A stretch of DNA of 64,000 nucleotides from Pyrinomonadaceae bacterium. Its GTDB lineage: Bacteria > Acidobacteriota > Blastocatellia > Pyrinomonadales > Pyrinomonadaceae. Below the pieces are notes generated by a model. That model saw only the letters and a list, made by a program, of their open reading frames with translations, was not told where the DNA came from and ran no database searches. Below, one piece after another: positions 1 through 64,000 of this stretch (position 1 is its first letter; every line of letters starts with the position of its first letter). The stretch covers positions 372,001 through 436,000 of the forward strand of contig JANQRU010000001.1 of assembly GCA_028284415.1 (NCBI GenBank), written 5' to 3'. The translations under genes and the position numbers were made by a program.

Positions 1-2008
1 TTCTGGCAAGTCCTCTGAACGAAAATAATTCATCGGAAATTTCTTTTGCAGTATCTTCGTCGATTTCGTATGGCTCATCATAGAAACATTCGTGGTTAAT
101 TAATGTCGTGGCTCTCGCAAAATTGTAACGAACAGGACCTTTCAATTGATGCCATGTGTCTTCAAAAACTTGTCTCTGTTGCTTTTCGGTTTCCCATAAT
201 TCCAAATACAAGCCGAGTTGACGACCGATAAGCTCAGCCATTATGGGAGCATTTGAGGGAAAGGGGTTGTCGGTTGTGCGGCGAATATCAAGAACGCCGA
301 TGTTTTCTTTTGCAACACCAATCGGTGCGATGATTATCTGTTGTGTGTCGGGAAATGTTTCTGTATCTTTACCGTACTTTTCTTTGACATTTTTAATAAA
401 TTCGACATCTCCCGTTTCAATAACATCAAAAGCGAAGATTTTTTTAGAATCTGTTTTTGAAAAGGTTTTGTTTTTTCTAGCTTCGCGTTCAATTTTTGAC
501 CCTTGTTTTTCCCACGAATCACCTAGTGTTTTTGCAAAGTAAAGTTCTTTATTGTTGTTGTATAAACGAATATCCAAAATATCCTGTTTATCAAAGGTTT
601 TTTGTGTAATGTCTAAAATTTCTTTATAAACTAAATCTTTGTTAAAATCCAAACGGTCTATGTTCCCTTGGATTTTATTGTTTTGAGCATTTATTTTTTG
701 AATAAGTTTTTTCCAAGACTCGGATTCTTCAATTTCTTCGAGATGAAGTACAAAATTACTCCAAAATCGGCTTATGAGAATTGCAACTTTTTCCAAAATA
801 CTCGAATGTCGCTTCGGAAAAATCCAAGGATTGTCTTTTGCTGTGCAGCACCGAATTACGCCAAGCAATTTTGTGTCTCTAAAAATCGGAACAGCCATAA
901 AACTCAAAGGTGGAACATCTTCATCATTTTTTAACTCGGAATCTGACGGTAAATTGAGCATTTCTCTGAGTATTCGTTTGAAATTTTCCGAACCGAATTT
1001 CAGAGAATCACTCCAACATTCCTCTGCTACATAAAGTTCGTTTTTTTTATCTTGGTGAAATGTCGCTAAATTAAAAATAGTTTTTGTTTTCATTTCAGCC
1101 AACACCCAAGCAGTTAAACCATCTTCCTTTTTTAGAGAATATTCTGTTTTGGCTTCTGTCCATTCCTGATAATTAGTTGCGAAAAGGCTGTATTTTTCTC
1201 CAACTTTATATTTCTTTTGGTTTGAATGAGTCAGTTCAAAGTTTTTGTAAGATCTGTCAAAAAACAAAGATGTTTCAACACATTGAAAATTTTCCGCAAC
1301 CATTTTGCAAAAATCAGTTAGCGAGTCCTTAGCTAGTTGAATTTGAACTTTAGCAGATGGTTTGTTACTGTCCTCTGTTCTATCGCTTATATCAATTCTA
1401 TCAAGAATTTTGTTTGCTTCTTCCAAAAGTCTTTTACCGACTTTATCACAAATTGCTTCGTATAATTGTGGAACTAATTCGGCAATAGTTTTGATAAATT
1501 TTTGTTCTTCGTCTGTAAATTCATTAATTTCTTCGTTGCGGTAGATTGCCAGTGAAGCATTTTTCTTATTGTTTTCACAGTCAAAGCAGATCGGAACGAT
1601 GCAAATTGAAGTAACATTGAGTTTTTTTACTAGATAATTTTCTTTGTGAGTAGGTGCATCTTTTTCTCTAGCATCCCGTATTGACATTACACCGTTGACT
1701 ATCCATTTGTTGTCAACTTTTGCGTGATTAATAAGAGCATAACCATTAGCTGAGCCTTGAATTGGAATTCTAAAGAGTGGTATTTTTTCTTTTTCTCCAA
1801 TCTGAAACCATTTGGCAAAAACATAAAGATTGCCAATAGGAGGTTCATTCTGAAATTTACTAAACGGTTCGCTTTCCCACAAAATACAACCACAAGCATC
1901 AACAGCATCGCAGAGCATTTTTAAGATTGTTTCGACTCCGTTGAGTTGGTCTTGGGATAAAGCCACTGAGATAATTTCGGAAAGTTTGTTTTGAAACAAA
2001 TCATTCAC
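1..2008 (-). CDS. GAF-domain sensor histidine kinase-like protein (3' end outside window)
   Basis: The minus strand is open without a stop from a GTG at 2008 to the window edge, giving at least 669 residues of a larger protein. Reading it, I see three segments with the look of GAF sensory domains (roughly residues 5-180, 220-380 and 410-580), with GAF-like phrases such as FMAVPIFRDTKLLGVI and IIAPIGVAKENIGVLDIRR. A helix with TWHQLKGPV follows, the His (about residue 620) placed like the H-box of a histidine kinase. The ATPase domain would lie off the window. An in-frame TAG just upstream leaves GTG (or CTG) as the only plausible start; the Shine-Dalgarno is weak. No signal peptide or membrane segment is visible, so it is probably cytosolic. 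The ligand is unknown. The kinase assignment rests on the H-box alone. Confidence 0.7.
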   Translation of the reverse strand, partial: MNDLFQNKLSEIISVALSQDQLNGVETILKMLCDAVDACGCILWESEPFSKFQNEPPIGNLYVFAKWFQIGEKEKIPLFRIPIQGSANGYALINHAKVDNKWIVNGVMSIRDAREKDAPTHKENYLVKKLNVTSICIVPICFDCENNKKNASLAIYRNEEINEFTDEEQKFIKTIAELVPQLYEAICDKVGKRLLEEANKILDRIDISDRTEDSNKPSAKVQIQLAKDSLTDFCKMVAENFQCVETSLFFDRSYKNFELTHSNQKKYKVGEKYSLFATNYQEWTEAKTEYSLKKEDGLTAWVLAEMKTKTIFNLATFHQDKKNELYVAEECWSDSLKFGSENFKRILREMLNLPSDSELKNDEDVPPLSFMAVPIFRDTKLLGVIRCCTAKDNPWIFPKRHSSILEKVAILISRFWSNFVLHLEEIEESESWKKLIQKINAQNNKIQGNIDRLDFNKDLVYKEILDITQKTFDKQDILDIRLYNNNKELYFAKTLGDSWEKQGSKIEREARKNKTFSKTDSKKIFAFDVIETGDVEFIKNVKEKYGKDTETFPDTQQIIIAPIGVAKENIGVLDIRRTTDNPFPSNAPIMAELIGRQLGLYLELWETEKQQRQVFEDTWHQLKGPVRYNFARATTLINHECFYDEPYEIDEDTAKEISDELFSFRGLAR

Positions 2009-2053
2009 AGTCAGATTATTCCACTACTTTTCTTAAAAATCAATAAATTTTGA

Positions 2054-3703
2054 TTATTTTATCATCGGTATTTCAACATCATTCCCTCTGGCAAATTCAA
2101 TCGCTTCTTCATAACCTGCATCAACGTGGCGGACGACGCCCATTCCGGGGTCGGTGGTTAGGACTCGTTCGATTCGTTTGGCGGCTTCGGGGGTGCCGTC
2201 GGCGACGATTACTTGTCCGGCGTGGAGTGAATAGCCGATGCCGACTCCGCCGCCGTGGTGGAGTGAAACCCACGTTGCACCACCGACAGCGTTTATCATT
2301 GCGTTGAGATAAACCCAATCGGCGATTGCGTCTGAGCCGTCTTTCATCGCTTCGGTTTCTCTATTTGGTGATGCGACCGAACCGCAATCAAGGTGATCTC
2401 TGCCGATGACGATTGGAGCTTTGACGATTCCTTTGGCGACCATTTCATTTAATTTGAGTCCTGCTTTGGCACGTTCGCCGTAACCCAGCCAACAGATTCG
2501 TGCAGGCAAACCTTGAAATTCGACTTGTTCTTGAGCCATTGTCAGCCAGCGTGTGAGATGGTCGTTTTCGGGGAAAAGATTCATAATTGCTTCGTCGGTT
2601 TTGTATATGTCTTCCTTTTCGCCTGAGAGTGCGACCCAGCGGAAAGGTCCTTTTCCTTCGCAAAAAAGCGGGCGGATATATGCGGGAACAAAGCCTGGAT
2701 AATCGAATGCATTTTCGATTCCGACATCTTTTGCACGTTGGCGTAAGTTGTTGCCGTAATCAAAGACGATCGAGCCTTTTTGTTGGAAAGCGAGCATTGC
2801 TTCGACGTGCTGTGCCATTGATTTCATCGCACGATCCTCATATTCGGCTTGATTAGTTTTGCGAAATTCTTCGGCTTCTTTGACGGACATTCCGACGGGA
2901 ATATAACCATACAAAACATCGTGTGCGGAAGTTTGGTCGGTAACGACATCGGGAACGATTCCGCGTTTGTTTATTTCGTGCAAAACTTCTGCTGCATTGC
3001 CGAGAAGTGCGATGGATTTTGCTTGCTTGTCCTCGACAGATTCTTTTACCATTGCGAGGGCTTCGTCTAAATCTTCACTTGAAGTATCAACCTGTTTTAA
3101 CTGCAAACGCCGTTCGATTCTCCACGGGTCAACTTCGACCAGCAAACCAACTCCACCGTTAAAAGTTATCGCTTGAGCTTGAGCACCACCCATTTCGCCA
3201 AGTCCTGCCGTTAAAACAAACTTCCCTTCAAGACTTCCCCAACCTTCTTGGCGTGCAAGCGAACCAAAAGTTTCATAAGTTCCCTGCAAAATTCCTTGTG
3301 TGCCTATGTAAATCCAACTTCCCGCAGTCATTTGTCCATACATCATTAAGCCATCACGTTCGTATTGGTCAAACTGCTCTTGCGTTGCCCAATGCGGGAC
3401 GATATTGGAATTGGCGATAAGCACTTTCGGTGCGTCTTCGTGAGATTTGAAAACAGCAACAGGTTTTCCAGATTGAACCAGCAAAGTTTCGTCTTCTTCT
3501 AGATTCCTCAATGATTCCAAAATCGCATCATAACTTTTCCAATCTCTCGCAGCTTTTCCGCGTCCGCCATAAACAATTAAATTATCGGGATCGAATGCAA
3601 CCTCATCATCCAAATTGTTCTGAATCATCCGATAAGCGGCTTCGATCAGCCAGTTTTTACAATGTAATTTTGTTCCGGTCGGTGCTTTGATTTTCCTTGT
3701 CAT
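2054..3703 (-). CDS. hutU: Urocanate hydratase (urocanase)
   Basis: Converts urocanate to 4-imidazolone-5-propionate, the second step of histidine degradation, in the cytosol with tightly bound NAD+ as electrophile. The 549-residue length fits the family (about 555). It starts with the typical [15 protein letters not shown] block and carries the glycine-rich NAD region [11 protein letters not shown] near residue 170. The conserved active-site cysteine lies in [13 protein letters not shown] (C404), and [15 protein letters not shown] follows. The gene overlaps the end of the upstream DUF2784 gene by 4 bases (ATGA), so the two are translationally coupled. No hutH, hutI or hutG lies in the window, so the rest of the pathway must be encoded elsewhere. 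Confidence 0.97.
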
Positions 3704-4065
3704 ATATTTTGTTTTGTTCTAATTTTGAAAATGTAAAGATATATTGCCAAATTTATGAGAATTAGCAAAAAGCCTGCAACTAAATGCATTTGCGGTGTGA
3801 TTTCGGGATAGACGAGTGCGGTTACAAAATACTCTATAAATCCTGTTTCATAGCCTGATTCGCCCGAATTTATTCTTAGATAGCTCTCTAAATGTGTAAG
3901 CGGACAACTCCATTGAAGATACTGTATGAGAACTCCCCAAATAACCGCAGGCAAATGTATTTTCCAAATCCAATTCCAACGAATCAACAACACTCCGCCA
4001 AATATTACAAATAATATGAAGCAGAAATGGAGTATAAGTATTAGGTCAGCCAACAGACTATAAAT
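3700..4065 (-). CDS. DUF2784-family small membrane protein
   Basis: A 121-residue integral membrane protein of unknown function. From the internal ATG at 4065 it reads [15 protein letters not shown], the usual beginning of DUF2784 proteins, with about three hydrophobic segments and the conserved CPLTHLE stretch. The frame is open up to an earlier ATG at 4173 (157 residues), but that extension is hydrophilic and unlike the family; neither start has a clear ribosome-binding site. It overlaps hutU by 4 bases and is probably co-transcribed with it. A link to histidine catabolism is not established. Confidence 0.7.
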
Positions 4066-4294
4066 CATAACTTTAGGAATTCTGAGAATCTTATCATAAA
4101 GGTTTTGTGATGTTTTTATATTTTTTGTCAGCTCATCACCAATTTGTATCTGTTGAGTTACACATTTTACCATTTATCACAAAAAACTTTTTAACCGATA
4201 GATTTTATAGTAAGATGTGCGTAATTGGTGCTTGATTCTGCATGCCAATCTACCTTCAAATCTTTTTATCAATCAAATTAATTGAGGAAAATCA

Positions 4295-4774
4295 ATGAAA
4301 AATTTCAGACTTTATTTCTGTGCAATTTTAGTGATTCTTTTTGCGTTTTCAGCTATTGCCTTCGGACAAAAGACCGCCGATAACAAAAATTATGACGCCC
4401 AATTGGCTAAAAAGCTTGGGGCAGATGATTATGGAATGAAGAGTTATGTTTTTGTTATTCTAAAAACGGGAGAAGCAAAAATAACTGACCAAAAGAAACG
4501 CAAAGAATTATTTGATGGTCATTTCTCGAATATGGGGCGTCTAGCTAAAGAAGGAAAAATGGTTTTAGCAGGACCTTTTGTAGAAGGTGGCGAAAAACGC
4601 GGACTTTTTATCTTAAACACAAAATCAATCGAAGAAGCGAAACAGATGGTCGAATCAGATCCCGCTGTCAAAGCAGGTATTTTTGATTATGAATTAACAA
4701 AATATTACGGCTCTGCGGCTTTGATGCAGATCAATGAGATACATTCTAAACTTCAAAAAACTCCAGTCAATTAG
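4295..4774 (+). CDS. Secreted YCII-related domain protein
   Basis: A 159-residue protein with an N-terminal signal peptide (KNFRLYFCAILVILFAFSAIAFG, cleavage near residue 24). A YCII-like domain follows at about residues 50-140. Family-typical features are HFSNMGRLAKEGKMVLAGPF and a later EEAKQMVESDPAVKAG, which match the ferredoxin-like YciI fold. YciI proteins are small, and a conserved His and Asp are thought to be functional; the His in FDGHFSN is present. The activity is unknown; export suggests a periplasmic role. A strong hairpin follows the stop and probably ends this transcript. Confidence 0.75.
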   Translation: MKNFRLYFCAILVILFAFSAIAFGQKTADNKNYDAQLAKKLGADDYGMKSYVFVILKTGEAKITDQKKRKELFDGHFSNMGRLAKEGKMVLAGPFVEGGEKRGLFILNTKSIEEAKQMVESDPAVKAGIFDYELTKYYGSAALMQINEIHSKLQKTPVN

Positions 4775-4812
4775 AAAAATTTTTCTGGCTAAAATTTAAG
4801 CTGTAAGTTACG

Positions 4813-4844
4813 ATGTGTTTGAATTTATAAGAATTCAAACACAT
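4813..4844 (+). terminator. 13-bp hairpin after the YCII gene, directly before the next start codon
   Basis: ATGTGTTTGAATT (4813-4825) and AATTCAAACACAT (4832-4844) form a perfect 13-bp stem with a 6-base loop, followed by a short T-run. It looks like a terminator for the upstream gene but ends only five bases before the ATG at 4850. It leaves no room for a ribosome-binding site and could also act on translation. Confidence 0.6.
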
Positions 4845-4849
4845 TTTCT

Positions 4850-7219
4850 ATGTCAGAATCTGAAGATAAACTGAAAATCCTTCAAACAAGACTTGATAAT
4901 CTTGCCAAATATGAAGCGGCTTTCAAGCGCGAAATCGCAGATATTCGCCGAGAAATAAATCTTCTAAAGGTTACTGAAAAGCCAGAAACAAAAGCACAAA
5001 CACCTAAAGAAAAACCAAGAACTGAAAAACCAAAAGAATCACAAAAATCTCAAAAGAATATTCCTCCTCAACCAGAATTTGAAAAATCACTTTTCGAAAG
5101 TCCTATCGACAAAAAGAGCAAAAAAACACCAAAAGAAAAATCTGAGATAGAAAAATTTGTCGGGAAATATCTGATAAGTATAATCGGTGTTTTAGTGACA
5201 ATTATTGGGGTTGGGATAGGTGCTAAATACGCAATTGATAACAATTTAATTAGTCCCTTGATGCGTATAGTTTTTGGCTACGTAGTTGGGCTAGGATTAG
5301 TTGGATTTGCCGTAAAACTAAAATCAAAATATCACACTTTCAGCTCAGTTTTATTAAGCGGTGGTATGGCAATTATGTATTTTATTACATACTTTGCTTA
5401 TAGTTTTTACTCCTTGATTCCTTCCATTGCAGCTTTCACTTTAATGGTAATTTTTACCGTTTTAACAGTTTTGGCTGCCATCATCTACAACCGTCAGGTT
5501 ATTGCCCACATTGGTCTTGTTGGTGCATACGCAGTTCCATTTTTGCTTAGTGAAAATTCTGGCAGGGTTGATATTTTATTCAGCTATATCTCAATAATAA
5601 ATGTTGGAATCCTTGTAGTTTCTCTAAAAAAATACTGGAAATATTTATTCTATTCTGCCTTCATAATCACTTGGTTAATATATGCAGTTTGGTATCTGGA
5701 CAGCTATGATCACACCAAACATTTTGCCCTTTCATTAACATTTCTAGGTATATTTTTCTCAATATTTTATCTGACTTTTCTGGGTTATAAGCTAATTCAT
5801 AAGAAGCCTTTTAATCTAGAAAATGTCGGATTAATTTTGCAAAATTCGTTTACCTTTTTTGGATTTGGATACGCAATTTTAGATAACAGCGTTTGGGATA
5901 AGTTTTTAGGTTTATTCGCAATCGGAAATTCATTTATTCATTACCTTGTTGCTTCCATAATTTACAAATATAAACTTGGTGATAGAAAAGTATTTTACCT
6001 TGTTGTAGCCCTATCAATTACATTTCTAACGATCGCAATTCCTGTTCAATTTGATGGAAATTGGATAACCATTTTGTGGATAGCAGAAGCAACATTTTTA
6101 TTCATTATTGGTAGAACGAAAAAAATTGCTCTGTTTGAATATTTTGCTTATGCGTTGATGATTTTCGCTTCGGTAAGCCTCCTGAATGATTGGCAGCAAG
6201 TTTATGATTCAAGGTCTTATGATATTGCCAAGACAATTTATCCTCTCCTTAATAAAGATTTCCTTACTTCAATTTTCGTGACCATATGTTTTGGTGTGAT
6301 TTTCTTTGTTGATCGGAATAAAAATTACATAGCTCAAACTGAAAACTCAATCTATCTGATTATTAAATATTTTATTCCGAGTGTTTTGCTTATTGCTCTA
6401 TACAATACTTTCCGTATGGAAATTGATAACTATTTTTATTATCAAAGCGTGCTAACAGCAATCGAAAAACCCTCAACAGATTATTATGATTACGTTAATT
6501 ATTTAACCGATTCATCGCTGAATTATTTTAACGGAATTTGGCAAATCAAATATACGATGTTCTTTTTAACAATCCTAGGCTATCTGAACATCAAAAAAAT
6601 AAAGAGTTCGAGTCTAGGATTTATAAATCTTTCACTCAATTCGTTTTTAATATTTATTTTTATAACGCTGGGCTTGGTTTGGCTTGGACTTCTAAGAGAA
6701 AATTACCTTAATCAAATTAATGCAGATAATTTTAATCGCGGCATATATCATTTAGTTATCCGGTATTTTGCATTTGTATTTCTGGCTGGAATTATTGCAG
6801 TAACTTTCGAATACATAAAACAAGAATTTATCACTAAATATATTTCTAGAAAATATCTCTCAATTGCTTTTGATTTAGGTCTTTCGTTTGTAATTTTGGT
6901 TATTTTGAGCAACGAATTAATCCATTGGACAGATATTTACAAGATTGATGAGTCAAATAAATTAGGGTTAAGTATTCTTTGGAGTTTATTTGCTGTAACA
7001 TTAATAGTAATTGGAATAATCAAGAGGAAAAAACATTTACGGATATTTGCAATTAGTTTATTTGCAGTAACTTTGGTCAAACTATTTGTATATGATATTG
7101 CCGAACTTGAAACTATTCCGAAAACAATTGCGTTTGTCACAACTGGAATCTTGCTTTTGATTGCATCATTTTTATATAACAAATATACGAAACTAATTTT
7201 TGATGAAGAAAATACTTAA
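4850..7219 (+). CDS. DUF2339 polytopic membrane protein
   Basis: A 789-residue protein with an N-terminal cytosolic coiled coil (about residues 1-45). A Lys/Pro/Glu-rich linker runs to about residue 100. Some twenty or more hydrophobic helices then fill the rest, starting with EKFVGKYLISIIGVLVTIIGVG. This layout, with the F-V/L-G-x-x-L-I start of the membrane part and LWIAEATFLFIIGR in the middle, is that of DUF2339 proteins, whose function is unknown. There is no Shine-Dalgarno and a hairpin abuts the start, so translation may be unusual. It overlaps or touches the esterase gene that follows, suggesting coupling. Other family members are similarly long (700-1000 residues). Confidence 0.85.
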   Translation: MSESEDKLKILQTRLDNLAKYEAAFKREIADIRREINLLKVTEKPETKAQTPKEKPRTEKPKESQKSQKNIPPQPEFEKSLFESPIDKKSKKTPKEKSEIEKFVGKYLISIIGVLVTIIGVGIGAKYAIDNNLISPLMRIVFGYVVGLGLVGFAVKLKSKYHTFSSVLLSGGMAIMYFITYFAYSFYSLIPSIAAFTLMVIFTVLTVLAAIIYNRQVIAHIGLVGAYAVPFLLSENSGRVDILFSYISIINVGILVVSLKKYWKYLFYSAFIITWLIYAVWYLDSYDHTKHFALSLTFLGIFFSIFYLTFLGYKLIHKKPFNLENVGLILQNSFTFFGFGYAILDNSVWDKFLGLFAIGNSFIHYLVASIIYKYKLGDRKVFYLVVALSITFLTIAIPVQFDGNWITILWIAEATFLFIIGRTKKIALFEYFAYALMIFASVSLLNDWQQVYDSRSYDIAKTIYPLLNKDFLTSIFVTICFGVIFFVDRNKNYIAQTENSIYLIIKYFIPSVLLIALYNTFRMEIDNYFYYQSVLTAIEKPSTDYYDYVNYLTDSSLNYFNGIWQIKYTMFFLTILGYLNIKKIKSSSLGFINLSLNSFLIFIFITLGLVWLGLLRENYLNQINADNFNRGIYHLVIRYFAFVFLAGIIAVTFEYIKQEFITKYISRKYLSIAFDLGLSFVILVILSNELIHWTDIYKIDESNKLGLSILWSLFAVTLIVIGIIKRKKHLRIFAISLFAVTLVKLFVYDIAELETIPKTIAFVTTGILLLIASFLYNKYTKLIFDEENT

Positions 7220-8105
7220 TATGAAATTCGCTATCTTTTTACTTTTTTTGAGCATACCTTTTGCTATTTATTCACAAACTCCAAAAAACATTAATGCTGA
7301 TGGGCTGACTGGAAAAATTATTCGCTACGAGAAATTCCAGTCTAAATTTGTCGATCCGAGAAATGTAGATGTCTGGATTCCAAGTGACTATGCAAAAAAG
7401 AAGAAATATTCAGTGATCTATATGCACGATGGTCAGAATTTGTTTATTCCAAAACTCTCTTACACGAAGATTGATTGGGGAGTTGACGAAACTGTCACAA
7501 GGCTTGTTAAAGAAAATAAAATAAAAGACACAATCGTTGTTGGAATTTGGAATACTCCTAAGCGTGTTCTGGAATATATGCCGCAGAAAGCAATCAAATA
7601 TGCTACTAAAGAAACGCTGGCAAAAGTTCCCAAACAAATGGTTGATTCTGTAGTTTCAGATAACTACTTAAAGTTCATAGTGAAAGAGCTTAAGCCGTTC
7701 ATTGACAAAAATTATAAAACAAAAACTGACAAAAAAAATACCTTCATTATGGGTTCTAGCATGGGTGGACTTATTTCCTGCTATGCTCTTTCTGAATATC
7801 CAAAAATTTTTGGCGGTGCAGGCTGTGTTTCAACGCATTATCCGGCAGGAGAAGGAGCATTTATTGAGTATTTCAGAAACAATTTACAAAAGCCAAATAA
7901 TCACAAAGTTTACTTTGATTTTGGCACAGAAAAACTTGATGCCCAATATGAGCCATACCAAAACAAAATGGATGTTGTGATGAAAGAAAAAGGCTGGACA
8001 AAAGGAAAAAATTGGATCACAAAGAAATTCGAAGGTGCGGATCATTCAGAAAGAGCTTGGAAAGAGAGAATTCATATTCCAATTGAATTTTTTCTAGGAA
8101 AATAA
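7203..8105 (+). CDS. Secreted alpha/beta-hydrolase, esterase D-like family
   Basis: A 300-residue exported hydrolase. A Lys-rich start and hydrophobic stretch (KFAIFLLFLSIPFAIYSQ) form a signal peptide cut near residue 24. The body matches the putative esterase family (PF00756): YMHDGQNLF near residue 73, the nucleophile elbow GSSMGG (Ser186), and a late His in GADHSERAW (His281). The substrate is unknown; relatives include enterochelin esterases and carbohydrate esterases. The ATG at 7203 overlaps the DUF2339 gene; a second ATG at 7221, right after the DUF2339 stop, is equally possible and also gives a good signal peptide. Its 3' end overlaps the convergent oxygenase gene by 12 bases. Confidence 0.88.
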   Translation: MKKILNMKFAIFLLFLSIPFAIYSQTPKNINADGLTGKIIRYEKFQSKFVDPRNVDVWIPSDYAKKKKYSVIYMHDGQNLFIPKLSYTKIDWGVDETVTRLVKENKIKDTIVVGIWNTPKRVLEYMPQKAIKYATKETLAKVPKQMVDSVVSDNYLKFIVKELKPFIDKNYKTKTDKKNTFIMGSSMGGLISCYALSEYPKIFGGAGCVSTHYPAGEGAFIEYFRNNLQKPNNHKVYFDFGTEKLDAQYEPYQNKMDVVMKEKGWTKGKNWITKKFEGADHSERAWKERIHIPIEFFLGK

Positions 8106-8726
8106 AACTTCTTTGCAAAAAGACGTGTTCAAAGTAAATCTAGTTCCACCTTCGATGGTTGTAACTTCGTGTACAAGTCTTGATGGAAAAACAATCAAAT
8201 CACCTGTCTTAGCCTTGATAGGATATCCAAACTTTTTGAAGTTATCATTCTTGATAAGTCCGTAAATATTTAAGATTCCACCCTGAAAAGTGTCGGTTTT
8301 GACCTCCTCTGAGTAATCATTCAGAAAAACAATAGATTGTAACTTACTAACTATTTTCGTTTTTTTTCCTCTAAAGGTTTCTGCTCCATCGGCATGTTTT
8401 CCAAGAAAATTTCCTTTCTGATAAATACTAAAGTAAGGAGGAAATATTGAATCAATCTCAATTTGAAAATGATCCTTTAACCTTGGAATTAACTCGTTAA
8501 ATCTACCTGTCAATAAGTTACTTATTTTTTCAGGGTAATCATTGATAACTCTTGGACGTTTATTATCTGTTTCATAGTCAATTCCTTCAACAATATATTC
8601 AGGTAGCGGAGTAGGTAATGATGTAGAATTTTTTATGACCTCTAACAATTCTACACAAAAATTGCGGTCAAAAAAGTTTTCAACCGCAAATAAACCCAAA
8701 TCATTTAAAACACTTAATTTTTTCAT
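8094..8726 (-). CDS. 2OG-Fe(II) oxygenase paired with PqqD-knottin protein 1
   Basis: A 210-residue soluble enzyme of the 2-oxoglutarate/Fe(II) dioxygenase superfamily, closest in appearance to prolyl-4-hydroxylase-like proteins. The metal triad is visible as H111-x-D113 (GKHADG) and H186 (RLVHEV), and the 2OG-binding Arg as R196 (GGTRFTLN). It is a paralogue of the enzyme at 9353-9967: both begin with GLFAV and share KFGYP, and the triad falls at the same residue numbers. Its ATG lies two bases after the stop of the upstream PqqD-knottin gene, so the two are translationally coupled. That coupling suggests the Cys-rich peptide is its substrate, but this is inference. It converges on the esterase gene. 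Confidence 0.88.
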   Translation of the reverse strand: MKKLSVLNDLGLFAVENFFDRNFCVELLEVIKNSTSLPTPLPEYIVEGIDYETDNKRPRVINDYPEKISNLLTGRFNELIPRLKDHFQIEIDSIFPPYFSIYQKGNFLGKHADGAETFRGKKTKIVSKLQSIVFLNDYSEEVKTDTFQGGILNIYGLIKNDNFKKFGYPIKAKTGDLIVFPSRLVHEVTTIEGGTRFTLNTSFCKEVLFS

Positions 8727-8728
8727 CC

Positions 8729-9256
8729 TTAATTAATAATCACTTCACAGGTACCACTTGAATTTGAGCCAAATGGAGCAACACAAGTAGCAGGTGGGCA
8801 ACATGGTGTCCCCATTGTGAAATCACAAGGAGACTCAACAGGCAAGCAACTTCCCATCTGTGCTGAGACTGGTGTTACAAGTGAAACAATCAAAGGTACT
8901 GTTACTGCGGCAAGTCCGTATTTTACAACAACTTCTCTACGTGTAAGATTTGTAAATGGGCTTTTCTCAAAATCCCTTTCAAGTAAATTTATTTTTTCTA
9001 GTTCATTTAATGCAAGCCAAATAAAATCTGAATCAATTTCTGATTTAAGTTCATTATTCAGTTTTTCTAATAATTCACCATAAGTCGTTTCACCATTGCA
9101 ATTTTGCCAAACAACCGTTGAGGTCTTATTTAAGTGATGAGCCTTGTCATTCCTTAAATCATATACAAGAGTTTCATCAGCTACATCTTGAACGACAATA
9201 TCTGAAATTCTGGCTTTTGGGAGCACTGAGTTCGTAAAATCTTTTTTAGATTTCAT
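8729..9256 (-). CDS. PqqD domain-Tat segment-cystine-knot-like peptide fusion 1
   Basis: A 175-residue protein in three parts. Residues 11-100 are a PqqD-like domain (ETLVYDLRNDKAHHLN, then CNG and a helical tail), a fold that binds leader peptides in peptide modification. Residues 104-132 hold TRREVVVK followed by a hydrophobic run ending VSA, as in a twin-arginine signal with an Ala-x-Ala-type cut site. The remaining 43 residues carry six cysteines (137, 144, 152, 153, 158, 170) spaced C-x6-C-x7-CC-x4-C-x11-C, the cystine-knot pattern. An AAGGAG ribosome site precedes the ATG. The oxygenase gene at 8094-8726 is coupled downstream. The peptide's role is unknown. Confidence 0.85.
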   Translation of the reverse strand: MKSKKDFTNSVLPKARISDIVVQDVADETLVYDLRNDKAHHLNKTSTVVWQNCNGETTYGELLEKLNNELKSEIDSDFIWLALNELEKINLLERDFEKSPFTNLTRREVVVKYGLAAVTVPLIVSLVTPVSAQMGSCLPVESPCDFTMGTPCCPPATCVAPFGSNSSGTCEVIIN

Positions 9257-9292
9257 TGGGGTAACTATCTCCTTTTATATTTTGATTTTTGA

Positions 9293-9321
9293 AACTTAGC
9301 AATAAGTATATGTTAAGTCAA
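9293..9321 (-). promoter_or_regulatory. Putative promoter of the PqqD-knottin 1/oxygenase pair
   Basis: On the minus strand TTGACT (9316-9321) and TAAGTT (9293-9298) are 17 bases apart, a plausible sigma-70-like pair about 40 bases upstream of the ATG at 9256. It implies that this pair has its own transcript rather than relying on read-through from 9353. Confidence 0.5.
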
Positions 9322-9352
9322 GTTTTTTTCTGTTATAGAAAACTAAGTTTTT

Positions 9353-9967
9353 TTATATATACCAAGTAGTTACAGCGTATCTACTACCAAAAGTTACTGG
9401 TGTAACCTCATGTGCCATATCAGGTAAAAAAGTAATTAACATTCCCGGTTCACTGACAAGTGGATAGCCAAATTTACCGAAAATTTCATTTTTAATTAAA
9501 CCGTGAAAGGTGAGATTTCCGCCACAATATGAACCTTCTTTTTCAACTGATGATTCTTCATTCAAAAAAACAATTACAGATACTTTTCTTTGTCTTAAAA
9601 AATCAGCAGCATTTTCCTGTAAGTTAGAATCAACATGCATTTTGTAGTAATCGCCTGTTTCATAAATAGAGTATTTGGGCGGTTGTATTGCTTTCAAGTC
9701 TAAATCATAATGGTCTGCAATTTGTGGCATCAGGTTCTGCAATTTTTCAACTATTGTTCTGTTTAATACTTCAGGGAATCGCGTTACCTCAAAACGCTTT
9801 TTAATATTCTCATCTACAATCTCTTCATTTGATCCTTGTTCCACAAAAGTGCCTTGTTTTCTTGGGGCTTCTGAGATTTCCTTGCAAAGTTCATCACAAA
9901 AATTGTGGTCAAGAAAATCCTTAACCGCAAATAATCCATATTGTTCGAAAAATTCGGCTGTTGGCAT
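9353..9967 (-). CDS. 2OG-Fe(II) oxygenase paired with PqqD-knottin protein 2
   Basis: A 204-residue paralogue of the oxygenase at 8094-8726, with the same layout: GLFAVKDFLD near the start, H111-x-D113 (KMHVDS), H186 (MAHEV), R196 (GSRYAV). These are the Fe(II) and 2-oxoglutarate ligands of the prolyl-4-hydroxylase-like branch. I placed the start at the ATG at 9967, one base after the stop of the PqqD-knottin 2 gene; an in-frame TTG at 9982 inside that gene is less likely. Coupled translation points to a shared task with the upstream peptide protein, presumably hydroxylation of its Cys-rich tail or another component; the sequence alone does not prove this. Confidence 0.88.
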   Translation of the reverse strand: MPTAEFFEQYGLFAVKDFLDHNFCDELCKEISEAPRKQGTFVEQGSNEEIVDENIKKRFEVTRFPEVLNRTIVEKLQNLMPQIADHYDLDLKAIQPPKYSIYETGDYYKMHVDSNLQENAADFLRQRKVSVIVFLNEESSVEKEGSYCGGNLTFHGLIKNEIFGKFGYPLVSEPGMLITFLPDMAHEVTPVTFGSRYAVTTWYI

Positions 9968-9968
9968 T

Positions 9969-10487
9969 TTAGTCTGGTGCAACTAAGTCACAAGAGTTAC
10001 CCTCAAAAGCATTACAAACTAGTCCAGGACAACAAGCAATTGGATTACCAAGACAAGGCGATTCTTCTGGTAAACAGCTTAGCATTTGTGCATTTGTAGG
10101 AGTAACAAGTGACATAACCATCGGAATAGCTACAGCAGGTAAAGCATATTTAAGTAAAACTTTTCTTCTTGACAGACTATCAAATTCATTTTTTTCAACA
10201 CCTTCCTCAATCAAGTCTGACTTTTTTAACTCTGAAAGAGCTAAAAACACGAGATCATCATCTACTTTTATCTTGAGTGTTTTTGATAGCTCATCTTTAA
10301 TCTCTTGAAAATTTGTTTTTCCATCACAATATTTCCAAATCAAGGACATTGTTGAATTGAGGTGATGAGCATTTTCATTTTTCATATCATAGACCAATGT
10401 TTCATCACCTGTATCTTGAATCACTAAATCAACTGTTCTTCCTTTAGGCAAAACTCTGTCATCACTATTTATTATAGTTGGGGACAT
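9969..10487 (-). CDS. PqqD domain-Tat segment-cystine-knot-like peptide fusion 2
   Basis: A 172-residue paralogue of the protein at 8729-9256. The PqqD-like part (residues 12-100) reads GDETLVYDMKNENAHHLN then CDGKTN. It is followed by SRRKVLLK (twin Arg at 107-108), which fits the Tat consensus S-R-R-x-hydrophobic-L-x-K well. The hydrophobic run ends at TNA/Q (residue 133). The 39-residue tail has cysteines 138, 145, 152, 153, 158 and 166, spaced C-x6-C-x6-CC-x4-C-x7-C. AAGGAG lies 8 bases before the ATG. A dedicated oxygenase gene follows after one base. I infer a pre-pro-peptide whose PqqD part stays in the cytosol side and whose tail is released outside. Confidence 0.85.
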   Translation of the reverse strand: MSPTIINSDDRVLPKGRTVDLVIQDTGDETLVYDMKNENAHHLNSTMSLIWKYCDGKTNFQEIKDELSKTLKIKVDDDLVFLALSELKKSDLIEEGVEKNEFDSLSRRKVLLKYALPAVAIPMVMSLVTPTNAQMLSCLPEESPCLGNPIACCPGLVCNAFEGNSCDLVAPD

Positions 10488-10517
10488 TTTAGCTACTCCT
10501 TGTTTTTATTTTGGAGA

Positions 10518-10547
10518 AGTTTAGCCTAATTGGTTTTTATCTGTCAA
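10518..10547 (-). promoter_or_regulatory. Putative promoter of the PqqD-knottin 2/oxygenase pair
   Basis: Minus-strand TTGACA (10542-10547) and TAAACT (10518-10523) are separated by 18 bases, about 30 bases upstream of the ATG at 10487. The -35 box is a perfect consensus. It resembles the promoter proposed at 9293-9321. Confidence 0.55.
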
Positions 10548-10598
10548 TAATTTTTTGTTTAAGTTATTGCTTTATTTATAACTTACGTTTCATCAATC

Positions 10599-11123
10599 TT
10601 ATGCATTAATAATTGGTTCACATTGACCTGCCAAATCATTACAAAATAAGCCATTGCAACAAGGCAAGGTTGTTGCTGGATTGCAATTGCTTTCATTTGG
10701 TAAGCAACTACGGGCTAGCAAATTTTGAGCTGGCACAACTAAAGACATAACTAAAGGAATAGCCACAGTTGGCAGTGCATAATTAAACAAAACTTTTCTT
10801 CTAGACAGTTTTGTATAATTTTCTTTAGATACTTTTTCTTCTAATAAATTAGCTTTCTCTAATTCATTCAGAGCTACCCAAATAAAATCATTTTCAATAT
10901 TTTTATTCAGATGTTCATTTAAAATCAACTGCATTTCATTCGTGTTTGTTTTTCCATCACAATGATTCCAAACAATTGAAACTGTTTCATTTAAATGATG
11001 TGCTTTTTCATTTTCTAAGTCATAAACTAAAGTCTCATTATTTGACTCCTGTACGACTATTTCTTTACTTCTCGCTTTTGGCAAAATTAAATCTGTTCCT
11101 TGCTCTACATTTTTATCAAACAT
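10599..11123 (-). CDS. PqqD domain-Tat segment-cystine-knot-like peptide fusion 3 (no paired oxygenase)
   Basis: A 174-residue member of the same family. The start is set by a strong GGGAGGA six bases before the ATG at 11123; the frame is open a further 28 codons upstream but without such a site. The PqqD-like domain (ETLVYDLENEKAHHLN, CDGKTN) is followed by SRRKVLFN (Arg 108-109) and a hydrophobic segment. The segment ends less cleanly than in its paralogues (PAQNLLARS). The tail has cysteines 140, 147, 155, 156, 161 and 168, spaced C-x6-C-x7-CC-x4-C-x6-C, the closest of the set to animal knottin toxins in spacing. No oxygenase gene follows; it may share one encoded nearby. A palindrome lies between its likely promoter and the ATG. 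Confidence 0.85.
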   Translation of the reverse strand: MFDKNVEQGTDLILPKARSKEIVVQESNNETLVYDLENEKAHHLNETVSIVWNHCDGKTNTNEMQLILNEHLNKNIENDFIWVALNELEKANLLEEKVSKENYTKLSRRKVLFNYALPTVAIPLVMSLVVPAQNLLARSCLPNESNCNPATTLPCCNGLFCNDLAGQCEPIINA

Positions 11124-11148
11124 AGATTCCTCCCAAAAAAATTTAGTT

Positions 11149-11162
11149 TTGTATCGATACAA
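11149..11162. promoter_or_regulatory. 14-bp perfect palindrome upstream of PqqD-knottin 3
   Basis: TTGTATCGATACAA is a perfect inverted repeat lying 26-39 bases upstream of the ATG at 11123. Its size and place, just before the ribosome-binding site, are those of a repressor operator. I see no second copy beside the other three paralogues. Confidence 0.4.
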
Positions 11163-11275
11163 CTTTTTGAACGGAATCACTTTTATTTCTTGCAGGTAAG
11201 TTATCAAAGATTCAATTGGCAGGCTTCGGATGGGTATGAAGATAAAGAGTGAAAATGTGAGGATGGTCTTTTTTA

Positions 11276-11316
11276 TTACTCTTCAACTAAACAATTTTAC
11301 TCTTTAACTAAACAAT
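11276..11316. repeat. Two-copy 21-bp tandem direct repeat
   Basis: TTACTCTTCAACTAAACAAT (11276-11295) and TTACTCTTTAACTAAACAAT (11297-11316) differ at one base and repeat with a 21-bp period, two helical turns. They lie between PqqD-knottin genes 3 and 4, so could serve as a protein-binding array or be residue of local duplication. Confidence 0.6.
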
Positions 11317-11339
11317 AGGATGCAGATTTCAAAAAATAA

Positions 11340-11906
11340 TCAAGCAACACACATATTATTTACACAAGTTGGAAATACTGGATCTGTACAATCTGAGTCA
11401 CTTGTGCAAACTATCGGTGAAGCTGAGCAACAATTATTAATGCAAAAAGGGCGGGCGGGGTCTAAGCAATCTGCGTCAGTTGTGCAAACTGTGCTTTGAC
11501 AGCTTGTGGTTTGAGCAGGTGTAGGCGCAGCTAATGACAATACTATGGGCAAAGCAATGGTTGGTAATGCATAATTCAATAAAACACTTCTTCGCGTAAC
11601 TTTGTTTTCTAATTCAAATCTAGTCTCTAACAAACTAGATTCATACAACTCATTTAAAGCTAAACTAACGAAATCAATGTCTATTTTGGTGTTCAGTTTT
11701 TCAGTCAGTAATTTAACAATTTGATTTAGATTTGTGTTTCCATCACAACGATTCCATACAAAAGCCACAGTCTCGTTTAAATTGTGTGCCTTATTTGATT
11801 TCAGATCATAAACGAGAGTTTCATTTTTCAAAGATTGCACCACTAAATCTTTTGTTCTAGATTTTGGTAAAGTCAGATTTCCCGTATCTTCACTTAAGAA
11901 TTTCAT
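11340..11906 (-). CDS. PqqD domain-Tat segment-Cys-rich tail fusion 4 (divergent tail)
   Basis: A 188-residue paralogue whose first 135 residues match the other three: LPKSRTKDLVVQ, ETLVYDLKSNKAHNLN, CDGNTN, then TRRSVLLN (Arg 105-106) and a hydrophobic run ending TPA/Q. The 57-residue tail is different: ten cysteines arranged as two copies of a motif C-T-x-D-x-D-C-x-D-P-x-x-P-x-C-x-N-N. The copies start near residues 141 and 167. This replaces the C-C-CC-C-C pattern and recalls short Cys repeats of secreted bacterial proteins. An AGGAG site precedes the ATG. There is no paired oxygenase. It is the first gene of the cluster in transcription order. Confidence 0.83.
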   Translation of the reverse strand: MKFLSEDTGNLTLPKSRTKDLVVQSLKNETLVYDLKSNKAHNLNETVAFVWNRCDGNTNLNQIVKLLTEKLNTKIDIDFVSLALNELYESSLLETRFELENKVTRRSVLLNYALPTIALPIVLSLAAPTPAQTTSCQSTVCTTDADCLDPARPFCINNCCSASPIVCTSDSDCTDPVFPTCVNNMCVA

Positions 11907-12033
11907 GATAGATTTTCTCCTAATTATTAGTTTTCAATTTAGTAAGCGAACTTAAAGCAAAAAAACCATCAAAAATTTCGGTAACACAAAGAATTTTTTT
12001 CAAACACGATGATTTTGTGAGTGTTCTAAATGC

Positions 12034-12063
12034 TTGACAGAGAATAATGAATTTCGATAACTT
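12034..12063 (+). promoter_or_regulatory. Putative promoter of tRNA-Val
   Basis: A consensus -35 TTGACA (12034-12039) is followed 18 bases later by TAACTT (12058-12063), about 30 bases before the mature tRNA. The -10 is weak but has the same TAA-x-x-T form as those before the PqqD-knottin genes. Confidence 0.5.
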
Positions 12064-12094
12064 ATAGGTTCGCTTTATTGTTGGCGGAAAGTGT

Positions 12095-12169
<75 letters not shown>

Positions 12170-12202
12170 AGTTTCATAATTTTGGTAAGATGCTAGAAAA
12201 GA

Positions 12203-12283
12203 ACTTTGTTACAAAAGAAACAACTACGACGTGCTTCTAAGCACGTAAAACTCGCATTGTATTTCTACATTGCACAACAAAGT
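12203..12283 (+). promoter_or_regulatory. Candidate structured leader between tRNA-Val and thrS
   Basis: ACTTTGTT (12203-12210) can pair with AACAAAGT (12276-12283), enclosing a perfect 8-bp hairpin ACGTGCTT/AAGCACGT (12229-12236 with 12239-12246). I see no T-box consensus and no terminal T-run, so this is not a T-box riboswitch. It may be a tRNA-processing structure or a ThrS-binding leader. The rest of the gap to 12437 shows nothing clear. Confidence 0.35.
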
Positions 12284-12437
12284 CGCTCTTATCAGATCAG
12301 ATCAATTGAAGTAGTTGGTAGTTAATTGTAAAAAACAAATTATTACCTATATATTCCGAGAACGGCTTTGTATTCTTAAGGTTGGCTTTTGTGTCATTTA
12401 ATAAGCAGTAATAAAGATATTTACAATTAACAAAAAG

Positions 12438-14405
12438 ATGAGTGAAATAAATATAAAATACGGCGAAAATTCGAGAACTTTCTCGGATTCAGTTTCAGTT
12501 TTGGACGCAATCAAAGCATTTGACCGTAAAGCTTCAAGAAAAGCTTTAGCGGCGAAAGTGAATGGTGAAGAATTCGACCTAAATAGAGAAATTACTGACA
12601 CAGATGAGGTAATTTCTATTGAGCCAATTTTACCTGACACAAGAGATGGATTGGAGGTGCTGCGTCATTCGACCGCACATTTACTAGCGGCGGCGGTCTT
12701 AGACTTGTACCCGGGAACGAAGCTTGGTATTGGTCCGGCACTTCTCGATGATCCTAGATATGGTTTTTTCTATGATGTAATTACACCAGAACCTTTGTCA
12801 GAGGATGACCTTCCGAAAATTGAGAAGCGTATGCAGCAAATGGCAAAGCAAAATCTTAAATATCGCCGTGAAATAGTCGAAAAAGCACAAATATTAGATA
12901 TATTCAAAGATCGTAAAGAGCCGCTTAAATGTGAGTTGATAGATGAAAAGGTCGAAAGCGATGCAAGCATTTATTATATAGATAATTCACCTTTTATAGA
13001 TTTTTGTCTCGGACCTCATGTTCCACATACGGGAAAACTAAAAGCGTTTAAGCTTTTGGCAATTTCCGGTGCCTATTGGAAAGGTGATTCTGAACGTGAC
13101 CAGATGCAACGCATTTACGGAACAGCTTTTTTCTCACATGAAGAACTGCAAAACTGGATCAATCAGAGAAAAGAAGCTGCTAAACGTGACCATCGAAAAA
13201 TTGGGCAAGAATTAGATCTATTTTCAATTCAAGATGATTATGGACAAGGATTGATCCTCTGGCATCCGAAAGGCGGAATAGTACGTATGGAAATGGAGAA
13301 TTTCTTGAAAGAAAAACTCCAAGAATATGGCTACAGCTTTGTTTACACGCCACACATTGCGAAACGTGGTTTATGGAAAGTAAGCGGTCACGAAGAAAGC
13401 TATGCAGACGGTATGTTTGCTCCAACGACCATCGAAGAAGAAGAATTTCGGCTCAAGCCTATGAATTGCCCTTTTCACGTAGGAATATACAAATCAAGAC
13501 CTCGTTCTTACAGAGAATTACCACAAAGATATTCTGAAATGGGAACGGTTTATCGGGCTGAACTTTCCGGTACGTTACATGGCTTAATGCGTGTGCGCGG
13601 ATTTACAGTTGATGACGCACACCTTTTTGTCCGTGAAGATCAGGTTCAGAAAGAGGTCAGCGATTGCCTAGACTTTGCCATTGAAGTTTTTGAAACTTAT
13701 GGTTTTGACAAAGTGAATTTCGAGCTTTCTGTTCGTGGTGCCGCTGAGAACAAAAAATACTTGGGTGAAGATAAGGATTGGGAAAATGCTGAATCCTATC
13801 TGGCAAACGCATTGAATGAAAGAAACATCAATTATGAGAGAATTGAAGGTGAAGCTGCATTTTACGGACCCAAGATAGATATTAAAGTTGAGGATGCAAT
13901 CGGTAGAATCTGGCAACTTGGGACGATACAGGTTGATTTTAATCTACCTGAAAGATTTGATTTAAATTATAAGGGTGAAAATAATGAACTTCATCGTCCA
14001 TTTATGATTCACAGAGCATTATTTGGTTCTGTCGAACGATTCTTTGGAGTTTTGGTTGAACATTTTGCTGGTGCTTTCCCATTTTGGATGTCACCTGTCC
14101 AAATTGCGGTTTTACCTATCACTGACAGAATTAATGAATATGCTGAAAGCATTGTAAAACAGTTAAAACAAGCTGGATTTCGTGTTGAATTAAACTCTAG
14201 AAGTGATAAAATCGGTGCCAAGATTCGAGAAGCAACAATTTCAAAAGTTCCCTATATGCTCATATTGGGGGATAAAGAGCTTGAAGAAGGAAAGGTTGCT
14301 GTTCGTGATAGAACAAAAGGCGACTTAGGAGCTTTTTCAATTGAAGATTTTATAGAAAAAATAAACAAATTTAGAGAATCCAGAGCCTTAAAAGGTGATT
14401 TTTAA
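12438..14405 (+). CDS. thrS: Threonyl-tRNA synthetase
   Basis: Charges tRNA-Thr with threonine and edits mischarged serine. The 655 residues contain the expected order: TGS domain (1-60), editing domain with HSTAHLLAAA (about residue 76), and a class II catalytic core. The core has the zinc cysteine in LKPMNCPFH, motif 2 YRAELSGTLHGLMRVRGFT, and motif 3 near HRALFGSVERF. An anticodon-binding domain (about 545-650) follows. The start ATG is preceded by an A-rich region without a clear ribosome site. It heads the translation gene run thrS-infC-rpmI-rplT-pheS, the common bacterial order. Confidence 0.98.
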   Translation: MSEINIKYGENSRTFSDSVSVLDAIKAFDRKASRKALAAKVNGEEFDLNREITDTDEVISIEPILPDTRDGLEVLRHSTAHLLAAAVLDLYPGTKLGIGPALLDDPRYGFFYDVITPEPLSEDDLPKIEKRMQQMAKQNLKYRREIVEKAQILDIFKDRKEPLKCELIDEKVESDASIYYIDNSPFIDFCLGPHVPHTGKLKAFKLLAISGAYWKGDSERDQMQRIYGTAFFSHEELQNWINQRKEAAKRDHRKIGQELDLFSIQDDYGQGLILWHPKGGIVRMEMENFLKEKLQEYGYSFVYTPHIAKRGLWKVSGHEESYADGMFAPTTIEEEEFRLKPMNCPFHVGIYKSRPRSYRELPQRYSEMGTVYRAELSGTLHGLMRVRGFTVDDAHLFVREDQVQKEVSDCLDFAIEVFETYGFDKVNFELSVRGAAENKKYLGEDKDWENAESYLANALNERNINYERIEGEAAFYGPKIDIKVEDAIGRIWQLGTIQVDFNLPERFDLNYKGENNELHRPFMIHRALFGSVERFFGVLVEHFAGAFPFWMSPVQIAVLPITDRINEYAESIVKQLKQAGFRVELNSRSDKIGAKIREATISKVPYMLILGDKELEEGKVAVRDRTKGDLGAFSIEDFIEKINKFRESRALKGDF

Positions 14406-14457
14406 TTAGTTAAAAATATAGTTTGGATTACTTAGTAAAAGATACGGAGGTAGAAAA

Positions 14458-15009
14458 ATAGCTAGAAGATATAACAGAAATCGCGGAAGAAGATTTCGTG
14501 GACCAAAACACCGCACAAATGAAAGAATTCGTGTTCCGGCTGTTCGTGTAATTGATGAAAACGGTGAACAAGTTGGGATTATGGATACGCGTGATGCAGT
14601 TTCAAAAGCCCGTGAAATAGGACTTGATTTAGTCGAAATTGCACCAAAGGCAAAACCGCCAGTTTGTAAGATAATTGATTATGGCAAGTTTCTTTATGAA
14701 GAAAAGAAAAAGAAACAGGAAGCAAAGAAAAAGCAGACCACTATACAGGTCAAAGAAATCAAATTCAGACCTGCTACTGATGACCATGATTACAGTTATC
14801 GAATGAAGCGTGCCAGAGGTTGGATCGAAGATGGTTCAAAAGTAAGGGCTACAATTTCTTTTCGCGGCAGAGAGATGTCCCACCGGGAATTGGGTGCGGC
14901 TATGTTGAAAAGATTACAAAAAGACTTGGAAGATATAGCTGAGGTGGAAGTTAGACCTAAAATGGAAGGCTATCAAATGTTCATCATTTTAGTACCAATG
15001 AAAAGCTAA
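14458..15009 (+). CDS. infC: Translation initiation factor IF-3, apparent AUA start
   Basis: IF-3 binds the 30S subunit, checks the start codon and keeps subunits apart. The homologous reading begins ARRYNRNRGRRFRGPKHR at 14461, directly after an ATA codon at 14458. GGAGGT (14446-14451) sits ideally upstream. In-frame there is no ATG, GTG or TTG between the upstream TAG (14419) and this point; the first ATG is 41 codons later (14581), inside the N-terminal domain. AUA is therefore the likely start, as the AUU start of enterobacterial infC allows IF-3 to limit its own synthesis. The resulting 183 residues match the family, including the signature region KPPVCKIIDYGKF. Confidence 0.93.
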   Translation: MARRYNRNRGRRFRGPKHRTNERIRVPAVRVIDENGEQVGIMDTRDAVSKAREIGLDLVEIAPKAKPPVCKIIDYGKFLYEEKKKKQEAKKKQTTIQVKEIKFRPATDDHDYSYRMKRARGWIEDGSKVRATISFRGREMSHRELGAAMLKRLQKDLEDIAEVEVRPKMEGYQMFIILVPMKS

Positions 15010-15018
15010 ATTTATTTT

Positions 15019-15906
15019 ATGAAAATTATAAAATTACAATTTGCATTACTAATTCTTTTATTATCTACACTGAGTTTTGCTCAGTCGTCTGATACATCTG
15101 AAGTAGTAAAAAGAATTAACGATAAATTTAGTTCTATCACCAAAGGTGCTGACTCATTAGAGAGGGGTGAAGCTATCAGAAAAAAGTTGGAAATGTTGAG
15201 AGTGAAATACTCTTACATCCCTTTTACTGTAAAATCTTCCGATAATGAGCTGACTGGATGGAATATAGTAGCTGAAATTAACAGCCCAGGTGCCACACAA
15301 ACACTTATGATTGGTGCTCATTATGACAGAGTTACCAAAGGCATAGGTGCTGTTGATAATGCATCAGGCTCAATAGCAATTTTGGAACTATTGAAGAACT
15401 TTAAGAAAGTTCCACTGAAAAATCATAACTTAAAAGTAGCATTTTGGGACTTGGAAGAACGAGGTTTACTTGGTGCAAGAGATTATGTAAAAAGTAATTC
15501 TACTGAACTACCTGAGATTTACATTAACTTTGATGTATTCGGATATGGTGACACATTGTGGTTATGGACTGAAGACACAAACTCTGCTTTCGCAAGCACT
15601 TTTGATAAGACTTCTAAGGAGCAGAAATTTTCAGCAATTGTTAGCAATAAATATCCACCAAGCGATCATTTAGCTTTTGCTCCGACTAAAACACAGAGTT
15701 ATTCATTTAGTTTGTTAAACAAAAACGAAATAGGAAATCTGACCAGATTATTAAACCGGGAACAACTTAAACCTGACGAATTTCCTGAAGTTATAAGAAT
15801 TATCCATACTGAAAATGATAATTTAGAAAAAGTTAAAGCGGAAGATATAGCTAAAGCTTTGCCAGTAATCGAGGCAGCAATCCGCAATTTAGATATTCAA
15901 AAATAG
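15019..15906 (+). CDS. Secreted M28-family zinc aminopeptidase
   Basis: A 295-residue exported peptidase with signal peptide (residues 1-21, ending SFAQ). The M28 co-catalytic zinc ligands are visible: H101 in GAHYD, D113 in VDNASG, the general-base/ligand pair E146-E147 in DLEERG, D172, and H217 in PPSDHLAF. Family members remove N-terminal residues from peptides. It sits between infC and rpmI, with gaps of about 10 bases on both sides, which is not the usual neighbourhood for a peptidase. It is presumably transcribed with the ribosomal genes. The substrate range cannot be read from the sequence. Confidence 0.9.
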
Positions 15907-15919
15907 GAAGTATAAAATT

Positions 15920-16123
15920 ATGCCAAAATTAAAAACACATAAAGGTGCACAAAAGCGTTTTCGCAAGACCGCAACAGGTAAATTCAAACGCGGAAAATCA
16001 CATGCACGACACATATTAACGAAGAAATCTACTAAGAGAAAAAGAAAATTAGATATTGACACCTATGTAGCAAAAGCTGACCAAAAATTGGTCGAAGAAA
16101 TGTTACCCTACGGTAGAAAATAG
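15920..16123 (+). CDS. rpmI: 50S ribosomal protein L35
   Basis: A 67-residue, very basic protein with the family opening [21 protein letters not shown] and the [15 protein letters not shown] stretch. It is a structural protein of the large subunit. A GGAAG site lies before the ATG, and rplT follows after a structured 119-base gap. Confidence 0.98.
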
Positions 16124-16136
16124 TATCAGAAAATAG

Positions 16137-16215
16137 AAAGGCAAAAGGTTGAAGGTAAAGCTTATTTACCATTCGTCTTAATAATTTATTTTTTTACTTT
16201 TACCCTTTTGCCTTT
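16137..16215 (+). promoter_or_regulatory. Structured rpmI-rplT intergenic RNA, candidate L20 control element
   Basis: AAAGGCAAAAGG (16137-16148) pairs perfectly over 12 bases with CCTTTTGCCTTT (16204-16215). Inside lies a second hairpin, GGTAAA (16154-16159) with TTTACC (about 16165-16170). The base of the stem ends just before the rplT ribosome site AAAGGAG. L20 represses its own operon in several bacteria by binding mRNA, so this may be such a site; a weak attenuator is the alternative. Confidence 0.5.
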
Positions 16216-16242
16216 TGATTGACTGAAAGGAGTGAATAAAAA

Positions 16243-16620
16243 ATGCCAAGAGCAAAACGCGGAAATAAACGCTTAAAGAAACGCAAAAAGTATTTATCCT
16301 TAGCGAAAGGATATAGAGGAACGAAGTCAAAACTCTATCGTTCAGCTAAGGAATCTGTTGAAAAAGGTTTGCAGTATGCTTACGTTGGAAGAAAGCGTAA
16401 GAAACGTGATTTCAGAAGACTTTGGATTGTTAGAATCAATGCGGCTGCACGCCAGCATGGAATGAGCTATTCTCAATTTATGCACGGTGTAAAATTAGCT
16501 GAAATTGAAATTGATCGTAAGATTCTTGCTGACCTTGCTGTTAAACAGCCTGAAGCCTTCGAAGCAATAGCTGGTAAAGCAAAAGATGCTTTAGAAAACA
16601 AACCAAACGCAACAGCGTAA
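16243..16620 (+). CDS. rplT: 50S ribosomal protein L20
   Basis: A 125-residue early-assembly protein of the large subunit, and in many bacteria a translational repressor of the infC-rpmI-rplT genes. Typical stretches are [37 protein letters not shown] and the [12 protein letters not shown] block. An AAAGGAG site precedes the ATG by nine bases. The structured gap upstream is the obvious place for feedback control. Confidence 0.98.
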
Positions 16621-16711
16621 GTTCATACATTGCAAGAATTTACAACACAGACAAATTCAATTCTTGAGTTTGTCTGTGTTATTATTTGGAAGTTAAATTT
16701 CATATAAAAAA

Positions 16712-17812
16712 ATGTCCGAAGAAAAAAAACAAGTAGAACAGATTCTAGATAGGTTTGAGAATGAGTTTGAAAAATTTACCAACATAGCTAAATCAAAATT
16801 TGATGGCTTAACTTTGAAAGTTGCAGAAAAGCTTCAAAAAGAAATTAGTGAAGTTAGAATCAAACACACAGGTAAAAAAAGTGAGCTTTCAGGAGCTAAG
16901 AAACTGATTGGAAAAGTTGCTCCAGAGAATAGAGCAGACTTTGGTAAATTTGTGCAATCAATCGGTAAAAAAATTGAGAATTCGATTGAAGAAACCGAAG
17001 AGAACTTAAAAACCTTCATCGAAGAAGCCAAAATTGAACGAGAAAAAATAGATGTAACGCTTCCCGGTCGCCGACCGCGAGTTGGACACTTACATCCAAT
17101 TACTTTGTTGAGACAACAAATTGAAGATATTTTTGTTTCAATGGGTTATGCGATCGAAGATGACCGCGAAATAGAAACTGACTATTACAATTTCGATGCC
17201 TTGAACATTCCTGAAAATCATCCTGCAAGAGAATCTCAAGACACCTTCTATACAACTGATGGTTTTGCACTTCGTTCTCAAACATCTACAGTTCAGATCA
17301 GAGCAATGGAGCGTCGAGGTGTTCCGCTCCGAGTAATAGCTCCAGGCAGAGTATTTCGACGTGATACGCCAGATCAAACTCATACACCTATGTTCCATCA
17401 GATCGAAGGTTTATGTGTTGATGAAGGCATCACAATGGCACATCTGAAAGGAACAGTTACCGAATGGTTAAAACGTATGTATGGTAAAGAAACTAAAACC
17501 CGTTTTCGACCTAGCTACTTCCCATTTACTGAGCCTAGTGCTGAATTTGATTTTTCTTGTTTCAAATGCGAAGGAAACGGAGAATTTGAGGGTAACAAAT
17601 GTGGAACGTGTCGTGGTTCCGGGTGGATAGAATTAGGCGGATGTGGAATGGTACACCCAAATGTTCTACAAAATTGTGGTGTTGACCACAAAAAATATTC
17701 TGGCTTTGCATTTGGATTTGGACTCGAAAGAATGTGTGCATTGATGTACTCATTGGATGACATACGATTGATGTTCGAAAATGATGTGCGTTTCTTAGAA
17801 CAATTCAATTAG
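16712..17812 (+). CDS. pheS: Phenylalanyl-tRNA synthetase alpha chain
   Basis: The catalytic subunit of the (alpha-beta)2 enzyme that charges tRNA-Phe. The 366 residues have an N-terminal coiled coil (1-100) that grips tRNA. The class II core follows, with [14 protein letters not shown], motif 2 [20 protein letters not shown], the family's Cys-rich strand (CFKCEGNG to GWIELGG) and motif 3 [13 protein letters not shown]. The N-terminus is a little longer than usual. pheT is not adjacent: a terminator, a hybrid kinase and an SDR gene intervene. Confidence 0.97.
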
Positions 17813-17844
17813 AATATTGTATTTGACGAACTTACTAACTACTT

Positions 17845-17888
17845 AAAGGCAAGGTGTTTAACTTCTTTTAAACACCTTGCCTTTTGTT
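17845..17888 (+). terminator. Rho-independent terminator after pheS
   Basis: A 17-bp perfect stem (17845-17861 with 17868-17884), rich in the AAGGCAAGGTG motif and its complement, followed by TTTGTTT. It should close the thrS-pheS transcript. Confidence 0.9.
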
Positions 17889-18002
17889 TACAAAAGATTT
17901 AGAATTATTACAGTAGATTTTTTATAAAGAAATCTATTTTCCCCCTGATCATAAACTAACTCACATCACATACCTCGCAACCAATCACGATTGGATTTTC
18001 AA

Positions 18003-21000
18003 ATGATGCCGCACACAACTGTATCTAAAACTAAAGTCAGGACAACTTTTACTAGACTGTTGTTAATTACTAGCACCTTTATCTCATTGGTACTAGTTGG
18101 TTTAACGGTCTATAAAACTATTGGTTTATATCATAAATATGAATTTGGAAAAACACCTTTTTCAAACTCCAAAGCGGCTACAGAATCAATAAATCGTCAA
18201 AAAAATACTGCGACTCAAATAACAAAACAAAAATCTACAGAAAGTGATATAACCGAAATAGTTGTTTTCATTTCATTAACTATTTCGATTTTAACCCTTT
18301 GGTTAATATTTATTTTCGTTAAAACTTACAGAGATGCACAATATGTAGAAAAAAACGATGAGATACTGAAAAAACAGATTGATGAAAGAAAAAGAGCTGA
18401 ATTAGCATTACATCAAACTCACACTCAATTACAGACTAAAAATAATCAGTTAAATGAAATTATCGAAGGTACATCGGACCAAATAGCGGCGATTGATAAT
18501 AATTTTAATCTGTTATTTTTTAATAATTCATATCAAGATAGTTTTAACTCAATTTTTAATATAGATATCTCAATTGGAAGTAATATATTTGATTTTTTGC
18601 CGACGGATTATGAACATTCTGAGAAAATAAAAGGACTTTGGCAACGAGCATTAAATGGTGAAAAGTTTGAAGCGGAGCAAACTTTCCTAATTGATTATGA
18701 TAAACAGGTTTATTTCGAACTAAACTTCAGTCCGATTTTTGATGATGAAGGTAAGGTTGTCGGTGCAACACAAATTGCCAGAGATGTAACGTTGCGAAAA
18801 TTAGCAACTGACAAAATTGAAAACGAAAGAAATTTTGTATCTGCCGTAGTTAATGCAAGCAGTTCTTTAGTAATTGTTTTGAACAGAGATGGAAGAATCA
18901 TCAAATTTAATAAAGCCTGTGAAGAGATTACTGGATACAGTTTTGAAGACGTACAAGGAAAAATAGTCTGGGAAATATTGTCACCAACCGAAGAAATCAG
19001 AACTCTGAAACAAAGTTTTCGAAACATTGATAAAGAAACATTTAATGGTGATTTTACATATCATTGGATCACCAAAGAAGAAAAAATAAAGCTCATCTCA
19101 TGGAAAGTCTCTTCCATTAAGGACGAAAGTAATCACATTCAATATGTAGTAGCAACAGGAATTGATATTACAGAAAAGGAAGAATTCGAAAAAGCTAGAA
19201 ATCGCATGCTAGACATTTTGGAAAACTCCGATGATTTTATTGGAATGACCAATATTACTGGTAAATTTAACTATCTCAATTCAACAGGACGTAAGATGCT
19301 CGGGTTAAACTCCGGCACAAACATTTCAAATATCAGACTAACAAACTGCTTAACTGAAGAATCTTCTAAACTCATTACGACGGTCGGAATCCCACAAGCT
19401 ATTAAAAATGGGTCATGGATTGGAGAGGCAATTTTGTTAAAGCCAAATGGCAGTTTAATTCCTGTTTCACAATTAATCCTCGCTCATAGAAACAAACACG
19501 GGAACATAGAATATCTTTCGACTGTCGCAAGGGATATTTCAGAATTCAAAAAAATGGAAAATGAGTTGCAGGAAGCCCGCGACATTGCTCTGGAAACAGC
19601 TCGGATGAAGTCTGAATTTTTAGCAAGCATGTCTCATGAAATTCGTACTCCAATGAATGGTGTAATTGGTATGGCTGAACTGCTTTCTAATACTGAACTT
19701 GATGAAGAACAACAAGATTTTGTTGAAACAATTCATACAAGTGGCGAAGCTTTACTAACGATCATTAACGACATCCTGGACTTTTCTAAAATTGAAGCCG
19801 GTAAGCTTAAGTTTGAAAAAATTGAATTCAGTTTGCGAAAAACAATTGAATCAGTAATTAAATTATTCTCCAATCAACTAGTTTCCAACAAAATTGAGCT
19901 TTTAATGAATGTTTATCAAGATGTGCCTGATAAATTATATGGTGATCCCGGAAGATTAAAGCAAATTCTCACTAATTTGATTGGAAATGCAATTAAATTT
20001 ACGGAAGAGGGCGAAGTAGTAATAAGAGTCAGACAAATCGAAGAAAACGATGGAAAATTAGAACTAAAATTTTCTGTTTGGGATACAGGAATTGGAATTT
20101 CAGAAGAAGCTCAAGCCAATCTATTTAATGCATTTTCTCAAGCTGACAAGTCAATAACTAGAAAATACGGCGGGACTGGACTGGGATTAGCTATCTCTAA
20201 AAAATTAGCCAATCTGATGGATGGAAAAATCGGGGTAAACAGTGAACTTCATGAGGGGTCGGAATTTTGGTTTACTGCTCAATTTGATGTAATCGAAGAT
20301 TCTAAAATTGTAAAATCTAATTATACTTTACCTGATAACTCAAAGATTCTGATCGTTTCCAATAATGATACCGCCCGAAACATACTTACCTATCAAGCTA
20401 AGTCAATTGGAGTTATCGCTGAAGAAGCATCAAATATTGACAATGCATTAAAAATTCTTAACAAAGCCTCAAAGAATGGTGAAGCATTTCAATATGTAAT
20501 TATCGATAGGTATATAGGTAGAAAAAATGGTTTATCGTTAGCTTTACAGGTAAATAATCTACCTTCGTTAAGGAAAACTTCAATTGTTCTTATGCTAAAT
20601 AAAAATGATGTTGAAGCACAACAAATTGCAAAAGACAGTGATATAAATGAATTTTTATATAAACCAATTCAACAAACTGTCTATACTAAAAAAATAGTAT
20701 CTCTATTAAATAAATCTAAAGGAAATGAGAAACCTCAAGTCAAATCTGTACAGGTTTCTGAAACTAATAAGATGAACACAACTTCCCACGAAACTGAGTA
20801 TAAAGCTAGGATTTTAATAGCTGAAGATAATTTAGTTAATCAAAAGGTCATCTCTAATCAAGTTTTAAGACTTGGATATGATGTAGATGTCGTCAGCAAC
20901 GGTAAAGAAGCTTTACAAGCATTGGAATCCGGTGTTTACGATTTGATTCTTATGGATTGTCAAATGCCGGTGATGGATGGATTAGAGGCAACAGCAAAAA

Positions 21001-21614
21001 TACGAGAAAATGAAGCTCTTAATTCAAGCCATATTCCAATAATAGCCGTTACAGCACACGCAATTGTCGGCGATAAAGAAAAATGTCTGTCAATCGGAAT
21101 GGATGATTACATCAGCAAGCCCACGAATCAAGAAAGATTAAAAGAATTGATACAGAAGTGGCTAAAACCAGATGAAAATGCCGATGATTCACTAACTACC
21201 CAAGAAGTTTTAGATGATATTGATTTAAGTGATTTATCTGAAAAAGAAAAAGTTTCAATTCGATTAGCTGAACTAGCAGAGGTTTGTGATGCTGACATAG
21301 TTATCGAATGCATTGATCTGTTTATTAAGGACACTTCTGAAGTAATAGAGAAACTTAATATAGCTCAAGAAAATGCTGACTATGGAGCGATTCTAAGCGA
21401 AGCTCACAAATTAAAAGGAAGTGCTTCAAATATGGGAGCAGATAGAATGCCAAAAATATGTCAAAAACTTATGGCTTTAGTAAAAGAAGATAAATTTGAG
21501 GCTACACCTATACTGATTAATCAAATTTCTGTCGAGTATAAATTCTTGAAGAAAGTCTATAAAAAAGAAAAAAATAACTACCAATCTATGAATACAGGTA
21601 TTGTTATGGCTTAA
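18003..21614 (+). CDS. Membrane-bound multi-PAS hybrid histidine kinase
   Basis: About 1203 residues. Two membrane helices (about 13-36 and 83-104) enclose a short outer loop. Three PAS-like sensor segments follow (about 145-265, 270-390 and 395-515). The HisKA domain has H545 in SHEIRTPMNG, and the ATPase domain has NLIGNAIKF, DTGIGIS and GGTGLGLAI. Two receiver-like domains come next. The first has lost the acidic pair (ILIVSNND) though it keeps an Asp and a Lys; the second is intact (ILIAEDN, LILMDCQMP, SKP). A C-terminal Hpt domain has EAHKLKGSASNMG. The start is the ATG at 18003; an in-frame TTG four codons earlier is unlikely. Terminators on both sides make it a single-gene unit. Output partner and signal are unknown. 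Confidence 0.93.
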   Translation: MMPHTTVSKTKVRTTFTRLLLITSTFISLVLVGLTVYKTIGLYHKYEFGKTPFSNSKAATESINRQKNTATQITKQKSTESDITEIVVFISLTISILTLWLIFIFVKTYRDAQYVEKNDEILKKQIDERKRAELALHQTHTQLQTKNNQLNEIIEGTSDQIAAIDNNFNLLFFNNSYQDSFNSIFNIDISIGSNIFDFLPTDYEHSEKIKGLWQRALNGEKFEAEQTFLIDYDKQVYFELNFSPIFDDEGKVVGATQIARDVTLRKLATDKIENERNFVSAVVNASSSLVIVLNRDGRIIKFNKACEEITGYSFEDVQGKIVWEILSPTEEIRTLKQSFRNIDKETFNGDFTYHWITKEEKIKLISWKVSSIKDESNHIQYVVATGIDITEKEEFEKARNRMLDILENSDDFIGMTNITGKFNYLNSTGRKMLGLNSGTNISNIRLTNCLTEESSKLITTVGIPQAIKNGSWIGEAILLKPNGSLIPVSQLILAHRNKHGNIEYLSTVARDISEFKKMENELQEARDIALETARMKSEFLASMSHEIRTPMNGVIGMAELLSNTELDEEQQDFVETIHTSGEALLTIINDILDFSKIEAGKLKFEKIEFSLRKTIESVIKLFSNQLVSNKIELLMNVYQDVPDKLYGDPGRLKQILTNLIGNAIKFTEEGEVVIRVRQIEENDGKLELKFSVWDTGIGISEEAQANLFNAFSQADKSITRKYGGTGLGLAISKKLANLMDGKIGVNSELHEGSEFWFTAQFDVIEDSKIVKSNYTLPDNSKILIVSNNDTARNILTYQAKSIGVIAEEASNIDNALKILNKASKNGEAFQYVIIDRYIGRKNGLSLALQVNNLPSLRKTSIVLMLNKNDVEAQQIAKDSDINEFLYKPIQQTVYTKKIVSLLNKSKGNEKPQVKSVQVSETNKMNTTSHETEYKARILIAEDNLVNQKVISNQVLRLGYDVDVVSNGKEALQALESGVYDLILMDCQMPVMDGLEATAKIRENEALNSSHIPIIAVTAHAIVGDKEKCLSIGMDDYISKPTNQERLKELIQKWLKPDENADDSLTTQEVLDDIDLSDLSEKEKVSIRLAELAEVCDADIVIECIDLFIKDTSEVIEKLNIAQENADYGAILSEAHKLKGSASNMGADRMPKICQKLMALVKEDKFEATPILINQISVEYKFLKKVYKKEKNNYQSMNTGIVMA

Positions 21615-21637
21615 ACTCTAGAATCAAAAACTTTTTG

Positions 21638-21686
21638 AAAGCAATAGGCATTTACAGACTGAATTGTAAATGCCTATTGCTTTTTT
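21638..21686 (+). terminator. Rho-independent terminator after the hybrid kinase
   Basis: A 19-bp perfect stem (21638-21656 with 21665-21683) around an 8-base loop, ending in TTTTTT. Confidence 0.92.
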
Positions 21687-21705
21687 GGTATGCTAATTAA
21701 ATACC

Positions 21706-23157
21706 ATGAAAAAAATATTAGTAACAGGTGCAACTGGATATATTGGCGGAAGACTAATCCCAAAACTACTTAAAAAAGGCTACGAAGTCAGGGCTTTTGT
21801 ACGTGACACCAGAAGAATAAAAGGCAAAAAATGGTTCGACAAAATAGAAGTAGCCCAAGGAGATTTGAACAATTTAGATAGTATCAAATCTGCAATGGAA
21901 GATATAGATGTTGCATATTTTCTTGTCCATGCTATGTATGAAGGTGAAAACTATGCTGAGAAGGAGAAAAGATTTGCTGATAATTTTGCCAAAGCTGCTA
22001 AAAATACAGAAAAAGTTATTTATCTGGGAGGACTTCTACCTGATGAAAATGATGTATCCGAACATCTGAACAGCCGTGCACGTGTCGGAGAAATTCTTAG
22101 AAGAGAGTGCAAAACGACTGAATTTCGAGCTGGTCCAATTATCGGCTCAGGTTCTGCATCATTTGAGATGGTTAGGTATCTAACTGAAAGATTACCTGTT
22201 ATGGTAACTCCAAGATGGGTAAAAAATCCTGTCCAACCTATCGCTGTAAAAAATGTTCTGGATTATCTTGTTTCAGCAATTGAAAAACCTGAATTGGGAA
22301 TTGTAGATATTGGGGCTGATGTAATTCCCTTTCTAGATATGATGACTCAATTCGCCGAAGTCAGAGGATTAAAGCGATTTATACTTCCTGTTCCAGTATT
22401 ATCTCCTTTGGTTTCTGGATTGTGGGTTGGCTTAATTACACCAATACCGAATTCACTAGCGATTCCTCTTGTAAAAGGAATCATAAACCCGGTAACAGCT
22501 GATACTGAAAAAGCTGAAAAATATTTTCCCGAAATTAATCTTATTTCTTACAAAGAATCTGTTAAGAGTGCTCTTGACAAAATTTACAAACGTGCAACGG
22601 AAACACGTTGGAGTGGCTCAATTGGTAAAAATAACGTTTATCGCCTAACTGACAAAGAAGGATTGATAAAAGAGGTAAGAACAGTTGTGGCTGATGTCAC
22701 ACCTGAATCAGTATTCAAAAGCTTCACAAGTATTGGCGGGGAGAAAGGGTGGCTCGCTTGGAATTGGGCTTGGAAGTTACGTGGCTTGTTTGATTCGTTA
22801 ATTGGAGGTCCGGGATTAACACGCGGAAGAAGACATCCACAGGAAGTAAATATCGGAGAAGCACTTGATTTTTGGCGTGTTGAAGACATAAAGAAGAACC
22901 GACTTTTACTTTTAAGAGCTGAAATGAAAGTGCCCGGTAAAGCCTGGTTACAATTCGAAGCTGTGAAAAAAGGAAATCAAACCCAATTTGTACAAACTGC
23001 CATGTATGCCCCGAAAGGATTTATAGGTTTTGCTTATTGGTATGCTATGTATCCTGCTCATTTGTTTTTATTCAGCAAAATGGCTCGAAATATAGTAAAA
23101 GCCGCTGAAGTTTATGAAGGAAATATAGACTCAACTGAAATGCCTTCTACGGTTTAA
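21706..23157 (+). CDS. SDR-family NAD(P)-binding protein with C-terminal DUF2867
   Basis: A 483-residue soluble protein. The first 300 residues are an atypical short-chain dehydrogenase/reductase with the NAD(P) motif VTGATGYIGGRL at residue 6 and YFLVHAMY in place of a classical YxxxK site. The last 150 residues match DUF2867, with GGEKGWLAWNWAWKLRG and the closing FGFAYWYAMYPAH-like region. Proteins with this fusion are widespread and poorly characterised; ligand binding and polyketide-cyclase-like folds have been proposed for the tail. It follows the kinase terminator closely and precedes pheT by about 60 bases. I cannot assign a substrate. Confidence 0.85.
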   Translation: MKKILVTGATGYIGGRLIPKLLKKGYEVRAFVRDTRRIKGKKWFDKIEVAQGDLNNLDSIKSAMEDIDVAYFLVHAMYEGENYAEKEKRFADNFAKAAKNTEKVIYLGGLLPDENDVSEHLNSRARVGEILRRECKTTEFRAGPIIGSGSASFEMVRYLTERLPVMVTPRWVKNPVQPIAVKNVLDYLVSAIEKPELGIVDIGADVIPFLDMMTQFAEVRGLKRFILPVPVLSPLVSGLWVGLITPIPNSLAIPLVKGIINPVTADTEKAEKYFPEINLISYKESVKSALDKIYKRATETRWSGSIGKNNVYRLTDKEGLIKEVRTVVADVTPESVFKSFTSIGGEKGWLAWNWAWKLRGLFDSLIGGPGLTRGRRHPQEVNIGEALDFWRVEDIKKNRLLLLRAEMKVPGKAWLQFEAVKKGNQTQFVQTAMYAPKGFIGFAYWYAMYPAHLFLFSKMARNIVKAAEVYEGNIDSTEMPSTV

Positions 23158-23218
23158 TATATCGAAAGATTTCAATATAATACTTCTCTTTTAGATATAT
23201 TAAATTCGGAATATAAAA

Positions 23219-25276
23219 ATGAAAATAAGTTACAACTGGTTACAAGATTTAATAGATATTGATCTACCTGCAAATGAATTAGCTGAAAAATTAACTTTGA
23301 TTGGTCTGGAATTAGATGGAATGCATCAAACAGAAGATGATTTCATCTTGGATATTGAAACAACTTCCAATCGCGGTGATTGTTTGTCCCATCTTGGTGT
23401 TGCGAGAGAAATATCTGTAATAACTGGCAAGCAAATAAAAATAAAGGATTACAATGACTTGCTCCCAAACACTCCGGAAACCGATTTAGTCAAGATCGAA
23501 GACTCGGATTTGTGCCATAGATTTACTGCCAGAATTCTACACAATGTAAAAATTGCTCCCTCCCCCGCTTGGTTAGTTAAAAGATTAGAAGCAATTGGCG
23601 AGCGCTCTATAAATAACGTTGCAGATATAACCAATTATGTAATGCATGAATTTGGGCAACCGATGCATGCTTTTGATCTAAGTAAATTGGCACAGAATAG
23701 AATTGTCGTGAGAAGAGCAAAACAGAGTGAAACTATCGTAACTCTGGATGAATTTGAGCGAAAGCTAGATACATCAATGCTTATGATCTGTGACGCAGAT
23801 AAACCCGTTGCTGTCGGCGGAGTTATGGGTGGATTCGACTCTGGAATCACAGAAGACACAACTCAAGTTCTCTTAGAGGTGGCTTATTTTGACAGGGACA
23901 GCATTCGTCAAACATCCCGTAAATTAAATCTATCAACCGAGGCTAGTTATCATTTTGAAAGAGGCGTAAATATTGAAAATTTAATTCGAGCATCAAACCG
24001 TGCTTCAGAGTTGATTTGCGAACTAGCAGGAGCTCAATTGGGTGATTTTGTTGATGTTTACCCAAATAAATATGTTTCAAACGAAATTTCAGCTCCAAAC
24101 TTACAATCAGAAGTAAAGAGATTATCGGGATTGGATGTTGATCAAAACAAAGCTGACCAAATACTTAATGACCTTGGTATTGAAAAAATTGAAGAAGGTA
24201 AGTACTTAAGTCCAACCTGGCGACATGATCTAGCCATTGATGAAGATTTGGTAGAAGAAGTGGTTCGCATTGTTGGTTATGACAAGATTGGTGTTGAACT
24301 TCCCTTCGCACTTTCACTTGGCGAATATCAACCGACGGAAAACCGTAAGAAAAAGCTGCGTCACACTATGACAATAATGGGATTTGATGAAGCTATTTCT
24401 TATAGCTTTATTGACGAGAGCTTTGATGAAACCTTTGAGTTAGTGCCAAACATAATTGAAGAAGAAGTTGAAAAATTCGTTAGTATCAAAGACCCAATCA
24501 TCGAAGGTGCATCAAGAATGCGTCCTAGTTTATTATCTGGTTTACTAGATGCTGTCCGGGTAAATTTCAATCATCAAAATAAAAATATAAAACTTTTTGA
24601 GATTGGAAAAGTCTTTGGTAAAACAAGAAGTGAAAGCGGCTTACCTAAAGAACAAGAAATTCTAGGCTTAGTAGTGACAGGAAATGAAACCTTTGAGGAT
24701 AAGGCAATGACCAGTCGCAATTTGGACTTTTACGACATTAAAGGAGCTTTAGATGCCTGTATTGATTCTATTAAACTTCCAAAACTGAATTACAGCTCAA
24801 AAGAAATTAAACATTTACAAAAAGGTCAATCTTCAGAAATTTCTTTTAACGGCAGAGCAGTTGGTTCAATTGGTAAATTAAATTCTGAGCTAACTGGAAA
24901 ATATAAATTCAAACAACCTGTTTTTGTAGCTGAAGTTGATCTACAAATCTTATTGGACAATGCAGAAAAACCTGCATTTTACCGCCCCTTACCAATTTAT
25001 CCGTCAATTATCCGTGATGTTTCTCTGATAACAAAAAGAAGCCTAAGTTTTGAAGAAATAAGAGCGGAGATTAATAAATTAGGATTTGAGCTTTGTAAAA
25101 AAGTTGAGTTTGTTGACGTTTATGAAGGCAAAGGGATGGCTGATGATGAAAGATCAATTACAATCCGGCTTGAATTCAGGTCTGATGAAAAAACTTTGAC
25201 TGAAGAAGAGGTCGAAGAAGTATATAAAGAAATCCTGACTTCACTGGAAGTAAATCTAAGTGTTAAACAAAGATAA
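23219..25276 (+). CDS. pheT: Phenylalanyl-tRNA synthetase beta chain, short form lacking the OB domain
   Basis: The non-catalytic editing subunit of phenylalanyl-tRNA synthetase. It begins with MKISYNWLQDLIDIDLPANE as usual. At about residue 40 it passes from GLELDGM straight to DFILDIETTSNRGDCLSH. The roughly 110-residue OB-fold tRNA-binding insertion present in most bacterial beta chains is therefore absent, which explains the length of 685 rather than about 800. The B3/B4 editing domain (RSINNVADITNYVMHEFGQP), the B5 domain and the C-terminal anticodon-binding FDX-ACB domain (PLPIYPSIIRDVSLI onward) are all present. The frame is intact, so this is a domain loss and not a frameshift. Confidence 0.95.
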   Translation: MKISYNWLQDLIDIDLPANELAEKLTLIGLELDGMHQTEDDFILDIETTSNRGDCLSHLGVAREISVITGKQIKIKDYNDLLPNTPETDLVKIEDSDLCHRFTARILHNVKIAPSPAWLVKRLEAIGERSINNVADITNYVMHEFGQPMHAFDLSKLAQNRIVVRRAKQSETIVTLDEFERKLDTSMLMICDADKPVAVGGVMGGFDSGITEDTTQVLLEVAYFDRDSIRQTSRKLNLSTEASYHFERGVNIENLIRASNRASELICELAGAQLGDFVDVYPNKYVSNEISAPNLQSEVKRLSGLDVDQNKADQILNDLGIEKIEEGKYLSPTWRHDLAIDEDLVEEVVRIVGYDKIGVELPFALSLGEYQPTENRKKKLRHTMTIMGFDEAISYSFIDESFDETFELVPNIIEEEVEKFVSIKDPIIEGASRMRPSLLSGLLDAVRVNFNHQNKNIKLFEIGKVFGKTRSESGLPKEQEILGLVVTGNETFEDKAMTSRNLDFYDIKGALDACIDSIKLPKLNYSSKEIKHLQKGQSSEISFNGRAVGSIGKLNSELTGKYKFKQPVFVAEVDLQILLDNAEKPAFYRPLPIYPSIIRDVSLITKRSLSFEEIRAEINKLGFELCKKVEFVDVYEGKGMADDERSITIRLEFRSDEKTLTEEEVEEVYKEILTSLEVNLSVKQR

Positions 25277-25373
25277 TACAATCTTCTTCGCATTTTACTT
25301 GAAGTTTTCCTAAAAAAAAAACATAATCATCAAACAAAAGATTTGTCCCATCATATAAAACGTGGAGAAAATA

Positions 25374-25655
25374 ATGAACGGATTGGCTGGCATGGAAAAA
25401 TTTTCGCATCTTGAAGACAAAATATATCTAACTATCGAATTCGCTAAAAAGATGCGCGAGGAGAAAGAAAAACTTGAAAGTGAAATGAAAACACTTCGTC
25501 ACGAAATAAGCACACTTCTCAATGAAAAATCGCGTTTAGAAGAAAAAGTTGAAGACCTGATGAGCGAAAGAGATGCAATCCAGCTCAAAATCGAAGCTAT
25601 GCTTGATGCAATTACTGTTATCGAACCAGAAGTTAGTGAAGTCCTTCAAAGTTAA
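25374..25655 (+). CDS. ZapB-like short coiled-coil protein
   Basis: A 93-residue protein made almost entirely of heptad repeats (residues 15-75, with EEKEKLESEMKTLRHEI and further Glu/Lys/Leu repeats). The start is the ATG at 25374 after GGAGAAA; a GTG four codons earlier is also in frame. It lies five bases upstream of zapA, the usual place of ZapB-like or DUF904 coiled coils that support FtsZ ring assembly. Sequence identity of coiled coils is weak evidence, so the ZapB role rests mainly on neighbourhood. Confidence 0.7.
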   Translation: MNGLAGMEKFSHLEDKIYLTIEFAKKMREEKEKLESEMKTLRHEISTLLNEKSRLEEKVEDLMSERDAIQLKIEAMLDAITVIEPEVSEVLQS

Positions 25656-25660
25656 ATTAT

Positions 25661-26011
25661 ATGATTGAAAGTAAAGCTAAAAATCAAGAATCAGATCAAT
25701 CCATCCGCGTTGAAATTTATAATCAAACCTACAACATACGCTCAGATGGTGATAATGAATACATTATACGTCTGGCTGAATTTGTTGATAGCAAGATGAG
25801 AGAGATTTCATCTGGCACATTAACTGTTGACTCTTTAAAAGTTGCCATACTTGCTGCATTGCATATAGCTGACGAATACCATCGCCTCAAAGCTGATCTA
25901 GAGCAAAGCGATGCTCAACTAGCTTCTAGAAGTGCTGAATGTGCTGATATGCTCGATAGGTTTCTTAAGCAAAAAGAACCTGCTCCGCAAGAATTTGAAA
26001 CTGAACAATAA
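25661..26011 (+). CDS. zapA: Cell division protein ZapA
   Basis: A 116-residue protein that crosslinks FtsZ protofilaments at mid-cell. It has the expected small N-terminal domain (VEIYNQTYNIRSDGDNEYII, then RLAEFVDSKMREIS) and the C-terminal coiled coil (SLKVAILAALHIADEYHRLKADLE). It ends with an acidic, unstructured tail. It follows the ZapB-like gene by five bases, is closed by a terminator at 26043 and is followed by a 6S-like RNA, as in many bacteria. Confidence 0.92.
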   Translation: MIESKAKNQESDQSIRVEIYNQTYNIRSDGDNEYIIRLAEFVDSKMREISSGTLTVDSLKVAILAALHIADEYHRLKADLEQSDAQLASRSAECADMLDRFLKQKEPAPQEFETEQ

Positions 26012-26042
26012 ATTAGAGAAATTGAGCAAACACCTAAAGATT

Positions 26043-26069
26043 AGCGAACATTAATTTGTTCGCTTTTTC
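26043..26069 (+). terminator. Rho-independent terminator after zapA
   Basis: AGCGAACA (26043-26050) pairs with TGTTCGCT (26057-26064), followed by TTTTT. It separates zapA from the RNA gene downstream. Confidence 0.85.
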
Positions 26070-26108
26070 AATTTTTCATTAAGTTTCTATATGTTACAAT
26101 TGTTTAAA

Positions 26109-26326
26109 GCGAAAGAACTTTACTGAGAAGTTCGTGATAAGACAATACACATATTGAGCCAACATTTGAAGAAAGGGAGGCTAATGCTGTTGACGGTGCA
26201 ATCTTTCTAGGCTAAAGAATGCCATAGGAGACAGCTTTGATACCTTTTTTAGGTAGAAAGCCACCCACCTGTTGAGACACAGGTTCAATTCATTTGTTCT
26301 TACACGGCTTTTCGGTTCTCTTTCGC
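26109..26326 (+). ncRNA. ssrS: Putative 6S RNA
   Basis: A 218-base gene-free segment with a perfect closing stem GCGAAAGA (26109-26116) and TCTTTCGC (26319-26326). Near the 3' side is CACCTGTTGAGACACAGGTT, the hairpin that commonly flanks the central bubble of 6S RNA. The place just after zapA is the classic one. A -10 box TACAAT (26095-26100) stands right before the 5' end, and a T-run (26331-26336) follows the 3' end. 6S RNA mimics an open promoter and binds RNA polymerase holoenzyme. I could not check it against a covariance model. Confidence 0.72.
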
Positions 26327-26417
26327 AACATTTTTTCATAAATAGTGAAGAGTAAATTGTGAATAGAAAGTTGAAAAATCTATTTATTATTTACAATTCA
26401 CTATTTTCTTTTTGATT

Positions 26418-27203
26418 ATGAAAGTATTAATGATCGGTGATGTAGTTGCTAGACCAGGAAGAAGAGCCGTATTAAATTATATCCAAGAACTCAGACAGCA
26501 TTATTCGATAGATGTTGCTGTGATGAACGCAGAAAATGTTGCTGGTGGTTTTTCTATTACACCACCAATTGCAGATGAATTGTTCGAAGCCGGCATAGAT
26601 TTAATGACCTCTGGAAACCATATTTTCGACAAATCCGAAGTAATTCCTTACATAAAGGAAAATAAAAAACTTATAAGACCCGCAAATTATCCTGAAGGAA
26701 CACCCGGTGTTGGTCTTTTTGTAGGTGAAGTAAATGGATTTAAGGTTGCAGTGTTGAATTTGCTTGGCAGAGTTTTTATGCCTCCTAATGTTGATGATCC
26801 ATTTAAAGTTGCCGATAAAGCAGTTGAATCAATACCTGAAGATGTGAAAATTCGCTTGGTCGATATGCATTGTGAAGCAACTTCTGAAAAATATGCGATG
26901 GGATGGTTTTTAGACGGAAAAGTTTCCGCAGTAGTCGGCACGCACACACACGTTCCAACAGCTGATGAGCGAATTTTAGATAATGGTACTGCTTATGTGA
27001 CTGACTTAGGATTAACTGGCAGTTATGCAGGTGTAATCGGTATGAAAAAAGAAGATGTATTGCAAAGATTTACACAATTTCCTGCTAAAAGGGCAGCTCA
27101 TTCAAAAGGAAATGTCTGGATTTGCGGGGCTGTAATTGAAATTGATGAAACAACTGGTATGGCAATAAGTATAGAGAGATTTAGAAAAGAACTGATTAAT
27201 TAA
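26418..27203 (+). CDS. YmdB-like metallophosphoesterase (TIGR00282 family)
   Basis: A 261-residue cytosolic phosphodiesterase. Metal-binding motifs are clear: MIGDVVARPGRRAV at the N-terminus, NAENVAGG, SGNHIFDK, VDMHCEATSEK and VGTHTHVPTAD. The Bacillus relative YmdB hydrolyses cyclic nucleotides and affects biofilm and motility decisions, but its role in this lineage is not known. The start is the ATG at 26418, since an earlier in-frame TTG would add only two residues. It converges with the coiled-coil gene that ends seven bases further on. Confidence 0.92.
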   Translation: MKVLMIGDVVARPGRRAVLNYIQELRQHYSIDVAVMNAENVAGGFSITPPIADELFEAGIDLMTSGNHIFDKSEVIPYIKENKKLIRPANYPEGTPGVGLFVGEVNGFKVAVLNLLGRVFMPPNVDDPFKVADKAVESIPEDVKIRLVDMHCEATSEKYAMGWFLDGKVSAVVGTHTHVPTADERILDNGTAYVTDLGLTGSYAGVIGMKKEDVLQRFTQFPAKRAAHSKGNVWICGAVIEIDETTGMAISIERFRKELIN

Positions 27204-27209
27204 TTCTTT

Positions 27210-28031
27210 CTATTTATCTAGAAGCTTGACACCTTTCATTTCTTCCTCAAAATCATCTTCCAACTCTTTTACTACCTCTTTTCTCAAATCTTCCGTCATT
27301 CTAGCTTCTTCTAGAGCAAGCGGTAACTGTTCGGTTCTAGCAGAGAGCTTTTTCAAAGCTAATTCTTTTCCTGCTAATTCAGTTCCTCTACGAGATGCAG
27401 CATCGATCATTTGTAAGCGTGATTTGGATTCAACTAACATTTCTTCAGCCTCATTCTTTATGTTTTGGAGGTTGGAAATGTCATCATCAATTTCTTTTCT
27501 AAAGTCATCTAATCTCTCACTCTTTAGGTATTTAAGTTTATTTTTTCGACGCTTTGCCAACATTAATTCATCTCTGGTGGATTTAATAATTCTTGTAGCA
27601 GTTAAACGGGATGCGAGTGTTTCTTGATAAGCATCAGCCAGTAACAAATCTTTTGAGCGAATGTCTTTTAAAGCTCTTTTTTCTTCACTAGAAAGCTCAT
27701 TTTTGAACCAGTCAACTTCACTGGGTTTGATTCCATCTATTGCAACTCTTTCTCTTAATTGACTTAACCAGCGTGAACGATAAATTAAAGTACCAACCGA
27801 ACCAATCCCCCCTAACACGAAGCCGCCGATTAATGTAACAAGACTCATGAATAGGAAAAAAAAAGCCGCTGGAGGTGTAGTACCAAAAATAAAAGAAAGG
27901 ATAAATAAGGTTGCAGAAGGAACTAATGATAGAACTGGTGGTAAGGCAATAGCCATAGCCCTCAATCTTCTGTCTTTACTAATATCTTTTTTAGTTATTT
28001 CGTATTTTGTGGTTGGTACTAAATCACTCAT
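27210..28031 (-). CDS. Membrane protein with long coiled coil, unknown function
   Basis: A 273-residue protein I do not recognise. A polar N-terminus of about 25 residues precedes two hydrophobic helices (about 28-50 and 55-83, with GGFVLGGIGSVG). A charged region (about 90-270) follows, much of it predicted to be coiled coil: DDDISNLQNIKNEAEEMLVE and further Lys/Glu heptads. No catalytic motif is visible. It could act as a membrane-anchored scaffold, but nothing in the neighbourhood (YmdB-type enzyme, VWFA protein) settles this. Confidence 0.75.
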   Translation of the reverse strand: MSDLVPTTKYEITKKDISKDRRLRAMAIALPPVLSLVPSATLFILSFIFGTTPPAAFFFLFMSLVTLIGGFVLGGIGSVGTLIYRSRWLSQLRERVAIDGIKPSEVDWFKNELSSEEKRALKDIRSKDLLLADAYQETLASRLTATRIIKSTRDELMLAKRRKNKLKYLKSERLDDFRKEIDDDISNLQNIKNEAEEMLVESKSRLQMIDAASRRGTELAGKELALKKLSARTEQLPLALEEARMTEDLRKEVVKELEDDFEEEMKGVKLLDK

Positions 28032-28157
28032 CTTTTGGATTACTCTACATATTCTACAAACTTAATTCAAATTAGCTGCATCTAAATCCAAATACATTTT
28101 TGAAAATGTGATAAAGTTGTAAGATATAAATTACTTAAAACAATTAAAAAAGAGATT

Positions 28158-29147
28158 ATGTCAAATTCTAAATTGTTACAATACACAGCTGTTCTTCTTC
28201 TTTTGACACTTGCTTTCACTTCAGTTTTCGCTCAAAAGGAGAAAAGCAAAAAAAAGAAACAGAAACAAAAACAGCAAAACCAAGTTCGTGTTGTGACAAT
28301 TCCTATCTCAATTTTTACGGAAAAAGAGCTTGAAAAAAGACAAGTTGAAGAATTTGTTGAGGCAGGAAGAATACTTGTAAAAGAAGATGATGAGGATCAA
28401 ACTGTCTTGTCAATCAGAAGCGTTAGCAACACACCTTTATCTCTCGCAATTTTACTCCAAGATGATCTTAGTGCAAGAGTTAATTTACAACTTAAAGACA
28501 TTAAAGAATTCATTAAAAGTTTACCAAAAGGCTCTAGGGTAATGGTTGCCTATTTAAGAGGTGGAACTTTACAAGTTCGTCAAAAGTTTACTAAAGATTT
28601 GGATAAAGCCGCCAAATCTCTGAGAATAGTTTTAAGTAGCTCTGCTGTTGCACCTAGAAGCCCGTATGATGGTGTTATGGACGCCCTGAAGAGATTTGAC
28701 GGACTTCCAACTGGCAGACGGGCAATTTTGTTATTTTCTGATGGATTAGATATTTCTCAAGGCTTTAGTAATTCCACACCTGGTCAGAGCAATGATCTGA
28801 ATCGTGCAATTCTTAAAGCTCAAAGAAGAAGTGTTGCAGTTTATTCAATTTACTCATCAGCTACTTTTACCAAGAGCGGAAATTCTTTACTTGTAAATAA
28901 TGGTCAGGGTTCGTTAAATAAACTTTCTTATGAAACAGGTGGTAAAGCATTTTTCCAAGGAACTTTTACCCCTGTCTCGTATCAACCATTTTTCAGGGAT
29001 TTAAGTTTGGCTTTGACAAGACAGTTTGCTCTTTCTTACCTATCGACACAAATGAAAAAAGGCTATTATAAAATTGAAGTTACAAGTACTAACCCCGAAG
29101 TAAAAATCGAACATCCGAAAGGTTATTATTACAGAAAAAGACGTTAA
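28158..29147 (+). CDS. Secreted VWFA-related domain protein
   Basis: A 329-residue exported protein. The signal peptide ends at FAQ (residue 23) and is followed by a Lys/Gln-rich stretch (KSKKKKQKQKQQNQ). A von Willebrand factor A-like domain spans about residues 85-310. The MIDAS is degenerate: LLQDDLSARV where D-x-S-x-S is expected, and later LLFSDGLD. This is the VWFA-related family abundant in Acidobacteria; members are secreted and uncharacterised, with a presumed adhesive or scaffolding role. The stop codon lies inside a long palindrome that terminates transcription from both sides. Confidence 0.85.
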   Translation: MSNSKLLQYTAVLLLLTLAFTSVFAQKEKSKKKKQKQKQQNQVRVVTIPISIFTEKELEKRQVEEFVEAGRILVKEDDEDQTVLSIRSVSNTPLSLAILLQDDLSARVNLQLKDIKEFIKSLPKGSRVMVAYLRGGTLQVRQKFTKDLDKAAKSLRIVLSSSAVAPRSPYDGVMDALKRFDGLPTGRRAILLFSDGLDISQGFSNSTPGQSNDLNRAILKAQRRSVAVYSIYSSATFTKSGNSLLVNNGQGSLNKLSYETGGKAFFQGTFTPVSYQPFFRDLSLALTRQFALSYLSTQMKKGYYKIEVTSTNPEVKIEHPKGYYYRKRR

Positions 29148-29210
29148 ATTTTATAATGAAAAAAAGTCCGTTTGTTAAACAAACGGGCTTTTTTTCATTA
29201 TAAAATTTAA
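29144..29210. terminator. 67-bp palindromic bidirectional terminator
   Basis: The segment reads almost the same on both strands. The core is GTCCGTTTGTT/AACAAACGGGC, flanked by A-run and T-run tracts, then by ATAATG and TAAAATTT and their complements. It contains the stop codons of both convergent genes (29145-29147 and 29207-29209), so it serves as a shared terminator. Confidence 0.93.
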
Positions 29211-29692
29211 GCTACTCTGAAGTTACAAACAGGACAGGTTTTGACTTCTTCTTTAATTAGAAAACCCACCCAAAATAATGGAAAGAATGTAAGCAATAAA
29301 ACTGTGAAAACTATCCAACCGGCAGCTGAAATTTTCTTTTCAATTTTTGGCATAAGCTGGCTAGCACATCTCGGACACCTGTATCCAGCTGATGTCATAT
29401 TTTGTTGATACGATGCAGGGAGATTACTCTGTGGCATCTGCATATCTTTTTGAGTAGGTTTTGAAGGTGTGTTTACTAATGGACGGACTTGATTAATGGG
29501 TCTTGTTTGTTTTTCTTCTTTTAGAGTTAATTCGTCTGTTTTCCAAGAATAGGGTTTAGGAGGAGCGTATTCATAACTAACACGTTTTTTCGGCATTTCC
29601 TGTCTTTGTGTACGTGTAAAATTAAGCCCACAAAATCGACAGAAATTACTACCATTTGAATTTAATTGACCACAACTTTGGCAACGAATCAT
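29207..29692 (-). CDS. Zinc-ribbon membrane protein with C-terminal second ribbon
   Basis: A 161-residue protein. The start is the ATG at 29692, preceded by AGAGGAG six bases away; an upstream in-frame ATG at 29722 lacks such a site. The N-terminus is a zinc ribbon with CQSCGQLN and CRFCGL (four Cys). A Pro/Gln-rich linker follows, then a second Cys pair CPRCASQ, a hydrophobic helix (ISAAGWIVFTVLLLTFFPLF) and a final CPVC. The last part resembles LITAF-like/double zinc-ribbon proteins in which a membrane segment interrupts the ribbon. The function is unknown. Confidence 0.75.
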   Translation of the reverse strand: MIRCQSCGQLNSNGSNFCRFCGLNFTRTQRQEMPKKRVSYEYAPPKPYSWKTDELTLKEEKQTRPINQVRPLVNTPSKPTQKDMQMPQSNLPASYQQNMTSAGYRCPRCASQLMPKIEKKISAAGWIVFTVLLLTFFPLFWVGFLIKEEVKTCPVCNFRVA

Positions 29693-29763
29693 TTTAACTC
29701 CTCTTAAGGAAAAAGCCTTCATATTAACTTACGGAATATTTAAACAAAAGTTCAGATTTCGTA

Positions 29764-30735
29764 TTAATCAAATCTTACTTTTTGTCCAGTTTTTATCGCT
29801 TTGTAAACTGATTCAACTAATTCTACAGACTTAAAGCCATCAAAAGCTGTCACAGGAGGCTCTTTATCATTTAAGATAGAATCAATGAATGCTTTATCTT
29901 CTTTTACATACCCCCAACGCTCTTCTTTTTCCGTCATCGCAAAAGAATGTGTTTCAAAGTTTGCATCCATCCCTTGTGAGTCAATCAGATGCTCCATTTC
30001 CTCTGTCATAATTGTTCTGTGATGACAAAAAACCTCAATTCTTTCAAAAGGAAAGTGCCAACTTGCATCCGATGAGGATGCGAATGTGCAATGAAATCCA
30101 TTTTTGAACTTAAAGATTATTGAAAATTCATCTAGTTCAGGGTATTCATGCTGTGAACCATAAGCTACCAGTTCTTCTATTTCACCAAACTGAAAACGAC
30201 ACATATCGAAAAGATGAATAGTTGTTTCATACAAAAATCCACCTGTTACGTTCACATCACCTGTCCAGACCGGATTTTTTAATTCGCCACGATTCATTTT
30301 TATGTGTGCCGAATGAGCACAGTCTGTTTTAATCAATTCTTTTAATTTTTGATACACAGGTGCGTATCGGCGATTGTGTCCTACCTGAAAAACACCTTTA
30401 CCGTTATTTGCGGTCTCAAGAAGTTTTTTTGCATCTTCGGTGCCTATAGCAAACGGCTTTTCACAAAAAACGTGTTTTTCGTGTTCCACGGCATCCGTTG
30501 CTATTTCAATATGAGTTTTATTCGGTGTACATACCAAAACTGTATCACAATGATCGAAAAGTTCTTCGCGAGAATCGCAGACTTTTCCCCCAATCGTTTT
30601 AGAAGTTTTTTCAGCCTTTTCTTTTACGATGTCATAAAGTGCCGAAATCACAGCGTTTTCTAAACCTGAGTAAATTCGCCCATGCACATTTCCAATGAAA
30701 CCTGTGCCAATTATTCCTATTTTAACTTTTTCCAT
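29764..30735 (-). CDS. Gfo/Idh/MocA-family NAD(P)-dependent oxidoreductase
   Basis: A 323-residue cytosolic dehydrogenase. The Rossmann motif GIIGTGFIGNVHG is at residue 6, and the family's EKPFA with its catalytic lysine follows near residue 94. The C-terminal alpha/beta domain includes GGFLYETTIHLFDMCRF with the His of the active site. Members oxidise or reduce sugars, inositols and related polyols. Start at 30735 after a short A/T gap; a longer reading back to 30804 lacks family resemblance. It is 22 bases downstream of the TIM-barrel isomerase gene, which together suggests sugar or inositol catabolism. The substrate cannot be named. Confidence 0.9.
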   Translation of the reverse strand: MEKVKIGIIGTGFIGNVHGRIYSGLENAVISALYDIVKEKAEKTSKTIGGKVCDSREELFDHCDTVLVCTPNKTHIEIATDAVEHEKHVFCEKPFAIGTEDAKKLLETANNGKGVFQVGHNRRYAPVYQKLKELIKTDCAHSAHIKMNRGELKNPVWTGDVNVTGGFLYETTIHLFDMCRFQFGEIEELVAYGSQHEYPELDEFSIIFKFKNGFHCTFASSSDASWHFPFERIEVFCHHRTIMTEEMEHLIDSQGMDANFETHSFAMTEKEERWGYVKEDKAFIDSILNDKEPPVTAFDGFKSVELVESVYKAIKTGQKVRFD

Positions 30736-30757
30736 TAAACTAATTTTTTTATAAGAT

Positions 30758-31603
30758 TTACCAACTTCCACCAGCAACGCTGCTTTGCAGTCCCAAAACA
30801 TCAATTGTTGCTCGACGAGCTTTTATAGCAACTTGAAACGGATCTTGATTCCAATACTCAGGTCTAAAAATCTCTATAGAAACCATTCTGTCATAACCAA
30901 TTTGATCGAATTTAGCTTTTATATCTTTGATAGGTAAAATTCCTTCACCGGGATATAACCTGTGTGCATCTGTCAATTCCTCTTTCGGAAGGTTTTCAGC
31001 ATCATTTATATGAAAAATGAACAACTTCTCTGGATTCAGATTTTCTATAGCTTCAAAACTTGAATTGCCAGCGTAAAAGTGGAATGTGTCAATTACATTG
31101 CCAACATTTGGTCTATTTACTTTTTCAACAATTTCATTGCATAAATCTAATGTTTGAACTGAACAATCAGTTTGCCCTAAAAACTCAAAAGCCAATCCAA
31201 CATTGTGCTGTTCAGCAATATCAGCTAACTCATTTAAGACTTTTACAGATTCATCAATTATCTGCTCTTTAGTCGCATTTTCTGGTAATTTGCCCGGTAC
31301 AACCACAACATAAGGACTTCCGATTTTGCCTCCAATTTCACACAATTCTTTACATTCAGCTTTTATATCTTCGTAATCTTCTTGTGTTCTAAAAGTAATA
31401 TGTTCAATTGAGTTAATTGAATAAGGCATAAGAGTATGCTCATTCAAAAGACTTTTCAGGTCTTCGACTGTATTTGTCTCTAAGAACTTACGTAACTTTG
31501 CCGCCCAGATTTCTATTAAATCATAACCTGCTTCGCTAGCAGCTTTTATATCTGTTTCTAAATCTGCGTGCATTGTTGTTGCTCCATTCAATGCAATTTT
31601 CAT
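30758..31603 (-). CDS. Sugar phosphate isomerase/epimerase-like TIM-barrel protein
   Basis: A 281-residue protein of the xylose isomerase-like TIM-barrel group (AP endonuclease family 2 fold). Typical are MKIALNGATTMHADL at the start, AGYDLIEIWAAKL, FEFLGQTDCSVQT (metal-site Glu), NVGNVIDTFHFY and LFIFHINDAENLP. Relatives isomerise or dehydrate keto-sugars and inosose. It is the first gene of a two-gene unit with the Gfo/Idh/MocA dehydrogenase, a frequent pairing in polyol catabolism. No transporter or regulator is adjacent. Confidence 0.88.
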   Translation of the reverse strand: MKIALNGATTMHADLETDIKAASEAGYDLIEIWAAKLRKFLETNTVEDLKSLLNEHTLMPYSINSIEHITFRTQEDYEDIKAECKELCEIGGKIGSPYVVVVPGKLPENATKEQIIDESVKVLNELADIAEQHNVGLAFEFLGQTDCSVQTLDLCNEIVEKVNRPNVGNVIDTFHFYAGNSSFEAIENLNPEKLFIFHINDAENLPKEELTDAHRLYPGEGILPIKDIKAKFDQIGYDRMVSIEIFRPEYWNQDPFQVAIKARRATIDVLGLQSSVAGGSW

Positions 31604-31792
31604 AAATCACTCCTTAAAATTCTGTCAATAATTGCCAAATTTTAACACGGCTCAGTTCAATTGATAAAAAGCATTTACATAAGTTTTTAAGTGAAAAAAG
31701 GCACTTTTTTTGGGATTTATAAAAAAAAATAAAAAAAACTTGTAAGATTTCACAAACTTTTACCATAGATAATTAGAGTCCTTATGCAAAAA

Positions 31793-31907
31793 ATTAACCC
31801 TAGACTAAAGTCGTCGGTTGTTATTAGGGTTAATAACAAGACACTTCATCCCTATGATCAAAGAAGAGGTAGTTATCAATCACTTGAACTACCTCTCACC
31901 GTTTTTT
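31793..31907 (+). ncRNA. Candidate small RNA or long leader with two hairpins and a T-run
   Basis: This lies in the 494-base gene-free gap 31604-32097. ATTAACCCTA (31793-31802) pairs with TAGGGTTAAT (31825-31834), and AGAGGTAGTT (31865-31874) with AACTACCTCT (31887-31896). TTTTTT at 31902-31907 makes the second hairpin look like an intrinsic terminator. A TAGATAAT box (31766-31773) precedes the first hairpin by about 20 bases. The rest of the gap shows only A/T tracts. I see no match to a known RNA family. Confidence 0.45.
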
Positions 31908-32097
31908 ACATTCCTACTTTGTAAAATCTTGATATTTATCTTTTATGTACTAAAAAAAAATGGTATAAGTTTCATCAGAACATATCTTAACTTTTGAAAT
32001 CTTCGTATTAATTTCAACCTGCAACGCTAATTGTTTTCTTTTCGTCTAAGAACCTGTAAAGGTGTTTATCAAACCTTAGCTCCCTTAAATCAATATT

Positions 32098-33489
32098 ATG
32101 AAAAAAGCATTTATTCTTTTCGCATTTTTATTTTTATTTTCATTCCAAGCATTTGGACAAGTTTATAATGATGCAACTCTTTCAAGAGTTATTTCTTTGG
32201 ATAAACTCAGCGTTGATGTTAGTGGCAATCTCCGCACTTTGCCTGTTAAAGATCACATGTACCGTGCGGACGTGTATATGTCTAACAGGCAATTTTCCAA
32301 CGCCAGAGAGCATTGGAACAAGGTTCTGACTCAATATCCAAATGAACCTAATATCCCGAAAGCCTTGTTTGGAATGGGGCGTTCAAATATGTGGGAAAGA
32401 AATTATGATGTAGCGGTTTCTTGGTTTGATAAATTAGTAAAAAATCATCTATCAACATCCTGGGGTCAAGAAGGCTTAGCATACAAAGGAGCTTGTTTTG
32501 TACGCCTTGGTAAAAATCTGGAAGCTGCTCAAACATATCAACAATATACGGTAATGTTTCCATACGGGAAGCGTATCGAATCTTCGTTCTTGAACATAAT
32601 TGATGCATACAGAGAAGCCTCTAGATATGATGATGCGAATGCTTGGGTTGATAAAACACGGAAAAAATTTAATGGGACTACGACAGAAGTAAACGCACTT
32701 CATGCAAGGCTGCGTATGGAGATTTATCGCAGTAATTGGAATGAAGTTCTCAGGACGGCAAATGAATTATTAAGACTCAATAACTTTAAAGGAACAATGG
32801 CATTCGAGTATGAAGTAAAATACTTAAAAGCTTATGCTTTAGAAAAATTAGGAAACCGAACTCAAGCTGTTAGCACCTACACTGCTATTCCAGCTTCTCC
32901 AACATCTTATTATGGTGGCTTAGCTACTGAAAGAATTTCTGCACTTGGCGGAAGCACGGTGTACAGAAACCGTCAAATGAAAAATGCTAGTCGTAGGGTT
33001 GCTCGACTCTACCCTGTAAGATTTAGAGCTGAACTTCTTAGATATTCCAAATCCAGAGGAATTGATCCGCGTTTTGTTTTAGCAATAATGAAGCAGGAAA
33101 GCAGCTTTAGACCAAAAGCAAAGTCTTTTGCGGCGGCAAGAGGACTTCTTCAATTAACTTACGACACAGCCCTCAAATACAACAAAGAAGCAGGATTTAA
33201 CAAAATAAGCGGGACTGATTTGTACAGACCAAATGTAAATATTGCAATTGGGAGTGTTTATATTGCTAAGTTAAAAAACCAGTTCGGGGGCTTATATGAA
33301 GCAATCGCAGCCTCGTATAACGGTGGTGAGGATAACGTAACTCGCTGGTTAAATCGTAGTAATCCAAAAAAAGAAGCCATTTTCACTTCAGAGGTAGGAT
33401 TTTCTGAAACTAAAAAATATGTTTTCAAAGTAATGAGCAATTATCGAGTTTACCAAGAACTTTACACGGAAAATCTGCTTAGAAAATAA
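32098..33489 (+). CDS. Secreted lytic transglycosylase with TPR-like N-terminal half
   Basis: A 463-residue periplasmic enzyme that cleaves peptidoglycan glycan strands. It has a signal peptide (residues 1-20, ending FGQ). A helical region of TPR-like repeats follows (about 55-290), then an SLT domain (about 305-455). The catalytic Glu is E334 in MKQESSFRPKAKS; the motif continues AARGLLQLTYDTA and closes with AASYNGGEDNVTRW. This order resembles the Slt70 type. A gene-free gap with a possible small RNA lies upstream, and a hairpin shared with the convergent ilvA follows. Confidence 0.92.
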   Translation: MKKAFILFAFLFLFSFQAFGQVYNDATLSRVISLDKLSVDVSGNLRTLPVKDHMYRADVYMSNRQFSNAREHWNKVLTQYPNEPNIPKALFGMGRSNMWERNYDVAVSWFDKLVKNHLSTSWGQEGLAYKGACFVRLGKNLEAAQTYQQYTVMFPYGKRIESSFLNIIDAYREASRYDDANAWVDKTRKKFNGTTTEVNALHARLRMEIYRSNWNEVLRTANELLRLNNFKGTMAFEYEVKYLKAYALEKLGNRTQAVSTYTAIPASPTSYYGGLATERISALGGSTVYRNRQMKNASRRVARLYPVRFRAELLRYSKSRGIDPRFVLAIMKQESSFRPKAKSFAAARGLLQLTYDTALKYNKEAGFNKISGTDLYRPNVNIAIGSVYIAKLKNQFGGLYEAIAASYNGGEDNVTRWLNRSNPKKEAIFTSEVGFSETKKYVFKVMSNYRVYQELYTENLLRK

Positions 33490-33496
33490 ATAATTG

Positions 33497-33535
33497 GAAT
33501 GGGAAGTATAAATCTGCTTTTTATTCTTCCCATTC
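33497..33535. terminator. Hairpin between convergent transglycosylase and ilvA genes
   Basis: GAATGGGAAG (33497-33506) pairs with CTTCCCATTC (33526-33535). The right arm lies within the last codons of ilvA. It has no long T-run after either arm, so termination efficiency is uncertain. Confidence 0.45.
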
Positions 33536-34753
33536 GCCGGGTTCTTCTCTAACAACTTGATAATTCATACCCTTTAATTTATTAAAAATATCTTCTCCAT
33601 GCTCTTCATCGCGGACTTCGAGTAGCATCTCTATACCAACTTTACCAAGTGGTGCTAAATACATCGCCCGTAGGTGGAATACCTCAATAACGTTTGCACC
33701 TTCATCAGCAACTACATCTAATAAAGTAGATAAACGTCCCGGACGATCATCTACTAAAGCCTTCAATGTAATGTAGCGGGATTGCCTAACCAAAACTTGC
33801 TCTAAAATTCTAGCCAACAAATTTGCATCTATGTTTCCGCCACATAACACTGCACACACATTGTCGTCATTTGTAATATTAACTTTTTTTGCTAAAAGTG
33901 CCGCAACTCCAGCTGCACCGGCACCTTCAACGACTAAACGATTGTTAGTAACGCAATGCGATATGGCTAAAGCAATTTCTTCTTCGCTTACGGTAACAAT
34001 TTCATCTACATAGTCATTTATAATTCCGAGAGTTATCTTCCCTGGACTTTTAACTGCTATTCCGTCGGCGATTGTTGTTTTCAATTTGTCAGCGTTGGGA
34101 TGCCCAAACTTTAGAGAGTCTTCAATCACAGCAAAATTTTCTGCTTCAACACCAATAACTTTTATATCAGGGTTATAATTTTTTAAGGCTATTGCAATAC
34201 CTGATATTATTCCGCCACCACCAATAGGAACGACAGCATGACTTATTTCAGGTAATTCGTCCTTTATTTCTAGACCGATTGTTCCCTGCCCTGCAACTAT
34301 AAGCTCATCATCAAAAGCGTGAATATGCGTGTAACCGTGTTTTTCGGCAAGTTCGTGTGAATAAGCCATAGCCTCATCAAAACTTTCACCGTGCAAAATC
34401 ACATCCCCACCAAAAGTTTTGGTTGACATTATTTTTGTGAGTGGAGCATATACAGGCAAAACAATCGTCGATTTGATCTCGTTTAATGTGGCGGCTAAAG
34501 CAACTCCTTGAGCGTGATTGCCTGCCGAAGCAGCAACAACTCCACGTTTTTTTTCTTCATCACTTAAACGTGAAATTTTATTGAATGCACCGCGAATCTT
34601 GAATGATCCACCTCTTTGCAAACACTCAGCTTTCAGAAAAGCATTTGTGCCAATCAAACTTGAAAGACGGTAGTCACGCATTAGTGGTGTAGTCGTGATA
34701 ACTCCACTTAGTATTTCCTTCGCATCGTTTATATCTGAAATTTGAACAGCCAT
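33521..34753 (-). CDS. ilvA: Threonine ammonia-lyase (threonine dehydratase) with ACT domain
   Basis: A 410-residue PLP enzyme converting threonine to 2-oxobutanoate, the first step towards isoleucine or of threonine catabolism. The PLP lysine is K52 in GGSFKIRGAF, and the phosphate-binding glycine loop VPIGGGGIISG is at about residue 180. A single ACT-like regulatory domain occupies about residues 325-405 (SRYITLKALVDDRPGRLSTLL). This one-ACT, roughly 400-residue form is typical of many bacteria; ligand control (isoleucine or AMP) cannot be told. No other isoleucine genes are near. Confidence 0.93.
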   Translation of the reverse strand: MAVQISDINDAKEILSGVITTTPLMRDYRLSSLIGTNAFLKAECLQRGGSFKIRGAFNKISRLSDEEKKRGVVAASAGNHAQGVALAATLNEIKSTIVLPVYAPLTKIMSTKTFGGDVILHGESFDEAMAYSHELAEKHGYTHIHAFDDELIVAGQGTIGLEIKDELPEISHAVVPIGGGGIISGIAIALKNYNPDIKVIGVEAENFAVIEDSLKFGHPNADKLKTTIADGIAVKSPGKITLGIINDYVDEIVTVSEEEIALAISHCVTNNRLVVEGAGAAGVAALLAKKVNITNDDNVCAVLCGGNIDANLLARILEQVLVRQSRYITLKALVDDRPGRLSTLLDVVADEGANVIEVFHLRAMYLAPLGKVGIEMLLEVRDEEHGEDIFNKLKGMNYQVVREEPGEWEE

Positions 34754-34821
34754 AAATCTGCATTATAGATATTTTTCAAAAGCATTCAATGCCTTGTAAT
34801 TAAAACTTTTAGCTTAAAATC

Positions 34822-34830
34822 TGATATAAT
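34822..34830 (+). promoter_or_regulatory. Extended -10 promoter of the SPFH gene
   Basis: TGATATAAT (34822-34830) is a perfect TATAAT with a TG one base upstream, about 40 bases before the ATG at 34872. No good -35 box is visible, as is common with extended -10 promoters. Confidence 0.55.
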
Positions 34831-34871
34831 TATTAAATAGTTTTTATTTAGCGAATTTTGGAGGTCAATGT

Positions 34872-35912
34872 ATGTTTACTTTAGTCTTTTTATTTCAGAT
34901 TGAACTTTTTGGACTTGGTTTCTTTTTCTTGATGTTTTTGGGAATAGCTCTTTTAACAGTTGCTTGGAAAACGATCAAGATTGTTCCTCAGTCTTCTGTG
35001 CTTTTAATCGAAAGATTAGGAAGATTTAGTCGTGTGGCAAAGAGTGGACTCAATATTATAGTTCCCTTTTTTGAAGCACCTCGCTCCGTTTTTTGGACAA
35101 ACTCGCGTCCTGGTTTAACATCAATTGACCTTCGTGAACAATATATTGATCTTCCACCTCAGCCAGTCATCACAAGAGATAACGTAACTATTAACGTAGA
35201 TTCAGTAGTTTATTGGCAGATTACTGACCCAATCAAAGCAGTTTATGAAATCAATGATTTAGTTGGTGGTATTGTCCAATTAACTATTACAGGTATGCGT
35301 GCGGTTATGGGTGAGATGGATCTGGATTCAACGCTTTCATCACGTGACCAAATTAATAGCAAACTTCAAATGATCCTTGATGATGCAACGGATAAATGGG
35401 GCGTTAAAGTTACGCGTGTAGATGTTAAGAATATCAATCCACCTGAAGATGTTCGCATTACGATGGAAAAACAGATGACTGCTGAACGTAACAGACGTGC
35501 TCTTGTTTTACAGGCTGAAGGGGATAAACAGGCAGCAATCGCTCGGGCTGAAGGTGAAAAAGAAGCGGCTATTGCTAAAGCTCAAGGTGCGAAAGAAGCG
35601 GCTATTTTAGAAGCTGAAGGGGCTGCAAAGGCAAGACTTAAAGCAGCTGAAGCAGAAGCCTCAGCAATTAACCAAATTGCTCAGTCAATTGGTGACCGTG
35701 GGCAAACCGCAAACTATTTGATTACAGCACGTTATGTTGATTCTCTAAGAGATATGACACGCACACAAAACTCAAAAGTTATATTTATGCCAACTGAAAC
35801 TTCTAACGTTTTATCAAGTGTTGGAGCTATTAAAGAAATTCTGTCTGCGACTGGTGAGGATGATAAAGATGCATTACCAAAGCCTCCAACACGCAGAGAA
35901 CTTAAACGCTAA
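34872..35912 (+). CDS. SPFH/band 7 membrane protein (stomatin/QmcA-like)
   Basis: A 346-residue membrane-anchored scaffold. One N-terminal helix (about 3-35) leads into an SPFH domain: IVPQSSVLLIERLGRFSRV, then LREQYIDLPPQPVITRDNVT and NPPEDVRITMEKQM. A long Ala/Glu/Lys-rich coiled coil follows (about 205-285, repeats of EGEKEAAIAKAQGAKEAA). Relatives assemble into membrane cages that surround FtsH-type proteases, but no NfeD or protease gene is next to it. A strong GGAGGT site precedes the ATG. Confidence 0.92.
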   Translation: MFTLVFLFQIELFGLGFFFLMFLGIALLTVAWKTIKIVPQSSVLLIERLGRFSRVAKSGLNIIVPFFEAPRSVFWTNSRPGLTSIDLREQYIDLPPQPVITRDNVTINVDSVVYWQITDPIKAVYEINDLVGGIVQLTITGMRAVMGEMDLDSTLSSRDQINSKLQMILDDATDKWGVKVTRVDVKNINPPEDVRITMEKQMTAERNRRALVLQAEGDKQAAIARAEGEKEAAIAKAQGAKEAAILEAEGAAKARLKAAEAEASAINQIAQSIGDRGQTANYLITARYVDSLRDMTRTQNSKVIFMPTETSNVLSSVGAIKEILSATGEDDKDALPKPPTRRELKR

Positions 35913-35933
35913 TCTTGACTTATAAATCTATTA

Positions 35934-35963
35934 TGAGATGATTGAAAAATCATAATCATCTCA
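35934..35963 (+). terminator. Hairpin after the SPFH gene
   Basis: TGAGATGATT (35934-35943) pairs with AATCATCTCA (35954-35963). A T-rich stretch follows about ten bases later rather than at once, so it may be a weak terminator. Confidence 0.45.
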
Positions 35964-36011
35964 ATCTACCTCGTTTTCTTTAAAATTTTTATTTGAGGGA
36001 GTTGTTTATTT

Positions 36012-36638
36012 ATGCAAAAGATTATTAGTTTTATTGCAGTCGCATTTGTTGCGGCTATTCTTTTGACGGTGTTTAGTTTGAACTATAGTGGTAGTTCTGC
36101 AAAAACTTCTATGGAAACAGCAAAATCAATTTACGAAATAAATGTAACGGATATTGACGGTAATGATGTCAATTTAGGCAAATATAAAGATAAAGTCATA
36201 ATGTTTGTTAACACCGCAAGTAAATGTGGTTACACACCTCAGTACAAAGGTTTACAAGCTATTTACGATAAATATAAAGAAAGAGATTTTGTGATTCTTG
36301 GATTCCCAGCAAATAACTTTGGAGGACAAGAGCCTGGATCAAATGAAGAAATTAAAGAATTTTGCACATTGCGATATAAAGTTACATTTCCAATGTTTGC
36401 TAAGATTTCTGTAAAAGGTAACGATAAACATCAGCTCTATCAATACCTTACAAGTGAAAAGACTAATCCTAAATTTGCCGGCGACGTAACCTGGAATTTC
36501 AATAAATTTTTAGCAAATCACAAAGGTGAGATAATTGCTCGTTTTTCATCCAAAGAAACACCTGAAAGTAAAGAGGTAAAAAATACGATCGAAAAAGCTT
36601 TAGATGAAAAGGAAAAAGATAAAAATACTGCTGATTAA
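36012..36638 (+). CDS. Glutathione peroxidase-family thiol peroxidase, exported or membrane-anchored
   Basis: A 208-residue peroxidase that reduces H2O2 and organic hydroperoxides. The N-terminal hydrophobic segment (residues 5-24) makes it periplasmic or anchored. The peroxidatic residue is Cys (C72 in NTASKCGYTPQY), not selenocysteine; the Gln of GFPANNFGGQEPG and the Trp/Asn of VTWNFNKFL complete the active site. The Cys form usually works with thioredoxin rather than glutathione. The C-terminus overlaps the convergent thpR gene by four bases. Confidence 0.93.
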   Translation: MQKIISFIAVAFVAAILLTVFSLNYSGSSAKTSMETAKSIYEINVTDIDGNDVNLGKYKDKVIMFVNTASKCGYTPQYKGLQAIYDKYKERDFVILGFPANNFGGQEPGSNEEIKEFCTLRYKVTFPMFAKISVKGNDKHQLYQYLTSEKTNPKFAGDVTWNFNKFLANHKGEIIARFSSKETPESKEVKNTIEKALDEKEKDKNTAD

Positions 36639-37198
36639 ATAAAATTTGATTTTGAAACAATGTTATAAACTGAACCTGTTGGTCTAAGTTCACTTTCGTA
36701 AATTACGATACTTGAAACTGAAAACTCAACGGGTTTTATCTTATTTTGGAGATGGTTTTTCACTAACAACTTAGATTTTTTTGGCTCCTTCAAACGAGCA
36801 ATGGTTAAATGTAGCTTATATTTTTTCCTGTCTTTTCTTAATCCGATGTTTTCGCATTTATTTTCTAATTCTTTTTTTAATTTTATAAAAAAATCTTTTC
36901 CTTCATTTATGCCAAGCCATAGGATTCTTGCTCTGTTTTTGTTTGGGAATACGCCTACTGTTTCAGCTGAAGCTTTAAACCTTGTGTAACTTTTAGCTAA
37001 ATTAGCAGATACAAATTTTAATTTATCAAGAGTTTTTTCATTCAATTCACCAATAAATTTGAGAGTAAAATGCAATTTATCATTTTTTCCCCAACCAACT
37101 CTCAAATGAGAAAAATTAGCTTTTAAGCCTTCTTGATAGTGTTTGACTTTTTCTTTAACTTCATCGGGAATATCTATGGCAACGAATATTCTTTTCAT
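36635..37198 (-). CDS. thpR: RNA 2',3'-cyclic phosphodiesterase ThpR
   Basis: A 187-residue member of the 2H phosphoesterase superfamily. The two H-x-T-x motifs are LHFTLKFIGE (His43) and LHLTIARLKE (about residue 133). It begins MKRIFVAIDIPDEVKEKV, the usual start. The enzyme opens 2',3'-cyclic phosphate ends of RNA; its in vivo role is not settled. The 67-base gap to mltG contains divergent starts, so promoters must lie there. Confidence 0.93.
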   Translation of the reverse strand: MKRIFVAIDIPDEVKEKVKHYQEGLKANFSHLRVGWGKNDKLHFTLKFIGELNEKTLDKLKFVSANLAKSYTRFKASAETVGVFPNKNRARILWLGINEGKDFFIKLKKELENKCENIGLRKDRKKYKLHLTIARLKEPKKSKLLVKNHLQNKIKPVEFSVSSIVIYESELRPTGSVYNIVSKSNFI

Positions 37199-37265
37199 AA
37201 TCTCTAAATTTTTCTGTTATTTACAATTTATAACGATTTATATTTTTTGATAAAATCGCAAAGAA

Positions 37266-38321
37266 ATGAAATTCATAAAAGTAATAATTATATTATTCGT
37301 AATATCAACTCTTGCATTTGGCGGAGTTTCTTATTGGCTGTATAGCTCTTTAAATAGCCCGAATGATCACAACAAAGCAGATAAATATATAACCATTGAA
37401 AAAGGTTCTTCCCCAAATCAGATCATAGGCAAATTAACTTCAGAAGGGATAATCAAAAGCCAAACCGCAACACAAATTTATCTTCGTACATTTGGTGATG
37501 CGAATAAACTACAAGCAGGTGAATACAGATTTCGCTCTCCAATTACACCTCTTGAGGTCTTGGAAGAGCTAGAAAGTGGTAGAGAAAGAACGATTAAAGT
37601 AACTATTCCTGAAGGATGGACTCGCTTTGAAATTGCAAAAAGAATTGCAAATAAATTCCCTACCGATCCGCCAACTGATGAAAAAGCCATTCTTTACATG
37701 ATGAATGATACGAGTTTGATAAAAGATATTGATCCAAAAGCAAAAAACTTAGAAGGGTATCTTTATCCAACGACATATCACTTTCCATTAGAAACAAAAC
37801 CGAAAGAAGTTATAAAAAGAATGGTTGACCAATTTAAAAAGACTTGGAAGCCAGAATGGACATTACGAGCACAACAATTAGGTAAAACTAATCAAGAGAT
37901 TGTTACTATTGCAAGCCTTATTGAAAATGAATCAAAGTTTGAAAAAGAACGCCGAATCGTTTCGTCAGTCATTTACAATCGTCTTGATAAAGGAATGGCT
38001 CTAGGTATAGATGCAACAAATGTTTACATAGCAAAGTTACTCGGGCGTTGGGATGGAGTCATAAACAAAAGCGATGTAGAAGTAAATCATCCTTACAATA
38101 CACGCAAAATTTCTGGATTACCCCCCGGTCCTATTTCATCTGCAAGCGAATCAGCCTTGGAAGCTGCTCTAAATCCAGCCAAGACCGATTATCTATTTTA
38201 TGTCTTAAATGTAGATAACAATGATGGATCACATAACTTTTACGAAAGTGCATCCGGCTTTGAGAAAGGCAAAGCTAAATATCAAAAGTGGTTAGCTCAA
38301 CAAAGAAATAAATCAAAATGA
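37266..38321 (+). CDS. mltG: Endolytic murein transglycosylase MltG
   Basis: A 351-residue inner-membrane enzyme that cuts nascent glycan strands and so sets their length. One N-terminal helix (about 5-27) is followed by a LysM-like region (ITIEKGSSPNQIIGKL) and the YceG catalytic domain. The active-site Glu lies in IVTIASLIENES, and the closing motifs are YNTRKISGLPPGPIS and ALNPAKTDYLFYV. It overlaps the HAD gene by four bases, starting a run of six tightly packed genes. Confidence 0.95.
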   Translation: MKFIKVIIILFVISTLAFGGVSYWLYSSLNSPNDHNKADKYITIEKGSSPNQIIGKLTSEGIIKSQTATQIYLRTFGDANKLQAGEYRFRSPITPLEVLEELESGRERTIKVTIPEGWTRFEIAKRIANKFPTDPPTDEKAILYMMNDTSLIKDIDPKAKNLEGYLYPTTYHFPLETKPKEVIKRMVDQFKKTWKPEWTLRAQQLGKTNQEIVTIASLIENESKFEKERRIVSSVIYNRLDKGMALGIDATNVYIAKLLGRWDGVINKSDVEVNHPYNTRKISGLPPGPISSASESALEAALNPAKTDYLFYVLNVDNNDGSHNFYESASGFEKGKAKYQKWLAQQRNKSK

Positions 38322-39190
38322 TAAAACTTCTCGCACTCGACTTAGATGGAACACTTCTTGATTCAAAAGGTAGGGTTTCAAACGAAAATATCTCTGCGAT
38401 TCGTAAAGCAGAAGAACAAGGTATTTTAGTAACAATAGCCACTGGCAGGCGTTTTCGTGATGCACGTCCTGTTGCTTTAGAAGTGGGATTTAATGCACCA
38501 ATTCTTACCCATAACGGAGCATTGATTAAATTTGCTGAATCTTTAGAAACTATTGAAGTATCTTTAATAGAGAATGAAACAACTAAAGAAATTTTAAAAG
38601 TTGGAAGAGAATTTGGTGGTGATGCTTTAGTTAGCACTGACCCAAAAGGCAAAGGGACTCTACTTTACGACACAATTTCTGATGAGAATTTACCGTTGCA
38701 AAAATATATTATCTGGGCAAGACATCTTCACGGAGATGAAGCAGAAGAAGCGGTTCACCACGTTGATAAAATAGAGGAAGTGCTGGACGACAATGAAATA
38801 ATCCACATTTCTTATTCCGGCTCTTGCAATCCTATGTATGAATTGCAAAGACTTTTAGAAGATGAACTTCAGAATTCAGTGAATATTTTAGCTACTATAT
38901 ATCCACATTTGGATTTCACGCTTCTCGATATTTTGCCACCGAATACTTCAAAAGCCACTGGCTTAGATCATTTAGCTATGATGCATAATTTCTCTCATAG
39001 CGAAGTAATGGTCATCGGAGATAACTTTAATGATTTGGAAATGCTTGAATATGCAGGCACTTCTGTTGTTATGGGAAATGCAGATGAGAGTTTGCTTGAG
39101 AGAGAAGAATTTTATACAACATTAAGTAATAATGAAAACGGCGTAGCTGCCGCAATAAATAAACTTATTTTAGGAGAAATTAATGGCTAA
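38318..39190 (+). CDS. Cof-type HAD-IIB phosphatase
   Basis: A 290-residue haloacid dehalogenase-superfamily phosphatase. The nucleophile motif is LALDLDGTLLDS (residue 5 onward), motif II is TIATGRRF, and the metal motif is VIGDNFNDLEML near residue 230. The C2B-type cap domain lies between. Relatives dephosphorylate sugar phosphates, FMN or other small molecules; the substrate here is unknown. It overlaps mltG by four bases and the cyclophilin gene by eight. Confidence 0.92.
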   Translation: MIKLLALDLDGTLLDSKGRVSNENISAIRKAEEQGILVTIATGRRFRDARPVALEVGFNAPILTHNGALIKFAESLETIEVSLIENETTKEILKVGREFGGDALVSTDPKGKGTLLYDTISDENLPLQKYIIWARHLHGDEAEEAVHHVDKIEEVLDDNEIIHISYSGSCNPMYELQRLLEDELQNSVNILATIYPHLDFTLLDILPPNTSKATGLDHLAMMHNFSHSEVMVIGDNFNDLEMLEYAGTSVVMGNADESLLEREEFYTTLSNNENGVAAAINKLILGEING

Positions 39191-39674
39191 CAGAACAGCA
39201 GTTTTAGAAACGAACAAAGGGACTATTAAATTTGAATTATTAGAAGAAGATGCTCCAAAAACGACTGAAAATTTTCGACTTTTAGCAGAAAAAGAGTATT
39301 ACAATGGAATAATTTTTCATCGTGTTATCGAAAATTTTATGATCCAAGGCGGTGACCCGCTCGGGGAAGGTTATGGAGGTGAATCTGCTTGGGGTGGAAA
39401 ATTTGATGATGAGATAGATAAATCTTCTGATCTATATCAAGGAGCGTATGAAGCCGGAACAGTTGCTATGGCTAACTCGGGTCCAAATACAAATGGCTCA
39501 CAATTTTTTATAATGCACATTGATTATCCGCTTCCACCAAGCTACACGAAATTTGGTCGCGTAACTGAAGGACAAGATGTAGTTAATGAAATTGCAACAG
39601 TTGAAACTAATCCAAGAGACAAACCGCTTGAGCCAGTCATAATGGAAAAAGTTTTTATTGAAGAAAGCGAATAA
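39183..39674 (+). CDS. Cytosolic peptidyl-prolyl cis-trans isomerase, cyclophilin type
   Basis: A 163-residue cyclophilin without a signal peptide. It isomerises Xaa-Pro bonds during folding. Family motifs are GIIFHRVIENFMIQGGDP (with the catalytic Arg), NTNGSQFFIMH and FGRVTEGQDVVNEI. A second, lipoprotein cyclophilin lies on the other side of dtd. Overlap with the HAD gene and a gap of three bases to dtd indicate one transcript. Confidence 0.95.
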   Translation: MANRTAVLETNKGTIKFELLEEDAPKTTENFRLLAEKEYYNGIIFHRVIENFMIQGGDPLGEGYGGESAWGGKFDDEIDKSSDLYQGAYEAGTVAMANSGPNTNGSQFFIMHIDYPLPPSYTKFGRVTEGQDVVNEIATVETNPRDKPLEPVIMEKVFIEESE

Positions 39675-39677
39675 AAA

Positions 39678-40127
39678 ATGCGTGCTGTTTTACAAAGAGT
39701 TTCAAGAGCAAAAGTTTCTGTGAATGATGAAATAACAGGAGAGATAGGAAAAGGTATTTTAGTTCTTTTTGGAGTTTCAAAGGAAGATTCCGAAAAAGAA
39801 GCATCACATTTGCTCGAAAAAACTATAAACTTACGTATTTTTGAAGACTCGGATGGAAAAATGAATCTTTCTCTGAAAGACATTGATGGCGATCTACTTG
39901 TAGTTTCACAATTTACATTATACGGTGATGCAAGAAAAGGTCGCCGTCCGTCATATACAAAAGCAGCACTCCCTGATAAAGCTAACAAGCTTTATGAATT
40001 TTTTGTAACTGAAGCTGAAAAGCATATTAAAAATGTTCAAACAGGAAAGTTTCAGGCAATGATGGATGTCGAATTGATCAATGACGGTCCGGTAACAATT
40101 TTATTAGATAGCGATAAAAATTTTTGA
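39678..40127 (+). CDS. dtd: D-aminoacyl-tRNA deacylase
   Basis: A 149-residue proofreading enzyme that removes D-amino acids (and glycine from tRNA-Ala) from tRNA. The two family motifs are SQFTLYGD with the catalytic-site Thr/Gln strand and [10 protein letters not shown] with the cross-subunit Gly-Pro motif. The length and [15 protein letters not shown] start are standard. It is packed between two cyclophilin genes. Confidence 0.97.
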
Positions 40128-40129
40128 AT

Positions 40130-40756
40130 ATGAACAAAATAGCATTTCTACTCTTAACAGTGATTTTTTCTGTTTCACTTTTGTCTTGTGATAACAAACA
40201 AAGCTCAAATAGTTCTACAGGCACTCCCGATATAAAAAAAGAAGTAAAACCAATTGCGGATAATGAAGTTGCTGTAATTGAAATGGAAAATGAAGCCGCT
40301 TATGGAAAAATAACTATTGAATTATACTCAAACGTTGCACCCAAAATGGTAGCTCGCTTCAAAGAACTCGCAAATGAAGGCGTTTATAATGGCGTAAACT
40401 TTCACCGAATTAATCCAAATGTAATTCAGTCGGGTGACCCAAATACAAAAGATGACGATCCAACAAATGATGGACAAGGCGGATCAGATAAACCTAATGT
40501 GGAGGCTGAATTTTCTGACCTAAAATTTGATACGGGTATAGTTGGTGCAGCAAGAGGACCCGATTTTAACTCAGCAAACTCACAATTTTTCATAACTCTT
40601 AAGAGAACTGAAGGCTTTGATAATCGCTATACAATTTTTGGAAAAGTTATAGATGGAATGTCTTTTGTCAGAACTATCGGTGGTGCGAACAAACAAGGTG
40701 AGCGTCCGCTAGATGATATAAAAATCAAAACAATCAAAATCCAACCCAAAAAGTAA
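40130..40756 (+). CDS. Lipoprotein peptidyl-prolyl cis-trans isomerase, cyclophilin type
   Basis: A 208-residue lipoprotein. The signal ends in LSVSLLSC-like lipobox (SVSLLSC, Cys at residue 20), followed by a Ser/Lys linker and a cyclophilin domain (about 45-205). Motifs are GVNFHRINPNVIQSGDP, where the residue after His is the catalytic Arg, NSANSQFFITL and FGKVIDGMSFVRTI. It likely helps envelope proteins fold. I chose the ATG at 40130, after the dtd stop, over a TTG at 40124. Confidence 0.94.
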   Translation: MNKIAFLLLTVIFSVSLLSCDNKQSSNSSTGTPDIKKEVKPIADNEVAVIEMENEAAYGKITIELYSNVAPKMVARFKELANEGVYNGVNFHRINPNVIQSGDPNTKDDDPTNDGQGGSDKPNVEAEFSDLKFDTGIVGAARGPDFNSANSQFFITLKRTEGFDNRYTIFGKVIDGMSFVRTIGGANKQGERPLDDIKIKTIKIQPKK

Positions 40757-40774
40757 TCATTTATAAATGCCAAA

Positions 40775-41584
40775 ATGAACAGAATCACAAGCCGTGATAA
40801 TCAAAAATTAAAAAATGCACGAAAAGTTCGTGATGGCAAGATTAAAGATAAAATCTTTGTTGAAGGCTTGAAACTTCTTGAAGAAGCTATCAAATCTAAT
40901 CTTAAAATATCTCAAATCTTTCTTACTGAAAAAAGCAAAGAAGATTTGGAAAATCTAGATTTCTTGAAAGGTAACTTGAGAAATCTAGATTTTGTTCTTC
41001 TTTCTGAAAAACTTCTAAAATCTATTTCTGATACAAAGTCGCCACAAGGAGTTATCGCCATTTGCGAAAAACCAAGTTATGACTTGGATACTTTGTTAAA
41101 AAAATTAACTACCACAGTTTCCATTCCAATAATCATTCTTTTACACAAAGTAAATAATCCCAGTAATGTAGGAGCTATTTTCAGAAATGTAGATGCTTCC
41201 GGGGCGATTGGAATAATTACCACAGAAAATTCAGCTGATGCATTTTCGACAAAGGCAACCCGAGCTGCAATGGGTTCAAACTTGAGAGTTCCAATAGTTG
41301 AAAAGTTGAATTTTGATGAAGCGATAGATTGGGCAAAATTGAATAATTTGAGGACTATTTGTGCAGATATAAATAGCAACAATAATTATTCAAATGTAAA
41401 TTGGAATAAGCCAAGTCTGTTGGTTTTTGGCTCAGAAGCAAGTGGTCTAACAGCGAGTGAACGTGAGCAAATTAAAAAAAGTGTTTATATTCCAATGGAA
41501 GAAAATGTAGAAAGCCTAAATTTAGCTGTGTCTAGTGGAATCATTTTGTTTGAAGCAAGAAAACAGTTTTTCAGCAAATCTTAA
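40775..41584 (+). CDS. TrmH/SpoU-family RNA 2'-O-methyltransferase
   Basis: A 269-residue SPOUT methyltransferase that uses S-adenosylmethionine, probably on rRNA. It opens with ITSRDNQKLKNARKVRDGK, the substrate-binding domain common in RlmB-like proteins. The three SPOUT motifs are KVNNPSNVGAIFRNVDASG, LLVFGSEASGLT and IPMEENVESLNLAVSSGI, which form the knot. The target position cannot be told from sequence. It overlaps the convergent PP2C gene by four bases and ends the mltG run. Confidence 0.92.
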   Translation: MNRITSRDNQKLKNARKVRDGKIKDKIFVEGLKLLEEAIKSNLKISQIFLTEKSKEDLENLDFLKGNLRNLDFVLLSEKLLKSISDTKSPQGVIAICEKPSYDLDTLLKKLTTTVSIPIIILLHKVNNPSNVGAIFRNVDASGAIGIITTENSADAFSTKATRAAMGSNLRVPIVEKLNFDEAIDWAKLNNLRTICADINSNNNYSNVNWNKPSLLVFGSEASGLTASEREQIKKSVYIPMEENVESLNLAVSSGIILFEARKQFFSKS

Positions 41585-43194
41585 TTACTATTGCTTCCAT
41601 TGGTATTATTCTCAGAATTTTCAGACAAACCTAATTCCTTTTCAAAGGTTTTTTGAGCAAAAGGATCATTTATAACTGCAAAGCCTGCTGCCAAATCAGT
41701 CTCAATTACTTTCCTATTTGTTTCGTTTGCCTCGCTTAGCTTTTCTTTTGCAATTTCAAAATTCTTTTTTGCAAGTTCATAATTTCGCATATTTAGATAT
41801 GCTCTACCAATCAAATAATAATCTTCTGCATCTTGTGGATTATTATTATTTGCAATTAGCTGGCTGGGATTTACGTCAGCATTTCTTCTGTTTGTTTCAA
41901 AGGAAGTTAAAGAAATATCTGCTTGAGGTGCAGATGTGTTAGGAATTTCGTTTGTGCTATTACTTCCGCTTAGCCATAGGTATGTTAAAACTGCTCCTAA
42001 AAGTCCACCTATCAATAGCCAGAGTAATCCAGAAATAAGCTTTCCAACTAATCCATCACCTGAATCTTCGTCAACCTTGTAAGCCCTAACATCGTTTTTG
42101 GCAGTATCAATGACATTATCCTGCTCAATTCTTACTTCTTTAGATTCAGATTCTGGTTTAGCTTGGATTGATAACTCTTTGGATTCTTCAGCTTGGATTT
42201 TAATCGAATCAATTTCAGATTCTTCTGTTTCGATAACAATAGGCTGATCATCATCCTGAGTTGAATTAGGTAGTTCTTCGACTTCTAAAACATCAAGTAA
42301 AGGTTCAGATTCATCAATAGTTTGTTCGTTACTAGATTTCGCGTTTGAGATTATTGAACTATTTACAAGAGGTTTTCTAACACTTGCAACTGTTTCTTCT
42401 TCGATTTGACCATCCAATTCAACGACCGACTCAAAATCTTCTACCTGTTCTTCACTAACTTTAACTACAACAGCTGTAAGGTTATCTTCAGCTCCCCTCT
42501 CAAAACATAAAGTTTTAATCTGCTGACAAACGATAAACATATCTTCATCGGAAGATAAAATATCTTTAAGCTCATCATCAGCTATATGAAGCGTGACACC
42601 GTCCGTACAAGCTAGAAAAGTCGTACCAGGTTCAAACATTATTGTCTTCATGTCGATTTCGACAGAATCTTCGGCACCTAAGGCTCGGCTGATAACATTT
42701 CTGCTGGGATGAACTGCAGCTTGCTCAGGTGTCAAACGCCCTGCTCTGACTTCTTCTTCAACAACAGAGTGATCTTGAGTTTCTCTAAATAAATTTCCGT
42801 CTGAATCCAGACGATAGAGTCTTGAGTCCCCTACATGACCTATTGTAGCGATATTATCTTGTATATGGAGAGCAACTACGGTAGTTGCCATTGTGCTTAG
42901 TTGAGGTAGATCATTGGACATCTGGAAGATGGCTCCGTTAGCTTGCTGAATAGCAATTTGCATACGCTCTTCGGCATCGCCATCTTCTGCCAGATTTACG
43001 AATGCTTCGGCAAGAATCTCCATTGCCATCTGTGAAGCAACATCACCTGCTTGTGCCCCACCAACTCCATCAGCTACTGCATAAAGTCCACTATCTCTAA
43101 GTTCTAAATAAGAATCTTCATTTTGCGGACGCTTATCACTTAAGCCTTTATCCGAAACAGCTGCTGAACTGTATTGAAAATTATTTTGAGTCAT
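41581..43194 (-). CDS. PP2C-family Ser/Thr phosphatase with membrane anchor and TPR-like tail
   Basis: A 537-residue phosphatase. The PP2C domain (about 10-245) shows the metal-binding motifs AVADGVGGAQAGD, GHVGDSRLYRL, ACTDGVTLHI and DNLTAVVVKV. An acidic linker (about 250-375) precedes one membrane helix (about 380-405, GLLWLLIGGLLGAVLTYLW). An outer segment with a TPR-like stretch (EDYYLIGRAYLNMRNYELAK) closes the protein. GGAGAAG before the ATG at 43194 fixes the start. It is the last gene of the FHA-PBP-SEDS-PP2C unit, the counterpart of actinobacterial PstP, which removes phosphates set by PknA/PknB-type kinases. Confidence 0.93.
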   Translation of the reverse strand: MTQNNFQYSSAAVSDKGLSDKRPQNEDSYLELRDSGLYAVADGVGGAQAGDVASQMAMEILAEAFVNLAEDGDAEERMQIAIQQANGAIFQMSNDLPQLSTMATTVVALHIQDNIATIGHVGDSRLYRLDSDGNLFRETQDHSVVEEEVRAGRLTPEQAAVHPSRNVISRALGAEDSVEIDMKTIMFEPGTTFLACTDGVTLHIADDELKDILSSDEDMFIVCQQIKTLCFERGAEDNLTAVVVKVSEEQVEDFESVVELDGQIEEETVASVRKPLVNSSIISNAKSSNEQTIDESEPLLDVLEVEELPNSTQDDDQPIVIETEESEIDSIKIQAEESKELSIQAKPESESKEVRIEQDNVIDTAKNDVRAYKVDEDSGDGLVGKLISGLLWLLIGGLLGAVLTYLWLSGSNSTNEIPNTSAPQADISLTSFETNRRNADVNPSQLIANNNNPQDAEDYYLIGRAYLNMRNYELAKKNFEIAKEKLSEANETNRKVIETDLAAGFAVINDPFAQKTFEKELGLSENSENNTNGSNSN

Positions 43195-43268
43195 TCTCTT
43201 CTCCAAAATATAAAAATCAGAAAAACTTACCCTGTTTGATTTTTTTGAATGAACCCTTCAAATGAATA

Positions 43269-44939
43269 TTAAGAATTTTGATTAATACTAATCTGTCTGT
43301 CAATTGCGTTGCGGTGTGAGAATGCCATTAGCATTCCAAGCATTATGAAACTAGTTATCAAACTAAATCCGCCGTGACTTACAAATGGAAGAGTAATTCC
43401 AGTCATTGGCAGAGCTCTTGTAATTCCGCCAATATTTACAAGTGCTTGAAACCCAATGAAAGCAGTCAATCCGACCGAACAAAGTTTACTAAACATATCT
43501 CGTGCGTCAAGAGCCGTCCTAACTCCAGCACTGACAAAGATTATCAAGGCAAAGGTTATCAATAAACCGCCTAAAAGTCCAAGTTCTTCACCAATTGCAG
43601 CATAAATGTAATCAGAATCAGCAACCGGTATCAATTCAACAAAGCCCAAACCGAGTCCTCTTCCGGTTGTCCCGCCAGATGCCAGTCCATATGTAGCTTG
43701 AGCAGGTTGAAAGGCAAGAACATCAAACCAAGCATCTACGTTTATTGACTTTTGCAAATTTGGGTCTTGTTCAAGCATCTCTGGTAATTCGGGGTTATTT
43801 TTTATCAAACGCTTGTAATATGCATCATAGCTATCTTTCCACCAATCAGTTTCAGGTGTTGGTGGATTAAAACCATCTAACCACAGATGAAATCTTTGTT
43901 GAATTCTATCCGGTAGAACTTTCTTTACCGGTTTTGCAATTGTCGGTAGAAGTGGAATATTTTCCTGAGATTTTTCAGGCAGAGCACTTACAACTAAAAC
44001 GCTGACAAGCAAGACGACACTACCTATTAGTACAAACCTTTGTGGAAACCTTCGAACAGCTATGAAATAAAGAGTCACATAAACTGAACTAAAAACCATC
44101 ATTTGCCCAAAATCCTTCAAAACGAAAAATGGGAAAAATGGCAAAACTGCCATAAAAACTAAAGGCACAACATCTTTAGCTCGTGGAATTCCCCAGTAAG
44201 TACGGGCTAGATTCTTGTACAAAACTGCAAGAATAGCGGCAAAACCTATTAAGAAAGGAATTTTGGACAATTCCCAAGGCGTCATATTTCCAATTGACTT
44301 ACCTGCTCTTGAAGTCACTGCCGCCAAGAGTAGAGGACCAAGCGTAAGCAATACAATCAAGAAACCATTTTTTTGCATTATCTCAAGAATTTTTTCGTTT
44401 CTTGTTAGGAAAAATGCACCTAAAAAACAAAAAATGGCAAACAAAGGAATTAAAGTTTTACCGGAAAACAATACATCATCCATACCAACACCTGATGGTC
44501 TTGGTTCAATTTTTGAAAGGTCAACGGGTGATGGATCAGTTGGCTCTAATCCCATCATTTCCTTTTTATCGGCAGTATAGTTTTCTTGGATGTAGTGTTC
44601 TTGAAGAGTCTGAATTTTAGCTTTTCTGGCTTCAGCTTTATTTTTTCTTGAAGTGTATTCGGGATCACTAAACAGTCTGAATTGTGCCGTTAAACCTATT
44701 GAAAAAAGCAAAACTACAGAGGTGTATAGAGTCCAGTTTCCTTTGTACTTAAATATTTTTGCTAAGAAGATCGGTAAAATCGCTAGAATGCCTAGTAAAA
44801 CAAGATTTCTGCCACCAGTCCACCAAGAAGCCTCATACCCTCTGATCAATGCACCATAATAGATAGAATAATGTGAAATCGCCGTTAATATAACGATTAT
44901 CACTAAAATAAAAAAATGTGATGATGCACGACTTTTCAT
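43269..44939 (-). CDS. SEDS-family peptidoglycan glycosyltransferase (FtsW/RodA type)
   Basis: A 556-residue polytopic protein that polymerises lipid II into glycan. Several N-terminal helices are followed by a hydrophilic insert (about 95-160) that is unusual for the family. The conserved core then follows, with VLKDFGQMMVFSSVY, TGRGLGLGFVELIPVADSDYIYAAIGEELG and the C-terminal LPFVSHGGFSLITSF. It is three bases downstream of the PBP gene, as partner pairs of SEDS and class B PBP usually are. Whether it serves elongation or division cannot be decided; the pairing with FhaA and PP2C homologues favours a RodA role. Confidence 0.93.
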   Translation of the reverse strand: MKSRASSHFFILVIIVILTAISHYSIYYGALIRGYEASWWTGGRNLVLLGILAILPIFLAKIFKYKGNWTLYTSVVLLFSIGLTAQFRLFSDPEYTSRKNKAEARKAKIQTLQEHYIQENYTADKKEMMGLEPTDPSPVDLSKIEPRPSGVGMDDVLFSGKTLIPLFAIFCFLGAFFLTRNEKILEIMQKNGFLIVLLTLGPLLLAAVTSRAGKSIGNMTPWELSKIPFLIGFAAILAVLYKNLARTYWGIPRAKDVVPLVFMAVLPFFPFFVLKDFGQMMVFSSVYVTLYFIAVRRFPQRFVLIGSVVLLVSVLVVSALPEKSQENIPLLPTIAKPVKKVLPDRIQQRFHLWLDGFNPPTPETDWWKDSYDAYYKRLIKNNPELPEMLEQDPNLQKSINVDAWFDVLAFQPAQATYGLASGGTTGRGLGLGFVELIPVADSDYIYAAIGEELGLLGGLLITFALIIFVSAGVRTALDARDMFSKLCSVGLTAFIGFQALVNIGGITRALPMTGITLPFVSHGGFSLITSFIMLGMLMAFSHRNAIDRQISINQNS

Positions 44940-44942
44940 AAC

Positions 44943-46817
44943 CTAACGTCTTCTTCTATTGCTTCTACGTTTTGTAGGTTTAGTTTTTACCTTTGGAGTG
45001 TATTTTTCTCCTAATAAGCCTAACTCTCTTGCTTTCAATACAACTCTAGCGGCTATAGGTGCAGCTGTTTTACTACCTCCGCCACCACTCTCAACAACAA
45101 CAGCGATCGCCACTTGTGGATTTTCTATCGGTGCAATAGAGATGTACCAGCTATCTGTTCTCAAGTACATTACAGGTGATTTATACTCTTCCAACTCACC
45201 ATCAGCATTGCGTCTTTTCTTTGTAACCGTTCTTAATTTACCAGTTTTCTTATCGTATAGAGGTGCTTTCTTTTCAGCTGAGCCGGTTTTTCCACCAGTC
45301 TTGACAATTCCGTTAACCCTTGCGAATGCCCCACGTGCAGTTCCAGCAGTTGGAACAAGTGCCATAATCTGTCGCATTTGAGCAGCCTGTCTTGGTGTGA
45401 CGACCTGACTATAAACTTCAGGTTTCAAGTCATATTCAATCTTAGGTTTCATCAATCTGCCACGCATATTTGCAGGTATTGCCGCGATCAGAGCCATCTG
45501 AAAAGGTGTCATTTGCCCAGCATAACCTTGACCAATTCCCTCTAAGCCAACATCATAAGCAGTAACTTTTTTGCCCACAACAATTGTTGATTGTCTTGGT
45601 GAAATGGAATTAGCGATCTTATCATCTGAAGCATTCCAAATATCTGAATAAAATCCAGCTCTTGTAGCATCTCCAGGAGTTTCTACAGGCAAAATACTTC
45701 CCTTTCTAGCTGTCTCCAAAATTCCAACTTTTCCAACTGAAATAGCAAGCTGTGCGAAATATTGATTACTTGAATACTGATAAGCTTCAGCAATTCCTAA
45801 AGGTCCGCAGCGCGAACAACTGCCACCATAATCTCGAATAGGTCTTCCTGAACCTCTCGGCAGAAAGCCCTCGGGTTTTGCAACGAAGACAGAATTTTGT
45901 TTATTGTTACGAAAAGCTGAGATCATCGTAAATGTTTTGAATGTTGAACCTGGCACATAATATTCGCGTGTTGCTCTGTTTAGTAGCGGTTTGTCTTTGG
46001 AATTCCCTTCTAATTTCAACCAATCATCTAAACTTTGAGCTTCGGATAAACTAAAAGATGGATTGGAATACATTGCTAATAAATCACCGGTTTGGGGATT
46101 AAGAACGACGATTGCACCTTTTCTTCCTTTTAGCTGATCAGCAATGTATGTTTGAAGTGCTCTATCTATTGTAACTCTTACATCACGCTTTTCTTCATCG
46201 GGTTGTTTTATTTTTGTTAGAACTTCCCAAGCAGTGGGCATCGGGTTAGCTTTTTTTCTATAAAGAGTTCTTTCTAATCCTGGTGTACCGCGTTCCGTAC
46301 CTAAAAGGTGTGCCATTTCTCTTTCAAGTGAAAAAGCACGCACAATATCACCATCAGAATCCTTTTTGTAATAAGCCAAGGCATTTCCAAGCTTGCCCGA
46401 ACGATCAAACATCCAGCCCCTTAAATTTGCGGCAGTTGTTCGACGGTATCTTAGATCCTTATAACTTAATTCCTGAAATTTTTCATTATTTTCGTCGGCG
46501 TAATATGTCCAATAAACATGAAACCCATAAACTCCAATAGCTAATATGAAAAAGACTGTTTGCCAAAGTCTTAAACTACGATTTGTTGCACGTGAACTTA
46601 ACTTTTTCCTGACTTCTTTTGGGAGGTTAATTTCGAAATTGAATCTAGGTCGGTTGAAATTGCCGATGAAGGATGTAAACAAGAAAAATACCAGTATAGA
46701 TAAACCGATTACGTAAACTACAGTCAAACCAGCTGGAGTTCTCTCAAGTATCTGCACTCCAAATAGTTTTTCGGGGCGGTATTGCTCCCAGTCAATTTGT
46801 AGTAAAAATAACAACAT
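44943..46817 (-). CDS. Class B penicillin-binding protein (PbpA-like transpeptidase)
   Basis: A 624-residue membrane-anchored transpeptidase that crosslinks peptidoglycan. Hydrophobic segments at about 20-45 and 78-100 lead to a periplasmic part. The active-site motifs are S291-T-F-K294 (GSTFKTF), the SSN triad YQYSSNQYF, and KTG in GKTGSAEKK. The Arg/Lys-rich C-terminus (KPTKRRSNRRRR) is odd for an exported domain. It sits four bases after the FhaA-like gene and before the SEDS gene, as in the actinobacterial pbpA neighbourhood. The dimerisation domain is short, like PbpA and unlike PBP2. Confidence 0.92.
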   Translation of the reverse strand: MLLFLLQIDWEQYRPEKLFGVQILERTPAGLTVVYVIGLSILVFFLFTSFIGNFNRPRFNFEINLPKEVRKKLSSRATNRSLRLWQTVFFILAIGVYGFHVYWTYYADENNEKFQELSYKDLRYRRTTAANLRGWMFDRSGKLGNALAYYKKDSDGDIVRAFSLEREMAHLLGTERGTPGLERTLYRKKANPMPTAWEVLTKIKQPDEEKRDVRVTIDRALQTYIADQLKGRKGAIVVLNPQTGDLLAMYSNPSFSLSEAQSLDDWLKLEGNSKDKPLLNRATREYYVPGSTFKTFTMISAFRNNKQNSVFVAKPEGFLPRGSGRPIRDYGGSCSRCGPLGIAEAYQYSSNQYFAQLAISVGKVGILETARKGSILPVETPGDATRAGFYSDIWNASDDKIANSISPRQSTIVVGKKVTAYDVGLEGIGQGYAGQMTPFQMALIAAIPANMRGRLMKPKIEYDLKPEVYSQVVTPRQAAQMRQIMALVPTAGTARGAFARVNGIVKTGGKTGSAEKKAPLYDKKTGKLRTVTKKRRNADGELEEYKSPVMYLRTDSWYISIAPIENPQVAIAVVVESGGGGSKTAAPIAARVVLKARELGLLGEKYTPKVKTKPTKRRSNRRRR

Positions 46818-46820
46818 TAC

Positions 46821-48125
46821 TTAAATTTCCCAATCTTGAGTTTCATCTATATTTATTTGCTTACTTTTTTTCTCGCTTTCAGATTCTGGTTGTGGCTTTA
46901 TCTCTTCGTGTTTTACTTTCTCATTTTCTAGTCTAGATTTTTTGTTGATTAAATCGTCTTCTTTCAAGCCATTTGATGAAGGCTGATTATTTTCATGTGT
47001 TTGATTCCAAGCTTCTGTTTTTGCAAGCTTCGGAGTATTGTCTTTTGCTTTTTCGTGCTTTGAATCTAACTTTGTTTGTTCCAACTTTGCAGCCTTTATT
47101 TCAGTAGAAACATCAGGTTTTGGTATGTGTATTTCAGAAGGATTTAGTTGATTAACCTTTTGTTTAGCTTCTATTGGGGTTTGCTCATCAAGCTCTACAA
47201 CTGCTTGAGTTGGCATAAGTTCACCATTTTGATGATTAATAGATTCTTCATAGATTTGCTCGGTAAACTGTTTTTCAAATACTACTTCTACATTGCCAAA
47301 TTTCACAGTTGTTTCCTCATTTATTGGAAAAGCTTTTCCGTATTTTATACGCTCACCATTGAGAAATGTTCCATTTGTTGAGCCCGTATCTGCGACCATC
47401 AATCCTTTTTCATTATTAAACACTAAAGAAGCGTGAACCTTCGATATACTCTGGTCAAAGATAGATAAATCGTTTTCTTTAAATCGTCCAACTGAAATCC
47501 TCTTTTTCTTTGAAAAGTTTAATACAACCTCTTTATCTTTGCCTTGTAAAGAATACTTTGCAAGATAAATCTCTTCTTGAGGTTGGACAACTGTTTGATC
47601 TTGACCACTCAAATTCACGGTTATTTTATTATCGCTAAGTAATTGATCAGTTCTTAAGTTCGGTAAAGTAACATTTATAGCAACCTCATCTTCTTCATTT
47701 TCAGCATATTTACCGAAACTAGCCAACATCCTGACGCCTTCCGTAAAGTAGTCAGTTTTTATCTCGATATTTAAAGGAGCATATGTGTGGTAAAGTTTGT
47801 CGTTTATGTGGTCAATAGCTGCCGCGTGAAGTTCATGCTCAAGTTTTTCTAATTCTTCATCTGAATCTGTCGAGAATTTATTCCATTGAATTTTTAACTT
47901 AATTATGTGCGGGACAAATTTTCCCCTGTCATCTAATTCTCTAACCTCAGAATCCAACAGAAATTTTAATTTCTCTACCAATTTACTAGTCGCAAGACTG
48001 CTGGAAGGATTCCAGCCTCGTCCAGTCAGTCTATCGAAAGTGTCGCCGACTTTTGTGAGTACCCCACCAATTAACCAGTCAAAGGAAAAAGATTTCTTCT
48101 TGGTTGTTTTTTTATCTTCTGACAT
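46821..48125 (-). CDS. FhaA-like protein: DUF3662 plus FHA domain
   Basis: A 434-residue cytosolic adaptor. The N-terminal DUF3662 domain (about 15-145; KLKFLLDSEVRELDDRGKFV and HIIKLKIQWNKFS) is that of mycobacterial FhaA. A central FHA domain (about 205-285; ISVGRFKENDLSIFDQSISK, TGSTNGTFLNG) binds phosphothreonine. A Lys/Glu/Pro-rich disordered tail follows. The start is the ATG at 48125; ten codons upstream a TTG is in frame but unlikely. In mycobacteria FhaA links Ser/Thr kinases to cell-wall synthesis. Being first in the unit with PBP, SEDS and PP2C genes suggests the same here. Confidence 0.9.
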   Translation of the reverse strand: MSEDKKTTKKKSFSFDWLIGGVLTKVGDTFDRLTGRGWNPSSSLATSKLVEKLKFLLDSEVRELDDRGKFVPHIIKLKIQWNKFSTDSDEELEKLEHELHAAAIDHINDKLYHTYAPLNIEIKTDYFTEGVRMLASFGKYAENEEDEVAINVTLPNLRTDQLLSDNKITVNLSGQDQTVVQPQEEIYLAKYSLQGKDKEVVLNFSKKKRISVGRFKENDLSIFDQSISKVHASLVFNNEKGLMVADTGSTNGTFLNGERIKYGKAFPINEETTVKFGNVEVVFEKQFTEQIYEESINHQNGELMPTQAVVELDEQTPIEAKQKVNQLNPSEIHIPKPDVSTEIKAAKLEQTKLDSKHEKAKDNTPKLAKTEAWNQTHENNQPSSNGLKEDDLINKKSRLENEKVKHEEIKPQPESESEKKSKQINIDETQDWEI

Positions 48126-48350
48126 AGATAAGCTGCAATATTTATTACCCCACAATTCTAAACAAAAAATGCAAAGTTTGGAAATATTTTTGAAAGAATA
48201 TTTTTTTTACTTTTTTTGTTAAAAAATGTTTAATTTTTTTGAAATAAGCATAACATTAGAAATTTATTATATCTGAAGGTTAAGTTTCCCACTACTTTAA
48301 CCCATAATCCTCAACCCACCTCGCAATTATTTCTACCTAGGAGAATGGAT

Positions 48351-49106
48351 ATGTCCGAATTTGACTATAAGAAGCAAATACATAATGAAAGTGGTTTCTC
48401 AATTGTAGAGTTACTGATCGTCTTAACAATCATAACTGTTATGACTACTATTTCATTTTTATATTTTGTAACAACTAAAGAGAAATACAAACCGGATGAT
48501 CAATCACTAAAACTCATTGATGTGATGCAAGAGGCTCGTCAAAGATCTTTAACACAAAGAGAAACTATGCGTGTTGAGATAGATTTGACTGACAACGTAG
48601 TTAGATTAATAGATGAAAACACCTCCAGCACAGCAAGCGATGACACAAAACTTAAAGAGTTTTCATTATTAGATGATGAAGACGTCAGAGTTGACGAGCG
48701 TCCTTCGCAAATAAATGATAATCCACCGGAAGAATTTCCAGTCCCATCAGCTTACTTTCGTCAAAGTATATATCCAAACAGCTTAGCTCATGACGTATGT
48801 ACCATAAGATTTTTAAGTAGTGGAAAAGTTGTTGACCAAGGTACAAACGAGGTCGGTGAAAATGCTGTCGCTTCAGGGCTCACATTACATATCTGGGCTC
48901 CTAAAAAATCAGATAATACTGAAGCTGAAATTGCAAGGGCAATTACAATTATTGGTGCGACAGGTTCTATAAGGCTTTGGGAATATGATGCTTCACTATC
49001 AACCTCCAACAAATGGAAAGATACGCGACGTACAAGTTTATTTGGTGGTCAGTCTACAGGTGGAAACAACAATTCTAATTCTAACTCTAACTCTAACACT
49101 AACTAA
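48351..49106 (+). CDS. Minor pilin/pseudopilin, FimT/GspH type
   Basis: A 251-residue prepilin-like protein. The peptidase site is ESGFSIVELLIVLTIITV, with the Gly before the Phe and the Glu at position 5 that are needed for methylated-pilin assembly. The C-terminus is low complexity, alternating Asn and Ser from a TCTAAC hexamer repeat. Start: an ATG at 48351 with GGAG seven bases upstream is preferred; one at 48345 would be only two bases away from it. It heads a four-gene minor pilin unit. The 225-base gap before it (48126-48350) is very A/T-rich, with no clear promoter. Confidence 0.9.
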   Translation: MSEFDYKKQIHNESGFSIVELLIVLTIITVMTTISFLYFVTTKEKYKPDDQSLKLIDVMQEARQRSLTQRETMRVEIDLTDNVVRLIDENTSSTASDDTKLKEFSLLDDEDVRVDERPSQINDNPPEEFPVPSAYFRQSIYPNSLAHDVCTIRFLSSGKVVDQGTNEVGENAVASGLTLHIWAPKKSDNTEAEIARAITIIGATGSIRLWEYDASLSTSNKWKDTRRTSLFGGQSTGGNNNSNSNSNSNTN

Positions 49107-49130
49107 CCCGAATAGTACGGCAATTTTGAT

Positions 49131-49715
49131 ATGAAATTTTATAAAAAAGTAAGTAAAAATGAAGAAGGCTTTTCATACATAGACGTGATGATAGCAATAG
49201 TTATCTTACTTGTTGGTGTACTGGCATTGGCTTCAGCGCTAACTGCAAATCTTGTTCGTTCATACGAGACAGACAAAAGAATAGTTGCTAAACAATTAGC
49301 TCTTTCAACTATTGAGTCAATTATTGCGGCAAGAAACATAAAAAGACCTGGCACAGTTGAGGGATGGGATTCTATTGGAAATGTCGGCAGTAATATAGTC
49401 AACGGTACTGCACAAGGAATATTCTTAACCGGGTGGACTCCAATCAGAGAAGACTTAGGCTGGGATGGCGTTGCTGGTACTGCAGATGATGCTTGTGCTG
49501 CCTCTGGACCATGTACTGTCACCAATAGACCCGCGAACAACAGTGAAGTAATGACAGGATTTGAACGAAGGATCGAAATTACAGACGTACAAGATTCTGA
49601 TCGTCCATCCCCCCCCAACCCAATTACCCGAAGGCGCATAACTGTAAAAATCAAGTTTTATATCAGCAATATTAGTCGTCAAGAAGAGGTTTCAACATTA
49701 GTAACTAATTATTAA
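49131..49715 (+). CDS. Minor pilin, PilV type
   Basis: A 194-residue prepilin-like protein with the cleavage motif EEGFSYIDVMIAIVILLVGVL. The fifth residue of the mature form is Asp where most pilins have Glu. A DGVAGTADDACA stretch near residue 120 resembles one in the PilW-type protein that follows. It lies between FimT-like and PilW-like genes, as minor pilin genes do in type IV pilus systems. Minor pilins prime pilus assembly and may sit at the tip. Confidence 0.87.
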   Translation: MKFYKKVSKNEEGFSYIDVMIAIVILLVGVLALASALTANLVRSYETDKRIVAKQLALSTIESIIAARNIKRPGTVEGWDSIGNVGSNIVNGTAQGIFLTGWTPIREDLGWDGVAGTADDACAASGPCTVTNRPANNSEVMTGFERRIEITDVQDSDRPSPPNPITRRRITVKIKFYISNISRQEEVSTLVTNY

Positions 49716-49732
49716 TGTAACAGGAAATAATT

Positions 49733-50845
49733 ATGAAGAGTCCTTTCACATATATATTGAATAAATCCAAATCTATACACCAACAACAAAGTGGATTTAG
49801 CGTTATGGAATTGTTGATTGGTATGGTTATTTTTCTGGTTGTTACAGGTTCTATTTATGGGCTTTTATACATGGGAAGTATCTCAAAAAACCGTGCAAGC
49901 AGAAGGACTGATGTCTTAAAAAATGCACGTGCGGCTATACATCTTATAGGTCGCGATGCTCTTAATGCGGGGCTTCATTACCATCAAAAAGGTGCAATCG
50001 TTCCTGATGATTTTATTTCAAATACGTTAGGTACTCCTCAGGATGCAGACAATGATAGAGATATTCTAACCTCTGTTATTGCAGGGGATAACCTGTTCAA
50101 TAATGATCTACAAAGCAGTAGCACTGAAAAAACTGACACTATTGCTTTTGCATATGGAGATCTAAACTTCAATAACGGCGACACAATTGATTTAAAGGAG
50201 TCAAAGCAAGGGGCATCAGCATCGACAACCAGATTGGAATTTAAAGATGCACAAACCTCAAATGTGAATCCTTACGATCTAATGCTTGTTGAAGCTGGTA
50301 GTACGCAAGTTGCTGTTATGGCTTCCAGCATTATTGATAGTAAAAATATTGATTTGGCTTTGAATGATCCACTGGGAATTAATCTAGCCCACAATGGTTC
50401 GGGAGTTAACCGAACATTACTATTTGAGTGTAACCCACCCTCTGATGTGGATGACTGCACAAACTCAATTACCTCATTAAAACGCTTCTATTGGGTTAGT
50501 TACAAAGTTAAACAAGACGGAACTTTAGTAAGAATTGTTTATGGAAATAATACTGGTCGTCCATTTGATGAGCAGATACAAGAACAACCTCTAGCCTATA
50601 ACGTAAAAGACCTCCAATTTAAGTACGTTCTGGAAGATGGGACGGTTACTGATAATCCAGCAGCTGGTCCTGACGGTACAGTCGGAACTGCTGATGATGA
50701 ACCTAATAATTTTAACTTAATCAGACAAGTAACTGTAACTATCACAGTTCAATCGACCGAATTAGACGAACAAACCAAAAAACCAGAAACAATTGAGTTA
50801 GATGCAACTTTCAGCGTAAGAAATTTGCAATATGACGTTGGTTAA
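49733..50845 (+). CDS. Minor pilin, PilW type
   Basis: A 370-residue prepilin-like protein with the site QQSGFSVMELLIGMVIFLVV, which keeps the Glu at position 5 of the mature form. The rest is a beta-rich extracellular domain with Asp-rich loops (PQDADNDRDILT near residue 100, PDGTVGTADDEPN near 315). PilW-type proteins are larger minor pilins that help pilus initiation. Its gap to the PilX-like gene is about 22 bases, with GAGGATAAG as ribosome site for the next gene. Confidence 0.88.
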   Translation: MKSPFTYILNKSKSIHQQQSGFSVMELLIGMVIFLVVTGSIYGLLYMGSISKNRASRRTDVLKNARAAIHLIGRDALNAGLHYHQKGAIVPDDFISNTLGTPQDADNDRDILTSVIAGDNLFNNDLQSSSTEKTDTIAFAYGDLNFNNGDTIDLKESKQGASASTTRLEFKDAQTSNVNPYDLMLVEAGSTQVAVMASSIIDSKNIDLALNDPLGINLAHNGSGVNRTLLFECNPPSDVDDCTNSITSLKRFYWVSYKVKQDGTLVRIVYGNNTGRPFDEQIQEQPLAYNVKDLQFKYVLEDGTVTDNPAAGPDGTVGTADDEPNNFNLIRQVTVTITVQSTELDEQTKKPETIELDATFSVRNLQYDVG

Positions 50846-50867
50846 ACAACTAAGAGGATAAGAAAAT

Positions 50868-53723
50868 ATGAAAAGAAGAGTATTAAATATTTTTCGTACA
50901 TTTTTATACGGCAAGAATCAAAGCAGCAAAAAAGCCATGGAAAACCAAAATGGTTCAGCAATTATTATTGCACTCTTAGTTATGGTTTTATTAATGGGTT
51001 TTGTTGCCCTTGCTGTTTCAAGGACTTCAAATGAAACAATTGCTTCGACTAATGATGCTGAAGAAACAAAAGCATTTGAAGCTGCCCAAGCCAGCTTGGA
51101 AGTAATGACTCATAACTTCGACAAGATTTTTGATTATAAGTTAAATCCTGATACGAATGACTTGAATTCTATTATGTCAAAAAATCCTGATGGATTTACT
51201 ACCGATTATGATTTTAATCAAAACATAAGTCGTACAAGAACTGCTGAACAGGTTGTGATGACAGGACAGCAATTCCAAGGATTACACGCACTACGAGATG
51301 AATGGCAGATAGATACTACCGCAACTAATAAATATAGTGGTGTCCAAGTTGCTCTTCGACGTAGATTTTTTAACAACTTAGTGCCTATTTTTCAGTTTGG
51401 AATCTTTTATGAAGATGATCTCGAATTTCACCCTGGTCCCAGGTTTGATTTTGGTGGAAGAGTTCACTCAAACCGTCACCTATTCATGAAAGCAAATAAT
51501 CTGTATTTCTCATCTAAAGTAACGGCAACAGGTGAAATCTTCACAGACGTTATGAGAAACGGTAACAGCTCAGGTACTTACACAAATAAAATTAAAATTA
51601 AGAATGCTTCAGGTCAATATGTTTCTTTGAACTACAACATGGGAAGTGTATTGAACAGTGTTGCTAATGGTCCTGCTGTAATTAATGAGGCTGATATGCC
51701 TGTTGGCTATGCAAATGCAAACTGGGCAGCAAATGAAGTTTTGTTCCAAGGTAATCTTTTAGCAAATCAAACAAGACTTGATCTGCCTTTAAGAATTGCA
51801 AGTCAACTTGGTGGTAATGCACTTGATTACATCGAACTTGTCAAACGCGGTAAAACAGTAGGTGATTTATATAACGATGGAACTGGAACCGTTTCATCCC
51901 CAAGCATAGTTCCCGTAAATAGCACGTCAGCTGACAGCATAATTACAGCACAGGAAAGATATTACAATAAAGCAGGTATCAGAATTACTTTAGCCGATAG
52001 TAAAGCTAAGCTTCCAGGATGTGCTTCCGGAGTTGGGACATCAGCAGTTACTACTGCTTGTGGAATCAGATTGGACGGTGCAGCGAGTGGAGATGGTAGC
52101 AATCCTAGCGGCGGAAATGCAAGGGGTTATCAACCAAAGACAATGAAAGACGGTTATCAAGCAACCAAAGTTAACGGTGAAAGATTTTACCGTGGCTCTG
52201 GAGTAGAGACTTGGATAAAAATTGAAGCTGTTGGATGGAATCAATCTACTAATTCAGTCGGTGCATTTGACATAACTGAAGACGTTTTGAGTCTCGGTGT
52301 AACTGAAGCTGCTCCGATCATTAATGAAAGTGTAACTAAATTTGCGATAGATGAAAGTGGATATTACTCAAATAATATAGATACCCGCTCAATAATAAAA
52401 CTGCAAAGATTTATTTTCGATGATGGTGTAGTTGAATCAAGTTCAGATTACATTTCTGATGAAGAATGGAACAGTAAGGATTACAACTTCATTGTTGCAG
52501 AAGACGACAGTGGAGATGTGGATGATGGTACTTTCGGTGCGTTTAGCGGTGACCATGCTCAACACATGAAAGATGCAATTGTTGAAGGTTACACTGATCC
52601 AAAGGTTGTTCCATTTCCTATAAAAATGTTTGATGCCAGAGAAGGCATCTATAATGACGGTATGAACCTAAGCTCAGCTTATGGAAGTAATGTTCCATCG
52701 GCAGGCGTTATGAGTGTTTTAGACATTGATGTCGCTAACTTGAGAAAGTTCCTCAATGGTAATTTTGATGCCAATATGCCGAACGCAACACTTTTCCACG
52801 CTGCAATGGGAAGAAGTTTAGCTGGTACTGATATTCCTGACGCTAATGGCTGGGTATTATACGTGTCGGATCGTCGTGGAGACTATGATTTCGATGGCGA
52901 ATACGACATGGAAGATATTTACGGTAATAATGACGGCATTCTTCAATATGGTGAAGACGTCAATAATAACGGTACTCTAGAGGCTGATTATTCAAATGAA
53001 GCTGTCAGATACACAGGTTCCGGAAATCATGTTCCAAAAAGTATAGCTGCAACCATTGATCACACATATTATCGAAGAGCTGTAAGACTGATAAATGGAA
53101 CACAATTGCCTGGTCAATATGACAGTTCAACACCGACTAATACAAAAGGTTTTACCGTTGCTTCTGAAAATGCTATTTATACTTTAGGAAACTACAACGC
53201 AACAGGAATTAGCTCGGTTGGAAACCCTACACCTTCAACAAGTTATTTACCACAAAACACATTCGATCATGTTCCCGCATCTATAGTAGGTGATGCAGTA
53301 ACTATTCTTTCAAATAAATGGACAGATGGTAATGGCTTTAAGAATGCTTTTAATAAAAATAATCGCACAGCAAGTGAAACCACTGTTCGTTACGCGATTA
53401 TGTCTGGAGATGCTCGATCAAGTCTGATCGAAGCGGGCGAGCCTAACCAAGGTGGTGGTGACGTACAGTTAACAGGTGGAGTTCATAACTTTAAGAGAAC
53501 ACTTGAGAAATGGAGTGGAAAACGCTTGAACTACGCTGGTTCACTCATCAATCTATACAATGCTCGCAACAATACTGCTGCATTTAAGTGTTGTTCAAAA
53601 GTTTACAGTCCTCCAACTCGTAACTGGGTTTTCGATACGTCTTTCTTAGATCCAAATCGTTTGCCACCAGGGACTCCTTATTTCCAAACAATTCAATTAA
53701 CAGGCTTCCAAAGATTGAATTAA
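50868..53723 (+). CDS. PilX-like giant minor pilin with EF-hand-like loops
   Basis: A 951-residue protein, several times longer than ordinary PilX. Near residue 28 it has NQNGSAIIIALLVMVLLMGF, the PilX-type N-terminal helix, here without the usual Glu. The large extracellular remainder (about 50-951) is beta-rich. Near residues 667-705 it carries an EF-hand-like loop, DYDFDGEYDMED, that fits D-x-D-x-D-G-x-x-D-x-x-D. NNDG and DVNNNGTLEAD follow, suggesting Ca2+ binding. Two cysteines near the C-terminus (FKCCSK) could be disulfide-bonded. It may be a pilus-tip adhesin in place of PilY1, which I do not see. A strong terminator follows. Confidence 0.8.
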   Translation: MKRRVLNIFRTFLYGKNQSSKKAMENQNGSAIIIALLVMVLLMGFVALAVSRTSNETIASTNDAEETKAFEAAQASLEVMTHNFDKIFDYKLNPDTNDLNSIMSKNPDGFTTDYDFNQNISRTRTAEQVVMTGQQFQGLHALRDEWQIDTTATNKYSGVQVALRRRFFNNLVPIFQFGIFYEDDLEFHPGPRFDFGGRVHSNRHLFMKANNLYFSSKVTATGEIFTDVMRNGNSSGTYTNKIKIKNASGQYVSLNYNMGSVLNSVANGPAVINEADMPVGYANANWAANEVLFQGNLLANQTRLDLPLRIASQLGGNALDYIELVKRGKTVGDLYNDGTGTVSSPSIVPVNSTSADSIITAQERYYNKAGIRITLADSKAKLPGCASGVGTSAVTTACGIRLDGAASGDGSNPSGGNARGYQPKTMKDGYQATKVNGERFYRGSGVETWIKIEAVGWNQSTNSVGAFDITEDVLSLGVTEAAPIINESVTKFAIDESGYYSNNIDTRSIIKLQRFIFDDGVVESSSDYISDEEWNSKDYNFIVAEDDSGDVDDGTFGAFSGDHAQHMKDAIVEGYTDPKVVPFPIKMFDAREGIYNDGMNLSSAYGSNVPSAGVMSVLDIDVANLRKFLNGNFDANMPNATLFHAAMGRSLAGTDIPDANGWVLYVSDRRGDYDFDGEYDMEDIYGNNDGILQYGEDVNNNGTLEADYSNEAVRYTGSGNHVPKSIAATIDHTYYRRAVRLINGTQLPGQYDSSTPTNTKGFTVASENAIYTLGNYNATGISSVGNPTPSTSYLPQNTFDHVPASIVGDAVTILSNKWTDGNGFKNAFNKNNRTASETTVRYAIMSGDARSSLIEAGEPNQGGGDVQLTGGVHNFKRTLEKWSGKRLNYAGSLINLYNARNNTAAFKCCSKVYSPPTRNWVFDTSFLDPNRLPPGTPYFQTIQLTGFQRLN

Positions 53724-53749
53724 TTTTAACTAAAAACCTATGCAGGTAA

Positions 53750-53779
53750 GGGATGCAGAAACTGCATCCCTCTTTTTTT
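53750..53779 (+). terminator. Rho-independent terminator of the pilin unit
   Basis: GGGATGCAG (53750-53758) pairs with CTGCATCCC (53762-53770), loop AAA, followed by TCTTTTTTT. Confidence 0.95.
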
Positions 53780-53838
53780 ATTTGCAGAGACAGAACTTTG
53801 CATCCTAAAAATCGTATGAAGTTTATAGAGTATTTCTC

Positions 53839-53847
53839 TGCTATAAT
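53839..53847 (+). promoter_or_regulatory. Extended -10 promoter of the Ser/Thr kinase unit
   Basis: TGCTATAAT at 53839-53847 is a perfect extended -10 element, 21 bases before the ATG at 53869. The transcript would have a very short leader (about 15 bases). Confidence 0.6.
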
Positions 53848-53868
53848 GTAAGCTTATTACGATTTCTT

Positions 53869-55371
53869 ATGAAAGAATTGGCTCTAAAAAACAGTCGTTT
53901 GGACGATAGATATGACATACGCCAAAGATTAGGACGTGGAAGTTATGCAGAAATTTTTGTCGCCAAAGACATATTAGCCTCAACTCAATCAACTCATCGT
54001 TTTGTTGTAATTAAAGCTCTCAATGTTTTTATGCAAAACGATCTTGATCTTGATCTTGAAAGAACACTTGTCGAAAACTTTCAAAATGAAGCAATCGCCC
54101 TTGATAGAGTCCGTCATCCCAATGTCATCAGCCGTTTAGGGCACGGCACAGCTAAAGATTTACATGGCACAGTCTTTCATTATTTAGTTTTGGAATACTT
54201 ACCTGGAGGTGATCTAGCTAAACTTTGTAGAAAAAAAGCCTTAGAATTACAACAAGCTTTAGATTACGTTGAGCAGGCTTGTGCTGGGCTTGCACATGCT
54301 CATAAAAATGAAATTATCCACCGAGATATAAAACCTCAAAATTTACTTTTAACTGAAGATAAAAAAATAGTAAAAATAGCGGATTTCGGAGTCGCGAGAG
54401 TTACTCAAAATGATGCTCCGATCACACGGGTTGGAACTAATATCTATGCCCCGCCTGAACATAGTCCTATGTTCTCAGGCGATACGGATAAACTAGTTTT
54501 TTCGGAACTTACACCTGCGGCTGATATTTACTCTTTAGCAAAATCAACATATGTATTAGTCACAAATGAATCACCAAGATTTTTTGCTAACCAACCGATC
54601 ACAGAACTTCCCCATTCGATGAGGCAAAAAGTTTGGGCAAATGAATTTTTAAAAGTTCTAACCAGAGCAACACAAAAAGATCCTCGTAACAGGTATCAGG
54701 ACGTTAATGAATTTTGGCAGGATTTATCGAAGCTTAGGTACGTTGGTGAAACAAGCGGAATTGAGATAGCTACAAAAGTGTCAGTTCGAAACAGTACTAC
54801 TCCGAAACCTCAGATAACGAAAGGCTACACACCCTTAGCACCACAAAAACCTGAATTTGATACATCAAAAGAGTTAAATCGTAAATTTGAAACCAAGGCT
54901 TTAGATAAAAAAATCGCAGTCAACATTAATCGAAATCCCTTAATTGAACCACCAAGAAGAACTCCTACGGCAACTGCAGAGAATCAAGACTTAAACAACA
55001 AAGAAATTATTGATATACAAAAACCTAAACCTAAAAGAAAATATTTGCGATATTTTGCTATTTTTCTTTTACTCATAGGAATTTTTGCAGTAAGTTTATA
55101 TGGCACATATAATTACATCTTAAGTAGAGGATCGGTCACAACGAATCCTGAAATAATTGGGGTTGCGAAAACCAATATAAATTTAAGACCTGAACCAACA
55201 ACGCAGAAGCCACCAATCGGGCTTATAACTGAAAATTCGAGACTTAGAATTATTAGCAAAAAAAACAGGTGGTATGAAGTTGTTATAATCAAGCAAGGTA
55301 CGCTCAGAGATAACTCTCAGGAAAATAAAAAAGGCTGGGCATACGGTAAATATATAGAAATCGAAGAATAG
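53869..55371 (+). CDS. Membrane Ser/Thr protein kinase with extracellular SH3-like domain
   Basis: A 500-residue Hanks-type kinase. The kinase domain (about 15-295) has the glycine loop LGRGSYAEIFVAKD, an invariant lysine in VVIKALN, the catalytic HRDIKPQN (D153), and DFGVAR. A disordered linker leads to a membrane helix (about 390-413, YFAIFLLLIGIFAVSLYG). The outside part is a bacterial SH3-like domain (about 430-498; TNINLRPEP, IGLITENSRLRIISK, W). It is transcribed with the DUF3662-FHA gene ten bases downstream. With the PP2C and FHA genes at 41581-48125 it makes a writer, eraser and reader set for phospho-threonine signalling. Confidence 0.94.
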   Translation: MKELALKNSRLDDRYDIRQRLGRGSYAEIFVAKDILASTQSTHRFVVIKALNVFMQNDLDLDLERTLVENFQNEAIALDRVRHPNVISRLGHGTAKDLHGTVFHYLVLEYLPGGDLAKLCRKKALELQQALDYVEQACAGLAHAHKNEIIHRDIKPQNLLLTEDKKIVKIADFGVARVTQNDAPITRVGTNIYAPPEHSPMFSGDTDKLVFSELTPAADIYSLAKSTYVLVTNESPRFFANQPITELPHSMRQKVWANEFLKVLTRATQKDPRNRYQDVNEFWQDLSKLRYVGETSGIEIATKVSVRNSTTPKPQITKGYTPLAPQKPEFDTSKELNRKFETKALDKKIAVNINRNPLIEPPRRTPTATAENQDLNNKEIIDIQKPKPKRKYLRYFAIFLLLIGIFAVSLYGTYNYILSRGSVTTNPEIIGVAKTNINLRPEPTTQKPPIGLITENSRLRIISKKNRWYEVVIIKQGTLRDNSQENKKGWAYGKYIEIEE

Positions 55372-55380
55372 GAGAAATCG

Positions 55381-56322
55381 GTGAGCGTTTTAGACAAAGT
55401 AAGACGTTGGATTGATGGAGAAAGTGCAGAGCTTGTTTTAGAAGAAGCCGCACGCGATGCTCAAGTAAAACCTAGAAGCAAAGCCGAAGAATTCATTGTA
55501 AAGATTGCCAAGGCTGTTGAGGAAGTAATGCAAAGAGAGCTTGTTCCGCTCCCGCAGGGCACTACTATCATTCCGACTGAATATATAATCTTTTTAAGCG
55601 AGGAAGATGATAAAGAATGGCAAGGTGCTAAACGCCGCGGTTTAGAACAAGGTCTTTACCATGTTTTAGCTGAAAGAGCTAAAGAAATTGCGGGCAAGAA
55701 AAAGCTTGAAACTCAATCATTTGCTGTTGAACTACGCGTTGATGGCACTTTAGAAAAAGAAGAAATTCGTGTTCAACACAGCTGGGAAGAAAGCTCTTCA
55801 CCAAAAACCAGTGTGCATGCACGCAAAAAGCCAGTTCAACCTCCTAAACAAAATCCAACACCTCCTGTTCAATCAACACCTCCTCCACCTCCTCCGAATT
55901 TCACACAAAATCCAGCTACTCAACAAAATTATCAACAGCCTACAAATGTTGGATACCAGACACAAAACCCAAATGATGTAGAGGAGATGACTCGCGTCAG
56001 TAACCGTAAAATTGCACTTTATAATTTAGAAATTTGGAAAAATGGTGTAAGACAAAATGTTTTACCAATCTACCAAAGAGAAATAACCATCGGACGCGGT
56101 TCAAAATCAAAACCTGTTGATATAACTCTGGCTGGTGACCCTGAAATAAGTCGCCGACATTTAATGTTGATTTTGGATAAACTTGGTAATTTTTCAATCA
56201 TTAATGAAGGACGTAATCCAACTATCTTAAATAATGTTGAATTACCAATGGGGCAAAGAATACAAGTTTCACCGGGTCAGCATTTCCTTGTTTGTAGTTA
56301 TATGTTGAGAATTCAACCCTAA
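55381..56322 (+). CDS. Second DUF3662 plus FHA domain protein
   Basis: A 313-residue adaptor starting at GTG with AGGAG six bases upstream. DUF3662 occupies about residues 5-135 (LVPLPQGTTIIPTEYIIFLS, RRGLEQGLYHVLAE). A Pro/Gln-rich linker with QSTPPPPPPNF follows. The FHA domain is at about 205-310 (ITIGRGSKSKPVDITLAG, EISRRHLMLIL, N-rich turn at the phosphate site). It is a paralogue in layout of the FhaA-like protein at 46821-48125 but pairs directly with the kinase gene, so it is a likely kinase substrate or partner. Confidence 0.9.
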   Translation: MSVLDKVRRWIDGESAELVLEEAARDAQVKPRSKAEEFIVKIAKAVEEVMQRELVPLPQGTTIIPTEYIIFLSEEDDKEWQGAKRRGLEQGLYHVLAERAKEIAGKKKLETQSFAVELRVDGTLEKEEIRVQHSWEESSSPKTSVHARKKPVQPPKQNPTPPVQSTPPPPPPNFTQNPATQQNYQQPTNVGYQTQNPNDVEEMTRVSNRKIALYNLEIWKNGVRQNVLPIYQREITIGRGSKSKPVDITLAGDPEISRRHLMLILDKLGNFSIINEGRNPTILNNVELPMGQRIQVSPGQHFLVCSYMLRIQP

Positions 56323-56331
56323 AAAATACCT

Positions 56332-58062
56332 ATGAAAAAAAATTTATCTTTGTATTCAGTAGTGCTATCTCTTTTAGTAGTACTTTTTGTATCGCCTAAC
56401 TTTTATAAACTTGAAGCTTCTTGGGGAAAGCCTGTACGCGGTAAAAATGCGATGGTTGCCTCACAACATGAGCTGGCTTCAAAGATTGGTGTTGATGTTA
56501 TGAAAAAAGGTGGTAATGCTGTTGATGCCGCGATTGCTGTCGGATTAGCTTTAGCAGTTGTTTATCCTGAAGCGGGTAATTTAGGTGGTGGAGGCTTTAT
56601 GGTCATCCGCACTAAAGACGGGAAATTCACATCAATTGATTACCGAGAAATGGCACCAGCAAAAGCTACAAGAAATATTTATATCGGCAAAGATGGCAAG
56701 GTAATTCGGGGTGAAGGCGGTTCTGTAATTGGCTATCGTGCGGCAGGAGTTCCTGGCACTCCAGCAGGATTTGATTATGCATTAAAAAAATACGGTTCAG
56801 GAAAAATAAGCTGGGCTGAATTGGTTGAGCCTTCACGTAAATTAGCTGAAGAAGGTTACATATTAAGCTATAGACTTGCCGAACTTTTCAAATCCTATAA
56901 AGGAAGTTTAGAACAATACGAAGACAGTAAAAAGATATTTTTAAGAAATGGAAATTATTACAAAGAAGGTGATTTATTTAAACAACCTGACTTGGCAAAA
57001 ACCCTCGAAAGAATGAAAAAAGAGGGAGCCAAAGAGTTTTATGAAGGTAAAACTGCCCGTTTAATTGCCGACGATATGAAACAAAATAATGGACTTATCA
57101 CCTTACAAGACCTAAAGAATTATGTCGTGAAAGAAAGAGTTCCCGTCCGGGGCAATTATCGCGGACATGAGATTGTTTCAATGCCTCCGCCATCATCTGG
57201 TGGAATTGTTTTAGTTCAAATACTAAATATGTTGGAACAGTATGATATTGACAAAATGGGACATAATTCATCAGCAAAATATCATTTACTAGCTGAAGCA
57301 ATGCGACGAGCTTTTGCTGATCGAGCTGAATATATGGGTGACCCTGATTTTTCTTTCATTCCAACATTCCAATTAATTCAGAAAAAATATGCAGTTGAAA
57401 GAAGCAAATCTATTAATCCGACCAAAGCTTCAAATAGTAAAGACATCAAATTTGGAAAAATAAAAGGTAAAGAATCTCTAGACACAACTCATTACACAGT
57501 CGTTGATAAAGATGGAATGGTGGTCTCAAACACTTACACAATCAACAATATATATGGTTCGGCTGTGACTGCAAAAGGTACGGGAGTCTTGTTAAATGAC
57601 GAGATGGATGACTTTGCCGCCCAACCCGGAAAACCTAATTTATTTGGACTTGTACAAGGAGAAAGAAATGCTGTTGGTCCAAAAAAACGTCCTCTTTCAT
57701 CTATGACACCAACAATTGTAATGAAAAAAGATGGTTCATTTTGGTTTGCGGTAGGTGCAAGAGGAGGACCAAGAATTATTACAGCAGTTCTGCAATCCAC
57801 AATAAATATGATAGATCATAAGATGAATATTCAAGAGGCGATTGATGCTCCACGAATTCACCATCAATGGTTGCCTGATTATATAATGTTTGAACCCTAT
57901 GGGATGTCAAAAGACACACGCAGTATCCTCGAAAAATATGGACACAAATTTGCTCCAAGAGCTAGGAATCTTGCATCGGCAACTGCTATCGCTGTTGATG
58001 AAAAAGGCGTTAGATTAGGTGCGATAGATTCAAGAAGTGACGGAGTTGCCATAGGATATTAA
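56332..58062 (+). CDS. ggt: Gamma-glutamyltransferase
   Basis: A 576-residue periplasmic enzyme that transfers or hydrolyses the gamma-glutamyl group of glutathione and similar peptides. The signal peptide covers about residues 1-28. The precursor is cut autocatalytically before the nucleophile T386 in DTTHYTVVDKDG, giving large and small subunits. Family landmarks are GGNAVDAAIAVGLALAVV, AGNLGGGGFMVI, MPPPSSGGIVLVQIL and PLSSMTPTIV. It follows the FHA gene by nine bases and may share its transcript, though a functional link is not evident. Confidence 0.96.
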   Translation: MKKNLSLYSVVLSLLVVLFVSPNFYKLEASWGKPVRGKNAMVASQHELASKIGVDVMKKGGNAVDAAIAVGLALAVVYPEAGNLGGGGFMVIRTKDGKFTSIDYREMAPAKATRNIYIGKDGKVIRGEGGSVIGYRAAGVPGTPAGFDYALKKYGSGKISWAELVEPSRKLAEEGYILSYRLAELFKSYKGSLEQYEDSKKIFLRNGNYYKEGDLFKQPDLAKTLERMKKEGAKEFYEGKTARLIADDMKQNNGLITLQDLKNYVVKERVPVRGNYRGHEIVSMPPPSSGGIVLVQILNMLEQYDIDKMGHNSSAKYHLLAEAMRRAFADRAEYMGDPDFSFIPTFQLIQKKYAVERSKSINPTKASNSKDIKFGKIKGKESLDTTHYTVVDKDGMVVSNTYTINNIYGSAVTAKGTGVLLNDEMDDFAAQPGKPNLFGLVQGERNAVGPKKRPLSSMTPTIVMKKDGSFWFAVGARGGPRIITAVLQSTINMIDHKMNIQEAIDAPRIHHQWLPDYIMFEPYGMSKDTRSILEKYGHKFAPRARNLASATAIAVDEKGVRLGAIDSRSDGVAIGY

Positions 58063-58104
58063 AAATTTTGAAATAATTACATAAAATAAAAAACAGGAGA
58101 CAGA

Positions 58105-58584
58105 ATGAAACTATTTAAATTACTATTCATTGCTATTTTGGCTATTACAATTGGTGCTTGCGGTGACGCAACTGAAACTAAAAAAGCTGATGAAAAAGCA
58201 GATACAAAAACAGAGGAAAAGCAAGAAGATAAAAAAACTGAAACAACTGATGCCTCTGCAGATACTCCAAAGAAAGCAATTGAAGACTTTGTAAAAGCTT
58301 ACCTTGCCAAAGATGTTGAGGGTATAAAAAAACGTTTTTCAAAAGCTACTTTAGCAACAATGCAAAAAGGTGCTGACGCTCAGAAAAAAGAGCTTGATGA
58401 TATGCTGAAGCAATTTATGGAGCTAGATGATATGCCATTTAAGGATACTCCAGAGATGCGTAATGAAAAAATCGATGGTGACAAAGCCACAGTTGAAGTC
58501 AAAGCTGATGGCAAATGGGAACCAACACCTCTTGTAAAAGAAGATGGCATGTGGAAATTAGATTTCCAAAATATGGAGAAATAA
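58105..58584 (+). CDS. Small lipoprotein, DUF4878/NTF2-like domain
   Basis: A 159-residue lipoprotein: signal IAILAITIGAC with Cys at residue 19, then a Lys/Glu/Thr-rich linker (residues 20-52). The domain about 53-157 begins TPKKAIEDFVKAYLAKDVEGIKKRFS. It ends KWEPTPLVKEDGMWKLDF, a pattern of the DUF4878/NTF2-like fold often found in lipoproteins. Function unknown. An AGGAGAC site precedes the ATG, and a terminator follows the stop. Confidence 0.75.
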   Translation: MKLFKLLFIAILAITIGACGDATETKKADEKADTKTEEKQEDKKTETTDASADTPKKAIEDFVKAYLAKDVEGIKKRFSKATLATMQKGADAQKKELDDMLKQFMELDDMPFKDTPEMRNEKIDGDKATVEVKADGKWEPTPLVKEDGMWKLDFQNMEK

Positions 58585-58612
58585 AATCTGTATAATAACT
58601 AACAGTAAAATG

Positions 58613-58648
58613 AAAGAGTAGCGTATTACTTTAGCTACTCTTTTTTTT
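58613..58648 (+). terminator. Rho-independent terminator after the lipoprotein gene
   Basis: AAAGAGTAGC (58613-58622) pairs with GCTACTCTTT (58634-58643) around an 11-base loop, followed by a T-run to 58648. Confidence 0.93.
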
Positions 58649-58711
58649 CAACCAAAGTATTGCTAATAGATCAAATGAAGGTGCTTTTACGGAATAATGT
58701 ATTGTTAGTTC

Positions 58712-59380
58712 CTAAACAAGTCTGTTCTTTAACGCTTTTGCTACAGCTTCAGATTTTGAGTGAACCTGAAGCTTTTCGTAAATATGTTTTATATGAAATG
58801 ATATCGTATTTACGCTTAAATTAAGTTCCGCTGCTGCAGTCTTGTAATTATGTCCTTCAACAAGCATCTTCAGAATGCGGGTTTCATGTGGAGTGAGATC
58901 ATAGTCAACTTGTTTAGGCGGAGGGCTTTCGCGAAATAATTGCATCACTCGCATTGCAATTTCTGGTGACATTGGAGCACCACCACTTTGGACTTCACGA
59001 AGACATTCAAGAATTTTTGGCATCGGTGTAGATTTAAGCAAATATCCGCTTGCCCCTGCACAAATTCCATCAATTATCCGATCATCATCATCATAAACGC
59101 TAAGAATTAAGATTGATAAATTTGGATATTTTTGTTTGAGAATCTTTATTCCCTCAATTCCGCTCATTTTAGGTAAGCCAATATCATTTAAGACAACGTC
59201 AGGCAAATTTTTGGGGAGTTCTTCTAATCCCTCTTCCATCGAACGATAGCTTCCGGTACATTCAAATCCTTCAGCACCACCTATTAATCTGGATAGACCA
59301 AAACGGATTTCTTCGCGGTCTTCAACAATAGCCACACGAATAGGCTTTTCTTGCTTACTATTTTGGGCGTTCACTTTCAT
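58712..59380 (-). CDS. NarL/LuxR-family response regulator
   Basis: A 222-residue two-component regulator. The receiver has the acidic pair E20-D21, phosphoacceptor D66 (VVLNDIGLPKMSG; the residue before the Asp is Asn) and Lys in YLLKSTP. The LuxR-type helix-turn-helix (about 155-215; LTPHETRILKMLVEGHNYKT, AELNLSVNTISFHI) binds DNA. It lies downstream of the Reg_prop histidine kinase on the same strand with a 67-base gap and is presumably its partner. Confidence 0.95.
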   Translation of the reverse strand: MKVNAQNSKQEKPIRVAIVEDREEIRFGLSRLIGGAEGFECTGSYRSMEEGLEELPKNLPDVVLNDIGLPKMSGIEGIKILKQKYPNLSILILSVYDDDDRIIDGICAGASGYLLKSTPMPKILECLREVQSGGAPMSPEIAMRVMQLFRESPPPKQVDYDLTPHETRILKMLVEGHNYKTAAAELNLSVNTISFHIKHIYEKLQVHSKSEAVAKALKNRLV

Positions 59381-59447
59381 TTATTTTTTGGGGCTTAGAA
59401 AATTCTCTATTAGATTAAATCAGAATGTAAAAGCGTAAACCACATAT

Positions 59448-62400
59448 TTAGGTAGTTTTTGAAAATGATAAACCACCTAATCTTCTTGGCAGCTTGAGTG
59501 TAACCGTAGTGCCTTTGCCTATTTCACTGGAAATATCAAAAGTTCCGCCCATTTCTTCAGCTCTTTTCTTCATGTTATTAAGACCATTCCCACGCCGTAA
59601 ACCATTTAACTCAAAGCCTTTACCATTATCAGTCACCCTCAATAAGATGCCATCGGAATTTCTCTTTAACTCAATTTCGACTTTAGTGCAATCTGAATAT
59701 TTAACACAATTATTTAAGCTTTCCTTAAAAACTAAATATATTTGTCTTCTTAGATCAACATCAAGTTTAATTTCCCGATCATCCTTAGGTGCATTGAAGG
59801 TAAATTCAATATCTTTAGCTGACAGAACTTCATTCGCAAAACGCCTCATTCGTTGCACTGTGTCCCGCATATTATCCCGATTTGGATTGATTGACCAAAC
59901 CATATCGCTCATTGAACCTACAACCTCTCTGGAAGTATCAGCAATGGATTGAAGAGCATTTTTCTCATCTTCGTCCGCATCCTTTTTACTTTGTGCTAAA
60001 ACCTCACTGAGTATTGAGATTTTGGAAAGACTTGCTCCAACATCATCATGTAAATCAGTTGCAATTCTTGTTCGTACTCTTTCAATCTCAAGCATCCTGC
60101 GATAACGATTCCGATATAAATATGCAATGAAAGCTATAATTGACAATATTGCAAGCAAATACAGCAAAAATGCCCACCAAGTTAACCACCAAGGCTGATT
60201 GATAATGAACGGTATTTCGAGAGGTTTGCTTACATTCCCACTCGCATCTTTTGCCCAAATTTTAAAGACATATTCTCCGCTTGGGATAAATGTAAATTCC
60301 CTTCTGGGTTCTCTTGTCCATTCAGTTGGTTCATCCTCCAAGTTAATTAATTGAGTTCTGTATAATGTGCCAGACTCTCTAAAATTAGTCGGCATTACAT
60401 ACTCAAATGTAAGATTATTTTCGCTGTAACTTATGGTTGAATTCGGGATTAGTTTTCTTTTTTCACCATCAACAAAAACAGTTTGAAGAAATAACGGGTC
60501 AGCCTTTTCATCTTTGAATTCTTTATCAAGGTCTAAGATTGCAACTCCACCAACTGTTCCGATCCAAACGCGATTTTTACTATCAATAAAACCTGCTCCG
60601 GATGTGCATTCATTATTGGGTAAACCATCTTTGGTTGTAAAAAAATAAGCTTGAGATTTTGTAATATCGCCTGATTTATCAGGAACTATCCTCGAAACAC
60701 CTCTGTTGGTTGTTACATATATTCTTTGATTAGAATCTTGAAAAATACTATAGACAGTATCACTTGGAATTAAATTGCTATTTTCTGTTGTGAGAATTTG
60801 AATTTCAGAATCCGGTTTGTCCAAATCCAAAATGGCAATACCACCTCCACCAGTGCCAACCCACAACTCGCGTTTATTACCGTACTTAATTTCATTTGCA
60901 CTGTAAGTTCTGTTAGTCAGTAATCCCTTATTCTTATCAAAGACTTTCCAATTCTCTCCATCTTTCTTGATAAGCCCTGCATTGTAAGAAGCTATCCACA
61001 GAGAATTTTCATCATCTGACGTAGAAAAGCTACCTCTAAAATATTCATCTGGTAAGCCTGCAGATGTGTCAATTAACTTTACCTCTTCGCCATTTTTTAC
61101 AAATAATCCCAAATTTGTTGAGAGTAAAATTGCTTTTTCTCCATTTGCATTTTTATGTTCTGCTATTCCCCATATTTCTGTTTGTCTTTCAAATTTTCCT
61201 AAATACTCATTTTTCCAAACACCATTTTTCCAACTTACCAATCCTGTTTCTGTTCCCACATATAAAACTTCTTCTCCTGTGTTGTCTTTCATTACAAAAA
61301 GCGATTGAACAAAATTATCTTTAAGTTTGTTATTACTGTCATAGTGTGCCCATTTGCCTTCAGAAAAGCTAGCTAATCCACCACCATAAGTTGCAATCCA
61401 ATATGTTGGCTCTCCATTCGAAGATGTTGTTTCAGCAGCTGTAAATACAATGTTATTTTTTAGCCCGTTTTCATTATTTAAAGTTCTCCAATTACTTCTC
61501 TCTAACCTCGCCACACCACTTCCAAGATTTGAAATCCATACAGAACCATCAGGTGCCCCCGTTGGTAAAAGTTCATGAACTAAATTGCTGGGAAGACCAT
61601 CTTCCTTATCTAGAAAGAACCATTGACCATCTTCAAAATAAGCAAGTCCTGCACCATCTGTACCAACCCAAATTGTTTCAGTTCCATCTTTTTTTACCGA
61701 TTTTCCTAACCCACGAACCGTTTTAGTTAAAACTTCTGATACATCACCAAATGATTCCCATTCCCCATCTTTAAATCTCAAAATTCCTTTATCAGTTGCA
61801 GCCCAAATAATTGATTTACCGTTATCGTCAATGACTTCAAGTAGTCTAAAGACAACTTTTGCAGGAAAGCCATTTTTTTCGGTGTAAGTTTTCTTTTCAT
61901 TGCCTTTCCAAACTGCTATCCCGCCATATGTTCCAATCCAAATTGATTTTTCTCCGCTTTTATCAACAGTCTCAATAACACATCTGACACGTTTGTCTGG
62001 TAAACCGTCTTTTTCATCGAAATTTTCAATTTTATTACCCTTTAGTTTGCTGACACCGCTTCGCCGACCGATCCAGATCACCTGTTCTCCATCATTATCG
62101 AAGCTTTCTAATAAAACTCTTGTCTCATTGCTTGCCAAGCCTGAATCCGTGTCAAAAGTCTTCCATTCATCGTCTTTTAAACGATGCACCCCACCATTTG
62201 TAGTGGCAAACCAAATGCTGCCATCTTTAGCTGCCATAATATCCTGAATATAATTTGAAACAGCTCGATTAGGCATATTTACTACCGTAAAATCATACCC
62301 ATCAAAATATGCAGCACCGTCCTGAGTGCCAAACCAAATGAAACCGCGTCCATCACGCTCCATACTCATGACAGCATTGACTGGCAATCCATCGACACTT

Positions 62401-62549
62401 GTAAAAGTGGTTAGAGAGGGTTTCGCATGGTCATAAATATTTTTTGACGTGATGTTTTTTGCGTAGGCAGGTTGAATTAGGACTGTTAGATATACAATCC
62501 CAGACAAAAACAAAGGGAAAAATTCATAAAATGAGTGGGGTAATCTCAT
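59448..62549 (-). CDS. Reg_prop/Y_Y_Y sensor histidine kinase
   Basis: A 1033-residue membrane kinase. A signal peptide (about 1-30) is followed by a long periplasmic beta-propeller pair built of Reg_prop repeats. These have the recurring forms W-x-G-T-x-G-G and D-G-L-P-x-N, e.g. GFIWFGTQDGAAYFDG. A Y_Y_Y domain comes next (about 695-770). After one membrane helix (about 785-808) lies a HisKA_3 domain with H834 in TDLHDDVGASLSK. A HATPase with DNGKGF and GNGLNNMKKRAEEMGG ends the protein. Relatives often sense polysaccharides; the ligand here is unknown. It is the probable partner of the LuxR-type regulator at 58712-59380. Confidence 0.95.
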   Translation of the reverse strand: MRLPHSFYEFFPLFLSGIVYLTVLIQPAYAKNITSKNIYDHAKPSLTTFTSVDGLPVNAVMSMERDGRGFIWFGTQDGAAYFDGYDFTVVNMPNRAVSNYIQDIMAAKDGSIWFATTNGGVHRLKDDEWKTFDTDSGLASNETRVLLESFDNDGEQVIWIGRRSGVSKLKGNKIENFDEKDGLPDKRVRCVIETVDKSGEKSIWIGTYGGIAVWKGNEKKTYTEKNGFPAKVVFRLLEVIDDNGKSIIWAATDKGILRFKDGEWESFGDVSEVLTKTVRGLGKSVKKDGTETIWVGTDGAGLAYFEDGQWFFLDKEDGLPSNLVHELLPTGAPDGSVWISNLGSGVARLERSNWRTLNNENGLKNNIVFTAAETTSSNGEPTYWIATYGGGLASFSEGKWAHYDSNNKLKDNFVQSLFVMKDNTGEEVLYVGTETGLVSWKNGVWKNEYLGKFERQTEIWGIAEHKNANGEKAILLSTNLGLFVKNGEEVKLIDTSAGLPDEYFRGSFSTSDDENSLWIASYNAGLIKKDGENWKVFDKNKGLLTNRTYSANEIKYGNKRELWVGTGGGGIAILDLDKPDSEIQILTTENSNLIPSDTVYSIFQDSNQRIYVTTNRGVSRIVPDKSGDITKSQAYFFTTKDGLPNNECTSGAGFIDSKNRVWIGTVGGVAILDLDKEFKDEKADPLFLQTVFVDGEKRKLIPNSTISYSENNLTFEYVMPTNFRESGTLYRTQLINLEDEPTEWTREPRREFTFIPSGEYVFKIWAKDASGNVSKPLEIPFIINQPWWLTWWAFLLYLLAILSIIAFIAYLYRNRYRRMLEIERVRTRIATDLHDDVGASLSKISILSEVLAQSKKDADEDEKNALQSIADTSREVVGSMSDMVWSINPNRDNMRDTVQRMRRFANEVLSAKDIEFTFNAPKDDREIKLDVDLRRQIYLVFKESLNNCVKYSDCTKVEIELKRNSDGILLRVTDNGKGFELNGLRRGNGLNNMKKRAEEMGGTFDISSEIGKGTTVTLKLPRRLGGLSFSKTT

Positions 62550-62593
62550 AAAAATAGGCTTTCTTTATTTTCTATCCTAAATTTCTAAATTTA

Positions 62594-63154
62594 TCAATTA
62601 TTTTGTGAAAAAGTTTTTTTATCTAAAGTTCTGGTTGTTTCTTCGGTAACACTAACTGGCTGTAAATCATCTGAGTCACGCCAGTTTACTTGCGGTGGAT
62701 TGTACTCAGTCGAAATTGGTTCGGATTGTTGAGGAGGCAAAGCTTTGTTATTAACAGGTTTACCTAATAGATCTTTTTTAACCGTGTCAACAATTCCTTC
62801 GTTTTCTAAAGTTGGAACGCCTGATTGAAAGACCAATGCATAAATCATTCTGAGAATCCCAGCAAGAAAAGTAAGTATTGCAGCCATCCCAACAATATAC
62901 CCTTCACCATTAAACATCGAAGTTAAAATACCAAGTATCGGAACTATCACACCACCTGAAAGAAAAAGTAGTCCACCTTGTTTTAATCCTCTTCGGCGAG
63001 GAGACATAGCTTCAGGATGCTTTTGATCAATTACCTCTTTTGGCAAGCCACCATTTTCGACAACTTCAGCCATTCCCGTCATCGAAAAACCACAACGCGA
63101 GCAAAATCTAACATCTTCCTTTATTTGTTCTTGACTACAACGAGGACAATACAT
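62594..63154 (-). CDS. Zinc-ribbon membrane protein A
   Basis: A 186-residue protein: N-terminal zinc ribbon CPRCSQEQ then CSRCGF, two hydrophobic helices (about 58-78 and 80-105, with LLFLSGGVIVPILGIL) and a polar C-terminus. The C-terminus contains LQPVSVTEETTRTLDK, a short motif shared with the next two proteins. A GGAGTAAAA site precedes the ATG. Its topology is probably ribbon-in, tail-in. The role is unknown; the Thr-rich tail is a candidate phosphorylation site for the Ser/Thr kinase system. Confidence 0.75.
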   Translation of the reverse strand: MYCPRCSQEQIKEDVRFCSRCGFSMTGMAEVVENGGLPKEVIDQKHPEAMSPRRRGLKQGGLLFLSGGVIVPILGILTSMFNGEGYIVGMAAILTFLAGILRMIYALVFQSGVPTLENEGIVDTVKKDLLGKPVNNKALPPQQSEPISTEYNPPQVNWRDSDDLQPVSVTEETTRTLDKKTFSQNN

Positions 63155-63170
63155 TTTTACTCCTGTTTTG

Positions 63171-63767
63171 TTATTGATTATTTAAATATCTTGTCTGTTC
63201 TTCTTCTTTTTCTTTTTCTTTTTGTAAAAGCTTTGTCGTGCCTTCTGTTACGCTGCCAGGTTGAACTAATTCTCCTGTGTCGTAAGACTTCCAACTTCCG
63301 GCAGATGGTGATACAAAGTCCTGTGCAGATTGTGCTTGCTGAGGAGGTAAAGCATTTTGATTAGTTTGCTGCCCTGTTAAATTTTGTGGAGTTGATTGTT
63401 GGTTAGCCAGCACGGCAGAATCAGAAAGTGGTTTAGGTGCACTTCCCAAGAAGAATAATGAGAAAAGTAAGATTAATATAGAGCTAAAAACGCCAAACAC
63501 AGCAGAAATTGCTGATAATTCATCAACATCTAATACTCCCCAAAATGCGGCTCCAAAAGGTACGAACAAAATAAACCAAAAAATACTGAAAAAGATTCCA
63601 TTTTTTCTGGTAAAAAGTTTACTTTTTTTGCTGTAAAGTTCTTCTAATTGAGGTAGGGTTCCACCATTTGATAGAACTTCCGCGACCAGCCCCATTGGTA
63701 GCCCGCATCGAGAGCAAAATCTTAGATTTCCTGAATTTTGTTGTTCTCCACAGCGTGGACAATACAT
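63171..63767 (-). CDS. Zinc-ribbon membrane protein B
   Basis: A 198-residue paralogue of the previous protein: CPRCGEQQ, CSRCGL, two hydrophobic helices (about 60-80 and 88-112) and a tail with VQPGSVTEGTTKLLQK. It ends in a Lys/Glu tract encoded by a T/C-rich repeat. The start is the ATG at 63767 with AGGAG upstream; a GTG two codons earlier is also in frame. It lies 16 bases upstream of protein A and downstream of a third copy, forming a tandem array. Confidence 0.75.
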   Translation of the reverse strand: MYCPRCGEQQNSGNLRFCSRCGLPMGLVAEVLSNGGTLPQLEELYSKKSKLFTRKNGIFFSIFWFILFVPFGAAFWGVLDVDELSAISAVFGVFSSILILLFSLFFLGSAPKPLSDSAVLANQQSTPQNLTGQQTNQNALPPQQAQSAQDFVSPSAGSWKSYDTGELVQPGSVTEGTTKLLQKEKEKEEEQTRYLNNQ

Positions 63768-63782
63768 AGACACTCCTATATT

Positions 63783-64000
63783 TTATGAATTCTTGTTCAA
63801 TAATTTTGTCGTTTCTTCGGTTACACTCCTGACTTCAACCAAATCATTTGTATCATACTTACCTATTTTTTCATTTGGTGAGATATAGTCACTCGTTGGA
63901 TTTTCTCTTGAATTTAAAGTTCGCATTTCAGGTGTCGTTTCAAAATTATTTGATTCGTTAAATTGTAATTCTGATTCATTGGATTTATAAGGCTGTTTGA
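63783..64000 (-). CDS. Zinc-ribbon membrane protein C (5' part outside window)
   Basis: The last 72 codons of a minus-strand gene, read back from the stop at 63783-63785. The visible tail is polar and ends VEVRSVTEETTKLLNKNS, the same motif that closes proteins A and B. I therefore assign it to the same family by its tail alone; the zinc ribbon and membrane helices would lie beyond the window. The gap to protein B is 15 bases. Confidence 0.65.
   Translation of the reverse strand, partial: KQPYKSNESELQFNESNNFETTPEMRTLNSRENPTSDYISPNEKIGKYDTNDLVEVRSVTEETTKLLNKNS

Follow-up and report, generated by a model that had tools for sequence, protein, structure and literature searches.

A class-specific threonine tail motif on zinc-ribbon-like and DUF4870 membrane proteins: a candidate phosphothreonine docking array

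Background

FHA domains are described as strictly requiring phosphothreonine (pThr), with pTxx[ILV] as ligand (PMC8786283); the pThr+3 rule for these domains has been called controversial (PMC4037201). In M. tuberculosis, pThr sites that depend on PknA tend to have acidic residues at –1 and –3 to –6 and Leu or Val at +3 (PMC7164672). Among the closest systems, GarA and OdhI of Actinobacteria carry an ETTS site in a disordered N-terminal tail, with an acidic residue preceding Thr-Thr (PMC12321487, PMC2784874). The FHA domains of OdhI, GarA and DgcB read the N-terminal pThr of their own protein; in DgcB of Bdellovibrio, an FHA-GGDEF protein, this Thr has a hydrophobic residue at +3 (PMC6733907). 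In Agrobacterium, the cytoplasmic pThr14 of the inner-membrane protein TssL recruits the FHA protein Fha (PMC3953482).

The window analysed here (one stretch of 64,000 nucleotides, which also contains a Ser/Thr kinase and two FHA proteins) holds at its right edge three tandem genes whose products share a tail. That such tails form a class-specific phosphothreonine docking array, with a Thr phosphorylated by a kinase and read by FHA domains, is the leading explanation, though in our estimate its odds are only even.

Three tandem genes with a common tail

The genes and their tail cores are as follows.

62594..63154, minus strand: ZnR1, a zinc-ribbon-like two-TM protein with tail, 186 aa (ORF; Pfam zinc-ribbon matches below curated cut-offs)
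62618..62653, minus strand: ZnR1 tail core SVTEETTRTLDK (ORF translation)
63171..63767, minus strand: ZnR2, 198 aa from ATG, with tail (ORF; AlphaFold model)
63219..63254, minus strand: ZnR2 tail core SVTEGTTKLLQK (ORF translation)
63783..64000, minus strand: ZnR3, C-terminal part; the gene continues outside the window (C8:435786-436322) (ORF)
63792..63827, minus strand: ZnR3 tail core SVTEETTKLLNK (ORF translation)

The ORFs bear out the three tails as a sequence-only reading had quoted them. In all three proteins an N-terminal CxxC...CxxCG is followed by two hydrophobic helices, then by a polar linker and the tail; only the last 71 residues of ZnR3 lie inside the window, its zinc ribbon falling beyond the edge. 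The tails have the common consensus SVTE-x-TT-[KR]-x-L. This shared motif is real, but it lies near the C-terminus and not, as had been proposed, at its end, since the ten-residue core is followed by 9 further residues in ZnR1, 17 in ZnR2 and 4 in ZnR3. The regions before the tails, said to differ, are indeed divergent, with 30% identity to ZnR2 for both ZnR1 and ZnR3 in alignment A3, but two elements recur in them, LPP and a T-x-[ED]-[LI] site about 14 residues before the second core Thr. Most of the shared tail residues are encoded by different codons in the three DNA copies, and the constraint therefore acts on the protein. Because the codons differ and a tail profile finds ten proteins in the genome, the likeness of the three tails is not due to chance.

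The resemblance to the Pfam zinc-ribbon models PF13240, PF13248 and PF10571 lies in the N-terminal CxxC...CxxCG, but the matches stop short of the tail and score below cut-off. ZnR1 reaches 21.1 bits for PF10571 (cut-off 29) and 19.8 for PF13240 (cut-off 25), and the top zinc-ribbon model for ZnR2, PF09297, gives 22.9 bits (cut-off 24.8), so that 'zinc-ribbon-like' is the safe name. NCBIfam gave no near-cut-off match, matches of the zinc-ribbon family to solved structures were weak (best RpoM, E 0.0028), and a literature search returned no paper joining Blastocatellia or Pyrinomonadaceae with a zinc ribbon and one listed paper joining DUF4870 with phosphorylation. In the AlphaFold model of ZnR2 a Cys-rich N-terminus is accompanied by two long helices, and confidence is low in the linker and tail (mean pLDDT about 51-73 per ten residues before the final helix).

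A shared operon with the sensor kinase and the regulator that lie downstream (58712-62549) was considered and rejected as a general partnership, because the sensor kinase adjoins the tail cluster only within the genus (the window and L028, with a short weak match in L025). Elsewhere in the window, a protein at 29207-29722 combines a zinc ribbon with a LITAF-like ribbon (Pfam), and its linker contains YSWKTDEL, which resembles the tails' upstream T-x-[ED]-L site. At 8094-11906 lie four short ORFs, each with a PqqD-like start and a hydrophobic stretch and most with a Cys-rich C-terminus; two oxygenase-like ORFs sit among them, and the group may be a peptide-modification cluster.

Conservation of the tail core

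The pattern [ED]xTTxx[LF] was found near the end of 42 of 45 zinc-ribbon ORFs extracted by their ribbon. Leaving out L018, which had been fetched by the tail pattern, 41 of the 44 ORFs taken by homology carry the tail, a count that is not fully blind as the homology query contained its own tail. The three exceptions (L026, L027 and L035) have degenerate tails. Of the 42 tails, 41 have the S and 40 the V of the core. The first T is present in 37 and is otherwise V, I or P; the acidic position is E in 34 and D in 8; both Thr of TT are there in all 42, as the pattern required; K/R follows in 34; and the last position is L (39) or F (3), L/F again being required. The residue between the acidic position and TT varies (G, N, H, S, E and others). 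The ETT core of the sequence-only reading is thus not general: the actual form is E-x-T-T, with the second Thr fixed. When the pattern allowed Ser at both places, TT was found in 97/97 matched tails and Ser in none (101 ORFs, 4 without a match; many of the loci had been fetched by their tail). In three zinc-ribbon tails recovered with profile A2 (L163, L169 and L171) the first Thr is A, A and E, and the second Thr is retained.

Alignment A3 comprises 41 proteins taken from L001 and L024-L052. Apart from the ribbon cysteines, no block in it is better conserved than the core, whose mean column entropy is 0.97 bits versus 1.36 for the zinc ribbon and 2.93 for the linker. The second core Thr is preceded at –3 by an acidic residue and followed at +3 by Leu/Phe (L in 35 and F in 3 of 40 proteins). 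The upstream T-x-[ED]-[LI] site has Thr in 37/39 proteins and Ser in 2/39; one of the two is ZnR1 of the window, which counts against a pThr-FHA reading.

Spread of the tail

Homology search of the window's own genome returned six members at E <= 1.7e-6. A search with profile A1, built from 34 tails, gave ten tail proteins in the same genome at E <= 1.1e-4 (plus one chance-like match in a 41-residue frame); the motif is more widespread than the sequence-only reading had noted. Two of these proteins, of 304 and 316 residues, have an extra N-terminal domain ahead of the ribbon. A1 also matched in 40/40 relatives at E <= 10. Among 297 genomes of the phylum (E <= 0.05), the tail was found in 29/32 genomes of the same class, which we take to be Blastocatellia, with one named relative, a Pyrinomonadaceae MAG (L123), as the basis. 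Outside the class, where unlisted genomes were placed by inference from table order, 10/265 genomes matched, all at E 0.0039 to 0.048, about the chance level at this threshold. Beyond chance, the tail is limited to one class among these 297 genomes. Overall, it is almost certainly a functional linear motif that is specific to the class.

The 20 proteins fetched with profile A2 comprised ten zinc-ribbon tail proteins, one zinc-ribbon protein with an internal motif (L162, SVTEVTTRRL directly after the ribbon and before the hydrophobic stretch), one FHA protein (L167) and eight weak matches in folded enzymes or odd frames (L156, L157, L164, L165, L166, L168, L172 and L174) that were judged to be chance. 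Some tail proteins are longer: L012 and L013 (C2:808059-809825) and their relatives L054-L058 are of about 300 aa, with a further N-terminal domain, and in L054 and L055 the motif is present twice in tandem. Several other long tail proteins terminate in a second TTRxL-like site.

The motif in DUF4870 proteins

The motif is also present in an unrelated and often adjacent family. A DUF4870 membrane protein (PF09685) adjoins one tail gene and carries the motif in its N-terminal region (PPPSVTEEQTRRFDE in L080; ATETEDQTRKFDE in the window's own genome, where the protein scores 27.7 bits for PF09685, above the cut-off of 25). Its N-terminal array runs T-x-[ED]-[LIF] and then SVTExxT[RK]x[FL], with no zinc ribbon; the array is complete in several DUF4870 proteins, such as L138 (ETGEIPPSSVTEEQTRRFE). 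A homologue was found in 36/60 relatives. Thirty proteins were read and 29 gave usable N-termini (L152 was dropped); T[RKQ]x[LFIY] is kept in 28 of the 29, L148 having TRRM. The first core Thr can be replaced by Q, E or P in this family, and the second Thr is therefore the essential one. A tail gene adjoins DUF4870 in 12/30 loci, versus 0/49 FHA and kinase loci; at a thirteenth DUF4870 locus, L135, the tail reads SVTVNTTRTLD, with the acidic residue missing.

These placements bear on two rival explanations. One could expect the tail to be an intramolecular, structural element that folds onto its own zinc ribbon or helices, and most carriers do have a ribbon. However, DUF4870 proteins lack it and carry the motif at the opposite end, the linker and tail of ZnR2 are modelled at low pLDDT, and L054 and L055 have tandem copies; we consider this explanation very improbable. 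Scarcely less improbable is that a protease or assembly factor reads the tail as a signal for processing, turnover or sorting: such a signal could be short, clade-limited and near the terminus in many paralogues, as the tail is, but the motif occurs at either terminus and also between ribbon and helix, and its spacing to the terminus varies.

Threonine and the +3 position

Counts that are not independent, owing to related sequences and few fixed sites (T-x-[ED]-[LI]; DUF4870 DTNPLD and TRxF), gave Thr with L/I at +3 in 80/302 cases in zinc-protein linkers outside the core (shuffled mean 33.7; 0/1000 shuffles reach 80) and in 62/261 in DUF4870 N-termini (13.7 shuffled; 0/1000 reach 62). Since orthologues share the fixed sites, these counts locate the signal and give no number of origins. 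Ser is at background in both sets (37/353 versus 37.3 shuffled, and 8/176 versus 9.1), as is Thr in the control, polar segments of neighbour ORFs (67/618 versus 65.6). The core itself has Thr, not Ser, and a hydrophobic residue at +3 of its second Thr. Judged from the sequences, the bias matches FHA ligands and PknA-dependent sites.

FHA proteins and kinases

The FHA protein matched by profile A2, L167, has the N-terminus MSETEQQTRRLDQ and the domains FHA and DUF4388. In A4, an alignment of 12 FHA-DUF4388 proteins from ten genomes and one family, the variable N-terminal tail before the FHA domain keeps one Thr in 12/12, with L (11) or I (1) at +3. Such proteins with an N-terminal T-x-x-[LI] were seen only in one family of the class. 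Foldseek placed the FHA domain of L167 near those of OdhI, GarA and DgcB, among others. In the AlphaFold monomer of this protein, residues 1-21 are disordered (below pLDDT 50) and the N-terminus is left undocked, which speaks neither for nor against docking. No SVTE-type N-terminal tail was seen in FHA proteins of the window's own genome (16/20 loci parsed).

The sequence-only reading had linked the tails to the Ser/Thr kinase and the two FHA proteins of the window. No evidence was found for this link: these genes lie 6-16 kb from the tail genes, a scan of 70 neighbourhoods of tail and DUF4870 genes by regular expression gave neither a kinase nor an FHA signature, and the kinase linker shows no such signal in orthologues. 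The linker motif FETKALDKK was rejected, as orthologues do not keep it, and orthologous linkers (24 used of 29 loci) have Thr with L/I at +3 in 11/96 cases versus 8.6 shuffled, with no bias. On present evidence the kinase and the two FHA proteins are bystanders only. Co-occurrence of FHA and tail gave no signal because FHA is present in 46/47 genomes; the tail-less class members G234, G293 and G038 retain 16, 28 and 22 FHA matches, and there is therefore no co-loss.

Two further gene groups were observed. At 41581-56322 of the window, PP2C-like, FtsW/RodA-like and PBP-like genes adjoin an FhaA-like FHA gene, followed by the Ser/Thr kinase and a second FhaA_N-FHA gene, an order reminiscent of the pstP-rodA-pbpA-pknB-fhaA cluster of actinobacteria (Pfam named FHA, FhaA_N and the kinase, with FhaA_N sub-cut-off in the first FHA protein; the others were named by reading). 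In the same genome, L182 and L191 (C8:151640-155570) comprise a zinc-ribbon FHA protein close to a kinase with zinc ribbon and FHA; these are possible candidate readers or writers of the tails.

The absence of kinase and FHA signatures from the 70 loci speaks against a pThr-FHA reading and for its main rival, a docking peptide that works without phosphorylation, in which a class-specific adaptor is bound directly by the tail and packing is the reason for keeping Thr. Confinement of the motif to one class, while FHA genes occur across the phylum, points the same way, as does the conservation of S, V and the acidic residue, which exceeds the needs of a pThr site. Against direct docking of this kind stand the Thr-specific +3 bias at a second, separate site and the T-x-x-[LI] that also precedes FHA domains. 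We consider it rather unlikely.

A possible docking array

The proposal of the sequence-only reading that the tails are phospho-dependent docking motifs thus stands in part: TT in 97/97 tails, the Thr-specific +3 bias and the pre-FHA T-x-x-[LI] agree with it, but the likeness to the GarA ETT site and the link to the window's kinase and FHA proteins do not carry over. In a phosphothreonine docking array, a two-helix hairpin would anchor the protein in the membrane, with zinc ribbon and disordered tail both cytoplasmic. A Hanks-type kinase would phosphorylate the second Thr of SVTExTT[KR]xL (acidic –3, Leu/Phe +3) and probably also the Thr further upstream, in T-x-[ED]-[LI]. The phosphorylated tails would then bind at least one FHA-domain protein and draw it to the membrane, where about ten paralogues and the DUF4870 proteins may compete for, or assemble, the same readers.

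A bolder reading, which we hold somewhat less likely than not, is a class-wide phosphothreonine tag system. A bipartite Thr array on at least two unrelated membrane families, with an echo ahead of FHA domains, would bring shared FHA readers to some ten anchors per cell. If true, it would resemble the common phospho-tags of eukaryotic signalling. To our knowledge, most bacterial FHA domains have few known partners; if many proteins of one class share a fixed peptide that can be searched for, FHA targets would become predictable. The shared tail would also give uncharacterised zinc-ribbon and DUF4870 proteins a testable role, and would be a clear bacterial case of a short linear motif spread across unrelated proteins.

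Comparison with known systems

With the GarA/OdhI site the tails have in common a disordered setting and Thr-Thr preceded by an acidic residue, and the FHA-DUF4388 proteins have an analogous T-x-x-[LI] before their FHA domain. The likeness to the GarA ETT is only loose, however: the site is ETTS in GarA/OdhI and E-x-TT here. Moreover, the GarA/OdhI family has the site and its FHA reader in one polypeptide, whereas the present tails are on membrane proteins without FHA, and Pfam gave no FHA match in ZnR1 or ZnR2. DgcB resembles the tails in its N-terminal Thr with a hydrophobic +3, but there an enzyme recognizes itself, while the tails are a tag common to many proteins. TssL is comparable as a membrane protein whose cytoplasmic pThr recruits an FHA protein, as the tails would if phosphorylated; it differs in being a single protein of one machine, without a shared motif family.
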